Assembly: GCF_022808865.1 (NCBI RefSeq) | Contig: NZ_JAKZLB010000002.1 | Location: forward strand, 448,019-512,018 | DNA: 64,000 nucleotides | Direction: 5' to 3' | Source of the DNA: Geothrix oryzisoli | Lineage (GTDB): Bacteria > Acidobacteriota > Holophagae > Holophagales > Holophagaceae | In this document: one piece after another, positions 1 through 64,000 of the stretch | How positions within the stretch are numbered: the first letter of the stretch is position 1 | How the letters are laid out: each line of letters starts with the position of its first letter | Position numbers and translations under genes: made by a program | The notes under the pieces: generated by a model | What the model was told of the DNA's origin: nothing | What the model saw: only the letters and a program-made list of their open reading frames with translations | Databases searched by the model: none

Positions 1-771
1 CGGGAGGCGGCGGCGGCGAAGGGCCGGGCGGTGGGGCCCTTCGCCCTCCGGCTGGAGAAGCGGCTGCCGGTGGCCAGCGGCCTGGGGTCGAGCGCCAGTT
101 CCATCGTGGCCACCCTGGCGGCCCTCCAGGCCCTCTGCGGCGATCCCCTCTCCGTTCCTGAGTTGCTCGAACTGGCGGGGCGGGCCGAGGGCTCCACCAG
201 CGGCGGCATCCACCTGGACAATGTGGCGCCCTCCCTGCTGGGCGGTCTGCAGCTGACGGTGCCGGGCCGGGATGGGAAGCCCGCGGCGCGGCGCCTGCCC
301 TGGCCGGCGGACCTGCTGCTGGTGGTGGCGCATCCCGAGTACCAGCTGCCCACCGCGAGGAGCCGGGCCGCCCTGCCGGAGCGTCCGGCCTGGGCCGACA
401 CCGTGGCGTTTGCGGGCAACCTCGCGGGCTTCGTCCACGCCCTGCACACCGGCGACCGGGCCCTGCTGGCCCGCTGCCTGCGCGATCCCCTGGTGGAGGC
501 CCACCGCGCGCCCCTGGTGCCGGGCTTCCGCGCCGCCCAGGCCGGGGCCCTGGCCGCTGGCGCTCTGGGGTGCACGCTGTCGGGATCCGGTCCCTCGATC
601 TTCGCCGTGGCCGGCGACGAGGCGGATGCCGGCACCGTGGCCGCGGCCCTCCAGGGGGGCTTCGCCCAGGCGGGCCTGCCTAGCCGGGCCTGGGTCTGCA
701 CCTTGGATCTGGAAGGCGCCCGCCTCCTGTCGCCTGTGTCCCGCCCCCTCTTCCTCGAGGCCCAGCCATGA
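1..771 (+). CDS. thrB: Homoserine kinase, C-terminal part (5' end outside window)
   Basis: Phosphorylates L-homoserine to O-phosphohomoserine, the step before threonine synthase. The frame is open from base 1, so the N-terminus lies before the window; an internal ATG at 31 is unlikely to be the true start. The GHMP-kinase ATP loop is visible as PVASGLGSSASS near the start, and a C-terminal GHMP motif reads LSGSGPSIFAV. The stop overlaps the thrC start in an ATGA (768-771), so the two genes are translationally coupled, as expected for a thr operon. Confidence is limited only by the missing N-terminus. Confidence 0.93.
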   Translation, partial: REAAAAKGRAVGPFALRLEKRLPVASGLGSSASSIVATLAALQALCGDPLSVPELLELAGRAEGSTSGGIHLDNVAPSLLGGLQLTVPGRDGKPAARRLPWPADLLLVVAHPEYQLPTARSRAALPERPAWADTVAFAGNLAGFVHALHTGDRALLARCLRDPLVEAHRAPLVPGFRAAQAGALAAGALGCTLSGSGPSIFAVAGDEADAGTVAAALQGGFAQAGLPSRAWVCTLDLEGARLLSPVSRPLFLEAQP

Positions 772-2036
772 AGCTCGCCAGCACCCGGAACGCCGCCTGC
801 ACCGCCACCTTCCTGGAGGCTGCCCGCGTGGGCCTGGCCCCGGATGGCGGCCTCTTCGCGCCGGTCGAGATCCCGCGCTTCGCTGATGCCGCAGATCTCC
901 TGGGGCTCGACTTCCTCTCCCGCTCCTCGGAGATCCTGCACCGCTTCCTGGGGGATGAGCTGTCCCGGACGGCGGTGGAAGACCTGGCGCGCTCCGCCTT
1001 CACCTTCCCGGCGCCCCTGGTGCCGGTGCGGCCCGGGATCTCCGCCCTGGAGCTCTTCCACGGGCCCACCCTGGCCTTCAAGGACTTCGGCGCCCGCTTC
1101 CTGGCCCGGGTGCTGGCCCTCGATGCGGGAGAGCAGCCGCGCACGGTGCTGACCGCCACCTCCGGGGACACCGGCGCCGCCGTGGCGAGCGCCTTCCTCG
1201 GCCTGCAGGGCGTGCGCGTGGTCGTGCTCTACCCCGCGGGCCGCGTGTCACCCCTGCAGGAGCGCCAGTTCGCCACCTGCGGCGACAATGTGCTGGCCCT
1301 GGCGGTGGAGGGCGCCTTCGACGACTGCCAGCGGCTGGTGAAGGGGGCCTTCGAGGATCCCGACCTGGTCGGCGGCCTGGGGCTCACCTCCGCCAACAGC
1401 ATCAACATCGCGCGCCTCCTGGCGCAGCTGCTGTACTACTACGAGGCGGCGGCACAGGCCCGGCGTGCCGCCCCGCTGACGGTGGCCGTGCCCAGCGGCA
1501 ACTTCGGCAACCTCTACGCGGGCCTGCTGGCCCAGGCCACGGGCGCGCCCATCCACCGCTTCGTGGTGGCCACGAACGCCAACCGCGTGGTGCCGGACTA
1601 CCTCGACACGGGCGAGTACCGTCCCCGGCCCTCCGTGGCCACGCTCTCCAACGCCATGGACGTGGGCGCCCCCAGCAACTGGGAGCGCATCCACGCCCTG
1701 TTCCACGGGGACCACGACGCCATGGCCGCGGCCCTGCGCTGGGGTGTCCGCAGCGACGCGGAGACGCGGCAGACGGTCCTGGACCTCGATCGCGAAGGCT
1801 ACCTGGCGGATCCCCACGGCGCCGTGGCCTGCGGCGTGCTCCAGGCGCAACTGCGGGAGGGCGAAGAGGGCATCTTCCTCGCCACGGCCCACCCCGCCAA
1901 GTTCCGCGAGTCCCTGGAGCCGACCCTGGGCAGGGAGATTCCGCTGCCCCGGGTCCTCAGCGACCTGCTGGAGAAGCCGCTGCTGAGCGAGCCGCTCCCC
2001 GCCGACCAGGCCGCGCTGAAGCGGAGGCTGAGCTGA
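768..2036 (+). CDS. thrC: Threonine synthase
   Basis: PLP enzyme converting O-phosphohomoserine to threonine. The 422-residue length fits the bacterial ThrC family. The PLP-lysine motif is visible as HGPTLAFKDFGARF at about residue 103. Further family motifs are TATSGDTGAA, the phosphate-binding-type SGNFGNL at about residue 244, and TAHPAKF near the C-terminus. The gene starts on the ATG that overlaps the thrB stop. Nothing unusual was seen. Downstream, the next gene is convergent. Confidence 0.96.
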   Translation: MKLASTRNAACTATFLEAARVGLAPDGGLFAPVEIPRFADAADLLGLDFLSRSSEILHRFLGDELSRTAVEDLARSAFTFPAPLVPVRPGISALELFHGPTLAFKDFGARFLARVLALDAGEQPRTVLTATSGDTGAAVASAFLGLQGVRVVVLYPAGRVSPLQERQFATCGDNVLALAVEGAFDDCQRLVKGAFEDPDLVGGLGLTSANSINIARLLAQLLYYYEAAAQARRAAPLTVAVPSGNFGNLYAGLLAQATGAPIHRFVVATNANRVVPDYLDTGEYRPRPSVATLSNAMDVGAPSNWERIHALFHGDHDAMAAALRWGVRSDAETRQTVLDLDREGYLADPHGAVACGVLQAQLREGEEGIFLATAHPAKFRESLEPTLGREIPLPRVLSDLLEKPLLSEPLPADQAALKRRLS

Positions 2037-2066
2037 CCGCCGGGTCAGCGCCGGGTCAGCGCCGGA

Positions 2067-2504
2067 TCACTTGACCTGAAGGCTCTCGATGTATTTGGTC
2101 AGGTTGGTCACGCGCATGTGGACGACGGGTTCCTGGCTGCTGTTCAGGCTGCGGAAGACGGGCCTCCACTCCGGCATGTCCTCGGTGCCATGGCCCGTGG
2201 AGCCCGCCTCGCCCAGGATCACCCTGCCCACCTGGTCCCGGGGGAAGAGCCCCTGGCCGCGCCGGGCCAGGGTGGTCAGGTCCGGCACCGCATGCTTCAG
2301 GCTCTTGGCCGCAGGTCCGTCGCCCCGGCCCGTGGAGCCGTGGCAGGTGGCGCAATAGGCCTGGTACATCTCGGGTCCCGAGGCGGGTGAGGTGTAGCGT
2401 GCCGGGGCCATCTGGATCGCAGGGGGGTTGGCGGCCGGGCTTTGCGCCATGGCGGGCAAGACGAGTGCGGTGGCGAAGAGGATCGAGGCAATGCGGGAGG
2501 ACAT
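2067..2504 (-). CDS. Small secreted mono-heme c-type cytochrome
   Basis: Predicted periplasmic class I cytochrome c of 145 residues. The chosen ATG at 2504 has a GGAG Shine-Dalgarno and begins a clear Sec signal peptide (SSRIASILFATALVLPAMA). A longer open frame upstream has neither. A single heme site reads CATCH at about residue 55, followed by SGRGDGP-type loop sequence (STGRGDGP) and a possible distal methionine in EDMPEW. It probably shuttles electrons in the periplasm; partner and substrate cannot be inferred. It is convergent with thrC and preceded by a 240-base AT-rich region. Confidence 0.85.
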   Translation of the reverse strand: MSSRIASILFATALVLPAMAQSPAANPPAIQMAPARYTSPASGPEMYQAYCATCHGSTGRGDGPAAKSLKHAVPDLTTLARRGQGLFPRDQVGRVILGEAGSTGHGTEDMPEWRPVFRSLNSSQEPVVHMRVTNLTKYIESLQVK

Positions 2505-2621
2505 GGGCTTCTCCAGGGAAATGGGTGGAATGAATGGGTCCCGGCCCCCTTCGGGGCGAGCCAGGGCGCGGCTGCAGCCGCTTTGCAGCCCAGCCCAGGG
2601 ACGAAGATAGATCCCACCCGG

Positions 2622-2653
2622 GATCAAACAATACCTATGCATCTTGTTTGATC
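2622..2653. promoter_or_regulatory. Perfect 10-bp inverted repeat (possible operator)
   Basis: GATCAAACAA at 2622-2631 and its exact reverse complement at 2644-2653 are separated by 12 bases. They lie in the AT-rich gap about 120 bases upstream of the small cytochrome c gene. There is no U-run on either side, so a dimeric-regulator operator is more likely than a terminator. The regulator is unknown. The rest of the gap (2505-2746) shows only promoter-like AT-rich sequence. Confidence 0.4.
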
Positions 2654-2746
2654 TGGAATACCGCAAGATTCTTGATGGTGATTACAAAGTGTAAAGACTT
2701 TGGAACCATGGTGGATGTATCGGTGAGGTGGAGGCCCCGATTCCCT

Positions 2747-3403
2747 TCAGATGCCGTCCGCGATGAGGACGGCAGGTACGAACGGCAGATCCCTCGCCTC
2801 CGCGGGGACCTTCATGTCCCAGAGGGCCAGGCGGTCGGCATGGGGGGCCCACAGCTCGGGTCTGGCCTTCACGGCCTTGAGGGGCGGGTGGAACCACAGG
2901 GCCGCCGGGAGGTCGGCCAGTTCCTCGGGGGTGAGGTCCATGGCCTCGTCCAGCTCCCACAGGAAGCCGCAGCGGGCGGTTTCGCAGGCGGCCCAGAGCT
3001 GGAGGACCTCGCTGTGCTCGAAGCTGCTGAAGAGCACGCGGTCCAGGGCCTCGGCGGCCTCCACCGTGGCCAGGGCCTGCTGCCAGCCGGGCTCGCCCTT
3101 CAGCTCGACATTGATGAGCTTCGCCGGCAGCTCCAGCGCGTCCGCCAGACGCGGCAGGGGCTCGCCGTTCTTCAGGGCGGGCAGTTCGGCGGCCTTCATT
3201 TTGCGGAGGAGGCCCGAGCCGTTCGCGGTGCGGGCCAGATCCTCGTCGTGGAGGATGGTGCAGACGCCGTCGCGGGTGGGCTGCACGTCCAGCTCGAAGC
3301 CCGCCATGCCCGCCGCCAGGGCCGCGCGGAAGGCCTCCATGCTGTTCTCCAGGTGCGTCGCGGACAGGCCGCGGTGGCCGAGGACCAGAGACTGCTTGGA
3401 CAT
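2747..3403 (-). CDS. Glycerophosphodiester phosphodiesterase family protein
   Basis: GDPD-family TIM-barrel phosphodiesterase, 218 residues, likely cytoplasmic because no signal peptide is seen. The N-terminus carries the GDPD signature GHRGLSATHLENSMEAF, and the second conserved block is FELDVQPTRDG followed by LHDEDLARTANGSG. These contain the His, Glu and Asp residues that ligate the catalytic metal in the family. The predicted reaction is hydrolysis of deacylated phospholipid (glycerophosphodiester) to sn-glycerol 3-phosphate plus an alcohol. It starts 11 bases after the FAD oxidase stop, so it is probably the last gene of a pyrH-FAD oxidase-GDPD transcript. Confidence 0.88.
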   Translation of the reverse strand: MSKQSLVLGHRGLSATHLENSMEAFRAALAAGMAGFELDVQPTRDGVCTILHDEDLARTANGSGLLRKMKAAELPALKNGEPLPRLADALELPAKLINVELKGEPGWQQALATVEAAEALDRVLFSSFEHSEVLQLWAACETARCGFLWELDEAMDLTPEELADLPAALWFHPPLKAVKARPELWAPHADRLALWDMKVPAEARDLPFVPAVLIADGI

Positions 3404-3414
3404 GGGAACCCCCT

Positions 3415-4755
3415 TCAGAGTACTTTGCCTGGGTTGAAGATGCCCTGCGGATCCAGCGCCTGCTTGAGGGCCCGGAGCACCTGGATCTGGCCGGGGTCGG
3501 ACAGGGCCAGGAAGGCGTCGCGCTTGGACAGGCCGATGCCGTGCTCGCCGCTGAGCGTGCCGCCGAGGCCGAGGGAGAGGCGGAAGAGGTCCATGAGCTG
3601 CTGGTCGAGCTCGGCGGGATCGGCCTCGCCGGCCCTCAGCAGGTTCACGTGCAGGTTGCCGTCGCCCAGGTGGCCGTAGGTCACGCTCGGGATGGCCAGG
3701 CGCTCCAGGCCCGCGAAGAACTCCCGCAGGCGGCTGCGGGGCACCACGATGTCCTCGCTCACCTTCTTCGGGTGGCGCTCCTTCAGGAAAGAGCTGGTCA
3801 TGCGGCGCACGGCCCAGATGCCCGCCCGCTGGCGCGCATCCGAGGCGAGTTCCAGGTGCTCGGCCATGGGACCCAGCAGGTCCATGAGGCCTTCGAGGAA
3901 GGAGGCGGAGGCGCAGCCGCGGTCATCGAATTCCAGGATGGCCAGGGCCTCGCCGGGCAGGCGGCGGGCCTCGTCGGGGCCATGGGCGCGAAGCTCCGCC
4001 AGCACGGCGGGATCAAAGAACTCGAAGGCGCTGGGCAGGTAGCCCGCACCGACGAGGCGGCCCGGCAGGTCCAGCAGATCCTCCCAGCGCGTCGCCGGCA
4101 GCAGCAGGGTGGCGTGCTCCCGGGGCAGGGGCGTGAGCCGCAGCGTGGCGCCCACGATGAAGCCGAAGATGCCTTCGCTGCCGATGAAGAGCTGGCCCAG
4201 GGCAGGGCCCGCATTGGCCTTCACGCTATGGATGCCGAAGGTGTGCACCTCGCCGTCCTCCAGCAGCGCGTCCACCGACAGCACCCAGTGGCGGGTCATG
4301 CCGTACTTGCAGGCGTTGGGCCCGCCAGCGTTGGTGGCCAGGGTGCCGCCCAGAGCGCAGCTCTCCCACGAGTTCGGATCCGGCGGATAGAAGAGGCCCG
4401 CCGCCGCCGCCGTGGCCTTCACTTCGCGCAGGGGCGCGCTGGCGGGGGCGCTGAGGCAGAGGTCCTGGGGCGACAGCCGCAGCTCGCCGCGCCAGGCCGA
4501 GAAGTCCACCACCACGGACCGGTCGCCGGTGGGCACGCAACCCCCGGCCTTCCCCGTCCCCGCGCCCCGGGGCACCAGGCCGAAGCCCTCGGTCTTGGCG
4601 AGGCGCACCAGCTCCTTCAGGGCGGCGGGACCCTTGGGCAGGACCACGGCCAGGGGCAGGCTTCCCTGCACGTGGGATTCGTCGCGGCGAAAGGGCTCCA
4701 GCGCCTCCGGGTCCGTGAGGACCGCGGCATCAGGAAGATCCGGAAACCGGAGCAT
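3415..4755 (-). CDS. FAD-linked oxidase, GlcD / D-lactate dehydrogenase type
   Basis: 446-residue flavoprotein of the FAD-binding PCMH/GlcD family. The FAD-binding half contains PRGAGTGKAGGCVP (about residue 62) and GGTLATNAGGPNACKYGM. The C-terminal half ends with the family hallmark SGEHGIGLSKRDAF and IFNPGKV. Predicted to oxidise a 2-hydroxyacid such as D-lactate or glycolate and pass electrons to quinone or an electron-transfer partner. No Fe-S partner gene (glcF-like) lies beside it, so the acceptor is unclear. It is 13 bases downstream of pyrH and 11 bases upstream of GDPD. Confidence 0.88.
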   Translation of the reverse strand: MLRFPDLPDAAVLTDPEALEPFRRDESHVQGSLPLAVVLPKGPAALKELVRLAKTEGFGLVPRGAGTGKAGGCVPTGDRSVVVDFSAWRGELRLSPQDLCLSAPASAPLREVKATAAAAGLFYPPDPNSWESCALGGTLATNAGGPNACKYGMTRHWVLSVDALLEDGEVHTFGIHSVKANAGPALGQLFIGSEGIFGFIVGATLRLTPLPREHATLLLPATRWEDLLDLPGRLVGAGYLPSAFEFFDPAVLAELRAHGPDEARRLPGEALAILEFDDRGCASASFLEGLMDLLGPMAEHLELASDARQRAGIWAVRRMTSSFLKERHPKKVSEDIVVPRSRLREFFAGLERLAIPSVTYGHLGDGNLHVNLLRAGEADPAELDQQLMDLFRLSLGLGGTLSGEHGIGLSKRDAFLALSDPGQIQVLRALKQALDPQGIFNPGKVL

Positions 4756-4768
4756 GGGCCGGGGGCGT

Positions 4769-5560
<792 letters not shown>

Positions 5561-6211
5561 CTACTTGGCGGCGGCGACTTCGGCGGCGAAGTTCTCGCTG
5601 CGCTTCTCGAGGCCCTCGCCCATGACGTACTTGGTGAAGCGGCGGATGCTGAGCTTCTCGCCGATCTCCGCCGTCTTCTGGGACAGGTACTGCTGGATGG
5701 TGAGGTCGGGGTTCATGATGAAGGGCTGTTCGAGGAGGCAGACCTCCTTGAAGATGCTGTTCATCTTGCCTTCGACGATCTTCTCGACGATGTTCTGGGG
5801 CTTGCCGGTGGCCAGGGCCTGCTCCATGGCGATGCGCTTCTCGGTCTCCAGGAAGTCCTGGGTGACCTCGTCCTTGGTGACGAAGCGCGGCGCGGGATCG
5901 GCGGCCGCGATGTGCATCGCGATTTCCTTCACCAGGCGCTGGAAGGCCTCGTTGCGGGCCACGAAGTCGGTCTCGGAGTTCACTTCGACCAGCACGCCCA
6001 CGCGGCCGCCGGGGTGGATGTAGGCCTCCACGATGCCTTCGGCGGCGATGCGGTCGGCCTTCTTGGCGGAGGCGGCCATGCCCTTCTTGCGGAGCCACTC
6101 GATGGCCTGCTCCATGTCGCCGTTGTTCTCTTCCAGGGCCTTCTTGCAGTCCATCATGCCGAGGCCGGTCTTCTCGCGCAGCGTCTTCACGTCATTGGCG
6201 GTGAATGCCAT
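5561..6211 (-). CDS. tsf: Translation elongation factor Ts
   Basis: Guanine-nucleotide exchange factor for EF-Tu, 216 residues. This is the shorter bacterial form with a single full core domain. The N-terminal UBA-type segment contains the family signature [18 protein letters not shown]. The second signature is [15 protein letters not shown] at about residue 77. The start ATG has a strong AGGAG. It lies downstream of rpsB with an 88-base gap that contains a long hairpin. Confidence 0.97.
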
Positions 6212-6245
6212 GGGTTATCTCCTGGATCGTGGGGGCTTCAGACCA

Positions 6246-6279
6246 TCAGCCATCAGCGGGCGGACCCTCTGATGGCTGA
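6246..6279 (-). promoter_or_regulatory. Hairpin in the rpsB-tsf intergenic leader
   Basis: TCAGCCATCAG (6246-6256) pairs perfectly with CTGATGGCTGA (6269-6279) across a 12-base loop. No U-run follows on the minus strand, so it is not an ordinary terminator. It may be an RNA structure affecting tsf translation or mRNA processing. That role is inference. Confidence 0.4.
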
Positions 6280-6299
6280 CGAAGGTAGTGGGGGAGGGT

Positions 6300-7052
6300 C
6301 TAGCCCTCGACTTCCATCTTTTCGGCCATCATCTTCTTCATGTCCTCGCTGTCGCCCTTGTCGCGGAAGGACTGGCGGCCCTCGAGGATGGAGTCGGCCA
6401 CGCGCTCGGAGAAGAGCAGAATGGAGCGGATCGCATCGTCATTGGCGGGGATCACGTAGTCGACCATGTCGGGATCGCAGTTGGTGTCGACGATGCCGAC
6501 GACCTTGATGCCGATCTTCTTGGCCTCGGTGACGGCGATGTCCTCGCGGTGCGGATCGATGACGAAGATGACGTCCGGCAGCGAACGCATGTCGCGGATG
6601 CCGTGGAAGCTGGCTTCCAGCTTCAGGCGGGTGCGGTTCAGGGTGAGGAGTTCCTTCTTGGAGAGCATGGCCGTGCGGGCGGGATCCGCCAGGGTGGCTT
6701 CGATCTCGCGGAACTTCTCGAGGCTCTTCTTGATGGTGGCGAAGTTGGTCAGCATGCCGCCCAGCCAGCGGTTGTTGACGTAGAAGGCGCCGCAGCGGGC
6801 GGCCTGCTCGGCGATCAGCTCCTGGGCCTGGGGCTTGGTGGCCACGAAGAGGAAGTTCTTCCCCTCGCCGGCGGCCTTGGTCAGGAAGTTGGCGGCCGTG
6901 TTCCAGAGGCGCAGGGTCTTCTGGAGGTCGATGATGTAGATGCTGTTGCGGGCCCCGAAGATGTACTTCTTCATCTTGGGGTTCCAACGCTTGGTCTGGT
7001 GTCCGAAGTGGGCACCGGCCTCGAGAAGTTCCTTCATCTGGATGGCAGCCAT
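6300..7052 (-). CDS. rpsB: 30S ribosomal protein S2
   Basis: Structural protein of the small ribosomal subunit. I chose the start MAAIQMKELLEAGAHFG because it has AGGGAGG eight bases upstream and matches the family N-terminus; an in-frame ATG six codons further upstream has no such site. Conserved motifs include HFGHQTKRWNPKM, YIFGARNSIYIIDLQKT and NNRWLGGMLTNF. The gene precedes tsf in the usual bacterial rpsB-tsf order. Confidence 0.97.
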   Translation of the reverse strand: MAAIQMKELLEAGAHFGHQTKRWNPKMKKYIFGARNSIYIIDLQKTLRLWNTAANFLTKAAGEGKNFLFVATKPQAQELIAEQAARCGAFYVNNRWLGGMLTNFATIKKSLEKFREIEATLADPARTAMLSKKELLTLNRTRLKLEASFHGIRDMRSLPDVIFVIDPHREDIAVTEAKKIGIKVVGIVDTNCDPDMVDYVIPANDDAIRSILLFSERVADSILEGRQSFRDKGDSEDMKKMMAEKMEVEG

Positions 7053-7166
7053 GCTGGCCTCCCTGGTCAAGCGGCGTGGGTGAAGGTGCCGCGGGTGGGA
7101 TGAAAGGCGTTGGGTTGAATCCCTTCGCCCGAATCGTCCGCCGAGGGTGAGGTTCGGTCGGACCGG

Positions 7167-7200
7167 AAAAACGGAAGGGGGATCCGAGGATCCCCCTTCC
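7167..7200 (-). terminator. Rho-independent terminator after rplM-rpsI
   Basis: A 13-bp GC-rich palindromic stem (7173-7185 with 7188-7200) is followed on the minus strand by a run of five U residues. It sits ten bases after the rpsI stop codon and ends the rplM-rpsI transcript. Confidence 0.85.
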
Positions 7201-7209
7201 AGAGACGAA

Positions 7210-7602
7210 CTAGCGCTTGCTGAACTGGAAGCGACGACGGGCGGCCTTGCGACCGGGCTTCTTGCGTTCCTTCATGCGGGGGTCGCGGGTCAGGAGACCG
7301 GCGCCGCGCAGCAGGGACTTCAGCTGCTCGTTGTAGCCGAGCAGGGCGCGGGAGATGCCCATGCGGATGGCCGAGGCCTGGCCGGCGGGGCCGCCGCCGG
7401 TGACGCTGATGATCATGTCGAACTTGCCGTCGAGGTCGGCCAGCACCAGGGGCTGGTGGACCATCATGCGGAGCACGGCGTTCGGGAAGTAGCTCTCGAG
7501 GCTGCGGCCGTTGACGCTGATCTTGCCAGTGCCGGGACGGAGGAAGGCGCGAGCGGCCGCGCTCTTGCGGCGACCGGTTCCGTAGTTCTGCGAAATGGCC
7601 AT
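7210..7602 (-). CDS. rpsI: 30S ribosomal protein S9
   Basis: 130-residue small-subunit protein. It shows the family features: the N-terminal [41 protein letters not shown] in the middle (in two parts, GGGPAGQA and [11 protein letters not shown]), and a basic tail [25 protein letters not shown] ending in the conserved KR. A GAGGAA Shine-Dalgarno precedes the start. It lies 13 bases after rplM, the standard S9/L13 operon. Confidence 0.97.
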
Positions 7603-7615
7603 GGGTTCCTCGCCT

Positions 7616-8050
7616 CTACTTCTGGATGGTCAGGATCTGGGGCTGCTGGGCGGCCTGCTCGTGGTCGGGGCCGGCATAGACCTTGAGCTTGCGGTACATC
7701 GCCCGGCCGAGGGGGCCCTTGGGCAGCATGCCCTTGACCGCGCTCTCGATGATGCGCTCGGGGAAGGTGGTCTTCATCACCTCGGCGCGGACTTCCTTCA
7801 TGGAGCCGGGCTGGGTGGTGGTGCGGCGGTAGAACTTCTGCACGCCCTTCTTGCCGGTCAGCACCGCCTTCTCGGCGTTGATGACGATGACGTGGTCGCC
7901 GGTGTCGAGGAAGGGGGTCCAGGTCGGCTTGTTCTTGCCGGAGAGGACATCCGCCACCGCGGTGCTCAGGCGGCCCACGGGGATCCCGGTGGCATCCACC
8001 AGGAACCACTGGCGCTTCAGATCGTTGGCTTTCGGGAAGTACGTGCTCAT
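7616..8050 (-). CDS. rplM: 50S ribosomal protein L13
   Basis: Large-subunit protein of 144 residues. The start [15 protein letters not shown] was chosen over an upstream in-frame ATG because it matches the family N-terminus and has GGAG in front. Motifs: [31 protein letters not shown], and [19 protein letters not shown]. It is the first gene of rplM-rpsI. The 108 bases upstream presumably hold the promoter and leader, but no clear hexamers could be assigned. Confidence 0.96.
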
Positions 8051-8158
8051 GGCCTGCTCCGGAATCGGGATCGGGCTGCGGGGACACCACCCTACGGGCG
8101 GCGAGTCCACAGAAGGGAAAGCTTATCGTTGAGGGGCCGGGGGGTCAAGCCGGGATTT

Positions 8159-9235
8159 CTAGGCACCCCCGCCCAGCTTCCACAATTCCTGCGCGATGCG
8201 CGACGCCCCCAGGCCATCGACGAGGGCCATGCCGTCGCGGACCTGCTCCTGGCGGTTGTCCTGGCCCTCGGGCCCGAGCCATTGGGCCAGGGCCCCGCTC
8301 ACGACGGTGAGGTCCGCCTCAGGGCCGACGCCCAGGTCGAAGCAGCCGTTGGCCATGGCCAGGTCCGCGAGAATGCTGTGCTGCCGCTCGTTCTGCCCCC
8401 AGACCGTGGCGGGGATGCCCATGCACAGGGCCTCGGCCAGGGTCACGCCGGCGGAGCACCAGATGGCGTCATGGTCCGGGATGCGGCGGGTGAGGCCGGG
8501 GAGGCTCTTCACCACGGTGCAGCCCGGGAAGGCCGTCCCCTGGAGGCCGTTCGGGGCCAGCAGGGTGCAGGCGCCGTGCCAGCGATCTTCGGCCACGAGG
8601 CGCGCGAGGGTGTCGAAGGCCTTCTGCGCCAGATTCGGACCATCGCTGCCACCGAAGGTGATGAGCAGCTTGTGGACCGCCAGCGGCTGGAGGGGCACCC
8701 GCTTGGGTCGCAGCTCCAGCGCCGCCTTGTCCACCACGATGAAGTTGGAGCCGCGCACCACGCGGCAGGCGCCGGAGGTCGTCTCGTAGGGGCGCACCTT
8801 GCGCCCGTCCACGACCTTCACGGGATGGTCCGGCCAGCGCACGCCCTCCAGGAAGGGCTGGAAGAGCAGGTCCGCGGTCTCGTGGGCGTCCGTGTCGTCC
8901 TCCATCACCGCCACCTTCAGGGGCCGCAGGGCCTGGAGGAAGTCGGCGCTGGTGTCCCACTGGTCCACGAGCACTGCCGCGGCGCGGGCCTTCAGTGGGG
9001 CCGGCAGCGGGGCGTGGATGGACTCGCCCAGGTAGGTGGCCTCGCAGGGCAGGGGCTGGTCCAGGAAGGGGTGCGTGCCGCCGCCCACGCGCCGGGCCCT
9101 GTCATCGCCCGACACGGCGATGCAGGCCTGGCCGCCCAGGGCACGCCAGGCTTCCTGGAGGGCGAGGGCGCGGGCCACATGGCCCAGCCCAAGGCGCAGA
9201 TCGGCGTGGACGCGGAGGATCAGCAGGGGGGACAT
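8159..9235 (-). CDS. PseG/SpsG-like nucleotide-sugar hydrolase or glycosyltransferase (GT-B fold)
   Basis: 358 residues, likely cytoplasmic. The N-terminal ILRVHADLRLGLGHVARALAL resembles the G-x-GH-x-xR motif of PseG/SpsG UDP-sugar hydrolases (surface nonulosonic acid synthesis). The C-terminal half has LLITFGGSDGPN and the donor-binding-like CSAGVTLAEALCMGIPATVW, with a following NERQH. These place it in the MurG/PseG superfamily. No other pse/neu/leg gene is nearby, so the exact sugar and even the reaction remain open. The gene stands alone between rplM and a divergent membrane protein. Confidence 0.65.
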   Translation of the reverse strand: MSPLLILRVHADLRLGLGHVARALALQEAWRALGGQACIAVSGDDRARRVGGGTHPFLDQPLPCEATYLGESIHAPLPAPLKARAAAVLVDQWDTSADFLQALRPLKVAVMEDDTDAHETADLLFQPFLEGVRWPDHPVKVVDGRKVRPYETTSGACRVVRGSNFIVVDKAALELRPKRVPLQPLAVHKLLITFGGSDGPNLAQKAFDTLARLVAEDRWHGACTLLAPNGLQGTAFPGCTVVKSLPGLTRRIPDHDAIWCSAGVTLAEALCMGIPATVWGQNERQHSILADLAMANGCFDLGVGPEADLTVVSGALAQWLGPEGQDNRQEQVRDGMALVDGLGASRIAQELWKLGGGA

Positions 9236-9336
9236 GATCCGGAGAGTCTAGCCCAGCCCGTCCACCAGCGGGAGGGTTGAACTTCCGGAAAGGGGCGCCT
9301 TCTGGGAAGCTGGGGCCACCCCCATTGGAGATCTCC

Positions 9337-10074
9337 ATGTCCGACGCCTTCCCGACGTCCGCCCCCGTCCCGGCCCCGGGCGCCAAGGCCGCCAAGCTGT
9401 GCGGCATCCTCGCCATCGTCTTCGCGCTCACCTGCGTGGGCATCCCCGTGGCGATCATCCTGGGCATCGTCGCCCTGGTGCAGCAGGCCAAGGCCAAGCG
9501 CCTGGCCAAGGCGGAGCCGGGGCGGTACCAGCCCGTTCCGGCCACGGGACTCGTCACGGGGATCATCGGGCTGGTGCTCCCGCTGCTGATGCTCCCGTTC
9601 CTGGGCATCGTGGGCGCCATCGCCATCCCGGCCATGCTGGGCCAGCGGGAACGCGCCCGGGAGATCGCCGTCCAGGCCAACCTGGATGTGGCACGGATCC
9701 GCGCCGATGCAGAGGTGCAGGCGGCCCTGGCGAAGGCGCCAGGCCAGCCGCCCTCCCCGGAAGCCATCATCCAGCTCCTCGTCGCCGACCCGGCGGTCGT
9801 CGCCCTCAAAAACCCCGTGGTTCCCTCGGCTCCCGGCCTGCAGCGGGGCACCTCCGGTCCGCTGGGCACGGTGATGGTCCATCCGGCCCGGGAGCAGGAG
9901 GGCGGCGTCACCGTCTGGTCCGTGAAGTTCCGGGCCGTGGTCAAGCGGGGCGGGCAGGACCGCGTGCTCGAGGCGGAAGTCGTCACGCACACCCAGGAGC
10001 AGGTGCAGGGCCGCACCGAGGACGGCTGGGAGGTGGTCACCGCGCCGGCGGAAGGGGCGGCTCAGCGCCCCTAG
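9337..10074 (+). CDS. Membrane protein with DUF4190-like and pilin-like hydrophobic segments
   Basis: 245 residues; the start MSDAFPTSAPV was chosen because GGAG lies six bases upstream. A short Pro/Ala N-terminus is followed by two membrane segments (about residues 22-48 and 66-95), resembling the DUF4190 two-helix arrangement. The second ends FLGIVGAIAIPAMLGQRERAR, which looks like the hydrophobic start of a type IV pilin or pseudopilin, although no prepilin cleavage site precedes it. The remaining 150 residues are soluble and probably extracytoplasmic. Function is unknown; there are no informative neighbours. Confidence 0.6.
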   Translation: MSDAFPTSAPVPAPGAKAAKLCGILAIVFALTCVGIPVAIILGIVALVQQAKAKRLAKAEPGRYQPVPATGLVTGIIGLVLPLLMLPFLGIVGAIAIPAMLGQRERAREIAVQANLDVARIRADAEVQAALAKAPGQPPSPEAIIQLLVADPAVVALKNPVVPSAPGLQRGTSGPLGTVMVHPAREQEGGVTVWSVKFRAVVKRGGQDRVLEAEVVTHTQEQVQGRTEDGWEVVTAPAEGAAQRP

Positions 10075-10083
10075 CCAGGCCGG

Positions 10084-10665
10084 TCAGGGGAAGGGATGCC
10101 CCTCGGCGAATCCGGGCCGCGGGGCGTTGATCACCGGGGCCTCCGCGATGGGCCAGCCGTCGGCGAAGTAGGCCTCCTTGTAGCGCACATAGCGGGTCCA
10201 GACGCTCGCCACGAGCTCCCGCTGCTTCCCGCTGAGGGGCCCCTTCACCGTGGCGGGCCAGCCGGCCACCAGGCTGTGGGGCGGGGCCTGGAAGCCCTCG
10301 CGTACCAGGCTGCCCGCGGCCACGAGGCAGCCCTCGCCGATCTCCGCGCCGTCCATGATGGTGGTGCTCATGCCGATGAGCGCGTTCTTCCGGATGGTGC
10401 AGCCGTGGAGCATCACATGGTGCGCGAGGCTCACCTCCTCTTCGATGAGGAGCGGCCACTTCCCGTTGGTGACGTGCAGGCAGCAGGCATCCTGGATGTT
10501 GGTGCGGGCGCCGATGCGGATCCAGTTCACGTCCCCGCGGAGGATGCAGTTGAACCAGATGCTGGCGTCGTCGCCGATGGTCACGTCGCCCAGCGCCAGC
10601 GCGCTGTCCGCCAGGAACACGCGGCTGCCGATGCGGGGGACCATGCCTTGGAAAGGGCGGATCAT
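10084..10665 (-). CDS. Gamma-class carbonic anhydrase-like hexapeptide protein (YrdA/PaaY family)
   Basis: 193-residue left-handed beta-helix protein. Hexapeptide repeats run from about residue 15 to 130 (for example ALALGDVTIGDDASIWFNCI). Metal-ligand positions typical of gamma carbonic anhydrases are present: His in DACCLHVTNG and two His in SLAHHVMLHGC. The ATG at 10665 has GGAG upstream; the frame stays open further upstream but without a ribosome site. Related proteins range from active carbonic anhydrases to acyltransferase-like or inactive forms, so activity is not assured. It follows yeiH on the same strand by 20 bases. Confidence 0.85.
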   Translation of the reverse strand: MIRPFQGMVPRIGSRVFLADSALALGDVTIGDDASIWFNCILRGDVNWIRIGARTNIQDACCLHVTNGKWPLLIEEEVSLAHHVMLHGCTIRKNALIGMSTTIMDGAEIGEGCLVAAGSLVREGFQAPPHSLVAGWPATVKGPLSGKQRELVASVWTRYVRYKEAYFADGWPIAEAPVINAPRPGFAEGHPFP

Positions 10666-10685
10666 GCGGCCTCCAGGCGGGAAGT

Positions 10686-11639
10686 CTAACCCACCGTCAG
10701 CCATCCCAGCTTCACGGCGCCGAGTCCCAGCGACCCCACGATCAGCCAGAGCGCCAGGCCCTGGAGGAAGGGGCGCAGGCCCACGGTGCGCAGGGCCTCG
10801 CGGCTGAGTCCGGCGCCGATGAGGAAGAGCGTGAGCACCAACACGCGCCGGGCGGCCGCCGCGACCAGATGGCCGGGCGTGTGCAGGGCCGGGACGAACG
10901 TGACGAGGGCGGCCATGGCCAGGAAGCCGGCGATGAACCAGGGTTTCTTCACCGGGGGCGCATCGGCGGCGGCAGGCCCGCGCCGGGCCAGGAACCAGCC
11001 GATGCCGAGGGTGAGGGGCACGATCCACAGGGCCCGGGCCAGCTTCACGGTGGTGGCCACCTCCAGGGCCCGGGGACCGTAGGCCAGCCCCGCGCCCACC
11101 ACGGAGCTGGTGTCGTGGATGGCCAGGGCGGACCAGAGGCCGAAGGCGTCCTGGCCCAGTCCGGTGGCGTGGCCCAGGGGCGGGAAGATCACCAGGGCCG
11201 CGGCGTTCAGCAGGAAGACCGTGGCAAGGGCCACGGAGATGGCCTGGTCCCGGGCCCGGATCACCGGCGCCACCGCCGCGATGGCGCTGCCGCCGCAGAT
11301 GGCCGTGCCGACGGAGATCAGCAGACCGGCCTCCCGGTCGACCTTCAGCAGCCGGGCCAGCCAGAGCCCCAGGGCGAGCACCAGGGTCAGGCTCAGGGCC
11401 GTATAGCCGAGGCCATGCAGGCCAGCCTTGGCCACGGCCCGCAGGTTCATGTCCGCCCCCAGTCCGATGACGGCCAGGGGCAGCAGGCGGTGCGTCCAGG
11501 TGCGGGTGAGGGCCAGCCGCGGATTCCCTGCGGTGAGGGCGATGGCCGCGCCGCCCACGAGGGCCGCCGCCGCCGGCGTGAAGGGGGCCAGGGCCAGGAG
11601 GGCGCCGAGGGGCAGGAGCAGGGAGGCGAGGGTCTTCAT
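10686..11639 (-). CDS. yeiH: YeiH-family (UPF0324) inner-membrane transporter, putative sulfate exporter family
   Basis: 317-residue polytopic membrane protein with about ten hydrophobic segments. Family motifs are visible: TAICGGSAIAAVAPVI in the middle, LAIHDTSSVVGAGLAYG, and a C-terminal FLIGAGLSREALR. The start MKTLASLLLPLGALL was chosen as the natural beginning of the first membrane helix. It is divergent from a LysR regulator, the same pairing seen for yeiH and yeiE in Escherichia coli. This supports the assignment and suggests control by that regulator. The transported substrate is not established; the sulfate/sulfonate exporter name is a family label. Confidence 0.8.
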   Translation of the reverse strand: MKTLASLLLPLGALLALAPFTPAAAALVGGAAIALTAGNPRLALTRTWTHRLLPLAVIGLGADMNLRAVAKAGLHGLGYTALSLTLVLALGLWLARLLKVDREAGLLISVGTAICGGSAIAAVAPVIRARDQAISVALATVFLLNAAALVIFPPLGHATGLGQDAFGLWSALAIHDTSSVVGAGLAYGPRALEVATTVKLARALWIVPLTLGIGWFLARRGPAAADAPPVKKPWFIAGFLAMAALVTFVPALHTPGHLVAAAARRVLVLTLFLIGAGLSREALRTVGLRPFLQGLALWLIVGSLGLGAVKLGWLTVG

Positions 11640-11676
11640 GGGGTTCAAAGGTAGACCCGTTCGATTCAAAAAAATA

Positions 11677-11698
11677 ATAGTCATAATGGATGACCTAT
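11677..11698. promoter_or_regulatory. Probable LysR operator between yeiH and the LysR gene
   Basis: The 81-base divergent gap is AT-rich, unlike its surroundings. It contains a near-palindrome ATAGTCAT-N5-ATGACCTAT, one inserted base from perfect. It lies just upstream of the regulator's start. LysR proteins usually bind such imperfect dyads in the shared promoter region. Confidence 0.45.
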
Positions 11699-11720
11699 CA
11701 GAATAACGGATGGAGTCCGC

Positions 11721-12644
11721 ATGCTTGACGACCTCGACCCCCGCCGGCTGGAGACCTTCCGCGTCGTGGCCCAGGCGGGGCGGATCTCAGCCGCCGCCAA
11801 GGCGCTCAACCTGTCACAGCCCGCCGTGACGGCCCAGATCCGGCAGCTGGAGGCGGACCTGGGCCGCCCGCTCTTCACCCGCCATGCCTCCGGCGTCCAG
11901 CTCACCGGGACCGGCCGCCTCCTGCTGGACTACGCCCGCCGGGTCCACCACCTGCTGGCGGAGGCGGCCGAACGCCTCCAGGCCGAGGAACCGCCCGCCG
12001 GGGAGCTGCGCCTGGGCGCCAGCACCACGGCGGCCGCCTACATCCTGCCGCCGGTGCTCCAGGCCTTCACCGCCGGGTGCGGGCCGGCCCCCCTGATCCT
12101 GGAGGTGGGCAACACGGACGAAGTGCTGGCCTGGGTCCGGGAGGGTCGGGTGCCCCTCGCCCTCGTGGAAGGACTGACGCGGGCCCCGGGCCTGTCGCTG
12201 CAGCCCTACCTGAGGGATGAGCTGGTGGCCGTCCGGGCGGTCCGTGCGCCGGAGGGGCTCCGGGCGGTGCGGACCGCCGCGGACCTGGCCGGGGTGCCGC
12301 TCATCTGGCGCGAGCCGGGCTCCGGAACCCGGGTGGTTTTGGAACGGGCCCTGCGCAGGATGCGGCTGGTCCATGGGCCCCGGGCCATGGACCTGGTGGT
12401 GGGCGATACCGAGGCCATCAAGTCCTGCGTCCTGCTGGGGCTGGGGATCGGCTTCCTGTCCCGCTGGAGCATCCAGCGGGAGCTGCTGCGGGGCACCCTG
12501 GAGCTGATCCCCCTGCCGGACCTGAGCATCCCCCGGACTTTTTCATGGGCCCAGGTCGGTGGAGGGCTCGCGGGCCGGCCTGCGGCCTTCCTGCGCCATG
12601 CCCTGGCACATCCTCCTGCGCCATCGGGGGGGCCGGGACGGTAG
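11721..12644 (+). CDS. LysR-family transcriptional regulator (YeiE-like)
   Basis: 307 residues. The N-terminal winged helix-turn-helix is clear: LETFRVVAQAGRISAAAKAL, then LNLSQPAVTAQIRQLEADLG and LFTRHASGVQLTGTG. The substrate-binding region follows from about residue 90 (LRLGASTTAAAYILPPVL) and resembles the CysB/CbbR/YeiE branch. It is divergent from yeiH and probably regulates it and itself through the intergenic dyad. The effector is not determinable from sequence; a sulfur-compound signal is plausible from the YeiE comparison. Confidence 0.88.
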   Translation: MLDDLDPRRLETFRVVAQAGRISAAAKALNLSQPAVTAQIRQLEADLGRPLFTRHASGVQLTGTGRLLLDYARRVHHLLAEAAERLQAEEPPAGELRLGASTTAAAYILPPVLQAFTAGCGPAPLILEVGNTDEVLAWVREGRVPLALVEGLTRAPGLSLQPYLRDELVAVRAVRAPEGLRAVRTAADLAGVPLIWREPGSGTRVVLERALRRMRLVHGPRAMDLVVGDTEAIKSCVLLGLGIGFLSRWSIQRELLRGTLELIPLPDLSIPRTFSWAQVGGGLAGRPAAFLRHALAHPPAPSGGPGR

Positions 12645-12652
12645 GCTAGAGC

Positions 12653-13867
12653 ATGACTGAGCAGCTCATCCCCACTCGGCGCGACTTCCCGGCGGACGAT
12701 CCCATCTTCGCCCTGAACACCGAGGCCCAGGCCCGGAAGGCGGCGGGCGAATCCATCCTCAATGCCACCGTGGGCGCCCTGCTGGATGAGGCGGGCCAGC
12801 TGGTGGTCCATGAGACGGTGATGGACCTGTGGCGGGAACTGGGCGCCATGGAGGTGGCCCCCTACGCGCCCATCGCCGGCGATCCCGCATTCCTGAAGGC
12901 GCTCGTGCAGCGGTACTGGCCCGGCCTCGAGGGGCCGGGGGCCGCCTGCGCCACGCCCGGAGGCAGCGGTGCGCTCTCCCTCTCCCTGCGGAACTTCCTG
13001 GAGCCGGGCCAGGCGCTCCTCACCACGGCCCCGTACTGGGGGCCCTACGCCACCATGGCGGGGGAGAACGGCATGCGGGTGGCGACGGCGCCCTGGCCGG
13101 CGGTCGGGCAGAGCCTGGACGCCGCCGCCTGGGATGCGGCGCTGCGGGCCCAGATGAAGGCCCAGGGCCGCGTCATGGTCTGGCTCAACGATCCCTGCCA
13201 CAACCCCTCGGGGCGCAGCCTGTCCGCCGCGGACCGGGCGGCGCTCCTGGGCCTGCTGCGGGAGGTGGGGGCCCTGGGGCCCGTCACCCTGCTGCTGGAT
13301 CTCGCCTACCTGGACTACACGAGGGAGCCGGAGGCCGTGGCCGCGGCCCTCAAGGACTACGCGGCCCTGGGTGCCGAAGGCCGGGTGCTGGTGGGCGCCT
13401 CCATGTCCCTGTCCAAGTCCCTGACCCTCTACGGAGGCCGCGGCGGGGCCCTGGCCTTCCCCTGGTGCGCCGATCCGGCCCTGCAGGCGGCGCTCACGCA
13501 GGCGTGCCGGGGCACCTGGTCCAACTGTCCCCGGGCCCCCCAGGCCCTGTTGCTGCGGCTGGCGAAGGATGGCAAGGCCCAGGCGCGCCTGGCGGCCGAG
13601 CACCGCCACTGGTCCGAGGTGCTGGCGGCCCGGGCCCGGGCCCTGGACGCGGCCATGGAGGCCGAGGGCATGGCCGCCTTCCGCTGGACGGGGGGGTTCT
13701 TCGTCACCGCTCCCGCGGCCGATCCCGAGGCCGCCTGCGAAGGCCTCAAGGCGGAGGGCGTCTTCACGGTGCCCCTGCCCGAGGGGCTGCGCGTGGGCCT
13801 CTGCGGCCTGCGGGCGGACGAGGCCCCGCGGTTCGCCCGGGCCCTGCGCAAGGTGACCGCCCGCTGA
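12653..13867 (+). CDS. PLP-dependent class I/II aminotransferase
   Basis: 404 residues, aspartate/aromatic aminotransferase fold type I. The catalytic PLP-lysine region reads SMSLSKSLTLYGGRGG at about residue 248. The substrate-binding NDPCHNPSG (about residue 180) is the usual N-P-HNPTG motif, and DLAYLDY is the PLP-pyridine aspartate region. The overall pattern, GALSLSLRNFL and APYWGPYATM, is closest to the aromatic/aspartate transaminase group, but the substrate is uncertain. It begins eight bases after the LysR stop, so it may be co-transcribed with it. Confidence 0.82.
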   Translation: MTEQLIPTRRDFPADDPIFALNTEAQARKAAGESILNATVGALLDEAGQLVVHETVMDLWRELGAMEVAPYAPIAGDPAFLKALVQRYWPGLEGPGAACATPGGSGALSLSLRNFLEPGQALLTTAPYWGPYATMAGENGMRVATAPWPAVGQSLDAAAWDAALRAQMKAQGRVMVWLNDPCHNPSGRSLSAADRAALLGLLREVGALGPVTLLLDLAYLDYTREPEAVAAALKDYAALGAEGRVLVGASMSLSKSLTLYGGRGGALAFPWCADPALQAALTQACRGTWSNCPRAPQALLLRLAKDGKAQARLAAEHRHWSEVLAARARALDAAMEAEGMAAFRWTGGFFVTAPAADPEAACEGLKAEGVFTVPLPEGLRVGLCGLRADEAPRFARALRKVTAR

Positions 13868-13948
13868 TCTCCCGCCCACGCAGACGTGGTCCGGGATCCG
13901 ACGTCGGGCTTGGAAACGGACGGATCCTGGGTTATTCTGGTCGACCGC

Positions 13949-14023
13949 GGGCGTATAACTCAGCGGTAGAGTGCTACCTTCACACGGTAGAAGTCCCAGG
14001 TTCGAATCCTGGTACGCCCACCA
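13949..14023 (+). tRNA. tRNA-Val, anticodon CAC
   Basis: Folds as a full cloverleaf. The acceptor stem is GGGCGTA/TACGCCC, the anticodon stem CTACC/GGTAG around loop TTCACAC (anticodon CAC), and the T-arm CCAGG-TTCGAAT-CCTGG. Discriminator A and the 3' CCA are encoded. Reads GUG codons. A terminator follows within ten bases. Confidence 0.95.
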
Positions 14024-14032
14024 CTCCAAGCT

Positions 14033-14064
14033 AAGGCCCTGATCGTGATCGGGGCCTTTTCTTC
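14033..14064 (+). terminator. Rho-independent terminator after tRNA-Val
   Basis: AAGGCCC (14033-14039) pairs with GGGCCTT (14052-14058) around an internal GATC/GATC pairing, followed by a T-rich tract. It ends the tRNA transcript just before efp. Confidence 0.75.
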
Positions 14065-14099
14065 TTCCAGCCAGTTCCCATTACCCTCGGGAGTCTCCC

Positions 14100-14666
14100 A
14101 TGCCTCTGATCCTCGCCACCCAGGTCCGCGCCGGGATGATCGTCAACTTCGAGAACGAGCTCTGCCGCGTCATCAGCGTCGAGCACCAGACCCCCGGAAA
14201 CCTGCCGGCCCGGGTCCAGGTGAAGATGAAGCGCCTCAAGGACGGCATCAACCGCGAGAACCGCTTCGGCAGCTCCGACAAGGTGGACAAGGCCAGCCTC
14301 GAACAGCACATGCTGGAGTTCCTCTACGAGGACGGCAACAACCTCGTCTTCATGAACAACGAGACCTACGAGCAGCTGGAAGTGAGCAAGGAGATCCTCG
14401 GCGACGACATGGTCTTCCTCGAGCCGAACATGCAGGTGGAGATCGAGTTCTACGAAGGGCAGCCCATGGGCGCCACGCTGCCGCCCAGCGTCGTGCTGGA
14501 GATCGTCGAGACCGATCCCGTCATGAAGAACGCCAACGCCACCGGCTCCTACAAGCCCGCCAAGCTGGACAACGGCATCACCGTGGGCGTCCCTCCCTAC
14601 ATGGAGGCCGGACAGAAGATCCGCGTGAACACGGTGGATCGCACCTTCATGGAACGCGTGAAGTAG
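14100..14666 (+). CDS. efp: Elongation factor P (atypical loop, Asn at position 34)
   Basis: 188-residue factor that relieves ribosome stalling at polyproline stretches. All three OB-type domains are present: TQVRAGMIVNFENELCRV at the start, FLEPNMQVEIEFYEGQPMGATLP in the middle, and NATGSYKPAKLDNGITVGVPPYMEAG at the end, which matches the family C-terminal signature. Start has GGGAG seven bases upstream. Odd feature: counting without gaps against E. coli EF-P, the residue at the modified Lys34 position is Asn, in the loop HQTPGNLPAR. Neither a lysine for EpmA-type nor an arginine for EarP-type modification is present at positions 32 or 34. Confidence 0.93.
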   Translation: MPLILATQVRAGMIVNFENELCRVISVEHQTPGNLPARVQVKMKRLKDGINRENRFGSSDKVDKASLEQHMLEFLYEDGNNLVFMNNETYEQLEVSKEILGDDMVFLEPNMQVEIEFYEGQPMGATLPPSVVLEIVETDPVMKNANATGSYKPAKLDNGITVGVPPYMEAGQKIRVNTVDRTFMERVK

Positions 14667-14680
14667 GCGCGATCTCATGG

Positions 14681-14717
14681 ACAAGGCCCCGGTAGGCAGA
14701 TGCCGCCGGGGCCTTGT
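14681..14717 (+). terminator. Terminator-like hairpin after efp
   Basis: A 12-bp perfect GC-rich stem (14681-14692 with 14706-14717) lies 14 bases after the efp stop. The U-run is weak, so termination efficiency is uncertain. Confidence 0.6.
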
Positions 14718-14785
14718 CCTGTACGAATTCCACCAGACGAAATTCCCACCCCGCGGTAAAGTACTGGTCGCTTGGTTCCCGGAGG

Positions 14786-14801
14786 CGTGACCTGGATCAC
14801 A
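14786..14801. promoter_or_regulatory. CRP-type palindrome upstream of the CRP-family gene
   Basis: Reads CGTGA-CCTGGA-TCACA, fitting GTGA-N6-TCACA. It lies about 50 bases upstream of the regulator's start codon, suggesting autoregulation. The recognition helix of the encoded protein predicts this sequence type. Confidence 0.65.
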
Positions 14802-14849
14802 ATCCGATGGAAATGTGCGATAACTGATCTAGTGCCTTGGTGGAGCCCC

Positions 14850-15524
14850 ATGCCTCAAGCAGTCCTCAATCTGAGAAGGATCGAGTTCCTGGCGGGGCTG
14901 CCCATGAACGCCGCCGAAGAACTGGCCAGCATCGCCGAGATGCGGCGGTTCCCCGATGGCGCCCGGGTCTATACGCAGGGAGACCACGTCCCCGGCGTCT
15001 ATGTGGTGGTGAAGGGTGGCCTCAAGGTCTTCCGCACGGACGGCCGGGGCCGGGTCCAGGTGCTCCAGTTCCTCAAGGTCGGGGACTGCGTGGGCGAGGT
15101 GGCCGTGTTCGATGGCGCCTCCATCGCCTCCAGTGCCGAGTCCCATGGCGAGACCGAGTGCTGGCTCATCCCCTCCGCGCCCCTGCGCCAGATCGTCCAC
15201 CGCCACCCCGAGGTGGCCGAGATGCTCATCCACCACTTCGCCGCCAAGGTGCGCCACCTGGTGACCCTGGTGGAGACCCTCAGCCTGCACAGCGTGCCCG
15301 AGCGCGTGGCCCAGCTGCTGCTGGAGGCCCACGAGTCCCACCCCATGCGGTCCCTGGTGGAGTTCCAGGAGACCCAGGAGGACCTGGCCCAGTGCATCGG
15401 CGCCAGCCGCGAGGCCTTCAGCCGAGCCCTGCGTCTGCTGACCGACCTCGGCCTCATCCAGAGCACCTTCCCCGTGGTGCGCATCCTGGATCTGGGGAAG
15501 CTGCAGCGGTACGCCAAGGGCTGA
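14850..15524 (+). CDS. CRP/FNR-superfamily transcriptional regulator (CRP-type recognition helix)
   Basis: 224 residues. An N-terminal cyclic-nucleotide-binding-type beta-barrel spans about residues 10-125, and a C-terminal winged helix about 150-220. The recognition helix reads GASREAFSRALRLL, which keeps the R-E-x3-R pattern that E. coli CRP uses to read TGTGA. The FNR pattern (E-x2-S-R) is absent. The N-terminus lacks an FNR-type cysteine cluster. The phosphate-contact Arg of the CRP cAMP pocket also seems absent (GASIASSAES where CRP has an ERSA-type segment), so the effector is probably not cAMP. The start at 14850 has GGAG upstream; the longer open frame does not. It lies beside moeA and the nar genes and is the obvious candidate to bind the GTGA-N6-TCACA sites listed in this window. 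Confidence 0.88.
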   Translation: MPQAVLNLRRIEFLAGLPMNAAEELASIAEMRRFPDGARVYTQGDHVPGVYVVVKGGLKVFRTDGRGRVQVLQFLKVGDCVGEVAVFDGASIASSAESHGETECWLIPSAPLRQIVHRHPEVAEMLIHHFAAKVRHLVTLVETLSLHSVPERVAQLLLEAHESHPMRSLVEFQETQEDLAQCIGASREAFSRALRLLTDLGLIQSTFPVVRILDLGKLQRYAKG

Positions 15525-15562
15525 GCCGCGTTCCAAAACGCTTCGCGCTTTCTGAGCTGGGG

Positions 15563-16702
15563 CTACACCACCGCCAGATAGCGGACCTTGGCCCCCGGTT
15601 CCTCGCCGGGAGCCTCGATCCACGCGAAGGCATCGGCCTGGGCCAGGGTGACGAGGTCGGCGGAGCCCTTGCCTGGCAGGGGATGGAGCTGGCCGTCCAC
15701 GAGGCGGCAGGGATGCAGGAGGGGCCGGTCCCCCTTGTGCCTGACCGCGGCAGCCAGGCGGGCCCGGCGCCAGGGATCGGGCTGGGCGCGGCCCTCCAGC
15801 TTGGCCAGGGCCACGGGCAGGAAGAGCAGGGCGTTGACATAGGCGGATACGGGGTTGCCCGGCAGGCCGAGCACCAGCAGGTCGCCCAGCTGGGCCGCCA
15901 GCATGGGCTTGCCGGGCTTGAGGCGGATCTTGTGGAAGAGGACCGTGGCGCCGAGGTCCCTCAGCACCGCCGGCAGGTGGTCGTGCTCGCCCATGCTCAC
16001 GCCGCCGGAGGTGAGGAGGATGCGGACGCCGCCGGGATTCCGGAGGGCCGCCGCCAGGGTCGCCGGGTCATCGGGCAGGGCGGGGCGCCGCTCGACTTCG
16101 GCCCCCAAGGTGTGGGCCAGGGCGGCCAGCATGGGGCCGTTGGAATCGCGGATCTGGTGGGGCAGCGGATCGGCCACCAGCTCGTCGCCGGTGGAAGCCA
16201 CGGCCACGCGGATCCGCGTGGGTGAAGGCAGGGGCCGGCCCACCCAGGCCCGCAGCGCGGCGCGGGCCACGTTCAGGGGCTGGTCCGCGGCCAGCAGCAG
16301 GTCCCCGGCGTGGGCCTGGCCCCCGCGGCGGCGGACATGGTCGCCGGCCTCCGGGGCCGCCTGGGGATGGATGAGGCCGTCGGCCTCATGCAGCTGTTCC
16401 ACGGGCAGGATGGCGTCCGCGCCCGCGGGCAGGGCGGCGCCGGTCATGATGCGCACGGCGGTGCCGGGCGTGACGGTGAAGGCCGCCGGATCATCGCCCG
16501 CGTAGAGGGTGCCCAGGAGGCGGCGCGGGGCGCGTCCATCCTCCGAGCGCAGGGCCACGCCGTCCATGGCCGCCAGGTCCGTGGCCGGGTCGTCCCGGTC
16601 CGCCCGCACCTCAGACGAGGCCGGCGCGGGCAGGGCCGCCCAGAGCCGGTTCAGGGCCTCGTCCAGGGGCAGCAGGTCGGGATGGTCGCAGCTCATGGCC
16701 AT
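15563..16702 (-). CDS. moeA: Molybdopterin molybdenumtransferase
   Basis: Inserts molybdate into adenylylated molybdopterin, the last step of molybdenum cofactor synthesis. The product is 379 residues from the chosen ATG; a second ATG two codons later is an alternative, and neither has a strong ribosome site. Family motifs: DLAAMDGVALRSED, IMTGAALPAGADAILPVEQ, the MogA-like domain with STGDELV and ILLTSGGVSMGEHD, and LPGNPVSAYVNALLFL. Its position beside narK and narG fits a need for cofactor by the two molybdoenzymes here. It is convergent with the CRP-family gene. Confidence 0.93.
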   Translation of the reverse strand: MAMSCDHPDLLPLDEALNRLWAALPAPASSEVRADRDDPATDLAAMDGVALRSEDGRAPRRLLGTLYAGDDPAAFTVTPGTAVRIMTGAALPAGADAILPVEQLHEADGLIHPQAAPEAGDHVRRRGGQAHAGDLLLAADQPLNVARAALRAWVGRPLPSPTRIRVAVASTGDELVADPLPHQIRDSNGPMLAALAHTLGAEVERRPALPDDPATLAAALRNPGGVRILLTSGGVSMGEHDHLPAVLRDLGATVLFHKIRLKPGKPMLAAQLGDLLVLGLPGNPVSAYVNALLFLPVALAKLEGRAQPDPWRRARLAAAVRHKGDRPLLHPCRLVDGQLHPLPGKGSADLVTLAQADAFAWIEAPGEEPGAKVRYLAVV

Positions 16703-16739
16703 GGGCGAAGGATACCGCCACGACCCCTGCAGGGCACTG

Positions 16740-18245
16740 TCAGCAGTGCACCTCGGCGCCCTTCCGCGTGTAGTACCACCAGTTGATGACGAGGCAGACC
16801 ACGTAGAAGGCCGCGAAGCCGTAGAGGGCGTACTGCACCGTGCCCGCGGCGATCTGGGACTTGAAGACCGTGGGGATGACATAGCTGCCGTAGGCCGCGA
16901 TGGCGCCGGTCCAGCCCAGCACGGGGCCCGCGAACTGGGGCTCGAAGATGAAGGGCACCATCTGGAAGGTGCTGCCGTTGCCGATGCCCGAACCCAGGAA
17001 GAGGAGCAGGAAGCTCAGGAGGAAGGGCATGAAGAGATGGGCGGGGTTGGGGTTCCCCTGGGCCTGCTTGATGACCACGGCCACGGCCAGGGCGCCGATG
17101 ATCTGGATGACCGTGGACCACTGGGTGATGACGGAGCCCCGGAACTTGTCCGAGAGCCAGCCGCCCACGGGCCGGATGAGGCTGCCCACGAGGGGGCCCA
17201 GGAAGGCGTAGGTGGCGGGGTTGGTGACGCTCTTGCCGAAGAAGAGCTTGAGCAGCAGGGGGAAGGCGGCGGAATACCCGATGAAGCTGCCGAAGGTCAT
17301 GATGTAGAGCAGGGTCATGAGCCAGGTGTGCTTCATGCGGAAGATGGCGAACTGCTTGTCGAGGCTCGTCTTCACCTTGCCGGGCAGGAGCTTGAGCAGG
17401 GCCAGGCAGACGGCGATGGCCAGCAGCACCAGGCCCAGCTGGGCGCCGAGGCCCAGCTTGGGGTAGCGCACCACGATCCAGGCCACCAGCCCCGCCGCGG
17501 CGAAGGCGGGCAGGTGCAGCCCCAGGATCTTGCCGAGGGCGGCCGGCGTGTGGTCGCTGTCGTGGTGGGGCAGGTTGTGCATGCCGAACCAGGAGGCCAC
17601 CGCCAGCACCACCAGGAAGGGCAGCCACACGAGGGCGCCGTTCTGCACCCACATCTGCTTCCCGAGGGCCGTGATGTGCGGCGCGCCGGAGAGGGCGCCG
17701 AACAGGGCCGAGCCCATCACCGCAGGCACCACCAGCTGCATGACGCTCACGCCCAGGTTGCCGATGCCTGCGTTGATGCCCAGGGCCAGGCCCGCGGAGC
17801 GCTTGGGGAAGAAGCTGTTGATGTTGGACATGGAGGAGGAGAAATTGCCCCCGCCCACGCCGGAGAGCACCGCGAGGATCGCGAAGGTGGAGAAGGGCGT
17901 CGCCTTGTCCTGCAGGGCGATGCCCGCGCCCAGGGCCGGCGCGATGAGCATGGCCGTGGTGAGGGCCACCACGTTGCGTCCGCCCGCCAGGGCCACCATG
18001 AAGGAGTTGGGGATGCGCAGCGTGGCGCCGGAGAGGCCCGCGATGCTGATGAGGGTGAAGAGCTGGGCATCCGTGAAGGGGAAGCCCGCGTCCTTCATGC
18101 GGACGGTGAGGATGGACCAGAACATCCACACCGCGAAGGCGCAGAGGAGGCTGGGCACGGAGATGGCGAGGTTCCGGTGGGCGATGCGCTTGCCGCCGAG
18201 CCAGAAGGTCTCGTCCTCGACGTTCCATTCGGTGAGTTTGGCCAT
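16740..18245 (-). CDS. narK: Nitrate/nitrite transporter of the NNP family, NarK2 type
   Basis: 501-residue MFS protein with 12 or more predicted membrane segments. The nitrate-porter signature is intact: GVGGGNFSSSMSNINSFFP, then LALGINAGIGNLGVSVMQL at about residue 140. A second glycine-rich signature around GLGSGNGST-type sequence appears as GSGIGNGSTFQM near residue 415. Predicted to exchange nitrate and nitrite or take up nitrate across the inner membrane. It is 30 bases downstream of the second NarK-like gene and presumably co-transcribed with it. ATG is preceded by GGAGATCCC. Confidence 0.92.
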   Translation of the reverse strand: MAKLTEWNVEDETFWLGGKRIAHRNLAISVPSLLCAFAVWMFWSILTVRMKDAGFPFTDAQLFTLISIAGLSGATLRIPNSFMVALAGGRNVVALTTAMLIAPALGAGIALQDKATPFSTFAILAVLSGVGGGNFSSSMSNINSFFPKRSAGLALGINAGIGNLGVSVMQLVVPAVMGSALFGALSGAPHITALGKQMWVQNGALVWLPFLVVLAVASWFGMHNLPHHDSDHTPAALGKILGLHLPAFAAAGLVAWIVVRYPKLGLGAQLGLVLLAIAVCLALLKLLPGKVKTSLDKQFAIFRMKHTWLMTLLYIMTFGSFIGYSAAFPLLLKLFFGKSVTNPATYAFLGPLVGSLIRPVGGWLSDKFRGSVITQWSTVIQIIGALAVAVVIKQAQGNPNPAHLFMPFLLSFLLLFLGSGIGNGSTFQMVPFIFEPQFAGPVLGWTGAIAAYGSYVIPTVFKSQIAAGTVQYALYGFAAFYVVCLVINWWYYTRKGAEVHC

Positions 18246-18275
18246 GGGATCTCCAGTGCGAAGGGCGGGTCGGAC

Positions 18276-19808
18276 TCAGGCGGGTTCGGCGGCGTCGGCG
18301 CCGACGAGGGCAGGCGAGGGCGTGGGGTGTTCGAAGCGGGTGAAGAGGGTCTCATTCTGCTCGCGGGTGAGGCGGCGCACCACGGTGTGGAGCCAGACCA
18401 GGCAGACGACGGACAGGACCGTGAGGAACAGCCACATGGTGGTCCACAGACCCGTGGCCTTGAGCAGGTAGCCGAAGAGGATGGGGCCCACGAAGCCGCC
18501 CAGGCCGCCGATGACCCCCACGATGCCCCCCACCACGCCCACCTCGTCGGGGAAGTAGTCGGGAATGTAGCGGTAGACCGCCGCCTTCCCGATGCCCCAC
18601 ACGATGCCCACCACGAAGACCAGGAAGGTGAAGATCCACACATTGGCCTGGAAGAACACATGGGTGGTGCCGGCGGCCAGCAGCTGCTTCTTTTTCACGC
18701 GGTCGCCCACCTTGACTGCGGGCGTCTGCCAGAAGCGGCTCTGGGGGAGGACCAGCAGGCGCTCGTTCGGCATCTCCGGCTCACTTCCCTTCGTCCGGAA
18801 GGCATAGGCGGTATCTCCCACTACGATGCGGCCGGGGGCCACCTCCGTCACGACGCCGCCCACCTGGGCCAGCACGGAAGGCCCGGGGCTCTCGATGGAC
18901 ATGCGCGGCACCATGAGCGCCGCGCAGGCCACGATGCTGAGCCCGAAAGTCCAGTACATCACCGCCCTGGCGCCGAAGCGGTCGGACATCCAGCCTCCCG
19001 CGGCGCGGATGAGGCCCGAGGGCAGGCTGAAGAGGGAGGCCAGGAGGCCGGCCATGGCGAGGCTCATGCCGTAGACGCCCACATAGTAGGGGATCAGCCA
19101 CTGGGCCAGGGCCACGAAGCAGCCGAACACCAGGAAGTAGTAGAGGCCGAAGCGCCACACACGGAGGTGGCGCAGGGGCGAGAGCATCTGGGCGAAGGTC
19201 TTGCCCCGGGCGCCCTCCGCCTTCTTCTCGTGGGTGAGCAGGAAGAAGGCCACGGCCATGACCAGCAGGACGGCGGCGTAGAGCTTCGGCAGCATGCGCC
19301 AGGCCTCCAGGTTCGCGCCGCCCGCCGTGAGCTTCTTCAGGAGGAAGGGCGCGCCCATGCTGGTGAGCGCCGAGCCCGCGTTGCCCGCGCCGAAGATGCC
19401 GAGCGCCGTGCCCTGGCGCGCCTTGCTGAACCAGACGCTGGAGTAGGCGATGCCCACGGCGAAGGCCGCGCCCGACAGGCCGAAGCCGAGCGAAGCCAGG
19501 AGGAAACCCCGGTAACTCTGGACGCTGCCCAGCAGCCAGGTGGGCAGGGCGGCCAGTAGGAGCAGGATGGTGTAGACCTTCCGCCCGCCGAAGCGGTCCG
19601 TGAGCAGGCCCACGGGCAGCCGCATGACCGAGCCCGTGAGCACTGGGATGCCGATGAGCCAGCCGATCTGGGCCGTGTCCCAGCGGAAGAGGCCGTTCTC
19701 CACCAGGAAGGTGACGAGGACGCCGTTCAGCGTCCACACGGCGAAGCAGAGGGTGAAGGCCAGGGTGCTCATGGCCAGGGCGGTGGCGGCTCGGGATCGA
19801 TCCGACAT
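18276..19808 (-). CDS. narK: Nitrate transporter, NarK1 type, with an extra soluble insertion
   Basis: 510-residue MFS protein. The NNP-like signature reads GAAFAVGIAYSSVWFSKARQ followed by GTALGIFGAGNAGSALTS (about residues 112-150). NarK1 proteins are thought to be nitrate/proton symporters that prime the NarK2 exchanger. Between two membrane helices (about residues 303-388) there is a non-hydrophobic insertion of about 80 residues. It contains short beta-like repeats and VKVGDRVKKKQLLAAG, which resembles the edge of a lipoyl/barrel-sandwich fold. MFS topology places this loop in the periplasm, but that is an inference. First gene of the narK1-narK2 pair. Confidence 0.88.
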   Translation of the reverse strand: MSDRSRAATALAMSTLAFTLCFAVWTLNGVLVTFLVENGLFRWDTAQIGWLIGIPVLTGSVMRLPVGLLTDRFGGRKVYTILLLLAALPTWLLGSVQSYRGFLLASLGFGLSGAAFAVGIAYSSVWFSKARQGTALGIFGAGNAGSALTSMGAPFLLKKLTAGGANLEAWRMLPKLYAAVLLVMAVAFFLLTHEKKAEGARGKTFAQMLSPLRHLRVWRFGLYYFLVFGCFVALAQWLIPYYVGVYGMSLAMAGLLASLFSLPSGLIRAAGGWMSDRFGARAVMYWTFGLSIVACAALMVPRMSIESPGPSVLAQVGGVVTEVAPGRIVVGDTAYAFRTKGSEPEMPNERLLVLPQSRFWQTPAVKVGDRVKKKQLLAAGTTHVFFQANVWIFTFLVFVVGIVWGIGKAAVYRYIPDYFPDEVGVVGGIVGVIGGLGGFVGPILFGYLLKATGLWTTMWLFLTVLSVVCLVWLHTVVRRLTREQNETLFTRFEHPTPSPALVGADAAEPA

Positions 19809-19845
19809 GGGCGGCTCCGGGTGAGATGTAAAACAGATTTAAATA

Positions 19846-19860
19846 TCCTAAAATAGATCG
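19846..19860. promoter_or_regulatory. Shared TCCTAA-type element upstream of narK1
   Basis: TCCTAAAATAGATCG lies 38 bases upstream of the narK1 start. Related sequences stand at similar distances before the Rrf2 gene (20428), the narC-like gene (20684) and the molybdoenzyme operon (40191). It may be a -10 region overlapped by an Rrf2 operator. Confidence 0.35.
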
Positions 19861-19877
19861 CGAGACGGGCCGGAGAT

Positions 19878-19893
19878 CGTGATGGGGATCACG
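19878..19893. promoter_or_regulatory. CRP-type palindrome upstream of narK1-narK2
   Basis: CGTGAT-GGGG-ATCACG, a perfect dyad fitting GTGA-N6-TCAC. It lies 70-85 bases upstream of the narK1 start codon, in the gap behind the Rrf2 gene. Confidence 0.6.
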
Positions 19894-19906
19894 CGCTCTC
19901 GAATAT

Positions 19907-20392
19907 CTATACGGGGGCGGCCACCGCGAGATCCGGGTCCTCCGGCCGGTTCGGCGCGGATTGGGCCGCCTGGAGGTCGCGGAGCGAGGTCTGGGCCAGG
20001 ACCCGGGTGAGGAGGGTCTGCAGGACGTCCCAGGCGGGGCGGATGGGGCAGTGGCAGTCCTCGCCCACCGCGGCGTGGCCCAGCAGGCAGTCCTCGAAGG
20101 GCTCCGGGCCCTCCATGGCCAGCACCACCTCCCGCAGCGTGATGTGTTCCGGGGCGCGGGTCAGGCGGAACCCTCCCGTGGGGCCCCGGAGGGACTCGAG
20201 GAGCCCCGCGTGGCACAGGGCCTGGAGGATCTTGGCCAGGAAGGGGCCGGGCAGGCCCAGTTCTGCGGCCAGGTTCCGGGCCAGCCGGTAGGTCCCGTCC
20301 CCGGGCATCCGCACGAGGGCCTGCAGCGCATAGCGCGTGGGGGCGTGGAAGAGGCTGCGCGGATGCGGACAGCCGGGCTGGGGATGGTTCAT
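19907..20392 (-). CDS. Rrf2-family iron-sulfur transcriptional regulator (nar-linked)
   Basis: 161 residues. Rrf2 winged helix: TRYALQALVRMPGDG, LAAELGLPGPFLAKILQAL and the wing LLESLRGPTGGFRLTR. The putative cluster ligands are unusual: DCLLGHAAVGEDCHCP gives C-x10-C-x-C, whereas the other three Rrf2 proteins in this window have C-x6-C-x5-C. It stands between narK1 and the nar-act operon, so it is likely to sense NO, oxygen or cluster status and control one or both. The ATG has GGAAGG upstream. The C-terminal 25 residues are Pro/Asp rich and probably disordered. Confidence 0.85.
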   Translation of the reverse strand: MNHPQPGCPHPRSLFHAPTRYALQALVRMPGDGTYRLARNLAAELGLPGPFLAKILQALCHAGLLESLRGPTGGFRLTRAPEHITLREVVLAMEGPEPFEDCLLGHAAVGEDCHCPIRPAWDVLQTLLTRVLAQTSLRDLQAAQSAPNRPEDPDLAVAAPV

Positions 20393-20730
20393 GGACCTTC
20401 CGGAAGAAAAGTAAAAGGAATTTGTAGTCTGAATATAGATCGGCTACGGAAGGGCGCCATGCCTGAATTTTGCGATTTCCAAGGCGCTCCGGCCGGGGGT
20501 TCCTCCGGAGCTGGATCCAGGGGGAGATGGGACCTCAAGATGGCGACGAGTGTCAGTATATATCATTAATAATTGATAATAAATATGTTATTTAAAATAA
20601 AAAATTCAACCATTTCTGACATGAACCCCCTTGCGCAGGGGGCGGAGGGGGCGCCATACTTGGCCGAATTTCAGAATAATCATTCCTAAAATCGCCGTGC
20701 CCTTGCCGGCTGCTCCCCCGAGGAGGTGTT
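20393..20730. promoter_or_regulatory. Divergent promoter region between the Rrf2 gene and the nar-act operon
   Basis: 338 bases without a gene. The middle (20545-20610) is strikingly AT-rich, with a TATCA-N8-TGATA dyad. TCTGAATATAGATCGG at 20428 lies 36 bases before the Rrf2 start. TTCCTAAAATCGC at 20683 lies about 36 bases before the narC-like start and contains a TAAAAT that could be a -10. No GTGA-N6-TCAC palindrome was found here, unlike at narK1. Confidence 0.5.
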
Positions 20731-21552
20731 GTGTTCCCCAGGATCACGCCACGACAGGTGCTCGCCTGGGCCGTCCTCGCGGCCTTGGCCCCTATGTTGG
20801 CTCCAGGCCTGGCCGCCCAGGACGCCGAGGCCCAGTTCCGCAAGAGCTGCATGAGCTGCCACACCATCGGCGCAGGCCGGAAGGTGGGCCCCGACCTCAA
20901 GGGTCTGGGCCAGCGCCGGCCCCACGAGTGGTCCACCAAGTTCATCCAGATGCCCTCGGCCCAGCTGGACGGGGGCGATCCCACGGCCGCCGCCCTCCTC
21001 CGGGAGTTCAACGGCACCCGCATGCCGGATCTGGGCGTGACGGCCGCCGAGGCCCAGGCCCTCGTCAAGCTCATCGACGACATCACCGCCGCGGGGAAGA
21101 CCCTCGGCACCGCGGCCATCGCCCGGGCCGCCACGGCCGCGGACATCCGCCAGGGCCAGCAGCTCTTCATGGGCCTCACCCGCTTCGCCTCCGGCGCGCC
21201 CGCCTGCCTGTCCTGCCACAGCGCCCAGGGCCTGGGCGGCTTCGGGGGAGGGCGCCTGGGCCCGGACCTCACGGGGGCCTCCGGGAAGCTGGGCGTGGGC
21301 CTGGTGTCGGCCATCGAGAACCCCGCCTTCCCCACCATGCAGGGGGTGTTCCAGAAGACACCCCTCACGGCGGAGGAGGCCTTCCAGGTGGGCAGCTTCA
21401 TCAAGAGCCTCGCGGCCCAGCCCCCCGCCCGCACGGACATGGCCTTCCCCGTCCTGGGCATCGTGGGCCTCGTCTCCGGCATGTTGCTGGCCGGCCGCCT
21501 GGGCCGCCGACGATTCCGGGGCCTGCGCCGCAACCTCAAGCCACGCGCCTGA
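20731..21552 (+). CDS. Membrane-anchored diheme cytochrome c, NarC-like
   Basis: 273 residues, starting at GTG with a perfect AGGAGG five bases upstream. An N-terminal signal segment (about residues 10-29, ending LAAQ) is followed by two cytochrome c domains with CMSCH (about residue 40) and CLSCH (about residue 155). A single C-terminal membrane helix (VLGIVGLVSGMLLAG) and a basic tail complete it, so the hemes face the periplasm. It immediately precedes narG, as narC does in the Thermus nar operon, where a diheme cytochrome is a functional part of the nitrate reductase. It may link NarI or the downstream ACIII-like complex to periplasmic carriers. Confidence 0.8.
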   Translation: MFPRITPRQVLAWAVLAALAPMLAPGLAAQDAEAQFRKSCMSCHTIGAGRKVGPDLKGLGQRRPHEWSTKFIQMPSAQLDGGDPTAAALLREFNGTRMPDLGVTAAEAQALVKLIDDITAAGKTLGTAAIARAATAADIRQGQQLFMGLTRFASGAPACLSCHSAQGLGGFGGGRLGPDLTGASGKLGVGLVSAIENPAFPTMQGVFQKTPLTAEEAFQVGSFIKSLAAQPPARTDMAFPVLGIVGLVSGMLLAGRLGRRRFRGLRRNLKPRA

Positions 21553-21570
21553 TCCAGAAGGAACCGAGAC

Positions 21571-24500
21571 ATGACCGAGCGCAAGCAGAGCCACTGGATC
21601 ACCGACATCGTCGACCCCGAGACCCGCTCCTGGGAGGAGTTCTACCGGAACCGCTGGGCCCACGACAAGGTCGTGCGCAGCACCCACGGCGTGAACTGCA
21701 CGGGGAGCTGCGGCTGGAACATCTATGTGAAGGAAGGGATCGTCACCTGGGAGATGCAGGTGGTCGACTACCCGCTCCTGGATGAGAAGGTGCCGCCCTA
21801 CGAGCCCCGCGGCTGCCAGCGCGGCATCAGCTTCAGCTGGTACCTCTACAGCCCCCTGCGGGTGAAGTTCCCCTACCTGAGGGGCGCCCTCATGGACCTC
21901 TGGGAGGAGGCCAAGGGCAAGCACCAGGATCCCGTGGCTGCCTGGGCCAGCATCCAGAACGACCCCGACAAGCGCTCGCGCTACCAGCGCGCCCGGGGCA
22001 AGGGCGGCTTCCGCCGGGCCTCCTGGGACCAGGTGGGCGAGCTCATCGCCGCCGCCAACATCCACACCATCAAGACCCACGGGCCGGATCGCATCGCGGG
22101 CTTCAGCCCCATCCCCGCCATGTCCATGCTGAGCTACGCCGCGGGCTCGCGGTTCATCCAGCTCATGGGCGGCACCAACCTCAGCTTCTACGACTGGTAT
22201 TGCGACCTTCCCCCCAGCAGCCCCGAGATGTGGGGCGAGCAGACGGACGTGCAGGAGAGCGCGGACTGGTACAACGCCAAGTTCCTGGCCGTCATGGGCT
22301 CGAACCTGAACATGACCCGCACGCCGGATTGCCACTTCGCCGCCGAGAGCCGCCACAACGGCACGAAGATGGTGGTCTTCAGCCCCGACTTCAACCAGGT
22401 GGCCAAGTACGCGGACGAGTGGATGCCCGTCCACCAGGGCCAGGACGGCGCCTTCTGGATGGCGGTGAACCATGTGATCCTCACGGAGTTCCACCACCAG
22501 AAACAGGTGCCCTTCTTCCTGGACTACCAGAAGACCTACACGGACGGGCCGTTCCTGGTGGAACTGACGGAAATCGATGGCGGCTATCGCCCCGGCCAGC
22601 TGCTGCGCGCTGGGCGCCTCGCCAAGTACGCCGACGAGGAACACGGCGAGTGGAAGTTCCTCATGTGGGACGAGGGCAGCGGCGCGCCCAAGATGCCCAA
22701 GGGCTCCGTGGGCCACCGCTGGGGCACCAAGCAGGGCCAGTGGAACCTGCTGCTCCAGGACGGCAAGGATGACAGCCCCATCGCCCCGACGTTGACGTTC
22801 CTCGGCGAAGGAGCGGAGCAGGTGCAGTTCGACGACTTCGCCGATGGCAGCACCAGCTTCCGCGGCGTGCCCGTGCGGCGCATTCCCCTGGCGGACGGCG
22901 GCACGGCCCTCGTCACCACGGTCTATGACCTGCTCATGGCCCAGTTCGGCGTGGAGCGTGGCCTGGGCGGCGCCTATCCCAAGGACTACGACGACGCCGC
23001 CGGCGTCTACACGCCGGCCTGGCAGGAGCGCATCACGGGCCTGTCGCGGGAGAACGTGCTGCGCTTCGCCCGCGAGTGGGCCCGCACGGCGGAACTGACC
23101 AAGGGCAAGTGCACGGTCATCATCGGTGCCGGCATCAACCACTGGTACCACAACAACCTCATCTACCGCGCCGCCCAGCACGCGCTGGTCTTCTGCGGCT
23201 GCATCGGCACCAACGGCGGCGGCCTCGCCCACTACGTCGGCCAGGAGAAGCTGGCGCCCGTGGCCTCCTGGTCCGCCATCGCCATGGCCCGGGACTGGGT
23301 GCCCGTGAACCGCCTGCAGAACGGCCCCAGCTGGCACTACGTCAACTCGGACCAGTGGCGCTACGAGCGCGAGTTCAAGGCCTACAACACCGTGCCCGAT
23401 GGCAGCAGCCTCGTGGAAGGCCACTGCATGAACATGCAGACCCGTGCCGTGCGCAGCGGCTGGCTGCCCTTCTACCCGCAGTACAACGAGAACCCCATGG
23501 CCGTGGTGGCCGACGCGCGCAAGGCCGGCGCCAGGGACGAGGCCGCCATCATCGCCAGCACCGTGGACCGCCTCAAGAAGAAGGACCTCCGCTTCTCCGT
23601 GGAGGATCCCGATGCCCAGGAGAACTGGCCCCGCGTCTGGTTCATCTGGCGCGGCAACGCCATCGGCACCAGCGCCAAGGGCCACGAGTTCTTCCTCAAG
23701 CACTACCTGGGCACCCACAGCAATGCCATCGCCGAAGAGGTGGCCGAAGGCACCCTCAAGGATGTGACCTGGCGCCCCTCGGTCACCGGGAAGATGGATC
23801 TGGTCGTCGACATCAACTTCCGCATGGACACCTCGGCCCTCTACAGCGACATCGTGCTGCCCACGGCCACCTGGTACGAGAAGACCGACCTCAACTCCAC
23901 GGACATGCACAGCTTCATCAACCCGTTGTCCGCGGCCGTGCCGCCCTGCTGGGAATCGAAGAGCGACTGGGACATCTTCCGGGACATGGCCAAGCGGGTG
24001 AGCGAGCTGGCGGCCAAGCACCTTCCCGATCCCATCGAGGACCTCGTCTCCTCGCCCCTGGCCCATGACACCCCCGCCGAGATCGCCCAGCCTCACATCC
24101 GCGACTGGATGGCCGGCGAGTGCGAGGCCATCCCCGGCAAGACCATGCCCGGGCTGAAGGTGGTCATGCGGGACTACAAGACGGTCTACGAGAAGTTCAT
24201 TTCCCTCGGCCCCATGGTGCGGGAGCAGGGCTTGGGCGCCCACGGCGTCAAATACCCCATCTCGGATGTCTACGACGACATGCTGAACACGCATCCCACG
24301 GTGATGGTGGAAGGCCAGAAGCGGCCCAGCCTGGAGGAGGACACCCACGCCGCCAACGCGCTGCTGCACCTAGCGCCGGAGACCAACGGCGAGCTGGCCT
24401 ACCGGGCCTATCAATACATGGAAGGGCGCACGGGGCTGCCTTTGAAAGATCTGGCTGAGCCCTACCGGGGCGTGCGGCGCACTTTCAAGGATCTGCTGTC

Positions 24501-25197
24501 CCAGCCCCGCCGCGTCATCAACAGCCCCTGCTGGTCTGGCCTGGTGGATGACAAGCGCCCCTACTCGGCCTTCACCTACAACGTGGAGCGGATGGTGCCC
24601 TGGCGGACACTCACGGGTCGCCAGCACTGCTACCTGGATCATGAGGGCTACCTGGCCTTCGGCGAGCACCTGCCCACCTACAAGCCCACGCCACCCGCCC
24701 AGATCCTCGGCGACCTGAGTTGCTCCAAGCGCGAGGGGAACACGCTCCTCCTCAACTTCCTCACACCCCACGGAAAGTGGCACATCCACTCCACCTACGG
24801 CGACACCGAGCGCATGACCACTCTGTCGCGGGGCCAGGATCCCCTCTGGCTCAGCGAAGAGGACGCCGCCTCCATCGGCCTCAAGGACAACGACTGGGTG
24901 GAGATCCACAACGACAACGGCGTGGTGGTGGTCCGCTGCTGTGTCAGCGCCCGCATTCCGAAGGGCGCCTGCATCCAGTACCACGCCACGGAACGCACCT
25001 ACAGCGTGCCCAAGTCCCCCCTGCGGGGCATGAAACGGGCCGGCATGAACAACAGCCTCACCCGGGCACGGCTCAAGCCGAACCTCATGGTGGGTGGCTA
25101 CGGGCAGTTCAGCTACCACTTCAACTACTGGGGCCCCACCGGCGGGAACCGCGAAACGGTGGTCTACGTCCGCAAGCTCGGCCAGCTGGTCTGGTGA
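21571..25197 (+). CDS. narG: Respiratory nitrate reductase, alpha subunit
   Basis: 1208-residue catalytic subunit carrying Mo-bisPGD and the FS0 cluster. The N-terminus is NarG type: [19 protein letters not shown] with the histidine ligand of FS0, then [18 protein letters not shown]. The likely Mo-ligand aspartate lies in [17 protein letters not shown]. There is no Tat or Sec signal at the N-terminus, so it should face the cytoplasm as in canonical NarGHI. It reduces nitrate to nitrite with electrons from NarH. The ATG lies 18 bases after the narC-like stop. A 131-base gap with an inverted repeat separates it from narH. Confidence 0.96.
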
Positions 25198-25233
25198 GGG
25201 GCGGCCATGACGCATTCACTGGAACAAAAAAGC

Positions 25234-25302
25234 AACCGCGAAAGGGTGCGAAAGCAAATCCCCGTTTCCCCTTTTCGCGTTTTTTCGCGTGATTTGGCGG
25301 TT
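25234..25302. repeat. Imperfect inverted repeat between narG and narH
   Basis: AACCGC at 25234 pairs with GCGGTT ending at 25302. The inner arms are built of GCGAAA-type units (GCGAAAGGGTGCGAAAG against CGCGTTTTTTCGCG). It looks like a palindromic intergenic element inserted in the operon and could fold strongly in the mRNA. No open frame of note occupies the 131-base gap. Confidence 0.6.
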
Positions 25303-25328
25303 TCAGATTTTTCGCTGAGAGGTCTCTG

Positions 25329-26825
<1,497 letters not shown>

Positions 26826-26827
26826 TC

Positions 26828-27361
26828 ATGCGCATTCCGACTCACCTCATCCCCGGCATCAGTGCGTTGCTGCGCTATCCCGACGAGCGCACGCAGGCCT
26901 TGGCGGCCTCCCTGGCGGACGCGGCCATGGCTACGGGGCATCCCTGCCAGGAGCACTTGGAGGCCTTCGCCCTGGTGGCGCGGGACCTGGATCTGCGCGA
27001 GGTCCAGGAGCTCTACACCCGGGCCTTCGACCTCACCCCCGAGTGCACGCTGGACATCGGCTGGCACCTCTTCGGCGAGACCTACCAGCGGGGGCAGTTC
27101 ATGGCCATGATGCGCCATCACCTGCAGGAGCATGGCATCGCGGAGGGCAAGAACCTGCCGGACCACCTGCCGAACGTGCTGGACCTGGGCATGCGGCTGG
27201 AGCGCCAGGATGCCATGGACCTGGTGGACGATTGCCTCCTGCCGGCCCTGGAGAAGGTGATCCCCGCCCTCAAGGAGAGCCCCTACCACCACGTGCTCCA
27301 GGCCCTCTTCCTCATCTTCACGGTCAATCGCAAACCGGCGGAGGCGGCCTGTGCTGACTAA
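26828..27361 (+). CDS. narJ: Nitrate reductase assembly chaperone
   Basis: 177-residue cytoplasmic chaperone of the NarJ/TorD family, needed for cofactor insertion into NarG and docking to NarI. The start MRIPTHLIPGISALLRYPDE was chosen because AGAGGGGG precedes it and because the family begins this way; the frame is open further upstream inside narH. Family features: ALLRYPDERT, YTRAFDLTPECTLDIGWHLFG and PDHLPNVLDLG. Its end overlaps narI by 11 bases. Confidence 0.92.
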   Translation: MRIPTHLIPGISALLRYPDERTQALAASLADAAMATGHPCQEHLEAFALVARDLDLREVQELYTRAFDLTPECTLDIGWHLFGETYQRGQFMAMMRHHLQEHGIAEGKNLPDHLPNVLDLGMRLERQDAMDLVDDCLLPALEKVIPALKESPYHHVLQALFLIFTVNRKPAEAACAD

Positions 27362-28025
27362 CTTCCTCTTCGTGGGCTTCCCCTACGTGGCGCTGGTGCT
27401 GGCCATCGTGGTGAGCATCCTGCGCTTCACCTGGCGGCCCTTCAGCTATTCCAGCCTCTCCAGCCAGTTCCTGGAGACCGAGTCCCTCTTCTGGGGCTCC
27501 AGCCTCTGGCACTGGGGCATCCTCTGGGTGCTGTCGGGGCACCTGTTCGCCTTCTTCCTGCCCGAGGCCATCCTGGCCTGGAACGCCCGCCCCCTGCGGC
27601 TCTACCTGCTGGAGCTCACCGGGCTCTCCATGGCGCTGCTGGCCCTGGTGGGCGTGGTGGCCCTCATCGTCCGCCGCTTCACGGACCGGCGGGTGAAGGT
27701 GGTGACCAGCCCCCTGGATGTCGTGCTGCTGGCCGTGCTGCTCTACCAGGTGGCCAGTGGCATCGACGTGGCCATTCGCTATCGCTGGGGCAGCGCCTGG
27801 TTCTCCACCAACGCCGCGCCCTACCTCTGGAGCCTCCTCAAACTCGCGCCCCGGCCCGAGCTCATCGCGCCCCTGCCCTGGATGGTGAAGCTCCACTTCC
27901 TGAGCGGCTTCCTGGTCATCCTCCTGCTGCCCTTCACGCGGCTCGTCCACTTCCTGGTGGTGCCCATCTTCTACTACTGGCGCAGGCCCCAGGTGGTGAT
28001 CTGGAACCGGAAGGGGCTCCGGTGA
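27351..28025 (+). CDS. narI: Respiratory nitrate reductase, gamma subunit (cytochrome b)
   Basis: 224-residue inner-membrane quinol oxidase with five predicted helices and two b hemes. Starts at GTG, overlapping narJ. Likely heme-ligand histidines lie in SSLWHWGILWVLSGHLFAFF (helix 2) and in KLHFLSGF and RLVHFLVVP (helix 5). The C-terminal YYWRRPQVVIWNR is the usual NarI tail. Its stop overlaps the first base triplet of the cytochrome gene actA in a GTGA, which couples the nitrate reductase genes to the ACIII-like genes. Confidence 0.95.
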   Translation: MLTNFLFVGFPYVALVLAIVVSILRFTWRPFSYSSLSSQFLETESLFWGSSLWHWGILWVLSGHLFAFFLPEAILAWNARPLRLYLLELTGLSMALLALVGVVALIVRRFTDRRVKVVTSPLDVVLLAVLLYQVASGIDVAIRYRWGSAWFSTNAAPYLWSLLKLAPRPELIAPLPWMVKLHFLSGFLVILLLPFTRLVHFLVVPIFYYWRRPQVVIWNRKGLR

Positions 28026-28606
28026 GGATGCGGACCGTCGCCATCACGGGCGCGGTGGCCTTCGGCGCCTCGCTCATGATCTTCGCCCTGAGCCTGGACA
28101 CGCGTCTGCTCGGGGACCAGAGCGGCTACAAGCCCGCCCAGCCCATCCCTTATTCGCATGCCCTCCACGCCGGTGAGCTGAAGATGGACTGTCTCTTCTG
28201 CCATACCTCGGCGGAGAACAGCCGCCACGCGGGCATCCCGCCCCTCAGCACCTGCATGAAGTGCCACGAGACCGTGCTGAACCGGGCCGGCACGCCCCTG
28301 GGCAAGTCGGACCCCAGCCCGGAGATCCAGAAGATGCGGGACGCCTACGCCAGCGGCCGGGGCTTCGAATGGGTCCGAATCCACCGCCTGCCCGCCCACG
28401 TCACCTTCCCCCACAGCCGCCATGTTCGGGCTGGCGTGGCCTGTCAGTCCTGCCACGGCGAAGTGCAGGGCATGGAGCGCGTGGAGCAGGCCATGGCCCT
28501 GACCATGGGTGAGTGCCTCGCCTGCCACCGCACCGAGAACCAGAAGCAGCTTTTGGCCGGTCGCCCACCCCAGGCTCCGACCGACTGCTCGGCCTGCCAT
28601 CACTGA
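28022..28606 (+). CDS. actA: Pentaheme cytochrome c, ActA-like subunit of alternative complex III
   Basis: 194 residues: an N-terminal membrane anchor (about residues 5-25) and a periplasmic domain with five heme sites, CLFCH, CMKCH, CQSCH, CLACH and CSACH. Five hemes is the number in ActA of characterised ACIII. The histidine-rich start PIPYSHALHAGELKMDCLFCH is typical of this family. Starts with GTG overlapping the narI stop; an ATG two codons later is an alternative. Likely passes electrons from ActB to ActE or to soluble cytochromes. Confidence 0.85.
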   Translation: MRMRTVAITGAVAFGASLMIFALSLDTRLLGDQSGYKPAQPIPYSHALHAGELKMDCLFCHTSAENSRHAGIPPLSTCMKCHETVLNRAGTPLGKSDPSPEIQKMRDAYASGRGFEWVRIHRLPAHVTFPHSRHVRAGVACQSCHGEVQGMERVEQAMALTMGECLACHRTENQKQLLAGRPPQAPTDCSACHH

Positions 28607-28615
28607 GGAGATCCC

Positions 28616-31528
28616 ATGAAGACCTGGAAGAGCCTTGGGGAACGGCGCGGGATGGTGCGGGCGCGGAAGGCGGAGTTCGAGGACGAACTGCCCGTGGGCG
28701 AAAGCGTCCGGCAGATCAGCCGCCGGGACTTCTTCCGCTTCTCGGGGGTCGGCTTCGCGGCGGGCCTGGCCCTGGGCTGCAAGAGCAAGGTGGTCGAGAA
28801 GGCCATGCCCTACCTCAACGCCCGGGAGGGCCTGACGCCCGGCGTGGCCCAGTGGTACGCCACCACCTGCGGCGGCTGCACCGCGGGCTGCGGCGTCCTG
28901 GCCCGCAGCCGCGACGGCCGCCCCGTCAAGCTGGAGGGGAATCCGGAGCATCCCGTGAGCCGCGGCGGTCTCTGCGCCATGGGCCAGGCCCAGACCCGGG
29001 GCCTCTACGACGAGGACCGCCTGCGCGGGCCGAAGCTGGCCGGGAAGGCCGTGGACTGGGCCGCGCTGGACGCGGATCTCCAGCGCCGCTTCGCCGAGCT
29101 GAAGGCCTCCGGTGGTGCCGTCCGCGTGCTGGCGGGCACGATCCTCAGTCCGACCCTGCGCGCCGCCGTGCAGGGCTTCCTCGGCACCTTCAGGGATGGC
29201 CGCCTGGTGGAAGCGGACGCCCTCAGCACTGCGGCCCTGGCCGCGGCGTATGAGCGCACCCACGGCCAGCGCCTGGTGCCGCACTACCGCCTGGAGGAGG
29301 CGGACCTTGTCGTGGGCGTGGAGGCGGACTTCCTCGGCACCTGGATCGATCCCGTGGGCTTCACCCGCGCCTACGCCGAGCGCCGCGGGCCTGACAAGCC
29401 GCGATCCATGTCGAAGCACCTCCAGGTGGAGAGCGGCCTCTCGCTGACGGGCAGCAACGCCGACGAGCGGGTGCGCCTCGCGCCATCCGAGGCGGTGCCC
29501 TTCCTGGAGGCTCTGGCCCGGCACCTGGGCCTCGCCGTGGAGGGAGGCGCCCTCCCGACGGCCCTGGCGGCGAAGGCGCAGGCCCTCGCCCATGAGCTGG
29601 AGGCGCACCGGGGCCATGGCCTCCTGCTCTGCGGCCTCCATGATCTGCGCGCCCAGGAGCTCGTCGCCCGGATCAACCATGCCCTCGGCCACGAAGGCGC
29701 CACCGTGGATCTGGCCCGCCCCAGCCTCCAGAAGCGGGGGGACGACCGCGCCCTGGAAGCCCTGGTCCGCGAGATGGCCGAAGGCCGGGTCGCCGCCCTG
29801 ATCCTGCTGGGCTGCAACCCCGTCTACGAGCAGCCTGCGGCCTTCGCCGGCGCCTTCGCCAAGGTGCCCCTGCGGGTGTCCCTGGCCCTGACCGAGGACG
29901 AGAGCGCGGCCGCCTGCACCCACCTGGCCCCGGACCACCACTGGCTGGAGGCCTGGCGGGACGCGGAGCCCGTGGCGGGCACCGCCTCCCTCGCCCAGCC
30001 CCTCCTCCAGCCCCTCTTCGCCACGCGTGATGCCGTGGAGAGCTTCACGGCCTGGGCCGGACGGCCGGTGCCGGCGCTCCAGGCCCTGCGCGAGCACTGG
30101 AAGGCGGCCGTGTTTCCAGGGCAGAAGGCCGTGGGCGACTTCGAGACGTTCTGGAACGCGGTGCTGCAGAAGGGTGCCTCACAGGTGGACGGCGGGCCCG
30201 CGCCCCGGTACCGCGAGGGCCGCGTGGAAGGCGCGCCGCGGGCCGCGCGCAAGGATGGCTACGAGCTGCTGCTCTACGCCAAGGTGGGCCTGGGAGACGG
30301 GCGCCACGCCCACCTCCCCTTCCTCCAGGAGTTGCCGGATCCCATCACCAAGGCCACCTGGGACAACTACGCCCAGGTGTCGCCCGCTGCGGCGGCAAAG
30401 CTTGGCCTGGAGCAGGGCGACCTGCTGCGCCTGCGGCCCGAGGGTCACGCCCTGGAGCTGGAGCTGCCCGTCGTCGTGCAGCCGGGCCAGGATGATCGCA
30501 CCGTGGCCGTGGCCCTGGGCTATGGCCGCACGGCGGGTGGCAAGGCGGGGCTCGGCGTTGGGAAGAACGCCTATCCCTGGCGGGCCTACACCTCGGGCTT
30601 CCTGGCCGCCGAAGCCGCACCCCTCCAGGTTCGGCGGGGATCAGGCCGTGTGGACCTGGCCTGCACCCAGGACCACCACAGCCTGGAGGGCCGCGAGCTG
30701 GTGCGGGAGATGGCCCTGGCGCCCTACCTGCGGGATCCCGCATCGGCCCGTCCCCACCAGCAGCCGGGGCCTTCCGTCTACGGCGAGCATCCCCACGGCG
30801 CCCACCGCTGGGCCATGGTCATCGACCTCAGCGCCTGCACGGGCTGCTCCGGCTGCGTGATCGGCTGCCAGGTGGAGAACAACATCCCCGTGGTGGGCCG
30901 GGACGAGGTGCGGCGCAAGCGCGAGATGCACTGGCTGCGGATCGACCGCTACTACACCGGCTCCGAGGCGGAGCCCGGCGTCGTGCACCAGCCCATGCTG
31001 TGCCAGCAGTGTGACCAGGCCCCCTGCGAGAACGTGTGCCCCGTGCTGGCCACGGTGCACAGCGAGGAGGGGCTCAACCAGCAGGTCTACAACCGCTGCG
31101 TGGGCACCCGCTACTGCGCCAACAACTGCCCTTACAAGGTGCGCCGCTTCAACTGGTGGGAGTATCCCCACGCCAGCGAGCTGGAGCGCCTGGGCTTCAA
31201 CCCGGATGTCACCGTGCGCAGCCGCGGCGTCATGGAGAAGTGCTCCTTCTGCGTGCAGCGCCTCATGGATGCCAAGACCACGGCGAAGAACGAGGGTCGC
31301 GAGCTCAAGGACGGCGAGGCCCTGCCCGCCTGCATGCAGAGCTGCCCGGCCCAGGCCATCGTCTTCGGTGATACACAGGACCCGGACAGCCGCATCAGCC
31401 AGGTGCTGCGCGATCCCAAGCGTTTCCTGGTGCTGGGCGAGCTGGGCATCGGACCCGCCGTGAGCTACCTGACGAAGATACGAAACATCACGCCAGAGGC
31501 GAACCAGGGAGGCCACCATGGCGCATGA
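28616..31528 (+). CDS. actB: ActB-like subunit of alternative complex III (MopB-like plus ferredoxin domains)
   Basis: 970 residues. A Tat signal motif [10 protein letters not shown] lies near residue 40, so the protein faces the periplasm. The molybdopterin-oxidoreductase-like domain spans about 75-700, and an HybA-type ferredoxin domain about 730-955. The ferredoxin groups are [38 protein letters not shown] and [12 protein letters not shown]...CMQSC, enough for four clusters. Odd feature: the first domain keeps CGGCTAGC and a later Cys in GGLCAMG, a pattern that would bind an extra 4Fe-4S cluster; from general knowledge, ActB of well-studied ACIII lacks this. Overlaps actC by 11 bases. Confidence 0.88.
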
Positions 31529-32918
31529 TGCCGACGTGCTGACCGCCAGCGGGATCCCCGCCGCCGAGGCCGAGCGCTACGGCCACAACCTGCCCCTCAT
31601 CGACGGGAACAAGGGGTACCACCAGGTCACGGAGGAAGTCTTCGCGCCCACGGAGCAGCGCCCACCCCTGCGCTGGTGGCTGGCCCTGGCCGTCACCCTC
31701 TCCATGCTGACCCTGGGCGCCTGGGCCGTGGTCCAGACCCTCACCCGGGGCATCGGCACTTGGGGCCTCAACCGCACGGTGGGCTGGGCCTTCGACATCA
31801 CGAACTTCGTGTTCTGGGTGGGCATCGGCCACGCGGGCACGCTGATCTCGGCCATCCTCTTCCTCTTCCGCCAGCGCTGGCGCACCTCCATCAACCGCGC
31901 CGCCGAGGCCATGACGCTCTTCGCCGTCATGTGCGCGGGCACCTTCCCCATCATCCACATGGGCCGGCCCTGGCTGGCCTTCTGGGCCACGCCCTACCCC
32001 AACACCCGAGGCTCCCTCTGGGTGAACTTCAAGAGCCCGCTGCTCTGGGATGTCGTCGCCATCTCGACCTACTTCATCATCTCGCTCACCTTCTGGTACA
32101 TCGGCCTCATCCCCGACTTGGCCACCCAGCGGGACCGCGCGAAGACGAAGCTGAAGCGCACGATCCTCAGCATCTTCTCGCTGGGGTGGAACGGCTCGAA
32201 CCGCACCTGGAGCCGCTACGAGACTGTGTACATGCTGCTGGCGGGCCTCAGCACGCCCCTGGTGGTCTCCGTGCACACCATCGTGTCCATGGACTTCGCC
32301 ACCTCGGTGATCCCCGGCTGGCACGCGACGATCTTCCCGCCCTACTTCGTGGTGGGCGCCGTGTTCAGCGGCTTCGCCATGGTGCTCACCCTCATGATCA
32401 TCGCCCGCTCGGTCATGGGCCTGGAGGAATACATCACCACCCGCCACCTGGAGGCCATGACCAAGGTGGTGCTGGCCACGGGGATGATCGTGGGCATGGC
32501 CTACGCCACGGAATTCTTCACGGCCTGGTACAGCGGGAATCCCTACGAGCGCTATGTCTTCCTGAACCGGGCCCTGGGGCCCTACCAGTGGGCCTACTGG
32601 ACCATGGTGGGCTGCAATGTGCTCAGCCCCCAGTTCTTCTGGTTCAGGAAGGTGCGGACCACCCCCTGGATGATCTTCATCCTCACCATCTTCGTGAACA
32701 TCGGCATGTGGTTCGAGCGCTTCGTCATCATCGTGACCAGCCTCCACCGCGACTACCTGCCCTCCAGCTGGGCCATGTACCGGCCCACCTTCATCGAGGT
32801 GGCCATCCTCATCGGCAGCTTCGGCCTCTTCTTCACGCTGTTCCTGGTGTTCACCCGGGTGCTGCCCATGATCGCGGCGAGCGAAGTGAAAGGAGTGCTG
32901 AAGCATGTCGAGCACTGA
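31518..32918 (+). CDS. actC: ActC-like (NrfD/PsrC family) quinol-binding membrane subunit
   Basis: 466 residues with about ten membrane helices from residue 50 onward, after a soluble N-terminus containing [16 protein letters not shown]. The family motif [13 protein letters not shown] lies on helix 4, and the C-terminal half carries [20 protein letters not shown], also typical of ActC. It would bind quinol on the periplasmic side next to ActB. The start overlaps the end of actB and the stop overlaps the start of the next gene, so expression is tightly coupled. Confidence 0.9.
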
Positions 32919-34089
32919 GCACCTCCATCGCAGCCGCTTCCGCGCCTCCTTCGCGGATCCGGAGCAGCTCCTCCACGCGGTGGCGCACCTGCGGGCCGCA
33001 GGGCACCGCGTGCTGGACGCCTACACGCCCTTCCCGGTGCATGGCATGGACGAGGCCATGGGCCTGCGGCCCTCGCGGCTGCCCCGGGCCTGCCTGGCTT
33101 TCGCCGCCCTGGGCCTGGCCCTCGCCGCGGGCCTCCAGATCTGGACCTCCGCCGTCGACTATCCCCTGATCACGGGCGGCAAGCCCCTCCTGGCCATCCC
33201 CGCCTTCATCCCCGTGGCCTTCGAGCTTACGGTGCTGCTGGCGGGTCTGGGCGTGGTGGCCAGCTTCTTCCTCGTGGCCCGCATGCGCCCCCGTCTCCAC
33301 ATCCCTGACCTCCACCCGGGGGCCAACGACGACCGCTTCATCCTCGCGGCGGAACTGGCCGCCGATGTCCAGTTCCCCGCCGTGGCCGGCGAGTTGGCGG
33401 CCCTGGGCGCCCTTGACGCCAGCCTGCTGGTGGAAGACCGCTTCCAGCGCCACGGATCCTTCTGGGACCGCCCTGCGGGCGTCGGCGCCCTGCTGTTGGC
33501 CTGCCTCCCGGCCTTCCTCCTCCTGCTTCTGGTGCCCCTGCTCAACCGGGACTTCCAGCGCCGGAACCTGGCCTGGGACGGCGGGATGGGCGCGCCCCTC
33601 TCGGCCCAGGCCTACGACGCCAGCGGCGTGCTGCCCGGTGGCAAGGTGCTGCAGGCGCCGCCCCCGGACACCCTATCGCGCCGCGGCGAGCCACCCCTGG
33701 CCTTCGGACCGGGCAAGGCCGAGGCGGAGCGCGCCGGCCGCGAGCTGCAGAACCCCTACCAGCCCACCCAGGCCCGCTTCAACCGCGGCAAGCTCGTCTT
33801 CGATCGGGTCTGCGCCACCTGCCACGGGCGAGAGGGCGACAACAACGGCAGCGTGATCGTCGCGCGGGGGGCCTTCGCGCCTACGCTGCTCGTCTCCCCC
33901 GTGGTGCGGGACATGCCGGACGGCCGCATCTTCCACGTCGCCACCTTCGGCGGCCCCACGAAGATGAAGGGCTACGGCGACCTCCTCAGCCGCGAGGACC
34001 GCTGGCAGGTGGTGCTCTACATCCGGGAGCTGCAGAAGGCCGCGAAGCCGATGGTCGCACCCGCCCAAGCCACGGGAGCCCAGCCATGA
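32905..34089 (+). CDS. ActD-ActE fusion: DUF3341 membrane protein with C-terminal mono-heme cytochrome c
   Basis: 394 residues in two parts. Residues 1-180 are ActD-like (DUF3341): [39 protein letters not shown] in two stretches, followed by two membrane helices (about 60-80 and 97-120). After a third helix (about 190-212), residues 285-385 form a cytochrome c domain with [15 protein letters not shown] and a possible distal Met in [13 protein letters not shown], resembling ActE. In most ACIII operons these are two genes. The fused heme domain should lie in the periplasm. Stop overlaps actF in ATGA. Confidence 0.85.
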
Positions 34090-35228
34090 GCGAGACCTTC
34101 ACCGTTCCCGCCCGCGACCTCACGAAATCCGGCATCCCCACCCTGGCCGACATCGGGGAGCGCCTCCGGGGCGGCGCCTGGGCCTTCGTGCTGCTCGGCG
34201 CCGGATTGCTGGGCCTGGGCCTCGTGCTCCAGGCGGAGCGGGGCTGGGGCAACCTGCTGCTCACGGCGTTCAACCTGGCCTGCGTGGGCCTGGGGGGCCT
34301 CTTCCTCCTGGCCATCCAGTCCATCACGGGGGCCCGCTGGAGCGATCCCATCCTCAAGGCCCACCGGGCCATGCCGGCCCTCCTGCCCGTGGCGGGCACC
34401 CTCATGCTGCTCCTGGCCTTCGGGGCCACCACCCTCTACCCCTGGGCCCGGCCGGACGCGGCCTCCCACGAGGCGCTGCAGGGCCGCCTGGGGTGGCTGA
34501 ATCCGCCCTTCTTCTTCGGCCGGGTGGCGCTCATCTTCGCAGCCTGGATCTGGACGGGGCGCCGGCTCACCCGCCAGGGCCAGGGCGCGGCCCCCTTCAT
34601 CCTGGTCTTCGGCCTCACCTTCTCCCTGGCCAACTTCGACTGGCTGATGTCGCTGGAGCCGGTGTGGTCCAGCACCATCCTGGCCATCTACGGGTTCTCG
34701 GGCATGTTCCTCCAGGGCATCGCCATCGTCACCTTCAGCGCCATCGTCCTGCGCCGCGTGGGCCTGCTCCCGGCGGTGTCGAAAGCCCAGAACCACGACC
34801 TGGGCAAGCTGCTGTTCGCCTTCAGCTGCTTCTGGGCCTACATCTTCCTCAGCCAGTTCCTGCTCATCTGGTACGCCAACCTGCCCGAAGAGACCGGCCC
34901 CATGCGCCTGCTGCTGCAGGGCCGCTGGATGCCCCTCTTCTACCTGAACCTGATCCTGAACTTCGGCGTGCCCTTCGTGCTGCTGCTCGGGCGGAAGGCC
35001 AAGACGAGCGAGACCGTGCTGCTGGCCACCTGCGCCATCCTCCTGGCGGGTCGCTGGCTCGACCTCTACCTCCAGATCATGCCGCCGGTCCTCCACGGCC
35101 TGCCCCCGGCCTTCGGACCCGCCGAGTTGGGCGGCATCCTCCTCCAGCTGGGCCTCGGCCACCTGGCCTGCTGGCCCGTCTTCATGAAGGACGCCAACCC
35201 GGCCCAGGAACTGCCCCAGGGAGGGTGA
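34086..35228 (+). CDS. actF: ActF-like membrane subunit of alternative complex III (NrfD family)
   Basis: 380 residues with about ten membrane helices. The segment SLANFDWLMSLEPVWSSTI (about residue 178) is a strong marker of ActF, and FSCFWAYIFLSQFLLIWYANLPEETG follows in two stretches. ActF is a second, shorter NrfD-like subunit thought to pair with ActC; its role in proton or quinone handling is not settled. It is the last gene of the nar-act run. No cox genes follow; the next genes are convergent. Confidence 0.9.
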   Translation: MSETFTVPARDLTKSGIPTLADIGERLRGGAWAFVLLGAGLLGLGLVLQAERGWGNLLLTAFNLACVGLGGLFLLAIQSITGARWSDPILKAHRAMPALLPVAGTLMLLLAFGATTLYPWARPDAASHEALQGRLGWLNPPFFFGRVALIFAAWIWTGRRLTRQGQGAAPFILVFGLTFSLANFDWLMSLEPVWSSTILAIYGFSGMFLQGIAIVTFSAIVLRRVGLLPAVSKAQNHDLGKLLFAFSCFWAYIFLSQFLLIWYANLPEETGPMRLLLQGRWMPLFYLNLILNFGVPFVLLLGRKAKTSETVLLATCAILLAGRWLDLYLQIMPPVLHGLPPAFGPAELGGILLQLGLGHLACWPVFMKDANPAQELPQGG

Positions 35229-35269
35229 GGCCGCATCGTTCATCCGATGGAACCGGATTGAAGAAACCA

Positions 35270-35372
35270 CTCACGCGGAGGGCGGCAGAGGGAGCAGACG
35301 ATGCGGAGAAAGCGCCCCATTCAAGGCGTTCTTCTCTGCATCCTCCACCTTCCCTGCGCCCCTCCGCGTGAG
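35270..35372. repeat. Long imperfect inverted repeat / terminator at the end of the nar-act operon
   Basis: CTCACGCGGAG at 35270-35280 is the exact complement of CTCCGCGTGAG at 35362-35372, and the roughly 48-base arms match at about three quarters of positions. A run of six T follows on the plus strand, so it could terminate the nar-act transcript. Its CGCAGAG-like unit composition resembles dispersed palindromic intergenic elements. The rest of 35229-35414 holds nothing else recognisable. Confidence 0.6.
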
Positions 35373-35414
35373 CTTTTTTGTCTGCCTTCTCGCCTTTTGA
35401 GCCTTGGCCGGGGT

Positions 35415-35630
35415 CTACTCCTTCGGTCCGTATTCCACGGTGCTCCGGAAGGCCAGGAAGAGGCTGATGGCGCTGAGGGCCAGAGAGACGAAGAAGGCGC
35501 CGGGGAGGACGCTGCGCTGGCCGTCGAGGACGGCGCCGAGTACGGTCTCGAAGAGATAGAGCTGGATCACCAGCAGCACGAGGATGACGCCTAAAGCGGC
35601 GGGAGAGATGCGGACGCGGGGCGTGTTCAT
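35415..35630 (-). CDS. Small two-helix membrane protein linked to the Rieske gene
   Basis: 71 residues: a short N-terminus, MNTPRVRISP, then two membrane helices (about 12-30 and 45-63) and a charged tail. The start overlaps the Rieske gene stop in ATGA, so it belongs to the molybdoenzyme operon as its last gene. Possibly an assembly or anchoring subunit. No cofactor-binding residues are visible. Not recognised beyond this; the frame is open further upstream but only within the Rieske gene. Confidence 0.65.
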   Translation of the reverse strand: MNTPRVRISPAALGVILVLLVIQLYLFETVLGAVLDGQRSVLPGAFFVSLALSAISLFLAFRSTVEYGPKE

Positions 35631-36187
35631 GCGGACACCTCCGCCTTCTCGCGGGGGCAGGCTGCGCGGTGGTCGAGGGATTCCAGGGTGGGCTTGGGCA
35701 GCTCGCCCACGGCCCAGAGGGTGCCGTCGGGGCGGGTCTCCAGGGCGATGGCGGCCAGGGGCCGGCTGGGCGGGCCCTGCACGGGGAAGCCGCGATCCGG
35801 CTCGAAGAAGCCCCGGTGGCAGGGGCACTCCAGGCGCTCGCCGGCGTAGCGCACCGCGCAGCCCAGGTGGGTGCAGGTCTGCCGGTAGGCCCGCAGCTCA
35901 CCCTTGGGCGTGCGGAGCAGGATGCAGGCGTCGTGGGCATCGCGGAACTTGAAGAGGCGGCTCTGGCCGGGCAGCAGATCCGCGGCCAGGCCCAGGGCCA
36001 CGGGCAGCTCTGCGTGCCGGGCCTCGGGGTCGGAGGCGCCCTCCAGGGGCTTCTTCCGCAGCCACAGGAAGCCGATGCCGGCGGTGAACCCGGCACTCAC
36101 CACGGCCAGGAAGCGGGCGAACTCGCGGCGGGAGAAGTGGCCCTCCTCGGCGAGTTCCAGGGGGAAGGCGCGGCGCCACCAGGTCAT
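35627..36187 (-). CDS. Rieske [2Fe-2S] protein with N-terminal anchor
   Basis: 186 residues. The N-terminus has a twin-arginine-like HFSRREFARFLAV followed by a hydrophobic helix (about 27-43), as in cytochrome bc1 Rieske proteins that stay anchored after Tat export. The cluster motifs are intact: CTHLGC and CPCHRG, spaced as usual, so cluster-ligand Cys and His are all present. There is no bc1 cytochrome b gene beside it. It is part of the minus-strand operon with the molybdoenzyme. It could accept or donate electrons at the periplasmic face of that complex. Confidence 0.88.
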   Translation of the reverse strand: MTWWRRAFPLELAEEGHFSRREFARFLAVVSAGFTAGIGFLWLRKKPLEGASDPEARHAELPVALGLAADLLPGQSRLFKFRDAHDACILLRTPKGELRAYRQTCTHLGCAVRYAGERLECPCHRGFFEPDRGFPVQGPPSRPLAAIALETRPDGTLWAVGELPKPTLESLDHRAACPREKAEVSA

Positions 36188-36768
36188 CAGAGGCCTCCGT
36201 CGATGAGCAGGGCCGCATCCAGGTGCAGGGGCGTGTCCGGATCGGGCACCATGATGGCGTTCCTGGTCTTGACCCGCACGCTGCCGATGAGGAAGTCGCG
36301 CAGGGGTTTGTTGTGGCGCAGGTTGGCGACTTCATCCTTGCGGACGAAGAGCAGGGCCTGGCTGGGGCAGACCGTGGCGCACATGGGCTTGTGGCCCACG
36401 GAGGTGCGGTCGTAGCAGAGGTCGCACTTGAGCATCTGCTCCAGGCCCGAGAACACGATGGGCACGCCGAAGGGGCAGCTCAGTTCGCAGTTCTGGCAAC
36501 CGATGCAGCGGGGCTTCTGGGCCGCGTGGACCACGCCGTCCTCGCTGCGCTTGATGGCGTCCGAGGGGCACACCTGGGCGCAGATGGGATCCTCGCAGTG
36601 CATGCAGACTGTGGGCACGGTCTGGGGGCTGTCGAAGCGGTCCATCTCGTCCAGGTGGATCATGGACCGGCCGCGGTGGGTGCCGCACTCGGCGCAGGCG
36701 CCCACGCAGGAGCGGCACCCGATGCAGCGCTGGGGATCGATGAAGAAGCCGTAGTCCTGGGGCACCAT
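36187..36768 (-). CDS. 4Fe-4S dicluster-type ferredoxin subunit (four clusters)
   Basis: 193 residues, no signal peptide. Cysteine groups in order: CIGCRSCVGACAECG (about residue 14), CMHCEDPICAQVCPSDA, CIGCQNCELSCPFG, and CDLCYDRTSVGHKPMCATVCPSQA. This is the NarH/HybA/DmsB-like small-subunit pattern for four clusters. It starts on the A of the molybdoenzyme stop codon (TGATG) and its stop overlaps the Rieske start in the same way. It would carry electrons between the catalytic subunit and the membrane or Rieske subunit. Confidence 0.9.
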   Translation of the reverse strand: MVPQDYGFFIDPQRCIGCRSCVGACAECGTHRGRSMIHLDEMDRFDSPQTVPTVCMHCEDPICAQVCPSDAIKRSEDGVVHAAQKPRCIGCQNCELSCPFGVPIVFSGLEQMLKCDLCYDRTSVGHKPMCATVCPSQALLFVRKDEVANLRHNKPLRDFLIGSVRVKTRNAIMVPDPDTPLHLDAALLIDGGL

Positions 36769-39029
36769 CAGAACACCTGCTCGGGCATCTGGGCCTGGCC
36801 GCTGCGGGCCTCGAAGGCCATCCGCTGCAGCTCTGCCAGCTCCGGGGAGAACTGGTCCCTGGTGGTCTTCTTGAGCCGCACGGCGCTCACCTTGAACTCG
36901 GGGATCTTCGACACGGGATCCAGGTGCCGGGCCGTGAGGCGGTTGGCGGAGAGGGCCCCGGCCCAGTGGTAGGGGATGAACACGGTGTCGGGACGGATGG
37001 TCCTCACCACCTTGGCGGGCAGCACCATGCTGCCGCGCCGGGAGGTGATCTCCACGGCGTCGCCTTCCGCCAGGCCGTACTTTTCCGCCAGGCGCGGGTG
37101 GATCTCCAGGTAGGGGTGCGGGCACTGCTCCACCAGGAATCCGATGCGCCGGGTCTGGGTGCCGCTCAGGTAGTGGAAGACCACGCGGCCCGAGGTGAGC
37201 CAGATGGGGTACTCGTCGTCGACCACCTCCATGGGCGGGCGCCAGGGCGTGGGGATGAACTTCGCCTTGCCATCCGGGTGGAAGAACTGGCCCCCTTCGA
37301 AGAGCCGCGGCGTGCCGGGATGGTCCTCCGTGGGGCAGGGCCAGAACACGCCCATGTTCTTGACGATCTTCTCGTAGGTGATGCCCGCGTAGTCGGCGGT
37401 GCCGCCCTTGGAAGCCACCCGCAGCTCGTTGAAGATGGCCTCGGGGCTGGTGAAGTGGTCGAAGTACTTCCCGCGGCCCAGGCGCCGGGCGAGCTCCACC
37501 ATGATCTGCCAGTCGGGGCGGGCGTCGCCGGGGCAGTCCACGGCCTTGTTGATCTTGATGACGCGGCCCTCGGCGCTGGTGGTGGTGCCCTCGTCCTCCT
37601 CGTGCAGGGCCGAGGGCAGCACGATGTCGGCATGCTGGGCGCTCTCGCTGAGGAAGAAGTCCAGGCAGACGAAGAACTCCAGCTTGTTGAGGGCCTCGCG
37701 GGTGAACTGCGAATCCGGGAGGGAGACCAGCGGGTTGAAGCAGAGCAGCAGCAGGCCCTTGATCTCGCCGGCGTGGATGGCGTTCATGATCTCCTGGGCG
37801 CTCTGGCCCACGCCCGGCAGCTCCTCATCCGTGCAGCCCCAGACGCTGCAGATGTACCTCCGGTGCTCGGGGTTGCTGATGTCGCGGTTGCCCGGCAGCT
37901 GGTCGCACTTGTGGCCGTGCTCGCGGCCGCCCTGGCCGTTGCCCTGGCCGGTGATGGTGCCGTAACCGCAGCCGGGGCGCCCGATGCGGCCCGTGGCCAG
38001 CACCATGTTGATGCAGCCCAGCACGTTCTCCACGCCCTTGCTCTGGTGCTCGATGCCGCGGGCGTGGAGGAGGAAGCTGGTCTCGGCCTCGCCCCAGATG
38101 CGGGCGGCCTTCTCGATGGCCTCCACCGGCAGGCCCGTGATCTGGCTGGTCCACTCCGGCGTGCAGTCCTTCACCGCCTCGACGGCCTGCTCGAAGCCGC
38201 TGGTGTGGGCGTTCACGAAGTCCCAGTCGATGAGCTTCCACTTGTTCAGCAGGTGCAGGATGCCGTTGGTGAGGGCCGTGTCCGTGCCTGGCTTCAGGGG
38301 CAGCACCAGATCGGCGGTGCGCGCCAGCGGCGTGATGCGGGGATCCACCACGATGAGCAGGGCCCCCTTGTCCCGGGCCCGCCAGATGTAGTCCGTGGTG
38401 ATGGGCGAGCACTCGGCCACGTTGGAACCGGCCACCCAGATCACCTTGGCCTGCTCGATGTCCGCCCAGGAGTTCGCCGCGCGGTCCACGCCAAAGGCCT
38501 TCTTGTTGCCCGCACCGGCGCTCACCATGCAGAGGCGGCCGTTGTAGTCGAGGTTCTTGGTCTGGAGGCCCAGGCGGGCGAACTTGCCGGCCAGGTAGCT
38601 CTTCTCGTTGGTGAGGGACACGCCGGACAGCACCGCGAAGGCATCCTTGCCGTGCTGCTGCTGGATGCGCTGGATCTCAGCCACCGTGCGGTCCATGGCC
38701 TCGCTCCAGTCCATGGGCTCGAAGCCGTGCTCGGTGCGCTTCATGGCCCGGGTGAGCCGATCCGGGTGGTTGCCCTGGAGGTAGCGCTTCACGCCTTTGG
38801 GGCAGAGCTTCCCCTGGTTGAAGGGGAACTCCTCCCAGGGATCGAAGCCGATGACCTTGTTGTCCTTCACCTTGAGCTTGATGCCGCACTGCTGGCCACA
38901 GAAGCAGCAGTGGGTCTCCACCACCTTGTCGGGCGTGGGGTCGGAGAGCCAGCCCCCCGGCGGGGCGAGGTTGAGGTGGGGGCCGAACTGGGCGCGGAGC
39001 TGGTCCTGGGAGAGGGGAAGCGTGCTCAT
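36768..39029 (-). CDS. Molybdopterin oxidoreductase, NasA/NapA-like catalytic subunit, substrate unassigned
   Basis: 753 residues without a Tat signal, so probably cytoplasmic. The N-terminal cluster motif is [18 protein letters not shown] with the fourth Cys in GKLCPKG. The Mo-ligand position is a cysteine, in [20 protein letters not shown], which aligns with the RLCMSSA-type motif of assimilatory and periplasmic nitrate reductases. [20 protein letters not shown] and [12 protein letters not shown] follow, and a C-terminal cofactor domain ends [17 protein letters not shown]. Nitrate is the likeliest substrate from family resemblance and context, but the partner set (Rieske, four-cluster ferredoxin, b-type membrane protein) does not match a standard Nas or Nap system. 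The start at 39029 was chosen over a Arg/Pro-rich upstream extension. Confidence 0.8.
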
Positions 39030-39031
39030 GA

Positions 39032-40144
39032 TCAGGCCTTCAGCGAGGTGGCGTCGGGAATGGGCTCGGCGTACACGGGGATCGTGGCGAAGGGATCGAA
39101 GGCCCCGTGGAGGCGCTCCCCCTGGGCCTTGGCCACCAGGCGCCGCTTGCACCTGGGGCACAGGTCCAGGTGGTGGACGGTGGCGCTGTGCCGGGCGCCG
39201 TCCAGCTCGAGCACCTGCCACAGGGCCTCCAGGTCCCGGCGCTGGTTGGCCCGGATGAAGGGCGTGCCACAGCCCTTGCAGGCCAGGCGGCCCTCAGCTT
39301 CGCCTTCGGCCTTGTAGATCGTCACCCCCACCTGGGCGGGCCGCTGCACCACATGGAAGAGCTTGCCGAAGGGCAGGCCCAGCAGCAGGAGGATGACCGT
39401 CAGCTCGTGGAGGAAGGCCAGGGTGGCGAAGTTGCGGCCCTGGAGCCACTTCTCCGAGGCGGTGAGCATCAGGCCCGTCATGCTCACGGCGATGAGGAGC
39501 ACCAGGGGCAGCAGGTCCAGATCGAAGCGCTGGGTGGCCGTGTCGCCCTCGTCCTGCTTGCGGCGGATGAGGCTCAGCACGCAGCCGGCGATGACCATGG
39601 CCGCCGCCAGATCCAGGACGTGGAAGCTGACGAAGGCCTGGAAGCTGTCGAGGGGGAAGGAACCCGCCGGGAAGCCGAGGACCCAGGCCTGGTAGCGGGT
39701 GGCGTCCAGGCCGTCGCTGGTGAAGCGCACCCAGCCGAAGACCAGGGGGATGGTGACGGCGAAGCCCAGCAGGCAGCCCCAGGCCAGGAGGGCGTGGGCG
39801 CCCCAGCGCTTGAGGGACCGCTTCTCGATGAACCGCTGGAGGAGGATCTGGTCCAGGGCCAGCAGGACCATCTTCGGCAGGGCCTTGATGACCCGGGGCG
39901 AGCGCAGGGTGCGCAGGGTGTGGCGGAAGTACATGCGCGTGGCGGGCCGCTCGATCCAGGAGATGTAGCGGTAGGCGACCCCGAAGCAGGCGAAGAGGGT
40001 GGCCAGCAGGTAGCCCAGGAGGGCCGGGTCCAGCCAGCGCCCGCCCCGGCTGCCCAGGGTCACGGCGACACCGAGGGCCGTCGTGGCCAGGGCGGCTCCC
40101 AGGAGGGGACGGGGCTCAAGATCGAGTTCGGCGAAGACACTCAT
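39032..40144 (-). CDS. Membrane protein, b-type-cytochrome-like, with C-terminal zinc ribbon
   Basis: 370 residues. Six or so membrane helices occupy about residues 15-285. Histidines that might bind heme b lie in [16 protein letters not shown] and in [13 protein letters not shown] and [10 protein letters not shown], an arrangement reminiscent of NarI/HdrE-type subunits. The C-terminal cytoplasmic part has paired cysteines CKGCGTPF and CPRCKRR, a zinc-ribbon or rubredoxin-like knuckle. First gene of the molybdoenzyme operon, two bases before the catalytic subunit. Likely the membrane anchor and quinone site of that complex. Confidence 0.7.
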
Positions 40145-40190
40145 GACGGGCTCCGGAGAGGCGGGCGGCCGGTTGAAACGGACCAATGAG

Positions 40191-40203
40191 TCCTAATCTA
40201 GGG
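40191..40203. promoter_or_regulatory. CCTA-N3-TAGG dyad upstream of the molybdoenzyme operon
   Basis: TCCTAATCTAGGG lies 47 bases upstream of the operon's first ATG and contains a perfect CCTAATCTAGG-type dyad. It resembles the element at 19846 before narK1. It could be an Rrf2-family operator or a -10 region (TAGATT on the coding strand). Confidence 0.35.
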
Positions 40204-40244
40204 CAAAACAAAAGCGGTTCAAGGCTTGACGTCCGGGGCGGGGG

Positions 40245-40691
40245 TCAGGGCCTTTCGCAGGGCGGGCGGTCCTTGGCTTCCTTCTGGTGCCGCAGGTCCA
40301 TGAGCTGCAGATCCCGGATGGTGGCCTCGGTCATGGAGGTGGCCACCTGGGCCTTCACGGCCCCCCAGGCCTCGTGCAGGGGACAGGGGTGGTCGCCGCC
40401 GCAGGTGGGAAAGCCCATGATGCAGCCGTCCATGGAATTCGGGCCCTCCAGGGCGATGACGACTTCGCCCACGGTGATCCGGTGGGAAGGCCGCAGTAGG
40501 CGGAAGCCCCCCTTGGGGCCCCGCACGGACTCGAGGATCTCGGCCTGCACCAGACCCTGGAGGATCTTGGCGAGGTAGGGGCCGGGCAGCTCCAGGCGGG
40601 CCGACAGATCCTTGGCCAGGCAGAAGCTCCCATCCTCGGGCAGGGCGGCGAGGGCACGGAGGGCGTAGCCGGTGGCGGTCGAGAAGATCAT
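40245..40691 (-). CDS. Rrf2-family iron-sulfur transcriptional regulator
   Basis: 148 residues. Rrf2 winged helix: TATGYALRALAALPEDG, LSARLELPGPYLAKILQGL and SVRGPKGGFRLLRP. Putative cluster cysteines GCIMGFPTCGGDHPCP are spaced C-x6-C-x5-C. It is encoded just upstream of, and on the same strand as, the molybdoenzyme operon, with a 100-base gap that contains a dyad, so it probably controls that operon. A near-match CRP-type box lies about 60 bases upstream of its own start. Confidence 0.86.
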   Translation of the reverse strand: MIFSTATGYALRALAALPEDGSFCLAKDLSARLELPGPYLAKILQGLVQAEILESVRGPKGGFRLLRPSHRITVGEVVIALEGPNSMDGCIMGFPTCGGDHPCPLHEAWGAVKAQVATSMTEATIRDLQLMDLRHQKEAKDRPPCERP

Positions 40692-40751
40692 TCCGGAATA
40701 TTACTTCCGATTTGGAGGGGAGGAGCGGAGATTCCGGAGTCCAGCCCCATT

Positions 40752-40767
40752 TGTGATTCAGGTCAGA
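40752..40767. promoter_or_regulatory. CRP-type box, one mismatch, upstream of the second Rrf2 gene
   Basis: TGTGA-TTCAGG-TCAGA differs from TGTGA-N6-TCACA at one base. It overlaps the end of the YwiC-like gene and lies about 61 bases upstream of the Rrf2 start. Confidence 0.4.
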
Positions 40768-41530
40768 GCAGGGCCCGCCAGAGGAGCAGAAGCCCCAGGG
40801 CGCTCAGACCCCCCTCCCGCCAGCCGAGGGTGCGGGCCGGAATGGGCCGGTAGGGGACCAGGGCCCGGAGGTAGAGCAGGCCCGCCCAGCCCGTCCAGAC
40901 GAGCCCGGCCGTCCCCCGGGGGGCCAGCAGCAGGGCGGAGACGGCGATCAGCAGCAGGTGGAGGGCATGAACTGGGATCCGGCGCCGGTCCAGCTCCTCC
41001 TGGGCCAGGTGGTGGGCATGCCCCAGGAGCCGCCGCACGTGGGCCAGGTTGGCGCCGCCCAACAGGGTCACCAGCAGCCAGGTCCGGCCGGCCCCGGGCA
41101 GCGAGCCCCCGCCGGCCACGACGATGGCGGCGGCCAGGCCGGCGAAGGCGCCCTGGGCCGCCAGCTCCACGGCGAGGGAGCGCACCGCCCGCTGGAGATC
41201 GGCCCGGAGGGCGAGGATCACCAGCGGGGCCGTGAAGACGAGGGGAATCAGGAACCGCAGGCCCGAAAGCCAGAGAGCCAGGGCTCCGAAGGTACCCGCC
41301 AGGCAGCCAAACATCAGGAGGGCGCGAACCTGGAGTGGATCCCGCTGCCCGGTGAGTACCCGCCGCAACGGGGGCCGGGCCAGGAAGAAGGCCAGGGCGG
41401 CGACCCCCAGACTGAGTCCCGGCCAGCTGGGCCGGAGCAGGAGTCCCAGCACCAGCGGGAATCCGAGCATGAACCAGCTGCCATGCTCGGCGGGTAGGAG
41501 GGTGCGGATGGGGGGAAAGGATCGGGACAT
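40763..41530 (-). CDS. ywiC: YwiC-like membrane protein
   Basis: 255 residues with about eight membrane helices. The family signature LLPAEHGSWFMLGFPLVLGL is at the N-terminus. From general knowledge, Bacillus subtilis ywiC lies in the narK-fnr-narGHJI region, so its presence here beside nar genes supports a nitrate-linked but undefined role. The start at 41530 was chosen because GAGG stands eight bases upstream; an ATG four codons earlier lacks a site. Basic cytoplasmic loops and LGWREGGLSALGLLLLW at the end are visible. Confidence 0.78.
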   Translation of the reverse strand: MSRSFPPIRTLLPAEHGSWFMLGFPLVLGLLLRPSWPGLSLGVAALAFFLARPPLRRVLTGQRDPLQVRALLMFGCLAGTFGALALWLSGLRFLIPLVFTAPLVILALRADLQRAVRSLAVELAAQGAFAGLAAAIVVAGGGSLPGAGRTWLLVTLLGGANLAHVRRLLGHAHHLAQEELDRRRIPVHALHLLLIAVSALLLAPRGTAGLVWTGWAGLLYLRALVPYRPIPARTLGWREGGLSALGLLLLWRALL

Positions 41531-41630
41531 TTCGGTCCTCATGGGTCCGAAATAGAGTCTGACCCCAGATCGGGCTCCCGGCCATGCCGAAGGTCACAGG
41601 GGCCGGGAAAGAAAGGCGCGCTCGGCTGCC

Positions 41631-43769
41631 CTAGGGCTCCGATGCGATCAGACGCAGTCCCTCCAGGGCCTCCTCCATGGTCAGGAAGACGGGAAGGCCG
41701 GCCTCGCGGAGGCCCTGGCGGTAGGCATCGTAGATCGCCCCGCCCTCCACGGCCACGCCGACCCACTTGCCGCTCTCCCGGGCCAGGTCCCGCAGCGCCT
41801 TGGCGAAGGGGCCGAAGGCGGCGGGATCGGCGGTGCCCAGGCGGCGGGTGAGGGGCACGAGGCCCACGACGACGGCATCCGCTTCGGAGGCCAGGAGCAG
41901 GCGCGTGCCGGCCAGATAGGCCGCCTCGTCGGCCATGGGGGTGAGGTCCAGGGGCAGGCGGGCGCTCACGAGGCCCGTGAGGCCATGGGCCTCGATGAGC
42001 CCTGCCAGGGCGCTGGTTTCCGCCTCGGTGAGCCTGGCGCCCCGGAAGGGACCCGTCAGCAGGTCGGCGGAGGCCACGGACTCGAAGCCCGCGTTGGTCA
42101 CGATGGCCACGCGGCGGGGCGTCCCCTCGGCGTAGGTGACCAGCCAGGTGAGGGCGGCGTCGAAGGCCTCGATGCGCTCGGCGAGCATGGCGCCCGCCCG
42201 GCGCAGCACGCCGGCCTGCAGGGCGTGGTCCCCCGCCAGGGCGCCGGTGTGGCTGCTGGCGGCGGCCATGCCCTCCTGGCTGCGGCCGCCCTTGTAGAGC
42301 ACCACGCGGCGGCCCGTCTTCCGGAGCTGCCGGGTGGCTTCGGAGGTGGCCTTGAGGTCGCCGGGGGCGAAGCCCTCCAGGTAGGCGCCCACCACCTTCA
42401 CGGCCGGATCCGAGCCGAAGCCCGCCAGGAAGTCCGAGCAGCGCAGGTCCATCTGGTTGCCGATGGCCACCGCGGCGCGAAGACCCAGTTCGGGGCGGCG
42501 GCTCAGGCGCGTGATGAGGAAGGCCCCGCTCTGGCTCACCAGGGCCGCGTGGCCGGAGTGGGGCCGCAGGGGCAGCTTCTCGTCGGGGATGAAGAGGGTG
42601 TTCAGGTCCAGGTCCGGGCTGTAGAGCCCCAGGCCGTTGGGGCCCACGAGGGCGGGAGTCCACTTCCCGGCGCGGCGGTGCTCGTCAAGGCAGGCCACCA
42701 GCCGCTGGCCGAGGCCCTCGCAGTCGGCGCCGTCGCCCAGGCCGCCGGCGACCACATAGACGACCGTGGCGCCCCCGCCCTGGCGGCAGAGCTGCTCCAC
42801 CACCTCCAGGGTCAGGGGCGCGGGCAGGGAGACGATGAGCTGGTCCGTGGGGGCTGCGGCCAGGTCGGCGACCGAGCCCAGGCAGGGCAGGCCCAGGAAC
42901 TCCGTGGCGCCGGGCTTGATGAGGCGGATGGCCCCGGGGGGGAGGGAGGAGCGCTGGACATTGTCCAGGATGATGCGTCCCACCGTGCCTTCGCGGCTGG
43001 ACACGCCGGCGATGACGAGGTCGCGCGGGGCCACCAGGGCCCGGTACCAGGCGGGATCGGGCACCGCGGGCGGCTCCACCCCGGCGGCGTCGAGGGTGCC
43101 CACCCCATCCAGGGCCGTGGGCAGGCCTTCGCTGTCCAGCACCACGGGGTTGAGCTCCAGCAGGGTGACGCCTTCGCGTTCCAGGCCTTCGGCCGCCCGC
43201 CACAGACCCTGCAGGAAGGCCTGGAGCCTGGCTTCATCCGTGAGGGCCTCGGTGCCCCGCTGGCGGCCCAGCCAGGTGCGGCCTAGCCAGTGCTCGCGCA
43301 GGTCCGCCAGGGCCTGTTCCGGCGTGCAGAGGGCCAGCGGCCAGATCAGGGGCGGGGCCAGGGCGGCCCAGGCATCCGCCTGAAGGCCCCCGATGCCGCA
43401 GATCACGAGCCAGCCGGCCTCGGGATCCCGCTTCAGGGAGACCAGGGCCTCGGTGGGCAGGCCCGCCAGGCGCTTGAAGGCCACCTTCTCGCACACCAGT
43501 CCGCCGATCCAGGGATGCTCGGGCACGCGGGCCTTCATGGCGGCGGCCTCGGCCTTCAGGGCCCCTTCGTCGAAGGGCCCGAAGTGGACGGCGCCCCGGT
43601 CCGACTTGTGCCAGAGCTGGTCCGCGATGCCCTTGAGGACGATGGGCTCGCCGGGGGCGAAGGGCAGGGGCCCGGCCTCCAGGAAGCCGTGGCGCGGCAC
43701 CCGCAGGCCCGCGGCGGCGAGCAGGCCGTAGGCGCGCCCCTCGTGGAGGAATCCCGTCGTCTCGGTCAT
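41631..43769 (-). CDS. Acyl-CoA synthetase (ADP-forming), beta-alpha fused form
   Basis: 712 residues. It converts an acyl-CoA, ADP and phosphate to the free acid, CoA and ATP. The ATP-grasp (beta) part is N-terminal (about 1-230: IVLKGIADQLWHKSDRGAV, then LLELNPVVLDSEG). The CoA-binding/ligase (alpha) part follows, with SSHTGALAGDHAL holding the histidine that is phosphorylated in this family. The more usual fused order is alpha then beta. It starts one base from the iorB stop, so it should act with IorAB: aryl-pyruvates oxidised to aryl-acetyl-CoA, then ATP recovered here. Confidence 0.88.
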   Translation of the reverse strand: MTETTGFLHEGRAYGLLAAAGLRVPRHGFLEAGPLPFAPGEPIVLKGIADQLWHKSDRGAVHFGPFDEGALKAEAAAMKARVPEHPWIGGLVCEKVAFKRLAGLPTEALVSLKRDPEAGWLVICGIGGLQADAWAALAPPLIWPLALCTPEQALADLREHWLGRTWLGRQRGTEALTDEARLQAFLQGLWRAAEGLEREGVTLLELNPVVLDSEGLPTALDGVGTLDAAGVEPPAVPDPAWYRALVAPRDLVIAGVSSREGTVGRIILDNVQRSSLPPGAIRLIKPGATEFLGLPCLGSVADLAAAPTDQLIVSLPAPLTLEVVEQLCRQGGGATVVYVVAGGLGDGADCEGLGQRLVACLDEHRRAGKWTPALVGPNGLGLYSPDLDLNTLFIPDEKLPLRPHSGHAALVSQSGAFLITRLSRRPELGLRAAVAIGNQMDLRCSDFLAGFGSDPAVKVVGAYLEGFAPGDLKATSEATRQLRKTGRRVVLYKGGRSQEGMAAASSHTGALAGDHALQAGVLRRAGAMLAERIEAFDAALTWLVTYAEGTPRRVAIVTNAGFESVASADLLTGPFRGARLTEAETSALAGLIEAHGLTGLVSARLPLDLTPMADEAAYLAGTRLLLASEADAVVVGLVPLTRRLGTADPAAFGPFAKALRDLARESGKWVGVAVEGGAIYDAYRQGLREAGLPVFLTMEEALEGLRLIASEP

Positions 43770-43770
43770 G

Positions 43771-44370
43771 TCAGGCTCCCACCGGTTCCTGGATCAGGCC
43801 GCGCCCCGCCTCGAAGGCTTCGAGGTTCTTCTCGGTGACCCGGGCGCCCTTGGCTTCGAAGCGCTGGGTGATGACGTCGCGCCAGATGTCGTCCTCGATG
43901 GGCAGGAAGCGGGAGGCCATGCCCAGCAGGGCCATGCCGCCGGCCTGGCGGTGGTTGAGGCGCCGGGCCAGGTCTTCGGTATCGATGAGGTGGGCGCCCC
44001 GCACGGCCTTGAGGGCCGCGTAGATATCGTCCAGGGGCGGGTAGCCCGCCATGTCCATCTGGGGCTCCTCGGAGACGATGAGGTGCCCGTTCATGCGGAG
44101 CATGGAGACATAGCGCAGGGCCTCCAGGGGCTCGAGGGCGATGAGGAGGTCGGCGCCGCCCTCGTCGAGGATGGGCGAGCTGAGGGGTACCTCCGAATAG
44201 CAGACCTGGGCGTGGACGCTGCCGCCCCGCTGGCTCATGCCGTGGATCTCGGACTGGAGGGCGTGGAGGCCGCTGCGGCGCAGGGCTTCCAGCAGGATCT
44301 GGGCGAGGGAGAGCACCCCCTGGCCGCCGACGCCGGACAGGACGATGCCGTGGATGCGGGAAGCGTTCAT
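43771..44370 (-). CDS. iorB: Indolepyruvate:ferredoxin oxidoreductase, beta subunit
   Basis: 199 residues, the gamma-type domain of 2-oxoacid:acceptor oxidoreductases. N-terminal GIVLSGVGGQGVLSLAQIL and SEIHGMSQRGGSVHAQV are the family signature. With IorA it oxidises indolepyruvate and other aryl-pyruvates, from transamination of aromatic amino acids, to aryl-acetyl-CoA. The start overlaps the iorA stop (ATGA), and the acyl-CoA synthetase gene follows at once. Confidence 0.93.
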   Translation of the reverse strand: MNASRIHGIVLSGVGGQGVLSLAQILLEALRRSGLHALQSEIHGMSQRGGSVHAQVCYSEVPLSSPILDEGGADLLIALEPLEALRYVSMLRMNGHLIVSEEPQMDMAGYPPLDDIYAALKAVRGAHLIDTEDLARRLNHRQAGGMALLGMASRFLPIEDDIWRDVITQRFEAKGARVTEKNLEAFEAGRGLIQEPVGA

Positions 44371-46013
44371 GAGCAGACCTCGGTGGTGCAGCGCTCGCGT
44401 TCCTGGCGGTCATGGTCCTTCAGGAGGCCGCGGCGGATGGACTGGATGCACTCCCGGCGGAACACCACCACCGAGGGGCCGGGATGCTGCAGGGCGGCCG
44501 CGACGGCCGCGACATTGGCATCGTGCTGTTTGGGCACGGGCAGGAGCACCTGGATCTGGTCGTCCGGGACACCCATGCCGCGCACCATGCGCTCCACCTG
44601 GTCGAGGGCCTGGCTGGGCTGCTGGCCCGTCATGCCCACCACCCGGTTGTCGAGGATCATCACGGTGACGTTCACGCCGGCGTCCGCCGCCGTCAACAGG
44701 GCGGGCAGGCCGCTGTGGCCGAAGGTGGAATCGCCGATGACGGCCACCGCGGGCGTCTGGCCCGCCAGGGCCGCACCCACCGCCATGCTGATGCTGGCGC
44801 CCATCTCCACCACCGCGTGGATGGCGGCCATGGGCTCCTGGGCCGCCAGGGTGTAGCAGCCGATGTCCCCGAAGACGCGTGTGGCCGGGGCGCCCACGCT
44901 GGCGAGGGCCTCCTGCAGGGCCTCGTAGGCATCCACGTGGCCGCAGCCATCGCAGAACCGGGGCCCGCGGATCGGCAGGTCGAGGCTGGTGGCGGCCTTT
45001 CCGGCTGGAGTCGCCAGACCCAGGGCGTCCTTCAGAAGACGGGGGGACAGCTCGCCCGTGCGGGGCAGGGCGCCGTCCAGGCGGCCGCGGACCTTGGCGC
45101 TGCCGCGCAGGCCCAGGCGTTCCTCCAGAACGGGATAGTCCTCCTCGAAGACCACGACCTCGTCCACCTGCGCGAGGAAGGCCTGCTCCAGCGCGGGATC
45201 CACGGGGTAGGCGGCGATCTCCAGTCGGGGCAGCTCCGCCAGGGCGGGGTGCTCGTGGATCAGCTGCCCGAAGTAGGCCCGGCCCATGCCCGACAGGGCC
45301 ACGCCGCGGCGCTTCGTCCCGGGGACGAGGCGGTTGAGGGGGGTGGTCTCGGCCATCAGGCGGGGCTGCTTCTCCAGCAGGTCCACATAACGGCGGCGCG
45401 CATTGGCGGGGATCAGCACCCAGTCCTGGATGGCGGCTTCCGGGACCGGGCCCAGGCCGGTGGGGGCCAGGGGCGCCCGGCGGGCCAGGGCAGCGCGGCA
45501 GTGGGCGAGGCGGGTGACGATGCGCAACATGACAGGCACCTGGAGGGCCTCGGACAGCTCGAAGGCCCGGAAGGTGAGGTCGTAGCACTCCTGGACGGTG
45601 CTGGGCTCCAGGCAGGGCAGCCAGGCGAATTCCGCCAGACGGCGGCTGTCCTGCTCGTTCTGGCTGCTGTGCATGCCGGGATCATCGGCCACCAGCAGCA
45701 CCAGACCACCCCGGACTCCGGTGAGGGCCGAGTTGGCGTAGGCATCCATGGCCACGTTCAAGCCCACATGCTTCATGGTGACCAGGGTGCGGAAGCCCGA
45801 GTAGCTCACTCCCAGGGCCAGGTCGTAGGCCACCTTCTCATTGGCGGCCCACTGGGCCACGCGGCCGTCTTGGGCCTGGCGGATGAGTTGTTCGACCGCC
45901 TCGAACCCCTCTGTGGATGGCGTGCCCGGATAGCCGAACGCGCCCTTGATGCCGGCATCGAAGGCGGCGCATCCCACCGCTTCAACCCCCAGCGCGAGGG
46001 TGCTCTGAACCAT
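44367..46013 (-). CDS. iorA: Indolepyruvate:ferredoxin oxidoreductase, alpha subunit, without ferredoxin domain
   Basis: 548 residues. The start MVQSTLALGVEAVG was chosen for the GGAGG five bases upstream. The N-terminal pyrimidine-type domain has GAFGYPGTPSTE and the TPP-binding domain has FCDGCGHVDAYEAL, GDIGCYTLA and GDSTFGHSG followed by ILDN. The protein ends soon after the TPP domain (CIQSIRRGLLKDHDRQERE, then CTTEVCS). The C-terminal 2[4Fe-4S] ferredoxin module normally present in IorA is missing, and no frameshifted remnant is visible because iorB starts at once. Electron transfer must use a separate ferredoxin or another acceptor. Confidence 0.9.
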   Translation of the reverse strand: MVQSTLALGVEAVGCAAFDAGIKGAFGYPGTPSTEGFEAVEQLIRQAQDGRVAQWAANEKVAYDLALGVSYSGFRTLVTMKHVGLNVAMDAYANSALTGVRGGLVLLVADDPGMHSSQNEQDSRRLAEFAWLPCLEPSTVQECYDLTFRAFELSEALQVPVMLRIVTRLAHCRAALARRAPLAPTGLGPVPEAAIQDWVLIPANARRRYVDLLEKQPRLMAETTPLNRLVPGTKRRGVALSGMGRAYFGQLIHEHPALAELPRLEIAAYPVDPALEQAFLAQVDEVVVFEEDYPVLEERLGLRGSAKVRGRLDGALPRTGELSPRLLKDALGLATPAGKAATSLDLPIRGPRFCDGCGHVDAYEALQEALASVGAPATRVFGDIGCYTLAAQEPMAAIHAVVEMGASISMAVGAALAGQTPAVAVIGDSTFGHSGLPALLTAADAGVNVTVMILDNRVVGMTGQQPSQALDQVERMVRGMGVPDDQIQVLLPVPKQHDANVAAVAAALQHPGPSVVVFRRECIQSIRRGLLKDHDRQERERCTTEVCS

Positions 46014-46059
46014 GAAAACCTCCAACCTTTTCCAAGCGGGAAGTATGCAGAGCCAGCGT

Positions 46060-46075
46060 AGTGCCGGGGGTCACA
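46060..46075. promoter_or_regulatory. CRP-type box, one mismatch, upstream of iorA
   Basis: AGTGC-CGGGGG-TCACA, one base off GTGA-N6-TCACA. It lies 48-62 bases upstream of the iorA start codon. Confidence 0.35.
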
Positions 46076-46176
46076 GGGAGGCCGGTCCGACCATGCGACC
46101 AGCTGGACCGTAGACCGGACCGGTGCCGGATCCCCTTTTGCCCGGATGGGGTCCACCGGCATCCGGAATCTGCATG

Positions 46177-46197
46177 AAAAAGGGGGAACCTTCCCCC
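46177..46197 (-). terminator. Terminator-like hairpin in the iorA leader
   Basis: GGGGGAA-CC-TTCCCCC, followed on the minus strand by five U. It stands about 165 bases upstream of iorA with no gene before it on that strand. It could be an attenuator or could block read-through toward iorA. Confidence 0.4.
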
Positions 46198-46213
46198 AGT
46201 GGCAAAGGTCACA
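46198..46213. promoter_or_regulatory. CRP-type box, one mismatch, in the cytochrome-locus promoter region
   Basis: AGTGG-CAAAGG-TCACA, close to the perfect box CAAACG variant at 55598. It may serve iorA or, over a longer distance, the barrel gene. Confidence 0.35.
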
Positions 46214-46552
46214 ACTTTGTCCCAACCAAGAAAACACGTGATGACTGCTTTATTTCGAGGACCTGTATTTTACATGTCTTGTTTTATGTAACTTATTTAT
46301 TTAAAAATATTTATCTAATTATGGCTACACAAGAAACCATTTTTATGTCGTCACACATAACCATACATTCATGCGCGAATTGAGCATTTACACCCTTGAG
46401 GTAGCCAGAGTGGGGGATATAGTTTTGTTTCTGACGCCAGCATCAGCTTTCACCCGCGTCAGGCCCGCAATGGCAAGGCTTTCCAAAGATCACGGTCCTG
46501 TTCCTTCTGCTATTCCACCCCGGTCCAATCACGCCACCGCATGAGGCGAATC

Positions 46553-47935
46553 ATGAAGCCACGAATCCAAGTGGTCCTGCTTGCCACACTGATGTCAGCC
46601 ACGGCCTGGGGCCAGGAGGTGAGCCTGTACGGCACCACCATGGCCCAGATGTGGAAGCAGGAGACACCGGGCTTTGACAAGAGCACCTTCACCCCGGCCA
46701 CCCAGTACCTCGGCATCGATGCCACCAAGCTGGGCACCGACAACCTCTCCCTGCACCTCTTCGGCTGGGGCCGGACCGACCTGAGCGACGCCAGCAATTT
46801 CGATGGCTCGAAGTCCGGCGGCTACCTGAACTACGGCTACCTGCAGTACCGCTTCGACCAGGCCAATGCCGAGATCAAGGCGGGCCGCTTCACGACCAAC
46901 CAGGCCACCGGCTTCGAACAGGTCGATGGCGTCAGCGTCCGGACGGACCTGCGCGGCGGCTTCTCCTTCTCAGCCTTCGGCGGGAAGCCGGTCTACTACA
47001 AGACGGTGGATCCCCGGAACCAGGCGGACTACGACTTCCAGCGGGACTTCATCTTCGGCACCCGGTTCGCCTGGCGCATGCCCAAGGTCGGCGAGATCGG
47101 CGTCTCCTACCTCCAGGACGGCACCAAGGCGGCGAAGGATCTCGACATCCCCTCTCCCATCGACTACACGCGGAAGCAGCTGGGCGTGGACGTCCGGATC
47201 ACCCCCGCCACCGTCTTCGACCTCCGCGGCCGGACCGTCTTCGACGTGGCCAGCCACCCGGATCAGGCGCCCGGCGCCCCCGAGCGGTCCCGCATCGCCG
47301 AGCATGACTACACCGCCACCGTGAAGCTCGGCGAGCAGGTCACCATGACCGGCAACTATGCGGAACGGAACTTCTACGCCTTCTTCGCCGGCACGAACCT
47401 CCCGTCCCTCTTCCGCCAGGACGAGAACGACATGTTCCGCGGCTTCGGGGGAAGCATCACCTGGAACGCCCCCACGGGCGTGCAGCTGGTGGGCGACTAC
47501 CGCCACATGCACCGCGAGGCCTTCGGCGATGTGAACCGGGCCGGTGGCGAGATCCGCTGGGCCACCAGCGAGCGGACCTTCCTCGCCGGCGTCGGCGCCC
47601 ACTGGGTGAATGCCGGGAACACCAAGTTCGTCGATCCCGCGACTCCGTACCGCAGCCTGAGCCACATGGAGAGCCGCCTGTGGGCCATGGTCACCCGGGG
47701 CAAGCTCACCGCGAGCCTGGATGGCATCCTCCAGAGGTACGAGGAGAACAATCCCTACCTCGTCGGGATCCGGAACGTCTATGAGGTGGTGGGCTCGCTC
47801 GGATACCAGGCCACCACGAACGTGAAGGTGTCCGGAGATATCAGCTACGGCAGCACCCCGGTCGCGAAGCACGAGACCCGGGGGCTCCTGCGGGCCGAGT
47901 ATCGGTTCGGCTTTGCTAAGAAGGGAGGTCGCTAA
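46553..47935 (+). CDS. Outer-membrane beta-barrel protein of a porin-cytochrome locus
   Basis: 460 residues with a Sec signal (KPRIQVVLLATLMSATAWGQ) and a mature part built of alternating hydrophobic and polar strands rich in Tyr, Gly and Arg, ending AEYRFGFAKKGGR. This is the pattern of a 16- to 20-strand outer-membrane barrel. It is much shorter than MtrB-type porins (about 650-700 residues) and has no CXXC. The start at 46553 has GAGG upstream. Its stop overlaps the next gene, a pentaheme cytochrome (TAATG), so the two are made together. It may form the outer-membrane sheath of an electron conduit, or be a simple porin. Confidence 0.75.
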   Translation: MKPRIQVVLLATLMSATAWGQEVSLYGTTMAQMWKQETPGFDKSTFTPATQYLGIDATKLGTDNLSLHLFGWGRTDLSDASNFDGSKSGGYLNYGYLQYRFDQANAEIKAGRFTTNQATGFEQVDGVSVRTDLRGGFSFSAFGGKPVYYKTVDPRNQADYDFQRDFIFGTRFAWRMPKVGEIGVSYLQDGTKAAKDLDIPSPIDYTRKQLGVDVRITPATVFDLRGRTVFDVASHPDQAPGAPERSRIAEHDYTATVKLGEQVTMTGNYAERNFYAFFAGTNLPSLFRQDENDMFRGFGGSITWNAPTGVQLVGDYRHMHREAFGDVNRAGGEIRWATSERTFLAGVGAHWVNAGNTKFVDPATPYRSLSHMESRLWAMVTRGKLTASLDGILQRYEENNPYLVGIRNVYEVVGSLGYQATTNVKVSGDISYGSTPVAKHETRGLLRAEYRFGFAKKGGR

Positions 47936-48408
47936 TGGCCCGGAAGTCCATTTTCCAGATCATCGGCATCGCGCTGGGCCTTGGCGTCCTGATGGCGTGC
48001 AGTCTCATCTCGCCCGAGGCGAGCTTCGCGGCGACCCACCCCCAGGAACTGGGCGCGGGCCGGCCCATCTGCTCCGAGTGCCACAGCAACGACGTGGCCA
48101 AGGGCGCCCTCAAGCCGTACGCCTCCTTCGACCACACGCCCACCTTCGTGAAGGATCACCGCTTCCAGGCCAACCAGGACTCCAACACCTGCGCCGCCTG
48201 CCACGCCCAGTCCTTCTGCGCGGACTGCCACGGCGGCAAGGTCCCCATGAAGCCCGCCACCCGCCTCAGCGATCGGCCCGATCGGGAGTCGCCGCACCGG
48301 GGTGACTTCATGACCCAGCACCGCATCGAAGGAAAGATGGATCCGTCCAGCTGCTACGCCTGCCACGGCCGGGCCAACAACGAGAAGTGCGCGGCTTGCC
48401 ACCGGTAG
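47935..48408 (+). CDS. Periplasmic pentaheme c-type cytochrome
   Basis: 157 residues. The signal segment FQIIGIALGLGVLMACSL could be a lipoprotein signal (LMAC lipobox) or be cleaved later after SFA. Five heme sites are present: CSECH, CAACH, CADCH, CYACH and CAACH, with extra histidines nearby (HTPTFVKDHRF, TQHRIEG) suggesting bis-His ligation. It is translated from the ATG that overlaps the barrel stop. Probably takes electrons across the periplasm or fills the barrel, in the way MtrA does, though it is half the size. Confidence 0.88.
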   Translation: MARKSIFQIIGIALGLGVLMACSLISPEASFAATHPQELGAGRPICSECHSNDVAKGALKPYASFDHTPTFVKDHRFQANQDSNTCAACHAQSFCADCHGGKVPMKPATRLSDRPDRESPHRGDFMTQHRIEGKMDPSSCYACHGRANNEKCAACHR

Positions 48409-48437
48409 GAACTGAACACGTGTCCAAGGGGAACACC

Positions 48438-49094
48438 ATGAGCCGAATTAAGTTGATGGTAGGAAGCTGTTTCGCGATGGTCCTCGCGCTTCTTGCCTGG
48501 GGATGCGCCGGAACCGCCGGGAAGGGGGCTCCGTTCAATGCCACCACCGGGCAGCACCCGACGAACTGGATCCAGGTCCACTACATCGATTACGTCAAGG
48601 CGCCCGACCAGTGCCGCACCTGCCACGGATCGACCTCCGATCCCGCCGCGGCCGGCGGCATCTCCAAGGTGAGTTGCTTCAGCTGCCACACCAGCGGCGT
48701 GGACCACCCCGCGGGCTGGGCCGACGCCAGCCAGCACGGCCGCATGGGCGCCCAGGCCGTCCCGGCCAGCACCCAGCTGATCGGCGGCACGGTGGTCGAC
48801 GGCTCCGGCTTCGCCTACTGCACCAAGTGCCATGGGGCGAACTACACCGATGGCATCGCCGTGTCCTGCAAGTCCTGCCACACCAAGGCGCCGCACCCCG
48901 ACGCCCCCTGGCGCGGCGCCACCTTCACCTCGCCCAGCCACGTCAACACGAACAGCGGGAACGCTCCCGCCTGCGCCCAGTGCCACACCAACGGGGCGAA
49001 CTCCTCCCTCAAGCCCGTGACCCCGGCCCCCGCCGGAACCGCGCCTGGCTGCTTCAACAACACCCTGTGCCACGGCACGAGCTTCCCTGGTTAG
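48438..49094 (+). CDS. Lipoprotein multiheme c-type cytochrome (five CXXCH plus one CX5CH)
   Basis: 218 residues. The N-terminus is a lipoprotein signal, LALLAWGCAGTAGK, with Cys at about residue 24. Canonical heme sites are CRTCH, CFSCH, CTKCH, CKSCH and CAQCH. The C-terminus has GCFNNTLCHG, a C-x5-C-H motif that could bind a sixth heme non-canonically. The start at 48438 has AAGGGG upstream. It lies 29 bases after the pentaheme gene and 85 bases before the first decaheme gene, so all four are probably one transcript. Confidence 0.87.
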   Translation: MSRIKLMVGSCFAMVLALLAWGCAGTAGKGAPFNATTGQHPTNWIQVHYIDYVKAPDQCRTCHGSTSDPAAAGGISKVSCFSCHTSGVDHPAGWADASQHGRMGAQAVPASTQLIGGTVVDGSGFAYCTKCHGANYTDGIAVSCKSCHTKAPHPDAPWRGATFTSPSHVNTNSGNAPACAQCHTNGANSSLKPVTPAPAGTAPGCFNNTLCHGTSFPG

Positions 49095-49179
49095 GAGGTG
49101 CCCATCCGGTCCATCAGCCTGACGTCTTCCCCCACCGCCCACTCAACAGCAGTTTGACTCCCCTTAAGGAGAATGAAGC

Positions 49180-51840
49180 ATGCAACACCGACCTCTGAAA
49201 CAGCTCTGCGGCCTCATCGCCACCGCAGCCGTCGCCCTGGTGCTGATCGGCTGTAACGGCAAGACGGGCCCCGCCGGTGCGAACGGCACCAACGGTACCA
49301 ACGGTACCAATGGCACCAACGGCACCAACGGTACCAACGCGGTCATCACTGTGAACGCTGCCCAGCTCACCCCCGACCAGTGGGGCCAGATGAGCCTGAA
49401 CGGCACCGTGACCAGCGTGACCATGGGCACCAAGCCCGTCGTCAACTTCACCGTCACCGACAGCAAGGGAACCCCCGTCAGCGGCCTTGGCTTCACCACC
49501 AAGACCTCGACCAACATCGTCCCCAGCTACCCCAACTTCGCCTTCAGCATCGCGAAGCTGGTGCCCGCCGGCACCGATGGCAGCCCCAGCAAGTGGGTGA
49601 ACTACATCGTCACCACGATGCCCAGCACCACCACCGCCGCGGCGCCCTCCAAGCCCAGCACCGACAACACGGGCACCCTGGTCGACAACGGCGACGGCTC
49701 CTACAAGTACACCTTCTACCGTGACATCACGGCGGCCCAGGCCTTCCTGGATGGCTACACCTACACGGGCAACAACCTCCGCGCCGACCTCGGCGACGTG
49801 AGCTACCAGCCCACCTTGACCCACCGCGTCAGCATCCAGATCGGCGGCAACGCCCGCGGCACCAGCACCAACACGCCCGACGGCTCCAACACCGGCATCA
49901 CCGGCGTGCCCATCCTGAACCCCGCCAACATCACCTACGATTTCGTCCCTGCCACCGGTGCCGCTCCGGCCGCCACGGCGCAGCGCAACATCGTGGACAT
50001 GACGTCCTGCAACACCTGCCACACCCGCCTGGTGGTCCACGGCGGCAACCGTGTCGATCCCCGCTACTGCGTGGTCTGCCACACCGACCAGCGCAAGTAC
50101 GGCAACCCCGAAGCCACCACCACGGCCACGGGCTACACCGGCAACACCTACAAGATCAACGGCCTGGGCGTCGCCGACTTCCCGGCCTTCATCCACCGCC
50201 TCCACGCGGGTGAGTTCCTCCAGAAGACCGGCTACCTCTACGCCGGGATCGCCTTCAACGAGACCACCTACCCGCAGGACCTGCGCAACTGCAGCAAGTG
50301 CCACACCGCTTCCATCGCCGCCACCCCCCAGGGTGATGCCTGGAAGACCAACCCCAGCCGCATGGCCTGTGGCGCCTGCCACGACGGCATCGACTGGGTG
50401 GCCGGCACCAACCACGCTGGCGGCCCCCAGACCAGCGACCTGAACTGCACCGGCTGCCACGGCGCCTCGCAGATGCAGGTCATCCACACCCCGATGCTCG
50501 CGCCCAACCCGGGCTACGTCGCCGGCAGCCACACCAACGGCTCCTACATCGCCGACTACAAGAGCATCCTGCCCGCCGGCGCCCACCAGATCACCTATGA
50601 TCTGAAGAGCGTCACCCTGACCGCGACCGGCCAGCCGGTCCTCACCTTCCGCTTCCTGCAGGACGGCACCGCGGTGGCCTTCAACGCCGCCCCCGCCGCC
50701 GCCGACGCCACCGCCGAGCTGATGCCCGGCTACATCGGCAGCCCCAACGCCTATGTCGCCTTCGGCGTACTCCAGGACGGCATTGCCGCTCCCGCCGACT
50801 GGAACGCCACCCTCAGCGCCACCATCCGGAACGTCTGGAACAAGACCGTCACGTCCGCGACCATGACCGGCCCCGACGCGAACGGCTACTACGCCCTGAC
50901 CTTCGCGGCCTCCGTCCCGGCAGGCGCCACCCAGATCACGGCTGGCATCGGCTACAACTACAGCTACGGCAATCCTCCGCTCACCCAGATCGACCTGCCC
51001 GCCTTCCCGTACTCCGGGGGCATCACCGGCACCGGCGGTCTGAGCGTGCCCGCGCCCAACGTGGCCAAGCTCGTCAGCGGCACCCTGCCCACCGGCTTCG
51101 CGGCCCAGACGGCCCGCCGCTCCATCGTCAGCAATCAGAAGTGCAACGACTGCCACGCCGTCCTTGGCGTGTTCACCGACAAGACCTACCACGCCGGTGA
51201 GCGCAACGACGCCCCGACCTGCACCTTCTGCCACAACGTCAACCGCGTCAACAGCGGCTGGGGCGTGAACATCAAGGATGCGATCCACTCCATCCACGCC
51301 GCCGACAAGCGGGTGAACAAGTTCTCGTGGGAAGTCTCCGCGGGCGACACCTACTGGAATGTCACCTACCCGGCCATCCTGAACAACTGCGAAGCCTGCC
51401 ACGTGCCCGGCTCGTACGACTTCAGCAACAGCACCAACGCGGCCGCCATTCCCAACCTGCTTTGGACCACCGTCGCCACCGGCACGACCCCGACCCCCGT
51501 CAATGCCATCGTGACGGGCAACGAGACCGTTCCCGGCGTCTACTGGTCGCCCTTCACGGCCGCCTACGGTTCCGCTTACGCCTTCGGCAGCGGCTTCGGC
51601 TACAACGGCACGACCCAGGCGATCACCCAGGCCGCTTCCACCACCCTGGTGAACAGCCCGATCACCTCTGCCTGCTCCAACTGCCACGACACCCCGGCTG
51701 CCATCGCCCACTTCAAGGGCAACGGCGGTGCGTTCTACGAGGCTCGCGCCACCGCGCTCCTCAAGGTCGAGCAGTGCATGGTCTGCCACGGCTCCGGCCG
51801 CACGGCTGACATCAAGGCCGTCCACATGAACTTCAAGTAA
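49180..51840 (+). CDS. OmcA/MtrC-family decaheme outer-membrane cytochrome, paralogue 1
   Basis: 886 residues. A lipoprotein signal (ALVLIGC) is followed by GKT-GPA-GAN and six GTN triplets, a collagen-like Gly-x-y segment. Ten CXXCH sites follow in two clusters of five: CNTCH, CVVCH, CSKCH, CGACH, CTGCH, then CNDCH, CTFCH, CEACH, CSNCH and CMVCH. Beta-rich domains before each cluster fit the OmcA/MtrC fold. Predicted cell-surface reductase of metals or other extracellular acceptors. ATG has AAGGAG upstream. Its N-terminal half is closest to paralogue 3 and its C-terminal half to paralogue 2. Confidence 0.92.
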   Translation: MQHRPLKQLCGLIATAAVALVLIGCNGKTGPAGANGTNGTNGTNGTNGTNGTNAVITVNAAQLTPDQWGQMSLNGTVTSVTMGTKPVVNFTVTDSKGTPVSGLGFTTKTSTNIVPSYPNFAFSIAKLVPAGTDGSPSKWVNYIVTTMPSTTTAAAPSKPSTDNTGTLVDNGDGSYKYTFYRDITAAQAFLDGYTYTGNNLRADLGDVSYQPTLTHRVSIQIGGNARGTSTNTPDGSNTGITGVPILNPANITYDFVPATGAAPAATAQRNIVDMTSCNTCHTRLVVHGGNRVDPRYCVVCHTDQRKYGNPEATTTATGYTGNTYKINGLGVADFPAFIHRLHAGEFLQKTGYLYAGIAFNETTYPQDLRNCSKCHTASIAATPQGDAWKTNPSRMACGACHDGIDWVAGTNHAGGPQTSDLNCTGCHGASQMQVIHTPMLAPNPGYVAGSHTNGSYIADYKSILPAGAHQITYDLKSVTLTATGQPVLTFRFLQDGTAVAFNAAPAAADATAELMPGYIGSPNAYVAFGVLQDGIAAPADWNATLSATIRNVWNKTVTSATMTGPDANGYYALTFAASVPAGATQITAGIGYNYSYGNPPLTQIDLPAFPYSGGITGTGGLSVPAPNVAKLVSGTLPTGFAAQTARRSIVSNQKCNDCHAVLGVFTDKTYHAGERNDAPTCTFCHNVNRVNSGWGVNIKDAIHSIHAADKRVNKFSWEVSAGDTYWNVTYPAILNNCEACHVPGSYDFSNSTNAAAIPNLLWTTVATGTTPTPVNAIVTGNETVPGVYWSPFTAAYGSAYAFGSGFGYNGTTQAITQAASTTLVNSPITSACSNCHDTPAAIAHFKGNGGAFYEARATALLKVEQCMVCHGSGRTADIKAVHMNFK
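49282..49335 (+). repeat. Six 9-bp units encoding Asn-Gly-Thr (collagen-like stalk, paralogue 1)
   Basis: Units of AAYGGYACC in frame, directly after the lipid-modified Cys region. The unit number is the same in all three decaheme genes although the synonymous bases differ. Confidence 0.9.
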
Positions 51841-51847
51841 TGTCCCC

Positions 51848-51877
51848 CGCCAGGGCGCGGTTCGCCGCGCCCTGGCG
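51848..51877 (+). terminator. First hairpin after decaheme paralogue 1
   Basis: A 13-bp perfect stem, CGCCAGGGCGCGG and its complement around TTCG, lies seven bases after the stop. It has no U-run and may protect or punctuate the mRNA. A near-identical hairpin follows paralogue 2. Confidence 0.6.
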
Positions 51878-51896
51878 ACCAGCAACCGCCACGACC

Positions 51897-51936
51897 GAGA
51901 GGACCCGGATGCCTTCCAGCGCCGGGTCCTCTTTCT
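51897..51936 (+). terminator. Rho-independent terminator after decaheme paralogue 1
   Basis: AGAGGACCCGG pairs with CCGGGTCCTCT around a 13-base loop, then TTTC. The same loop sequence recurs after paralogue 2. Confidence 0.7.
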
Positions 51937-52017
51937 GATGCACCCACCAGGACATGGGCCGATTGACAATCCAGCCGCCCCGGCCGGAAAATCGGCGGTC
52001 CGCCTCATGAGGTCCCC

Positions 52018-52416
52018 ATGAAGAACCCCCTGATGAACCTTGCACTGGCCGCTTCCACCCTCCTGGCCCCGGCGTTCCCGGCCCGGGCCCAGGAAGAGGC
52101 CGCGGCGCCCCGGAAGGCCGAGTCCCAGGCCGCCAAGGCCGCCAAGGCCAAGAGCGGGGCCGCCAAGGTCAAAGAGCGGGCCAAGGCGAAGGCCGCGGCC
52201 GACGCCAAGGCCGTCGATATCAACAGCGCCACCAAGGAGCAGTTGAAGAAGCTGCCGGGCATCACGGACGCCTACGCCGACAAGATCATCGCCGGCCGTC
52301 CCTACCTCTCCAAGGCCTTCCTGGTGACGAAGAACATCCTGCCCAACGACCTCTTCCAGACCCTGCGGAAGCAGATCGTGGCCCGGCAGCCCGCGCCGAA
52401 ACCCCAGGCCCGGTAG
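52018..52416 (+). CDS. Exported helix-hairpin-helix (ComEA-like) protein
   Basis: 132 residues with a Sec signal (ALAASTLLAPAFPARAQ), then a Lys/Ala-rich low-complexity linker (about 30-65), then a helix-hairpin-helix domain: VDINSATKEQLKKLPGITDAYADKII in two stretches. This matches the ComEA family, which binds DNA at the cell surface or periplasm. It lies alone between two decaheme genes, with terminators on both sides, so a role in electron transfer is not implied. DNA uptake or nucleoid-external DNA binding are possibilities. Confidence 0.8.
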   Translation: MKNPLMNLALAASTLLAPAFPARAQEEAAAPRKAESQAAKAAKAKSGAAKVKERAKAKAAADAKAVDINSATKEQLKKLPGITDAYADKIIAGRPYLSKAFLVTKNILPNDLFQTLRKQIVARQPAPKPQAR

Positions 52417-52435
52417 AAGACCACCGCACCCTCGC

Positions 52436-52465
52436 AGAAGCCCCCGGGAACGGGGGCTTCTGTTG
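52436..52465 (+). terminator. Rho-independent terminator after the helix-hairpin-helix gene
   Basis: An 11-bp perfect stem AGAAGCCCCCG / CGGGGGCTTCT with loop GGAA, followed by a T-containing tail. Confidence 0.75.
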
Positions 52466-52505
52466 TACGGACGCCAAGGTCCTTTGTGTTGAAGGCTTTC
52501 CGGAA

Positions 52506-52570
52506 TGTCACGGGTTCCGTGACACAGGTCACAAGGGCGGTTGACTCGTTAGATTACCGGAAGATCATCA
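52506..52570 (+). promoter_or_regulatory. Repeated promoter module, copy A (decaheme paralogue 2)
   Basis: CRP-type box CGTGA-CACAGG-TCACA at 52518-52533, then seven bases, then TTGACT at 52541 and ATTACCGG, ATCATCATTG downstream. A second dyad, TGTCACGG-GTT-CCGTGACA (52506-52524), overlaps the box here only. Leads into decaheme paralogue 2 with a leader of about 95 bases. Confidence 0.75.
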
Positions 52571-52664
52571 TTGGCGAAATCATGCGGAGGCCGTGCTCCT
52601 TGAAGGTCGATGCTTCCTTATCGCCTGAAGGCCGGCAGTCCAAGTCCCCAAAGGAGGATGAACC

Positions 52665-55367
52665 ATGCACCATCGACCTTTGAAACAGCTCTGCGGCCTC
52701 GTGGCAGGCGCCGCCGTCATCCTGATGCTGGTCGCCTGCGACGGCAAGACGGGCGCGGCCGGAGCCAACGGGACGAACGGCACCAATGGCACGAACGGCA
52801 CCAACGGCACGAACGGCACCAATGCCGTCATCACCGTGAATGCCGCCCAGCTGACCAGCGACCAGTGGGCCCAGCTGACCCTCAAGGGCGCGGTCAACAG
52901 CGTCACCATGGGCGGCGCGCCCGTCGTGACCTTCACCCTCACTGACGGCGTGGGCACGCCGGTGAGCGGCCTCGCCGCCAAGTCGGCGAGCGGGAACTAC
53001 GCCAACTTCGCCTTCGCGATCTCCAAGCTGGTGCCAGGGACCAACGGCAGCCCCAGCCGCTGGGTCTGCTACAACGTGGTGACCACCCCGGCCGCGGGCC
53101 AGGCGGCCGTGCCCGGCTTCACCGAGCCCGAGAACAACGGCACCCTGAAGGACAACCTCGACGGCACCTACACCTACACCTTCGCCCTGGACCTCACCAA
53201 GGCCAAGGGCTACGTGGACGGGGCCACCTACGACGCCAGCCACCTCAAGTCCGATCTCGACGACCTGACCTATGATCCGACCCTGACCCACCGCTTGATG
53301 GTGGCCGTGGGCGGGAACCAGCCCGGCACCACCACCCAGCTGCTCACCTCCGCGAACCTCTACTACGACTTCATTCCCACCACCGGGAAGCCCGTCGTGG
53401 CCACCGATACGGAGCGGGTGATCGTGGATACCGCCTCCTGCAACACCTGCCACACCAAGCTGTCCATGCACGCCGACTTCTTCCCGGCCATCAACGACAC
53501 CCACCTGTGCGTGGTGTGCCACACGGATCAGCTGAAGTACGCCAGCGGCGATTCCCTGCCTGCCTCCGGCAACGTCCTGCTGGCCAACGGCGTCTACGGC
53601 AGCACCCAGAAGCTCCAGGGCATGGCCCTGGCCAACTTCCCCAACATGGTCCACCACATCCACACGGGTGAGCTCCTCTACTACCAGGGCTACAACCAGT
53701 TCCTGCCCTACAACGAAGTCACCTACCCGCAGGATCTGCGGAACTGCACGAAGTGCCACACCCAGTCGGCCAGCGCCCCCCAGGGCGACAACTGGAAGGC
53801 CGTGCCGAGCCGCCTCGCCTGCGGCGGATGCCACGATTCCATCGTTTGGATCAGCGGCGCGAACCACGCGGGCGGCGCCCAGATCAGCGACAAGGACTGC
53901 ACCAGCTGCCACGGGGCCTCGCAGATGCAGGTCATCCATACGCCCGTGGTGGCGCCCAACGCCAGCAACGGCTGGCTGGTCTCCGGCGGCAACAACAACA
54001 CCAACGCCTCCTACGTGGCCGGCTACACCGGCATCCTGCCCAACGGCGCCCACCTCGTGACCTGGGATCTCAAGTCCGTCAGCCTGAACGCCAGCAGCCA
54101 GCCGGTCTTCGTCTTCCGGTTCCTGGAAGACGGCCTCCGGAAGGACTTCAAGACGTTCGTGGACACCACCACCACGCCGGAATTCTGGGACAACTACGTG
54201 GGCGGACCGAGCGTCTACCTGGCCTTCTCCGTGCCCCAGGACGGCATCGCGGCCCCGGCCGACTGGAACGCCACGGTCAGCACCTACGTCAAAAACCTCT
54301 GGCGGGGAGACGGCAAGGACCAGTACGGGAACACCCTCGCGGCCACCCAGGCCGGAACGCTCAGTGGACCCGACACCAATGGCTACTACACCCTGACCAT
54401 GACGGGCGTGGCCATCCCCGCCACCGCCACCAATCTCACGGGCGGCATCGGCTACACCTACGGCCTGAGCTCCACCCAGCCCCTGACCCAGATCAACGTG
54501 GCGGGCTACGCCTACTCGCCCCTGCAGGTGACCTTCAACACGACCACCAGCAAGTGGGTCCAGGTGTTGGGGACCGGCCAGGGCGGCGTGAGCGTCCCGG
54601 CGCCCAACGTCATCAAGGTGATGAGCGGTAGCGCGGCCCGCCGCGCCATTGTCAGCAACCAGAAGTGCAACGACTGCCACGCCACGCTGGGCATCTTCAC
54701 CGAGAAGGTGTACCACGCGGGCCAGCGCAACGACGCGCCGACCTGCACCTTCTGCCACAACGTGAACCGCGTGAACGCCGGCTGGGGCGTGAACATCAAG
54801 GACGCGGTGCATGCCATCCACGCCGCCGGCAAGCGGGCCAACAAGTACTCGTGGGAAGTCTCCGCGGGCGACTACTACTGGGAGGTCACCTACCCGGCCA
54901 TCCTGAACAACTGCGAAGCTTGCCATGTGCCCGGCTCCTACGATTTCAGGAACAGCGCCAGCCAGGCGGCCCTGCCCAACCTGCTGTGGACGACCGTCGC
55001 CACCGGCACCACGCCTGCGACGATCAACTACGTGAAGGGTGACGGCACGGATGTGCTTCCGGGCACCTACTACTCGCCGTTCGTGACGGCCGGCACCGCC
55101 TACGGCTCCGGTTTCGCGACCAACTTCGCGACCGGCAGCGCCACGCCGTACGCCGACGCGGCCTCGACCACCCTGGTGAGCTCGCCGATCACCGCGGCCT
55201 GCTCCAACTGTCACGACTCCGCCGCGGGGATCGCCCACTTCCAGGGCAACGGCGGCGCGTTCTACGAGCCCCGCGCCACGGCGCTTCTCAAGGTCGAACA
55301 GTGCCTGGTCTGCCATGGCCCCGGCCGTACGGCGGACATCAAGACCGTCCACATGACGTTCAAGTAA
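52665..55367 (+). CDS. OmcA/MtrC-family decaheme outer-membrane cytochrome, paralogue 2
   Basis: 900 residues. Lipoprotein signal VILMLVAC, then GKT-GAA-GAN and six GTN triplets. Ten heme sites: CNTCH, CVVCH, CTKCH, CGGCH, CTSCH, CNDCH, CTFCH, CEACH, CSNCH and CLVCH. The second heme cluster region (from QKCNDCHA to NNCEACHVPGSYDF) is nearly identical to paralogue 1; the first beta domain is more different. Start has AAAGGAGG. It has its own promoter module with a CRP-type box, so it can be regulated apart from paralogue 1. Predicted cell-surface electron-transfer protein. Confidence 0.92.
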   Translation: MHHRPLKQLCGLVAGAAVILMLVACDGKTGAAGANGTNGTNGTNGTNGTNGTNAVITVNAAQLTSDQWAQLTLKGAVNSVTMGGAPVVTFTLTDGVGTPVSGLAAKSASGNYANFAFAISKLVPGTNGSPSRWVCYNVVTTPAAGQAAVPGFTEPENNGTLKDNLDGTYTYTFALDLTKAKGYVDGATYDASHLKSDLDDLTYDPTLTHRLMVAVGGNQPGTTTQLLTSANLYYDFIPTTGKPVVATDTERVIVDTASCNTCHTKLSMHADFFPAINDTHLCVVCHTDQLKYASGDSLPASGNVLLANGVYGSTQKLQGMALANFPNMVHHIHTGELLYYQGYNQFLPYNEVTYPQDLRNCTKCHTQSASAPQGDNWKAVPSRLACGGCHDSIVWISGANHAGGAQISDKDCTSCHGASQMQVIHTPVVAPNASNGWLVSGGNNNTNASYVAGYTGILPNGAHLVTWDLKSVSLNASSQPVFVFRFLEDGLRKDFKTFVDTTTTPEFWDNYVGGPSVYLAFSVPQDGIAAPADWNATVSTYVKNLWRGDGKDQYGNTLAATQAGTLSGPDTNGYYTLTMTGVAIPATATNLTGGIGYTYGLSSTQPLTQINVAGYAYSPLQVTFNTTTSKWVQVLGTGQGGVSVPAPNVIKVMSGSAARRAIVSNQKCNDCHATLGIFTEKVYHAGQRNDAPTCTFCHNVNRVNAGWGVNIKDAVHAIHAAGKRANKYSWEVSAGDYYWEVTYPAILNNCEACHVPGSYDFRNSASQAALPNLLWTTVATGTTPATINYVKGDGTDVLPGTYYSPFVTAGTAYGSGFATNFATGSATPYADAASTTLVSSPITAACSNCHDSAAGIAHFQGNGGAFYEPRATALLKVEQCLVCHGPGRTADIKTVHMTFK
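52767..52820 (+). repeat. Six 9-bp units encoding Asn-Gly-Thr (collagen-like stalk, paralogue 2)
   Basis: Same unit number and position as in paralogues 1 and 3, with a different mix of GGG, GGC, ACG and ACC codons. Confidence 0.9.
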
Positions 55368-55373
55368 GGTTTC

Positions 55374-55403
55374 CGCCAGGGCGCGGCTCGCTGCGCCCTG
55401 GCG
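55374..55403 (+). terminator. First hairpin after decaheme paralogue 2
   Basis: CGCCAGGGCGCGG-CTCG-CTGCGCCCTGGCG, a near copy of the hairpin at 51848 in the same place after the stop. Confidence 0.6.
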
Positions 55404-55420
55404 GCCTTTCACGCCCCCAG

Positions 55421-55462
55421 ACGAGGATCCGGATGCCTTCCAGCGCCGGGTCCTCGTTCGGT
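55421..55462 (+). terminator. Second hairpin after decaheme paralogue 2
   Basis: ACGAGGATCCGG pairs with CCGGGTCCTCGT with one mismatch, loop ATGCCTTCCAGCG identical to that at 51909. The gap from here to 55597 shows no recognisable feature. Confidence 0.65.
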
Positions 55463-55597
55463 TCTGCCGCGCGGATTGCCCGGCGGAACGACCGTGCAGT
55501 TTCCAGGATGAAGGAGACTTTTTGAGGCGATTTCGAGATGGGAAATGATTCGCAACATCAAAAAGACATGGTGGGTTTTTACAATTTATGACCAGTA

Positions 55598-55660
55598 GGT
55601 GACAAACGTCACAAGGGTGGTTGACTCATTAAATTACCGATAGATCATCATTGACGAATC
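55598..55660 (+). promoter_or_regulatory. Repeated promoter module, copy B (decaheme paralogue 3)
   Basis: CRP-type box GGTGA-CAAACG-TCACA at 55598-55613, seven bases, TTGACT at 55621, then TAAATTACCG and GATCATCATTG. Nearly identical to copies A and C. The leader to the cytochrome start is about 160 bases and includes a GGAGGTGCGTGTGCTT segment resembling the start of the Rrf2 gene at 58645. Confidence 0.75.
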
Positions 55661-55814
55661 CCCGATGGAACTCTCCTCCCGGGAGGTGCGTGTGCTTTCA
55701 ATGTCACGGGTCACCGCTCGTTCTGGATCCCGCGCGCAGCCACGTTTCCCCCGGACCCCAGGCGAGTCCCCTACCCCCACCCCCAAGCTTGACTCTCCAG
55801 AAGGAGAACGAAGC

Positions 55815-58394
55815 ATGCAACACCGACCCTTGAAACAACTCTGCGGCGCCCTCGCCGCAGCCGCCGTGCTGCTGGCCCTGGTGGCCTGCGACGGGAAGAC
55901 CGGCCCCGCGGGCGCGAACGGGACCAACGGCACGAACGGAACCAACGGCACCAACGGGACCAACGGCACCAACGCCACCCCCAAGGTCGACCTGGCGAAG
56001 CTGTCGACGGACCAGTGGGCCGCCCTCCAGCCCACGGGCACGATCACTTCAGTCACCATGGGCGCCGCCCCGGTCGTGAACTTCAAGCTCACCGACGCCG
56101 CCGGAACCCCCATCGTGGGCCTCGGCGCCTTCACGTCGAAGAGCTCCACCGCCGTGGCCGCCAGCTATCCCAACCTGGCCTTCGCCATCGCGAAGCTGGT
56201 GCCCGAGGACGCCACCACCAAGGCTCCCAGCAAGTGGGTCAGCTACATCGTGACGAGCACCCCGACCACCACCGCCGCCGCGGCCCCCACCCGGCCCACG
56301 ACCGACAACACCGGCACCCTGGTGGACAACGGCGACGGCACCTACAAGTACACCTTCTACCGTGACATCACCAAGGTCCAGGCGGCCCTGGACGCGGCGA
56401 CCTACACGGCCCCCAGCGTCAAGACCGACCTGGGTGACGCGACCTACGCGCCCGCGCTCGTGCATCGCATCGCCCTGCAGTTCTCGGGCAATGCGCGCGG
56501 CACCGGCAGCAACACGGCCGATGGCACGACGCTCGTCCCGGGCGTGGCCATGGCGAACCCCATCAACGTGATCTACGACTTCGTGCCCGCCACCGGCGCC
56601 CCCGTGGCCGCCGGCACGGACATCCGCGACGTCGTCTCCATCAACCGCTGCAACGAGTGCCACGACAAGCTGGCCTTCCACGGCGGCGGCCGCGTCGAGA
56701 CCCGCTACTGCGTGGTCTGCCACACGGACCAGCGCAAGTTCGGCCGCGCCGAGGCCACGACCACAGCCACCGGCTTCTCCGGTAGCACCTACAAGGTCAA
56801 CGGCCTGGCCGCTGGCGACTTCCCGACCATGGTGCACCAGATCCACCAGGGCAAGGAGCTGACGAAGACCGGCTACAACTACGCGAACGTGCTCTACAAC
56901 AACATCGGCTACTCGATCCTCGATGGCGGCCAGAAGATGTGCCTGAAGTGCCACTCGAATGTCCCGCAGTCGACCAACTGGAACACCAAGCCCACCCGCC
57001 TCGCCTGCGGCTCCTGCCACGACGCGGTGGACTTCGCCACGGGCGTGAACCACATGCCGGGCAACAATGTCCCCCAGACGGACGACAAGGCCTGCACCAT
57101 CTGCCATGACTCCACGGCCATCACGACCTACCACATGGCCAACAACGTGACGCCCAACAACCCGGCGATCCCCGCCGGCCTCAAGAACGTCACCTACGAG
57201 ATCAAGTCGGCTGACGCCACCTCCACCGCCGTGACCGTCGTCTTCAAGATCAAGGTCGACGGCACCGCCGCCACCTTCAAGGCCCCCGCGGCCAGCATGG
57301 CGGATCCCCTGGACGGCTTCACGGGCGGACCCAGCTTCCTGCTCGCATACGCCCAGCCCCAGGACGGCGTGGCCGCCCCCGCCGACTACAACAACCTCGG
57401 CAGCGGCTCGTCCAATTTCCAGCCGATCAGCGTCTCCATCGCCAACCTGCTGGATACCGGCAAGACCACCAGCGTCGGCACCCTGAGCGGCCCGGACGCC
57501 AACGGCTACTACACCGCCAACATCGTCGGTGCGACCAAGATCTTCCCCGCCGGCGCCAAGCTGCGCTCGGTGTCCCTGCAGGGCTACTTCACCCAGATCA
57601 TCAGCACCGGTAATGTCGCCCGCCACGCCATCGCGGTCATCAAGACCGTGACCGGCGATGCCGCCCGCCGCACCGTCATCGATTCCGCCAAGTGCGCCAA
57701 GTGCCACGAGTGGTTCGAAGGCCACGGCGGCAACCGCGTCTATGAAGTCCAGGTCTGCGTCCAGTGCCACGTGCCGGGCCTGACCACCAGCGGCCGCGGC
57801 ATCTCGGACACCGCCATCCAGGCTTATGCCTTCACGGCTTCCGACCAGGCCATCCTGACCGCCTGGCAGTTCGACAAGACCCTGCCGAACGCCGCCCTGG
57901 CGCTTCCCCAGGTGACGAACAACTTCAAGGACATGATCCACGGCCTCCACGCCGGGAAGGATCGCACCACGTCCATCAAGATCGCCCGCGACCGGACGCC
58001 TTCCGCGATCAACCTGATCGACGGCGCCAACATCGGCTTCCCGGGCATCCTGAACCACTGCCAGAGCTGCCATACCCCCACCGGCTACAGCGGTGTGCCC
58101 GCCAACACCCTGGCCTCCCGCCAGGAAGCGGACAATGGCGTGTTCCTCAACGGCACCAACCGGACCCCGGCGGACGCCAAGGCCGCGCTCGCGACCCTCA
58201 ATGCCAGTGACCTGTTGACCACGCCGTTCACGGCCGCCTGCGTCAGCTGCCACGACAGCGCGATCGCCAAGGCCCACATGAACCAGCAGGGCGGGCAGGT
58301 CCTGACGCCCCGCAGCGCGCTCAACGTCGCCGCGGAATCCTGCGGCACCTGCCACGGCGCGGGCACCGCCTTCGACCCCGTCAAGGTGCACTAG
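55815..58394 (+). CDS. OmcA/MtrC-family decaheme outer-membrane cytochrome, paralogue 3
   Basis: 859 residues from the ATG with AAGGAG upstream; the open frame continues 50 codons further upstream, but that part overlaps the promoter leader and lacks a signal peptide. Lipoprotein signal VLLALVAC, then GKT-GPA-GAN and six GTN triplets. Ten heme sites: CNECH, CVVCH, CLKCH, CGSCH, CTICH, CAKCH, CVQCH, CQSCH, CVSCH and CGTCH. The N-terminal half is close to paralogue 1; the second heme region (AKCHEWFEGHGGNRVYEVQV) is quite different and suggests other surface partners. Followed by a strong terminator. Confidence 0.92.
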   Translation: MQHRPLKQLCGALAAAAVLLALVACDGKTGPAGANGTNGTNGTNGTNGTNGTNATPKVDLAKLSTDQWAALQPTGTITSVTMGAAPVVNFKLTDAAGTPIVGLGAFTSKSSTAVAASYPNLAFAIAKLVPEDATTKAPSKWVSYIVTSTPTTTAAAAPTRPTTDNTGTLVDNGDGTYKYTFYRDITKVQAALDAATYTAPSVKTDLGDATYAPALVHRIALQFSGNARGTGSNTADGTTLVPGVAMANPINVIYDFVPATGAPVAAGTDIRDVVSINRCNECHDKLAFHGGGRVETRYCVVCHTDQRKFGRAEATTTATGFSGSTYKVNGLAAGDFPTMVHQIHQGKELTKTGYNYANVLYNNIGYSILDGGQKMCLKCHSNVPQSTNWNTKPTRLACGSCHDAVDFATGVNHMPGNNVPQTDDKACTICHDSTAITTYHMANNVTPNNPAIPAGLKNVTYEIKSADATSTAVTVVFKIKVDGTAATFKAPAASMADPLDGFTGGPSFLLAYAQPQDGVAAPADYNNLGSGSSNFQPISVSIANLLDTGKTTSVGTLSGPDANGYYTANIVGATKIFPAGAKLRSVSLQGYFTQIISTGNVARHAIAVIKTVTGDAARRTVIDSAKCAKCHEWFEGHGGNRVYEVQVCVQCHVPGLTTSGRGISDTAIQAYAFTASDQAILTAWQFDKTLPNAALALPQVTNNFKDMIHGLHAGKDRTTSIKIARDRTPSAINLIDGANIGFPGILNHCQSCHTPTGYSGVPANTLASRQEADNGVFLNGTNRTPADAKAALATLNASDLLTTPFTAACVSCHDSAIAKAHMNQQGGQVLTPRSALNVAAESCGTCHGAGTAFDPVKVH
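55917..55970 (+). repeat. Six 9-bp units encoding Asn-Gly-Thr (collagen-like stalk, paralogue 3)
   Basis: Six in-frame units, same number as the other two decaheme genes, with GGA, GGC and GGG codons mixed. Confidence 0.9.
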
Positions 58395-58448
58395 CAAGCC
58401 ACAACAGCCTGGAAGGGGCGGGGCCTCCCCGTCCCTTCCACCAACCTC

Positions 58449-58484
58449 ACGACCCGGGTGCCTGACCGCACCCGGGTCGTTTTC
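58449..58484 (+). terminator. Rho-independent terminator after decaheme paralogue 3
   Basis: A 13-bp perfect stem ACGACCCGGGTGC / GCACCCGGGTCGT with a six-base loop, followed by TTTTC. An earlier GC-rich hairpin (about 58414-58441) precedes it. Confidence 0.85.
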
Positions 58485-58549
58485 ATCGGGAGCCTGCTGC
58501 GGCGGTGACCGGGGATGGTTTTGTGTTTTTTTACAATCGACATGCAGAT

Positions 58550-58605
58550 GGTGACGCAGATCACAAGGGTGGTTGACTCGTTAGATTACCGGATGATCCT
58601 CATTG
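58550..58605 (+). promoter_or_regulatory. Repeated promoter module, copy C (third Rrf2 gene)
   Basis: CRP-type box GGTGA-CGCAGA-TCACA at 58550-58565, seven bases, TTGACT at 58573, then TAGATTACCGG and GATCCTCATTG. Drives an Rrf2-family gene, whereas copies A and B drive decaheme cytochromes. Confidence 0.75.
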
Positions 58606-58644
58606 AAGAGGCTCCGCAAAAACCCCGTTCTCATGGAGGTGCCC

Positions 58645-59091
58645 GTGCTTCCCCTTTCACAGACGACCGGTTATGCGCTGCGCGCCATGCGCTGCCTCCA
58701 GGAGCCCGGCGGGCAGCCGGTCCTGGTGGAGTCCGTGGCGGACTACACGGGAATCCCCCGCTCCTACCTCTCCAAGCTCGTCCACAAGCTGGCCAAGAAG
58801 GGGCTGGTCACGGCCCGGAGGGGACACCATGGCGGCGTCGTCCTGGCCAAGCCGGCGACGGAGATCACCCTGGAGGACCTGTCGGAGGCCATCGACGGGG
58901 TGTCCTGGCGGAAGCGCTGCCTGGTGGGGCTGGCGGGCTGCTCCGAAGAGACGCCCTGCGTCCTCCACGAATACTGGAAGGACACCCTGGCTGAGATCCT
59001 GGTCCGGCTGCGTTCGGTCACCCTGGCCGACATGGCCCGGCACCATGACCCCGGGGTGGAGCGGTTCCGCGCGGACCACGGCCTGGCCTGA
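58645..59091 (+). CDS. Rrf2-family iron-sulfur transcriptional regulator (cytochrome-linked)
   Basis: 148 residues from a GTG that has GGAGG five bases upstream; an ATG at 58633 is an alternative but overlaps that ribosome site. Rrf2 winged helix: LPLSQTTGYALRAMRCL, YTGIPRSYLSKLVHKLAKKG and ARRGHHGGVVLAKP. Cluster cysteines RCLVGLAGCSEETPCVL, spaced C-x6-C-x5-C. It shares its promoter module with two decaheme cytochrome genes, so it is made under the same condition and may feed back on them. The start LPLSQ is shared with the convergent Rrf2 gene. Confidence 0.87.
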   Translation: MLPLSQTTGYALRAMRCLQEPGGQPVLVESVADYTGIPRSYLSKLVHKLAKKGLVTARRGHHGGVVLAKPATEITLEDLSEAIDGVSWRKRCLVGLAGCSEETPCVLHEYWKDTLAEILVRLRSVTLADMARHHDPGVERFRADHGLA

Positions 59092-59110
59092 GCGCGGGGA
59101 GGCCCCACGG

Positions 59111-59138
59111 AAAGGGCCCCGCTCCGGCGGGGCCCTTT
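59111..59138. terminator. Bidirectional terminator between two convergent Rrf2 genes
   Basis: A 12-bp perfect stem AAAGGGCCCCGC / GCGGGGCCCTTT around TCCG, flanked by A and T runs on either side. Confidence 0.8.
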
Positions 59139-59155
59139 GCTGCCTTCGCGTCGCG

Positions 59156-59701
59156 CTAGGCCTTCTTGGCGGGGGCCTTTGCGGCGGGCCTGCGGGTGGG
59201 GACCTTCGCGCCGGCGGCCGGCTTGGCGGCCTTCTTGGGCCGGGGCTTGAGCTTCTTTTCGGGCAGGGCATCGGCCAGGCGCCAGGTGCGGCTCTGCTGC
59301 TCGAAGGTGCGGATCTCCTCCAGGGAGATGTCCTTCAGGCAGCGGTGGATGTGGTCGCGCTCGGACTTCCAGAAGGTGTGGGCGGGGCAGGCCCGCTCGT
59401 CGCTGCACTCCTTGAAGCCCAGCAGGCACTGGTTCCGCCACTCGGCGCCGTCGACGGCCTCGGCGATGAGGTCGAGGGTGATCTCCTTGGCGGCCAGGGC
59501 CAGCACCACGCCGCCCTTGTTGCCGCGCTTGGCCATCACGAGGCCCACCTTGGCGAGCTTGTGGATCATCTTGGAGAGGTAGGGGCGGGGGAAGCCCGTG
59601 CGGGCGGCCACATCGACCACCAGCGTCGGCTTTCCGCCCGGATCCTCGAGGCAGCTCATGGCCAGGACTGCATAACCGGAGGATTGGGACAGTGGGAGCA
59701 T
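59156..59701 (-). CDS. Rrf2-family iron-sulfur transcriptional regulator with basic tail
   Basis: 181 residues from the ATG at 59701 (AGGTGA upstream; a GTG two codons earlier is an alternative). Rrf2 winged helix: LPLSQSSGYAVLAMSCL, TGFPRPYLSKMIHKLAKVG and AKRGNKGGVVLALA. Cluster cysteines QCLLGFKECSDERACPA, spaced C-x6-C-x5-C. About 35 extra C-terminal residues are Lys/Ala/Pro-rich (KPRPKKAAKPAAGAK), histone-tail-like, and absent from the other three Rrf2 proteins here. A perfect CRP-type box lies 76-91 bases upstream. Confidence 0.86.
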   Translation of the reverse strand: MLPLSQSSGYAVLAMSCLEDPGGKPTLVVDVAARTGFPRPYLSKMIHKLAKVGLVMAKRGNKGGVVLALAAKEITLDLIAEAVDGAEWRNQCLLGFKECSDERACPAHTFWKSERDHIHRCLKDISLEEIRTFEQQSRTWRLADALPEKKLKPRPKKAAKPAAGAKVPTRRPAAKAPAKKA

Positions 59702-59776
59702 GGTCACCTACGCAGGAATGGAAGATGATTCGATCCTGAATGATAGACGATGTTCAGGTCAATCACATCCAAAGAG

Positions 59777-59792
59777 TGTGATTTCTTTCACA
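59777..59792. promoter_or_regulatory. Perfect TGTGA-N6-TCACA palindrome upstream of the fourth Rrf2 gene
   Basis: TGTGA-TTTCTT-TCACA, the best match to the CRP consensus in the window. Lies in the gap between the Rrf2 gene and the DHODH-like gene, both on the minus strand. Confidence 0.7.
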
Positions 59793-59798
59793 ATGCAC

Positions 59799-59824
59799 GG
59801 GGCCCCCGCCGAAACGGGGGCCCC
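59799..59824 (-). terminator. Hairpin after the PFOR-DHODH-like genes
   Basis: GGGGCCCCCG / CGGGGGCCCC, a 10-bp GC stem with a six-base loop, 18 bases beyond the DHODH-like stop. No U-run on the minus strand, so terminator function is only likely. Confidence 0.5.
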
Positions 59825-59841
59825 GGGAGAAAAAACCGGAA

Positions 59842-60834
59842 TCAGGCCTTCCAGCCGTTGAGGATGCGCATGTAGTTGGCGCGGGTGAAGGCCTGGGCAT
59901 TCGGGCACTTCTGGAGGCTCATGCTGCCCCGGGCCTGGGCCAGGGACTCGTACTCATGCTCTTCCAGCCACTCGGCCAGGGTCGCGCGGGACTGGGCCAG
60001 GCGCTCGGGGCCGTGGATGAGGAGGGCGGAGACCATCTGGACCGCGTCGGCACCTGCCATGACGGCCTTGAGGGCACCGATGCCGTCATGGACGCCGCCG
60101 GTGGCCGCGAGGCTGCCCTTCACCTGGCTCCGGAGCACGGCCAGCCAGCGCAGGCGGAGCAGGAGCTCCTCGGGGCCGGACAGCTGGAGGCTGGGCTCGG
60201 CCTGCAGCTCTTCCACATTGATGTCGGGCTGGAAGAACCGGTTGAAGAGCACCAGTCCGTCGGCGCCCGCGGCCTCCAGCTCCACGGCGAAGTGCGCCAG
60301 GGAGGAGAAGAACGGGGAGAGCTTCACCGCGACGGGGATCTTCACTTCGGCTTTGACGGCCCGCACGATGTCCAGGGTGCGCTTCTCGACCGCCGCGGCG
60401 GTTTCCGCGGGATCGGTGGCCAGGTAGTAGACGTTCAGTTCCAGCGCGTCGGCCCCGGCTTCCTGCATGAGCTTGCCGTAGTGCAGCCAGCCCGCCGGCG
60501 TGGTGCCGTTCAGGGAGGCGATGACCGGGACGGCCACGGCCTGCTTGATGCGCTGGAGCTGCTCCAGGTACTTCTCGGGGCCGAGACGGAATTCGTCGGG
60601 CTGCGGGAAGAAGGAGATGGCCTCGGCGCTGGAATGCGCGCTGAGTTCCATGTCCATGATGGTGCCCTGCTCTTCGCGGGTGATCTGCTCTTCGAAGAGG
60701 GAGTGCATCACGATGGCCGAGGCGCCGGCATCTTCGAGGCGCTTGACCATGCCCATGTCGTCGACCATGGGCGAGGCGCCCGCCATCAACGGATGGGCCA
60801 GCTTGAGGCCGAGGTAGGTGGTGGAGAGGTTCAT
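59842..60834 (-). CDS. Dihydroorotate dehydrogenase-like flavoprotein
   Basis: 330-residue FMN-type TIM barrel of the DHODH/DHPDH superfamily. Visible blocks: TTYLGLKLAHPLMAGASP at the start, VPVIASLNGTTPAGW (about residue 102), ADALELNVYY, IPVAVKLSPFFSSL and the FMN-phosphate loop AATGGVHDGIGALKAVMAGADAVQMVSAL in two stretches. It lies 11 bases after the PFOR gene. The pairing of this protein with PFOR occurs in many anaerobes. It is not likely to be the true pyrimidine enzyme; its substrate is unknown. Confidence 0.85.
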   Translation of the reverse strand: MNLSTTYLGLKLAHPLMAGASPMVDDMGMVKRLEDAGASAIVMHSLFEEQITREEQGTIMDMELSAHSSAEAISFFPQPDEFRLGPEKYLEQLQRIKQAVAVPVIASLNGTTPAGWLHYGKLMQEAGADALELNVYYLATDPAETAAAVEKRTLDIVRAVKAEVKIPVAVKLSPFFSSLAHFAVELEAAGADGLVLFNRFFQPDINVEELQAEPSLQLSGPEELLLRLRWLAVLRSQVKGSLAATGGVHDGIGALKAVMAGADAVQMVSALLIHGPERLAQSRATLAEWLEEHEYESLAQARGSMSLQKCPNAQAFTRANYMRILNGWKA

Positions 60835-60845
60835 GGGAACTCCCT

Positions 60846-63800
60846 TCAGCTTTCCTTGGCCGTGACGGACAGCTTCGCGAGCTGTTCGTAGACGGAGTAG
60901 CGGTTGGTGGTGTCGAGCTGGGCCTGAGCCATGAGCTTCTGGAAGTGCTCGGGGTTCTGCTGCTCGATCATGCGGTAGCGGGTCTCATTGCGGACGTACT
61001 GGAGCATGGGGACCTTGGGGGCGCCGGAATCCATCTGCAGCGGCGCCTCGCCCTTCCCCAGGCGGCGGGGGTCGAAGCGGAACAGCGGCCAGTGCCCGGA
61101 GTCCACCGCCAGCTTCTGCTGATCGGCGCCGTGGGCCAGATCGTAGCCGTGGGCGATGCAGTGGCTGTAGGCCAGGATGAGGCTGGGGCCGTGGTAGGAC
61201 TCGGCTTCCTGGAAGGCCTTCACCGTCTGCGCGTCGCGGAAGCCGAAGGCGACCTTGGCCACGTAGATGCCGCCGTAGGACATGGCGATCATGCCCAGGT
61301 CCTTCTTGGGCATGGCCTTGCCGGCCATGGCGAACTTGGCGCCGGCGCCCATGGGCGTGGACTTGGAGGCCTGGCCGCCGGTGTTGGAGTAGACCTCGGT
61401 GTCGAGCACCAGGACGTTCACGTTGCGGCCGGAGGCGAGGACGTGGTCGAGGCCGCCGTAGCCGATGTCATAGGCCCAGCCGTCGCCGCCCACGATCCAG
61501 ACGCTCTTGTTGACCAGGTAGTCGGCCAGGTCGTGGAGCATCTTGGCCTCGGGCTCCTTGGCACCCGCCAGCTTCTGCTTGAGGCTCTCCACCCGTTCGC
61601 GCTGGGCCTTGATGCCGGCTTCCGTCGACTGGTCGGCGGTGGCGATGCCGGTGATGAGCTCGTCGCCGAGCTTGGCAGCCAGGCGGTGCATCAGTTCCAG
61701 GGCGAACTCCTGGTGCTTGTCCACCGAGAGGCGCATGCCCAGGCCGAATTCCGCGTTGTCCTCGAAGAGGCTGTTGGCCCAGGCGGGGCCGCGGCCGTCC
61801 TTGTTGACGGTGTAGGGCGTGGTGGGCAGGTTGCCGCCGTAGATGCTGGAGCAGCCCGTGGCGTTGGCGATCAGGGTGCGGTCGCCGAAGAGCTGGGTGA
61901 GCAGCTTGAGATAGGGCGTCTCGCCGCAGCCGGAACAGGCGCCGGAGAACTCGAAGAGCGGCTCGAGGAACTGCGAGCCCTTCACGTCCAGCTTGACCGT
62001 GGTGCGGTCGGCCTCGGGCAGGTCGAGGAAGAACTTGAAGTTGGCGGCCTCGGCTTCGCGGAGCGGGGCCTGGGCCACCATGTCGATGGCCTTGTGCTTC
62101 GGATTGCTCTTGTCCTTCGCGGGGCAGATCTCCACGCACAGCGTGCAGCCCGTGCAGTCCTCAGGAGCGACCTGGATGGTGTACTTCTGGCCCTTGTATT
62201 CGGGGCCCTTGTAGTCCACGCCCTTGAAGGTGGCGGGGGCGCCGGCCAGCTCGGAGGGATCGTAGACCTTGGCGCGGATGGCGGCGTGGGGGCAGGCCAT
62301 CGCGCACTTGTTGCACTGGATGCAGATGGAGGCGTCCCACTCGGGGATCTCCAGCGCGATGTTGCGCTTCTCCCACTTGGTGGTGCCCACGGGCCAGGTG
62401 CCGTCCACGGGGAAGGCGCTCACGGGCAGCAGGTCGCCCTTGCCCTCCATCATCACGGCGGTGACGCGCTTGACGAAATCCGGAGCCTCGTCGGCCACCA
62501 TCGGCGGACGCTTGCGGGTGGCGGTGACGGTGGTGGGGACGGTCACCTTGTGGAGATGGGCCAGGGTCTCGTCCACAGCCACGTAGTTCTTCTGGACGAT
62601 GGCGTCGCCCTTCTTGCCGTAGGTCTTCTTGATGGCCTTCTTGATCTGCTCGATGGCCTCCTCGCGGGGCAGCACCCCGGAGATGGCGAAGAAGCAGGTC
62701 TGCATGATGGTGTTGATGCGCACACCCATGCCGGTGTTCTTGGCGACCTCGTAGGCGTCGATCACGTAGAGCTTGAGGTGCTTCTCGACGATGGCCGCCT
62801 GGACTTCGACGGGCAGGGTCTCCCAGACCGTTTCGGCGTTGTGGGGCGTGTTCAGCAGGAACGTGGCGCCCTCGACGGCGGTCTCCAGCATCTCGTATTT
62901 GTCGAGGAAGCTGGTCTGGTGGCAGGCGATGAAGTTGGCCTTGGTCACCAGGTAGGCGCTCTTGATGGGGCGGGGCCCGAAGCGCAGGTGGCTGATGGTG
63001 ATGGCGCCGGACTTCTTGGAGTCGTAGACAAAGTAGCCCTGGCCGTAGTTGGGCGTCTCCTCGGCGATGATCTTGATGGAGTTCTTGTTGGCGCCCACCG
63101 TGCCATCGGCGCCCAGGCCGTAGAAGAGGGCGCGGGTCACGTCGCTGGGCTCGACGTCGAAGCTGGCGTCGTAGGTCAGCGAGGAGTGGCTGACATCGTC
63201 CACGATGCCGACGGTGAAGTGGTTCTTCGGAGTGTCCTTGGCCAGGTTCTCGAAGATGCCCTTGACCATGGCGGGCGTGAATTCCTTGGAGGAGAGGCCG
63301 TAGCGGCCGCCCACGACGATGGGATCGAGCTTGGTGTGGCCCTCCTCGCGGCCCTCGCGCAGGGCGGCGATCACGTCCAGGTGCATGGGGTCGGCAGGGG
63401 CGCCGGGCTCCTTGCAGCGGTCCATGACGGCGAGCTTCTTCACCGTGGCGGGCAGGGCGCGGACGAACTCTTCGATGGCGAAGGGCCTGAAGAGGCGGAC
63501 CTTCAGGACGCCGACCTTCTCGCCCTGCTTCATGGCCCACTCGACGTACTCGTGGCTGACATCGCAGCCGGAGCCCATGATGACGATCACGCGCTCGGCC
63601 TCGGGGTGGCCGTAGTAGTCGTAGAGGCGGTAGTTGCGGCCGGTCAGCGCACCGAAGCGGTCCATCTCCTGCTGCACGATGGCCGGGAAGGCCTTGTAGT
63701 AGGGGGTGCAGGCTTCGCGGGCCTGGAAGAAGGTGTCGGGGTTCTGCGCGGTGCCGCGGATCATCGGGGCGTCCGGCGTCAGGGCCATCTTGCGGAAGTT

Positions 63801-64000
63801 GGCCACCAGCTCGTCGGGCACCATGTGGCGGAGGTCCTCGTCGTTGAGGATCTCGATCTTGGCGACCTCGTGGCTGGTGCGGAAGCCGTCGAAGAAGTGC
63901 AGGATGGGCACCCGGCTGCGCAGGGTGGCCGAGTGGCAGATGGCGGCGAAGTCGTGGGCCTGCTGCACGCTCTCGGAGCTGAGCATGGCGAAGCCGGTCT
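60846..64000 (-). CDS. nifJ: Pyruvate:ferredoxin (flavodoxin) oxidoreductase, partial (N-terminus outside window)
   Basis: Single-chain PFOR; about 1050 residues are inside the window and the frame is open to its edge (TGFAMLSSESVQQAHDFA), so roughly the first 130 residues are missing. Oxidises pyruvate with CoA to acetyl-CoA and CO2, giving reduced ferredoxin. Two 4Fe-4S clusters of a ferredoxin domain: CIQCNKCAMACPHAAI and CTGCTLCVEICPA. The TPP domain has CSGCGETPYLKLLTQLFG, NATGCSSIYGGN and GGDGWAYDIGYGGLDH. The gene leads the PFOR/DHODH-like pair and ties pyruvate oxidation to low-potential electron carriers. Confidence 0.95.
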   Translation of the reverse strand, partial: TGFAMLSSESVQQAHDFAAICHSATLRSRVPILHFFDGFRTSHEVAKIEILNDEDLRHMVPDELVANFRKMALTPDAPMIRGTAQNPDTFFQAREACTPYYKAFPAIVQQEMDRFGALTGRNYRLYDYYGHPEAERVIVIMGSGCDVSHEYVEWAMKQGEKVGVLKVRLFRPFAIEEFVRALPATVKKLAVMDRCKEPGAPADPMHLDVIAALREGREEGHTKLDPIVVGGRYGLSSKEFTPAMVKGIFENLAKDTPKNHFTVGIVDDVSHSSLTYDASFDVEPSDVTRALFYGLGADGTVGANKNSIKIIAEETPNYGQGYFVYDSKKSGAITISHLRFGPRPIKSAYLVTKANFIACHQTSFLDKYEMLETAVEGATFLLNTPHNAETVWETLPVEVQAAIVEKHLKLYVIDAYEVAKNTGMGVRINTIMQTCFFAISGVLPREEAIEQIKKAIKKTYGKKGDAIVQKNYVAVDETLAHLHKVTVPTTVTATRKRPPMVADEAPDFVKRVTAVMMEGKGDLLPVSAFPVDGTWPVGTTKWEKRNIALEIPEWDASICIQCNKCAMACPHAAIRAKVYDPSELAGAPATFKGVDYKGPEYKGQKYTIQVAPEDCTGCTLCVEICPAKDKSNPKHKAIDMVAQAPLREAEAANFKFFLDLPEADRTTVKLDVKGSQFLEPLFEFSGACSGCGETPYLKLLTQLFGDRTLIANATGCSSIYGGNLPTTPYTVNKDGRGPAWANSLFEDNAEFGLGMRLSVDKHQEFALELMHRLAAKLGDELITGIATADQSTEAGIKAQRERVESLKQKLAGAKEPEAKMLHDLADYLVNKSVWIVGGDGWAYDIGYGGLDHVLASGRNVNVLVLDTEVYSNTGGQASKSTPMGAGAKFAMAGKAMPKKDLGMIAMSYGGIYVAKVAFGFRDAQTVKAFQEAESYHGPSLILAYSHCIAHGYDLAHGADQQKLAVDSGHWPLFRFDPRRLGKGEAPLQMDSGAPKVPMLQYVRNETRYRMIEQQNPEHFQKLMAQAQLDTTNRYSVYEQLAKLSVTAKES

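Follow-up and report, generated by a model that had tools for sequence, protein, structure and literature searches.

Organization of the porin-cytochrome locus

The window analyzed in this study is a 64,000-nucleotide stretch of the 3.23 Mb genome of Geothrix oryzisoli (Holophagaceae, Acidobacteriota), a bacterium of soils and sediments, in which the gene for a predicted outer-membrane beta-barrel is followed by a series of multiheme cytochrome genes (Table 1). The barrel frame encodes 460 residues, or 464 if an in-frame ATG at 46541 serves as the start, and its TAA stop codon overlaps by one base the start ATG of the pentaheme cytochrome gene (TAATG); the overlap described in an earlier, sequence-only reading of this DNA is borne out by the coordinates of the two frames. 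The lipoprotein encoded next had been called hexaheme-type, a name that holds for five canonical CXXCH sites, while the sixth site is an atypical CX5CH (CFNNTLCH). The decaheme surface protein reported downstream proved to be a member of the OmcA/MtrC family with ten CXXCH motifs, and two further decahemes follow it, all three scoring above the TIGR03507 (OmcA/MtrC) cut-off of 209 bits. The first decaheme has a collagen-like linker after its lipobox, and its relatives in the PDB are MtrF, the OmcA/MtrC family and UndA; the true start of the third is probably an internal ATG near 55815, judging from its likeness to the other two. In addition, a ComEA-like protein is encoded between decahemes 1 and 2, as was found in 20 of the 23 loci L032-L054, and the Rrf2-family gene at the end of the array is a possible candidate for its regulator.

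Table 1. Genes of the barrel-cytochrome array and its flank, with positions in the 64,000-nucleotide window
Feature	Position	Strand	Remarks
Outer-membrane beta-barrel, ExtB/OmbB superfamily	46553..47935	+	460 aa, signal peptide included; 22 strands in the AF2 model; hhalign homology
Pentaheme c-type cytochrome, ExtC-like, predicted outer-membrane lipoprotein	47935..48408	+	157 aa; five CXXCH; hhalign
Multiheme lipoprotein, ExtD position	48438..49094	+	218 aa; 5 CXXCH + 1 CX5CH; lipobox
OmcA/MtrC-family decaheme cytochrome 1	49180..51840	+	Ten CXXCH; TIGR03507 481.5 bits; PF22113
Secreted ComEA-like helix-hairpin-helix protein	52018..52416	+	PF12836 E 3.2e-9
OmcA/MtrC-family decaheme cytochrome 2	52665..55367	+	TIGR03507 425 bits
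OmcA/MtrC-family decaheme cytochrome 3	55665..58394	+	TIGR03507 449 bits
Rrf2-family regulator, end of array	58603..59091	+	PF02082 E 2.8e-30
Second Rrf2	59156..59707	-	PF02082 E 2.7e-22

Predicted fold and relatives of the barrel

The AF2 model of the barrel, computed from a 59-row alignment, reached a pLDDT of 80.4 and a pTM of 0.72 and contained 22 strands of 8 or more residues; by a simple barrel formula, its lumen is estimated at about 30 Å, compared with 37 Å for 26 strands. Among known folds, the closest VIA-align matches were mostly TonB-dependent receptors (PirA, Z 19.1, rmsd 3.9 Å, 350 aligned), with ushers and porins also represented, and Foldseek returned generic barrels with low TM-scores, the best of which included OprD/Occ-type porins and AlgE. 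MtrB was absent from the best 50 rows of both searches, an absence that carries no weight as an exclusion. TonB-dependent receptors combine 22 strands with an internal plug of about 150 residues. At the sequence level, no PDB relative of the barrel was found at E values up to 10 with single-sequence or profile searches, and neither Pfam nor NCBIfam gave a meaningful match, NCBIfam holding no model that names extABCD- or ombB-like proteins.

Relatives were found in the order of Geobacter argillaceus, where the barrel profile matched 95 of 117 genomes, and subfamilies were defined from 20 stretches of 10 of these 95 genomes. In one subfamily (L194, L203 and L204), the gene order is a 12-heme periplasmic protein, the barrel, a 5-heme lipoprotein and a multiheme lipoprotein, which is the published layout of extABCD; in another (L196, L205, L206 and L210), the barrel is followed by an octaheme and a large lipoprotein, as in the ombB-omaB-omcB layout of PMC6344600. 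In a third, the barrel, a pentaheme and a small lipoprotein adjoin OmcA/MtrC decahemes confirmed by TIGR03507. The first two names rest on gene order, heme counts and, for extABCD, the PVKQ(R/S) end of the 12-heme protein (the end of ExtA, taken from a published primer string, is PVRQR), rather than on G. sulfurreducens sequences. In hhalign comparisons with subfamily alignments of 3, 9 and 4 barrels, the Geothrix barrel matched the extABCD-syntenic barrels at E 2.6e-39, the ombB-syntenic barrels at E 4.2e-21 (probability 99.4%) and the subfamily adjoining OmcA/MtrC decahemes at E 3.4e-71. Against 8 acidobacterial MtrB-family proteins, there was no profile similarity (probability 3.9%).

The pentaheme cytochrome and the third gene

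The pentaheme cytochrome had been described as periplasmic, which is corrected here, since its lipobox cysteine (Cys22) is invariant in all 65 unique homologues and predicts a lipoprotein. It would thereby stand with ExtC and ExtF, which are pentaheme outer-membrane lipoproteins (PMC6148476), and likening it to half of MtrA is misleading because it is a predicted lipoprotein of this kind. Cys22, the five CXXCH motifs and His35, 67, 75, 121 and 129 are invariant in all 54 alignment rows; the five motifs and the five further lone histidines suggest that the protein probably carries five bis-His hemes. The AF2 model of the pentaheme alone (54 rows; pLDDT 48.5, pTM 0.21) was too poor for any claim about its fold.

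In profile comparisons, the pentaheme matched that of the OmcA/MtrC-adjoining Geobacterales subfamily at E 7.7e-55 (2.8e-38 with heme motifs masked), the extABCD-syntenic pentahemes at E 3.9e-41 (masked 9.5e-30), and the first part of the OmaB-type octahemes at E 2.9e-21, 99.4% (masked 1.3e-9, 96.4%). The masked values are those that count, because a tetraheme control still reached 81% unmasked; with the hemes masked, an ActA-type pentaheme and a tetraheme both remained under 1%.

The third gene encodes a lipoprotein with a conserved GC lipobox and an HPxxW start, whose CX5CH site is kept in all 34 Holophagaceae homologues compared. With hemes masked, it matched the third genes of the Geobacterales clusters at hhalign probabilities of 97.5 to 98.8 and those of the extABCD-syntenic clusters weakly (87%); its position and heme count agree with ExtD. 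A 16-heme lipoprotein at C3:16-18 kb, entered as a control for the third gene, reached 98.9% with hemes masked and was not counted as such because it proved to be a relative. Proteins with 10 or 25+5 heme motifs stand in for the third gene in some Holophagaceae loci, and in Geobacterales its place is occupied by proteins with up to about 20.

Distribution and pairing of the barrel and pentaheme genes

Protein or profile searches detected the barrel in 27 of 347 genomes of Acidobacteriota, every one from the same family, and the pentaheme in those 27 as well, with two weak matches outside the family (E 3e-10 and 5.5e-9). The Geothrix oryzisoli genome contains one copy of each, and the barrel of a second member of the genus (G166) is 95% identical. 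A scan of 84,980 species yielded 76 barrel loci, 50 in Holophagaceae and 26 in Geobacterales, as grouped by record titles and similarity, some of the metagenome-assembled genomes being titled Deltaproteobacteria (e.g., L112, L115, L141 and L142).

Among genome-contig loci with at least 480 bases after the barrel, the pentaheme gene lies directly downstream in 44 of 45 in Holophagaceae and in 19 of 19 in Geobacterales, and the two genes usually overlap. In the sole miss (L093), the pentaheme frame is intact, its start being masked by an unknown base; in one Geobacterales locus (L141), the frame is shifted. The pairing is thus far beyond chance. The accompanying genes are less constant: where at least 4.5 kb downstream was available, an OmcA/MtrC-like decaheme was present in 28 of 31 Holophagaceae loci versus 1 of 16 in Geobacterales, and the surface cytochromes beside the barrel and pentaheme vary from 5 to 30 heme motifs. 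Because the pairing is constant while the third genes and decahemes differ among loci, the barrel and pentaheme constitute the fixed part of the system and the outer cytochromes its variable part.

In one member of the genus (G040), the OmcA/MtrC search gave two matches, of which one lies at the edge of a contig, and neither the barrel nor the pentaheme was matched; this genome counts against the conduit interpretation given below.

Origin of the Holophagaceae barrels

In a 75-row tree, drawn with a midpoint root and with long branches flagged, the 40 barrels from Holophagaceae group together as a single clade (100/100), the nearest to which is the barrel of Geobacter argillaceus (99/98), followed by that of another Geobacter metagenome-assembled genome (94/74). 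With the other subfamilies as outgroup, this clade is nested among barrels of its own subfamily from Geobacterales. The simplest reading would be one transfer from Geobacterales to an ancestor of Holophagaceae, and the ExtBC core of Geothrix was probably acquired from Geobacterales.

Proposed function of the locus

All three OmcA/MtrC proteins of the Geothrix oryzisoli genome are encoded in the barrel locus. TIGR03509 (MtrB/PioB), which matches in 20 of 99 genomes of the phylum, matched nothing in this genome or in any of the 6 other members of the genus drawn, and a three-row ExtA profile, used without a positive control, gave none in 41 Holophagaceae genomes at E 1e-5. The earlier reading had named two situations as refuting its proposal, an ordinary substrate porin with no cytochrome association or another complete MtrCAB/Pcc locus; neither was seen, the genome having yielded no further barrel or pentaheme and no porin of the MtrB type. 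Heme motifs were listed for the whole of C1 and for C2 as far as 497 kb, and C3-C7 were covered through PF14522 and PF22113. At C1:235-239 kb, two proteins combine 11 heme motifs with a cytochrome b domain, and small four-heme cytochromes and the 16-heme lipoprotein mentioned above are encoded elsewhere in the genome.

From the gene content, homology, conservation, co-occurrence and predicted barrel fold, we infer with good though not full confidence that extracellular electron transfer is served here by a porin-cytochrome conduit of the ExtBC type, in which the pentaheme would act as a wire in the barrel. Electrons from the quinol pool may leave through candidate oxidases, namely the two cytochrome b-domain proteins of C1, and would reach the pentaheme by way of small cytochromes of the periplasm and not of a dedicated ExtA. 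The predicted 22-strand barrel and the lipid-anchored pentaheme would form the membrane-crossing core, with the pentaheme most likely lying in the lumen as a short heme wire; since its mature length is about 136 residues, it could fit there as a plug with hemes. At the outer face, the 5+1-heme lipoprotein would take up the electrons and pass them to one of the three OmcA/MtrC-family decahemes, which as putative terminal reductases would deliver them to Fe(III), humics or electrodes. Thus, the Geothrix locus most likely moves respiratory electrons across the outer membrane to iron minerals or electrodes.

A conduit of the same kind could also have another topology, with the pentaheme exposed at the surface and a periplasmic cytochrome encoded elsewhere entering the barrel. 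ExtC has been drawn as extracellular (PMC8357294), the lipobox permits either leaflet, and small four-heme cytochromes are indeed encoded elsewhere in the genome. However, the part of the OmaB-type octahemes to which the pentaheme is homologous is in print the periplasmic one, and the pentaheme alone among the cytochromes accompanies the barrel strictly, whereas the surface cytochromes range widely in heme number. We regard the surface topology as less likely, and the barrel-embedded pentaheme is favored because of its homology to the first part of those octahemes.

Electron conduits can be reversible. A conduit running inward, with electrons drawn from Fe(II) or a partner cell, would be in keeping with the report that Holophaga and Geothrix may exchange electrons with cable bacteria (PMC11748539), but the OmcA/MtrC decahemes and the reported Fe(III) reduction by G. 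fermentans (PMC5900883) fit export, and we consider inward flow improbable, bearing in mind that sequence cannot tell direction. The possibility that the barrel is an ordinary solute porin lying beside cytochrome genes by chance, with which the OprD/Occ-type porins and AlgE among the best Foldseek rows and the lack of a PDB sequence relative would agree, was rejected as highly improbable because of its constant partnership with the pentaheme in two phyla (44/45 and 19/19), the exact co-occurrence of the two in 27 of 347 genomes, and the homology of the barrel to those within extABCD- and ombB-like clusters.

For the Fe(III)-reducing Acidobacteriota (Geothrix), the locus thus interpreted provides a concrete, single-copy conduit with stated relationships that can be tested by one deletion. 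Conservation points to the barrel and the lipidated pentaheme as the minimal core, around which the parts outside the membrane are swapped freely: the surface cytochromes may have anything from 5 to 30 heme motifs or be decahemes of the OmcA/MtrC family.

Comparison with known conduits

The sequence-only reading had proposed a compact porin-cytochrome conduit unlike MtrCAB and possibly of a distinct type. The compact conduit is supported by homology and by the barrel-pentaheme pairing, and its unlikeness to MtrCAB is upheld by the lack of an MtrB match in the genome and of profile similarity between the barrel and MtrB. The homology search that it had called for related the barrel and pentaheme to Ext-type proteins and distantly to OmbB/OmaB, and gave no link between the barrel and MtrB. 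A distinct type was rejected: the two proteins are homologous to ExtB/ExtC and more distantly to OmbB/OmaB, by way of the extABCD-syntenic and ombB-syntenic genes, and relatives are already in print. Membership in MtrCAB was rejected as well, as the barrel is not of the MtrB family and its partner is a five-heme protein with a lipobox. The Geothrix locus resembles MtrCAB of Shewanella in its surface decahemes of the OmcA/MtrC family (TIGR03507, 425-481 bits); it differs in the barrel, with 22 predicted strands versus 26 (PMC12133095), and in having a lipobox pentaheme at this locus instead of the periplasmic decaheme MtrA.

Several related complexes have been reported. Geothrix genomes encode OmbB homologues (PMC6344600), and Holophaga expresses homologues of ExtEFG (PMC11748539). 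In addition, Holophaga S7 has a complex of the ExtB/E family (PMC7399161), novel porin-cytochrome complexes occur in Geothrix genomes from Trout Bog (PMC6344600), and G. fermentans carries an OmcA/MtrC-related cluster (PMC5900883); these three are very likely the same kind of locus, as judged by description and not by locus tag. The available text of those accounts does not include the pentaheme lipobox, the ExtC-OmaB link or the locus anatomy, and a search by title and abstract opening, mostly of literature outside subscription, found no published description of this anatomy or link. Uncharacterized Geobacterales clusters with a barrel of the Geothrix subfamily, as in Geobacter argillaceus, Pelotalea chapellei and Geomonas sp. 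Red32, share the barrel, the pentaheme and the HPxxW lipoprotein; in contrast to Geothrix, their third gene is usually larger and an OmcA/MtrC decaheme is near in 1 of 16.

The likeness to OmbB-OmaB-OmcB lies in two distant homologies, one between the barrels and one between the pentaheme and the first part of the octaheme. The differences are the pentaheme and the 5+1-heme protein of Geothrix, with lipobox, versus the octaheme OmaB and dodecaheme OmcB, and the other surface cytochromes. According to Otero 2018, there is no homology among any components of the Ext and OmcB complexes; the bridge through the Geothrix-type profiles, between clusters named by gene order, speaks against this for the barrel and the small cytochrome. 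We tentatively suggest, with somewhat less than even confidence, that ExtB-ExtC and OmbB-OmaB go back to one ancestral core, in which a barrel of roughly 22 strands encloses a five-heme wire; that in ExtC-type members this wire has a lipid anchor and conducts across the membrane in its own right, with no need for a dedicated periplasmic ExtA; and that Holophagaceae acquired this core from Geobacterales and re-capped it with OmcA/MtrC decahemes. Such a relationship would challenge both the printed view of the Ext and Omc conduits as lacking homology and the depiction of ExtC as purely extracellular.

The closest characterized system is ExtABCD of G. sulfurreducens, in which ExtBCD comprises a barrel, a pentaheme and a hexaheme lipoprotein and in which ExtB, ExtC and ExtD are each needed for electrode reduction, extA being partly dispensable (PMC8357294). 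The Geothrix locus has a barrel, a pentaheme lipoprotein and a hexaheme-type lipoprotein in the same order, and its barrel and pentaheme are homologous to the extABCD-syntenic genes. It differs in that the third gene is only weakly similar, that ExtB has been predicted in print to have 18 strands, versus 22 in the Geothrix model, that the genomes of the family gave no match to the ExtA profile (0/41, without positive control), and that three OmcA/MtrC decahemes follow. Relative to ExtABCD, what distinguishes this locus, as far as the sequence comparisons go, is an ExtBC-type core without an ExtA match that bears Mtr-type decahemes as its surface caps.

Variation around the conserved conduit genes

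In the third gene, which encodes the multiheme lipoprotein at window 48438-49094, the last of six heme-like sites has the form CX5CH (CFNNTLCH). This motif was kept in all 34 Holophagaceae homologues compared, usually near the C-terminus, and is a putative heme site. The OmcA/MtrC decahemes, by comparison of window 49180-58394 with the relatives' conduit loci (L032-L054), number from one to four per array, and the tandem array seems to have expanded and contracted between relatives. A secreted ComEA-like helix-hairpin-helix protein was found in 20 of these 23 relatives' loci; its domain, found here in an electron-transfer locus, is of DNA-binding type. A large operon lies upstream of the conduit genes and is no part of the conduit; we take it to contain nitrate-reductase-like and ActA-like pentaheme genes, judging by the starts of the proteins, except for one gene that was assigned separately.

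Features in and beyond the conduit locus
Feature	Location	Context
Secreted ComEA-like helix-hairpin-helix protein	window 52018-52416	inside conduit locus
Large operon	window 20731-35228	upstream
Separately assigned gene	window 28022-28606	within operon
Lipoprotein, 13 CXXCH + 3 longer motifs	L071:8140-11440 (G000:C3, 16-19 kb)	adjoined by monoheme cytochrome and DUF5777 barrel
Two adjacent genes, each 11 CXXCH + cytochrome b561-type domain	L069:7287-11378 (G000:C1, 235-239 kb)	

Additional heme-protein loci

Elsewhere in the G. oryzisoli genome, the L071 lipoprotein is a relative of the third gene (hhalign with heme motifs masked, 98.9%), and its region is possibly an additional surface redox locus. 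The paired L069 proteins are candidate quinol oxidases supplying the conduit. In other genomes, a divergent second barrel-pentaheme pair, present at five loci (L055, L056, L121, L122 and L145), is followed by a large multiheme protein of 1121-1167 aa with 25 CXXCH and 5 longer motifs.

Follow-up and report, generated by a model that had tools for sequence, protein, structure and literature searches.

Two genes for decaheme outer-membrane cytochromes and a gene for an Rrf2-family regulator in Geothrix stand behind copies of one promoter module, which consists of a CRP-type box followed by a rigid core and is very probably a shared regulated promoter. The overall model favored here, with a rough probability of 0.55 on the evidence of sequence, is that this CRP-box promoter belongs to a redox regulon, receives feedback from the Rrf2 product, and reached the two cytochrome genes (B and C below) by copying during local duplication. 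The stretch of DNA analysed, 64 kb in length, is referred to as the window.

A pattern search for GTGA-N6-TCACA-N7-TTGACT finds three matches in the window, all on the plus strand, starting at 52519, 55599, and 58551. The initial annotation had recognised these modules, and all three copies are real, although its coordinates (52518, 55598, and 58550) were one base early. Its claim of a CRP-type box within a joint promoter module also stands. Shuffled versions of the window hold 0.02 matches on average, and none holds three. ATTACCG and GATC(A/A/C)TCATTG (GATCNTCATTG), likewise described at the outset, recur at the same offsets in all three modules. The elements are as follows.

52519..52533, plus strand: CRP-type box GTGACACAGGTCACA of module 1, exact match
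52541..52573, plus strand: rigid core of module 1, with TTGACT (-35), ATTACCG at 52553-52559, and GATCATCATTG at 52563-52573
52563-52568, plus strand: predicted -10 of module 1, GATCAT (promoter scan, TTGACT-16-GATCAT)
55599..55613, plus strand: CRP-type box GTGACAAACGTCACA of module 2, exact match
55621..55653, plus strand: rigid core of module 2, with TTGACT, ATTACCG, and GATCATCATTG (pattern and promoter scan)
58551..58565, plus strand: CRP-type box GTGACGCAGATCACA of module 3, the genus-wide ancestral copy, exact match
58573..58605, plus strand: rigid core of module 3, with TTGACT, ATTACCG, and GATCCTCATTG

Compared with one another, the copies have an identity of about 0.6-1.0 per 10-bp bin within the module (about 56-58 bp) and mostly 0.1-0.5 outside it, with a sharp fall on both sides. 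When the whole genome (3.23 Mb, 98% complete) was scanned for the box with TTGACT seven bases behind it, a check suggested in the initial annotation, the only exact copies turned out to be the three in the window locus; four additional sites at two mismatches to this pattern have sequences unrelated to the module. A riboswitch or structured RNA leader was rejected as an explanation, the Rfam matches over the window being one tRNA only.

The genes of the locus, together with a further CRP-type box, are listed below.

49180..51840, plus strand: decaheme cytochrome A, OmcA/MtrC family (TIGR03507), without a module
52018..52416, plus strand: helix-hairpin-helix protein (HhH), PF12836
52665..55367, plus strand: decaheme outer-membrane cytochrome B, OmcA/MtrC family, lipoprotein-like (TIGR03507, 425 bits; 10 CXXCH)
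55815..58394, plus strand: decaheme outer-membrane cytochrome C, OmcA/MtrC family (TIGR03507, 449 bits)
58645..59091, plus strand: Rrf2-family regulator Rrf2-1 (PF02082, 106 bits against a cut-off of 30)
59156..59707, minus strand: second Rrf2-family regulator, Rrf2-2, convergent (PF02082, TIGR00738; CX6CX5C)
59777..59791, minus strand: separate CRP-type box GTGAAAGAAATCACA upstream of Rrf2-2, in another promoter layout

The profile matches at 52665, 55815, and 58645 confirm that two decahemes and an Rrf2 gene lie behind the modules; the decahemes score above the TIGR03507 cut-off and have 10 CXXCH motifs. Decaheme A lies 3' of two pentaheme-like cytochrome genes. The N-termini of the decahemes starting at 49180, 52665, and 55815 contain a collagen-like (NGT)n repeat linker behind a lipobox-like cysteine, which Pfam Collagen matches weakly. 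Rrf2-1 has a GTG start with GGAGG 5 nt upstream. It combines the PF02082 winged helix with three cysteines in the effector loop (CLVGLAGCSEETPC), as would be expected of an Rrf2 [Fe-S] regulator, and its closest solved structures are IscR, NsrR, and RsrR. The CX6CX5C motif is present in both Rrf2 proteins; Rrf2-2 scores far under the IscR, NsrR, and RirA equivalog cut-offs. The Rrf2-2 promoter (TTGACCTGAAGATCGTCTATYAT) is different from the module and conserved in the genus, and its CRP-type box is missing in some species. A pyruvate:ferredoxin oxidoreductase-like gene (60846-63986, minus strand) adjoins the locus, and behind it on that strand comes a dihydroorotate-dehydrogenase-like gene (59842-60834).

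Across species, the spacing TTGAC-N10-ACC-N5-ATCNTC is rigid. Between the box and TTGAC, most cases have 7 bases and several relatives have 6, so the exact seven bases emphasised originally, which hold in all three window copies, are not essential. The pattern TCAC-N5..20-TTGAC-N18-ATCNTC, searched for in 47 genomes, gave 97 places. ACC, which is outside the search pattern, occurs at the same position in 86 of them and is absent from 11; those of the 11 whose sequences were inspected seem to lie in coding regions, one of them an ExbD-like frame. Nearly every genome of the genus has one further such site outside the Rrf2/decaheme locus, which the initial annotation had missed; in the genome of the window it is the following:

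contig C3:614462-614501: fourth site with the same grammar, unlinked; box GTGACCATAGTCAC

The operon of the fourth site encodes a monoheme cytochrome c, a DUF3373 protein, and a molybdopterin oxidoreductase. In one genome (G013) a further Rrf2 gene is the first of this monoheme-cytochrome operon, directly under the module, and two others (G023 and G031) have a similar Rrf2 gene behind the same promoter type. Since an Rrf2 gene lies under this second class of promoter in some Geothrix, cytochromes and Rrf2 genes have the promoter type in common at two independent loci. The promoter being shared by Rrf2, the decahemes, and a second respiratory operon, these genes are probably switched together, and the joint control of cytochromes and a redox regulator proposed in the initial annotation is well supported.

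Variants of the layout were also seen. At the monoheme-cytochrome operon, the class-2 promoters (L260, L269, L273, and others) have a conserved AT-rich stretch, TTACTTNGTGGTTATTTAATTA, that immediately precedes the box. Two places (L133, G018:C7:20864; L134, G033:C1:4153500) carry ATAGATTACCGTTACATCATCATT, nearly the module core with no TTGAC, and a degenerate CRP-like box just 4 bp upstream of it.

The module boxes contain a GTGA-N6-TCAC dyad, and a CRP-family protein with a matching recognition helix is encoded in the window, with a box of its own.

14850..15524, plus strand: CRP-family regulator, probable binder of the boxes (PF00027 and PF13545)
14787..14801, plus strand: box GTGACCTGGATCACA upstream of the CRP-family gene, about 50 nt 5' of its start

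This protein is the only CRP-type regulator with HTH_Crp_2 (PF13545) found in the genome. Other HTH_Crp_2-like matches were discarded as candidates, being of Lrp and ArsR type, and none of the other cNMP-domain matches in the genome (one aspartase-like fusion and three more) has an HTH_Crp_2 match. A 631-residue open frame (L075, G000:C2:162561) has a cyclic-nucleotide-binding domain fused to an apparent aspartate ammonia-lyase. In each of the 30 crp-family orthologs examined, an exact box lies at the same upstream place. As the sole HTH_Crp_2 regulator, and one with a box at its own gene, the 14850-15524 protein is quite likely to bind the module boxes.

The closest solved structures to this protein are GlxR and M. 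tuberculosis CRP, whose recognition-helix residues SRE...K/R it shares (its helix reads SREAFSR, with S-R-E...R kept), and the half-sites of the boxes match the GlxR/CRP site, TGTGA-N6-TCACA. Unlike GlxR, where the arginine of PRTSSA contacts the cAMP phosphate, the Geothrix protein reads SIASSA in the alignment. It lacks this mark of a true cAMP-CRP, so its signal is probably not cAMP. An FNR-type N-terminal cysteine cluster for [4Fe-4S] was not found in the 224-aa sequence, which has a few scattered cysteines. The genome contains 19 distinct GTGA-N6-TCACA sites, and the reversed control gives none. Downstream of some boxes are cydA (cytochrome bd oxidase subunit I), RIC (ytfE/scdA; iron-sulfur repair), and a diheme cytochrome, and also a 4HPPD-like dioxygenase and a pyrophosphatase. 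This looks like a redox regulon, although several of the boxes in the genome lie within coding sequence.

The module can be read as a complete regulated promoter, with the CRP-type box, the -35 TTGACT, a 16-bp spacer in which ACC(G) is conserved, and GATCNT as a weak -10, a few nucleotides past which transcription is predicted to start. A consensus promoter scan of 52380-58700 detects only two promoters, TTGACT-16-GATCAT at 52541 and 55621; module 3, having GATCCT at -10, falls under the threshold. GATCNT is a poor -10, and a second -10-like stretch, TARATT, overlaps the conserved spacer and appears as TATAAT in some outgroup species. With TARATT as the -10, transcription could start about 13 nt further upstream. 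We retain it as an alternative only and prefer GATCNT, because in other outgroups TARATT is lost where TTGA and ATCNTC persist.

Counted from TTGACT-16-GATCNT, the box centre is predicted at about -49.5 to -50.5, which corresponds neither to class II (-41.5) nor to class I (-61.5). The statement that the module "drives" its genes therefore went too far, since a box near -49.5 is not at a classical activating position. In the proposed mechanism, the 14850-15524 protein would bind the box as part of the redox regulon and most likely activate the weak promoter, activation being given somewhat better than even odds. ACC and ATCNTC are conserved beyond the needs of a -35 and a -10, which makes them the best candidates for an operator of the Rrf2 product itself. 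Rrf2 made from the third module would most likely feed back on the same promoters via ACC-N5-ATCNTC, over the spacer and the -10; its action on the core is put forward tentatively, at slightly under an even chance. No palindrome for Rrf2 was recognised in ACC-N5-ATCNTC, and the IscR type-1 palindrome was rejected as a poor fit to TTGACTCGTTAGATTACCG. It is more speculative to suppose a composite promoter, in which the CRP-family regulator at about -50 and Rrf2 on the spacer and -10 would jointly gate the cytochromes and the Rrf2 gene, with new cytochrome duplicates joining the circuit as tandem duplication hands them the promoter of the regulator ("promoter capture").

The same box position bears on the sign of control. 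The CRP-family protein might repress from the module box, with Rrf2 or another factor as the activator; the predicted box centre lies away from the activating positions, the Rrf2-2 box is at a similar predicted distance (about -51.5), and FNR acts as a repressor at E. coli ndh, its site lying near -50.5. We consider this unlikely, though not remote: a weak -10 is usual for activated promoters. In addition, CRP acts as an activator of omcA and mtrC in Shewanella (PMC4417206).

It is improbable that the core TTGAC-N10-ACC-N5-ATCNTC is the promoter of an alternative sigma factor, instead of a sigma-70 promoter plus operator, and that the box forms a separate layer. Such a factor would fit a core that is rigid and common to unlinked genes, a box that shifts by 1 bp against it (6 or 7; 16 in one degenerate copy), and the poor -10; however, TTGACT makes a good -35 for sigma-70, and 16 bp is a standard spacing.

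The preferred model, that of a CRP-box promoter copied by local duplication, draws on the distribution of the module. In the family Holophagaceae, the module is confined to the window's own genus. Of the 47 genus genomes, 30 match its profile strongly, with the match at the orthologous Rrf2 gene; more distant genomes of the genus have weak, degenerate versions, and only in about 10 close relatives does the module precede decaheme genes. In some outgroup species the Rrf2 gene is kept and the box or ACC is lost. When 84,980 species were scanned for the core TTGAC...TA.ATTACCG...ATCNTC, the records returned were of Geothrix/Holophagaceae type, G. fermentans DSM 14018 among them; the one other match, in Halanaerobiaceae (L239), was set aside, as this AT-rich sequence without a box looks like chance.

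Single-decaheme genomes have the gene order cyt-cyt-decaheme A-HhH-[module]-rrf2, with rrf2-2 convergent and the HhH gene directly preceding the Rrf2 module, and the window has A-HhH-[m]B-[m]C-[m]rrf2. In the decaheme tree, the B genes, with their module, are young sisters of the A genes; one B copy (genome G007) has a degenerate module with 16 bp between the box and TTGAC. The C genes are older, and the module is absent at C in relatives G035, G011, G034, G032, and G019. Judging from this gene order and these ages, the module is originally the Rrf2 promoter, conserved genus-wide, which was captured by B at its duplication and put before C by at least one further event; we infer tandem duplication as the route. 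Such copying puts decahemes B and C behind the promoter of the regulator itself. Where C-type decahemes lack the module (L152 and L164, in G035 and G011), they share a box with one mismatch, GTGGNAAAGGTCACAACTTTGTCGC, some 300-450 bp upstream.

In the subclade, B and its module are of recent origin, and the copies might accordingly be alike by recent descent only, those at the cytochromes having no function. This is very improbable: every copy shows far stronger conservation across species than its flanks do (the conserved block extends from +1 to about +58 among orthologs), and the unlinked class-2 promoters have the same grammar. The spread of a regulatory cassette, as first suggested, by a mobile or recombinational element is the least credible reading despite the identical spacing ahead of non-homologous genes, since all full copies lie in one locus and one orientation, always at promoters and not dispersed, no element ends were seen, the flanks diverge, copy number tracks decaheme duplication, and an ancestral Rrf2 promoter copied only inside one locus of one subclade can be explained by gene duplication. 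Local duplication in that locus thus appears to account for the decaheme copies, and a mobile cassette is not needed.

Little is known about the control of extracellular electron transfer in Acidobacteriota such as Geothrix, a metal-respiring bacterium in which the decaheme cytochromes behind the module are outer-membrane proteins. An open-access literature search found no paper naming both Geothrix and Rrf2, nor any on this promoter system. What emerges is a concrete predicted regulon, with about four promoters at two loci, together with a named regulator, whose autoregulatory box is conserved, and a named candidate for the feedback. The locus further illustrates how duplicated cytochrome genes can gain a regulator's own promoter.

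In Shewanella oneidensis, CRP activates both omcA and mtrC, which have in common a conserved upstream element with a CRP site, and the CRP-cAMP sites centre at -61.5/-60.5 (PMC4417206). Geothrix similarly has paralogous OmcA/MtrC-family decahemes with a shared CRP-site element and a weak -10. Unlike in Shewanella, its box has a predicted centre at about -49.5, conservation takes in the spacer and the -10, and the module also precedes an Rrf2 gene, whereas no Rrf2 gene is involved in Shewanella. In Desulfovibrio vulgaris, regulator genes lie downstream of the hmc operon. Rrf2 was first described there, downstream of this cytochrome operon (Keon et al. 1997, cited in PMC9338935), and deleting the two downstream genes of hmc-rrf1-rrf2 reportedly altered hmc expression. 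In Geothrix, too, an Rrf2 gene comes immediately after multiheme cytochrome genes, but its regulator and cytochromes each have their own copy of one promoter. As in IscR, NsrR, and RsrR, the Geothrix Rrf2 has PF02082 and three cysteines in the cluster-binding loop, although with a different cysteine spacing, CX6CX5C. In general, the Geothrix system seems to work like those of Shewanella and D. vulgaris, while its layout, rigid core, and duplication history are its own.
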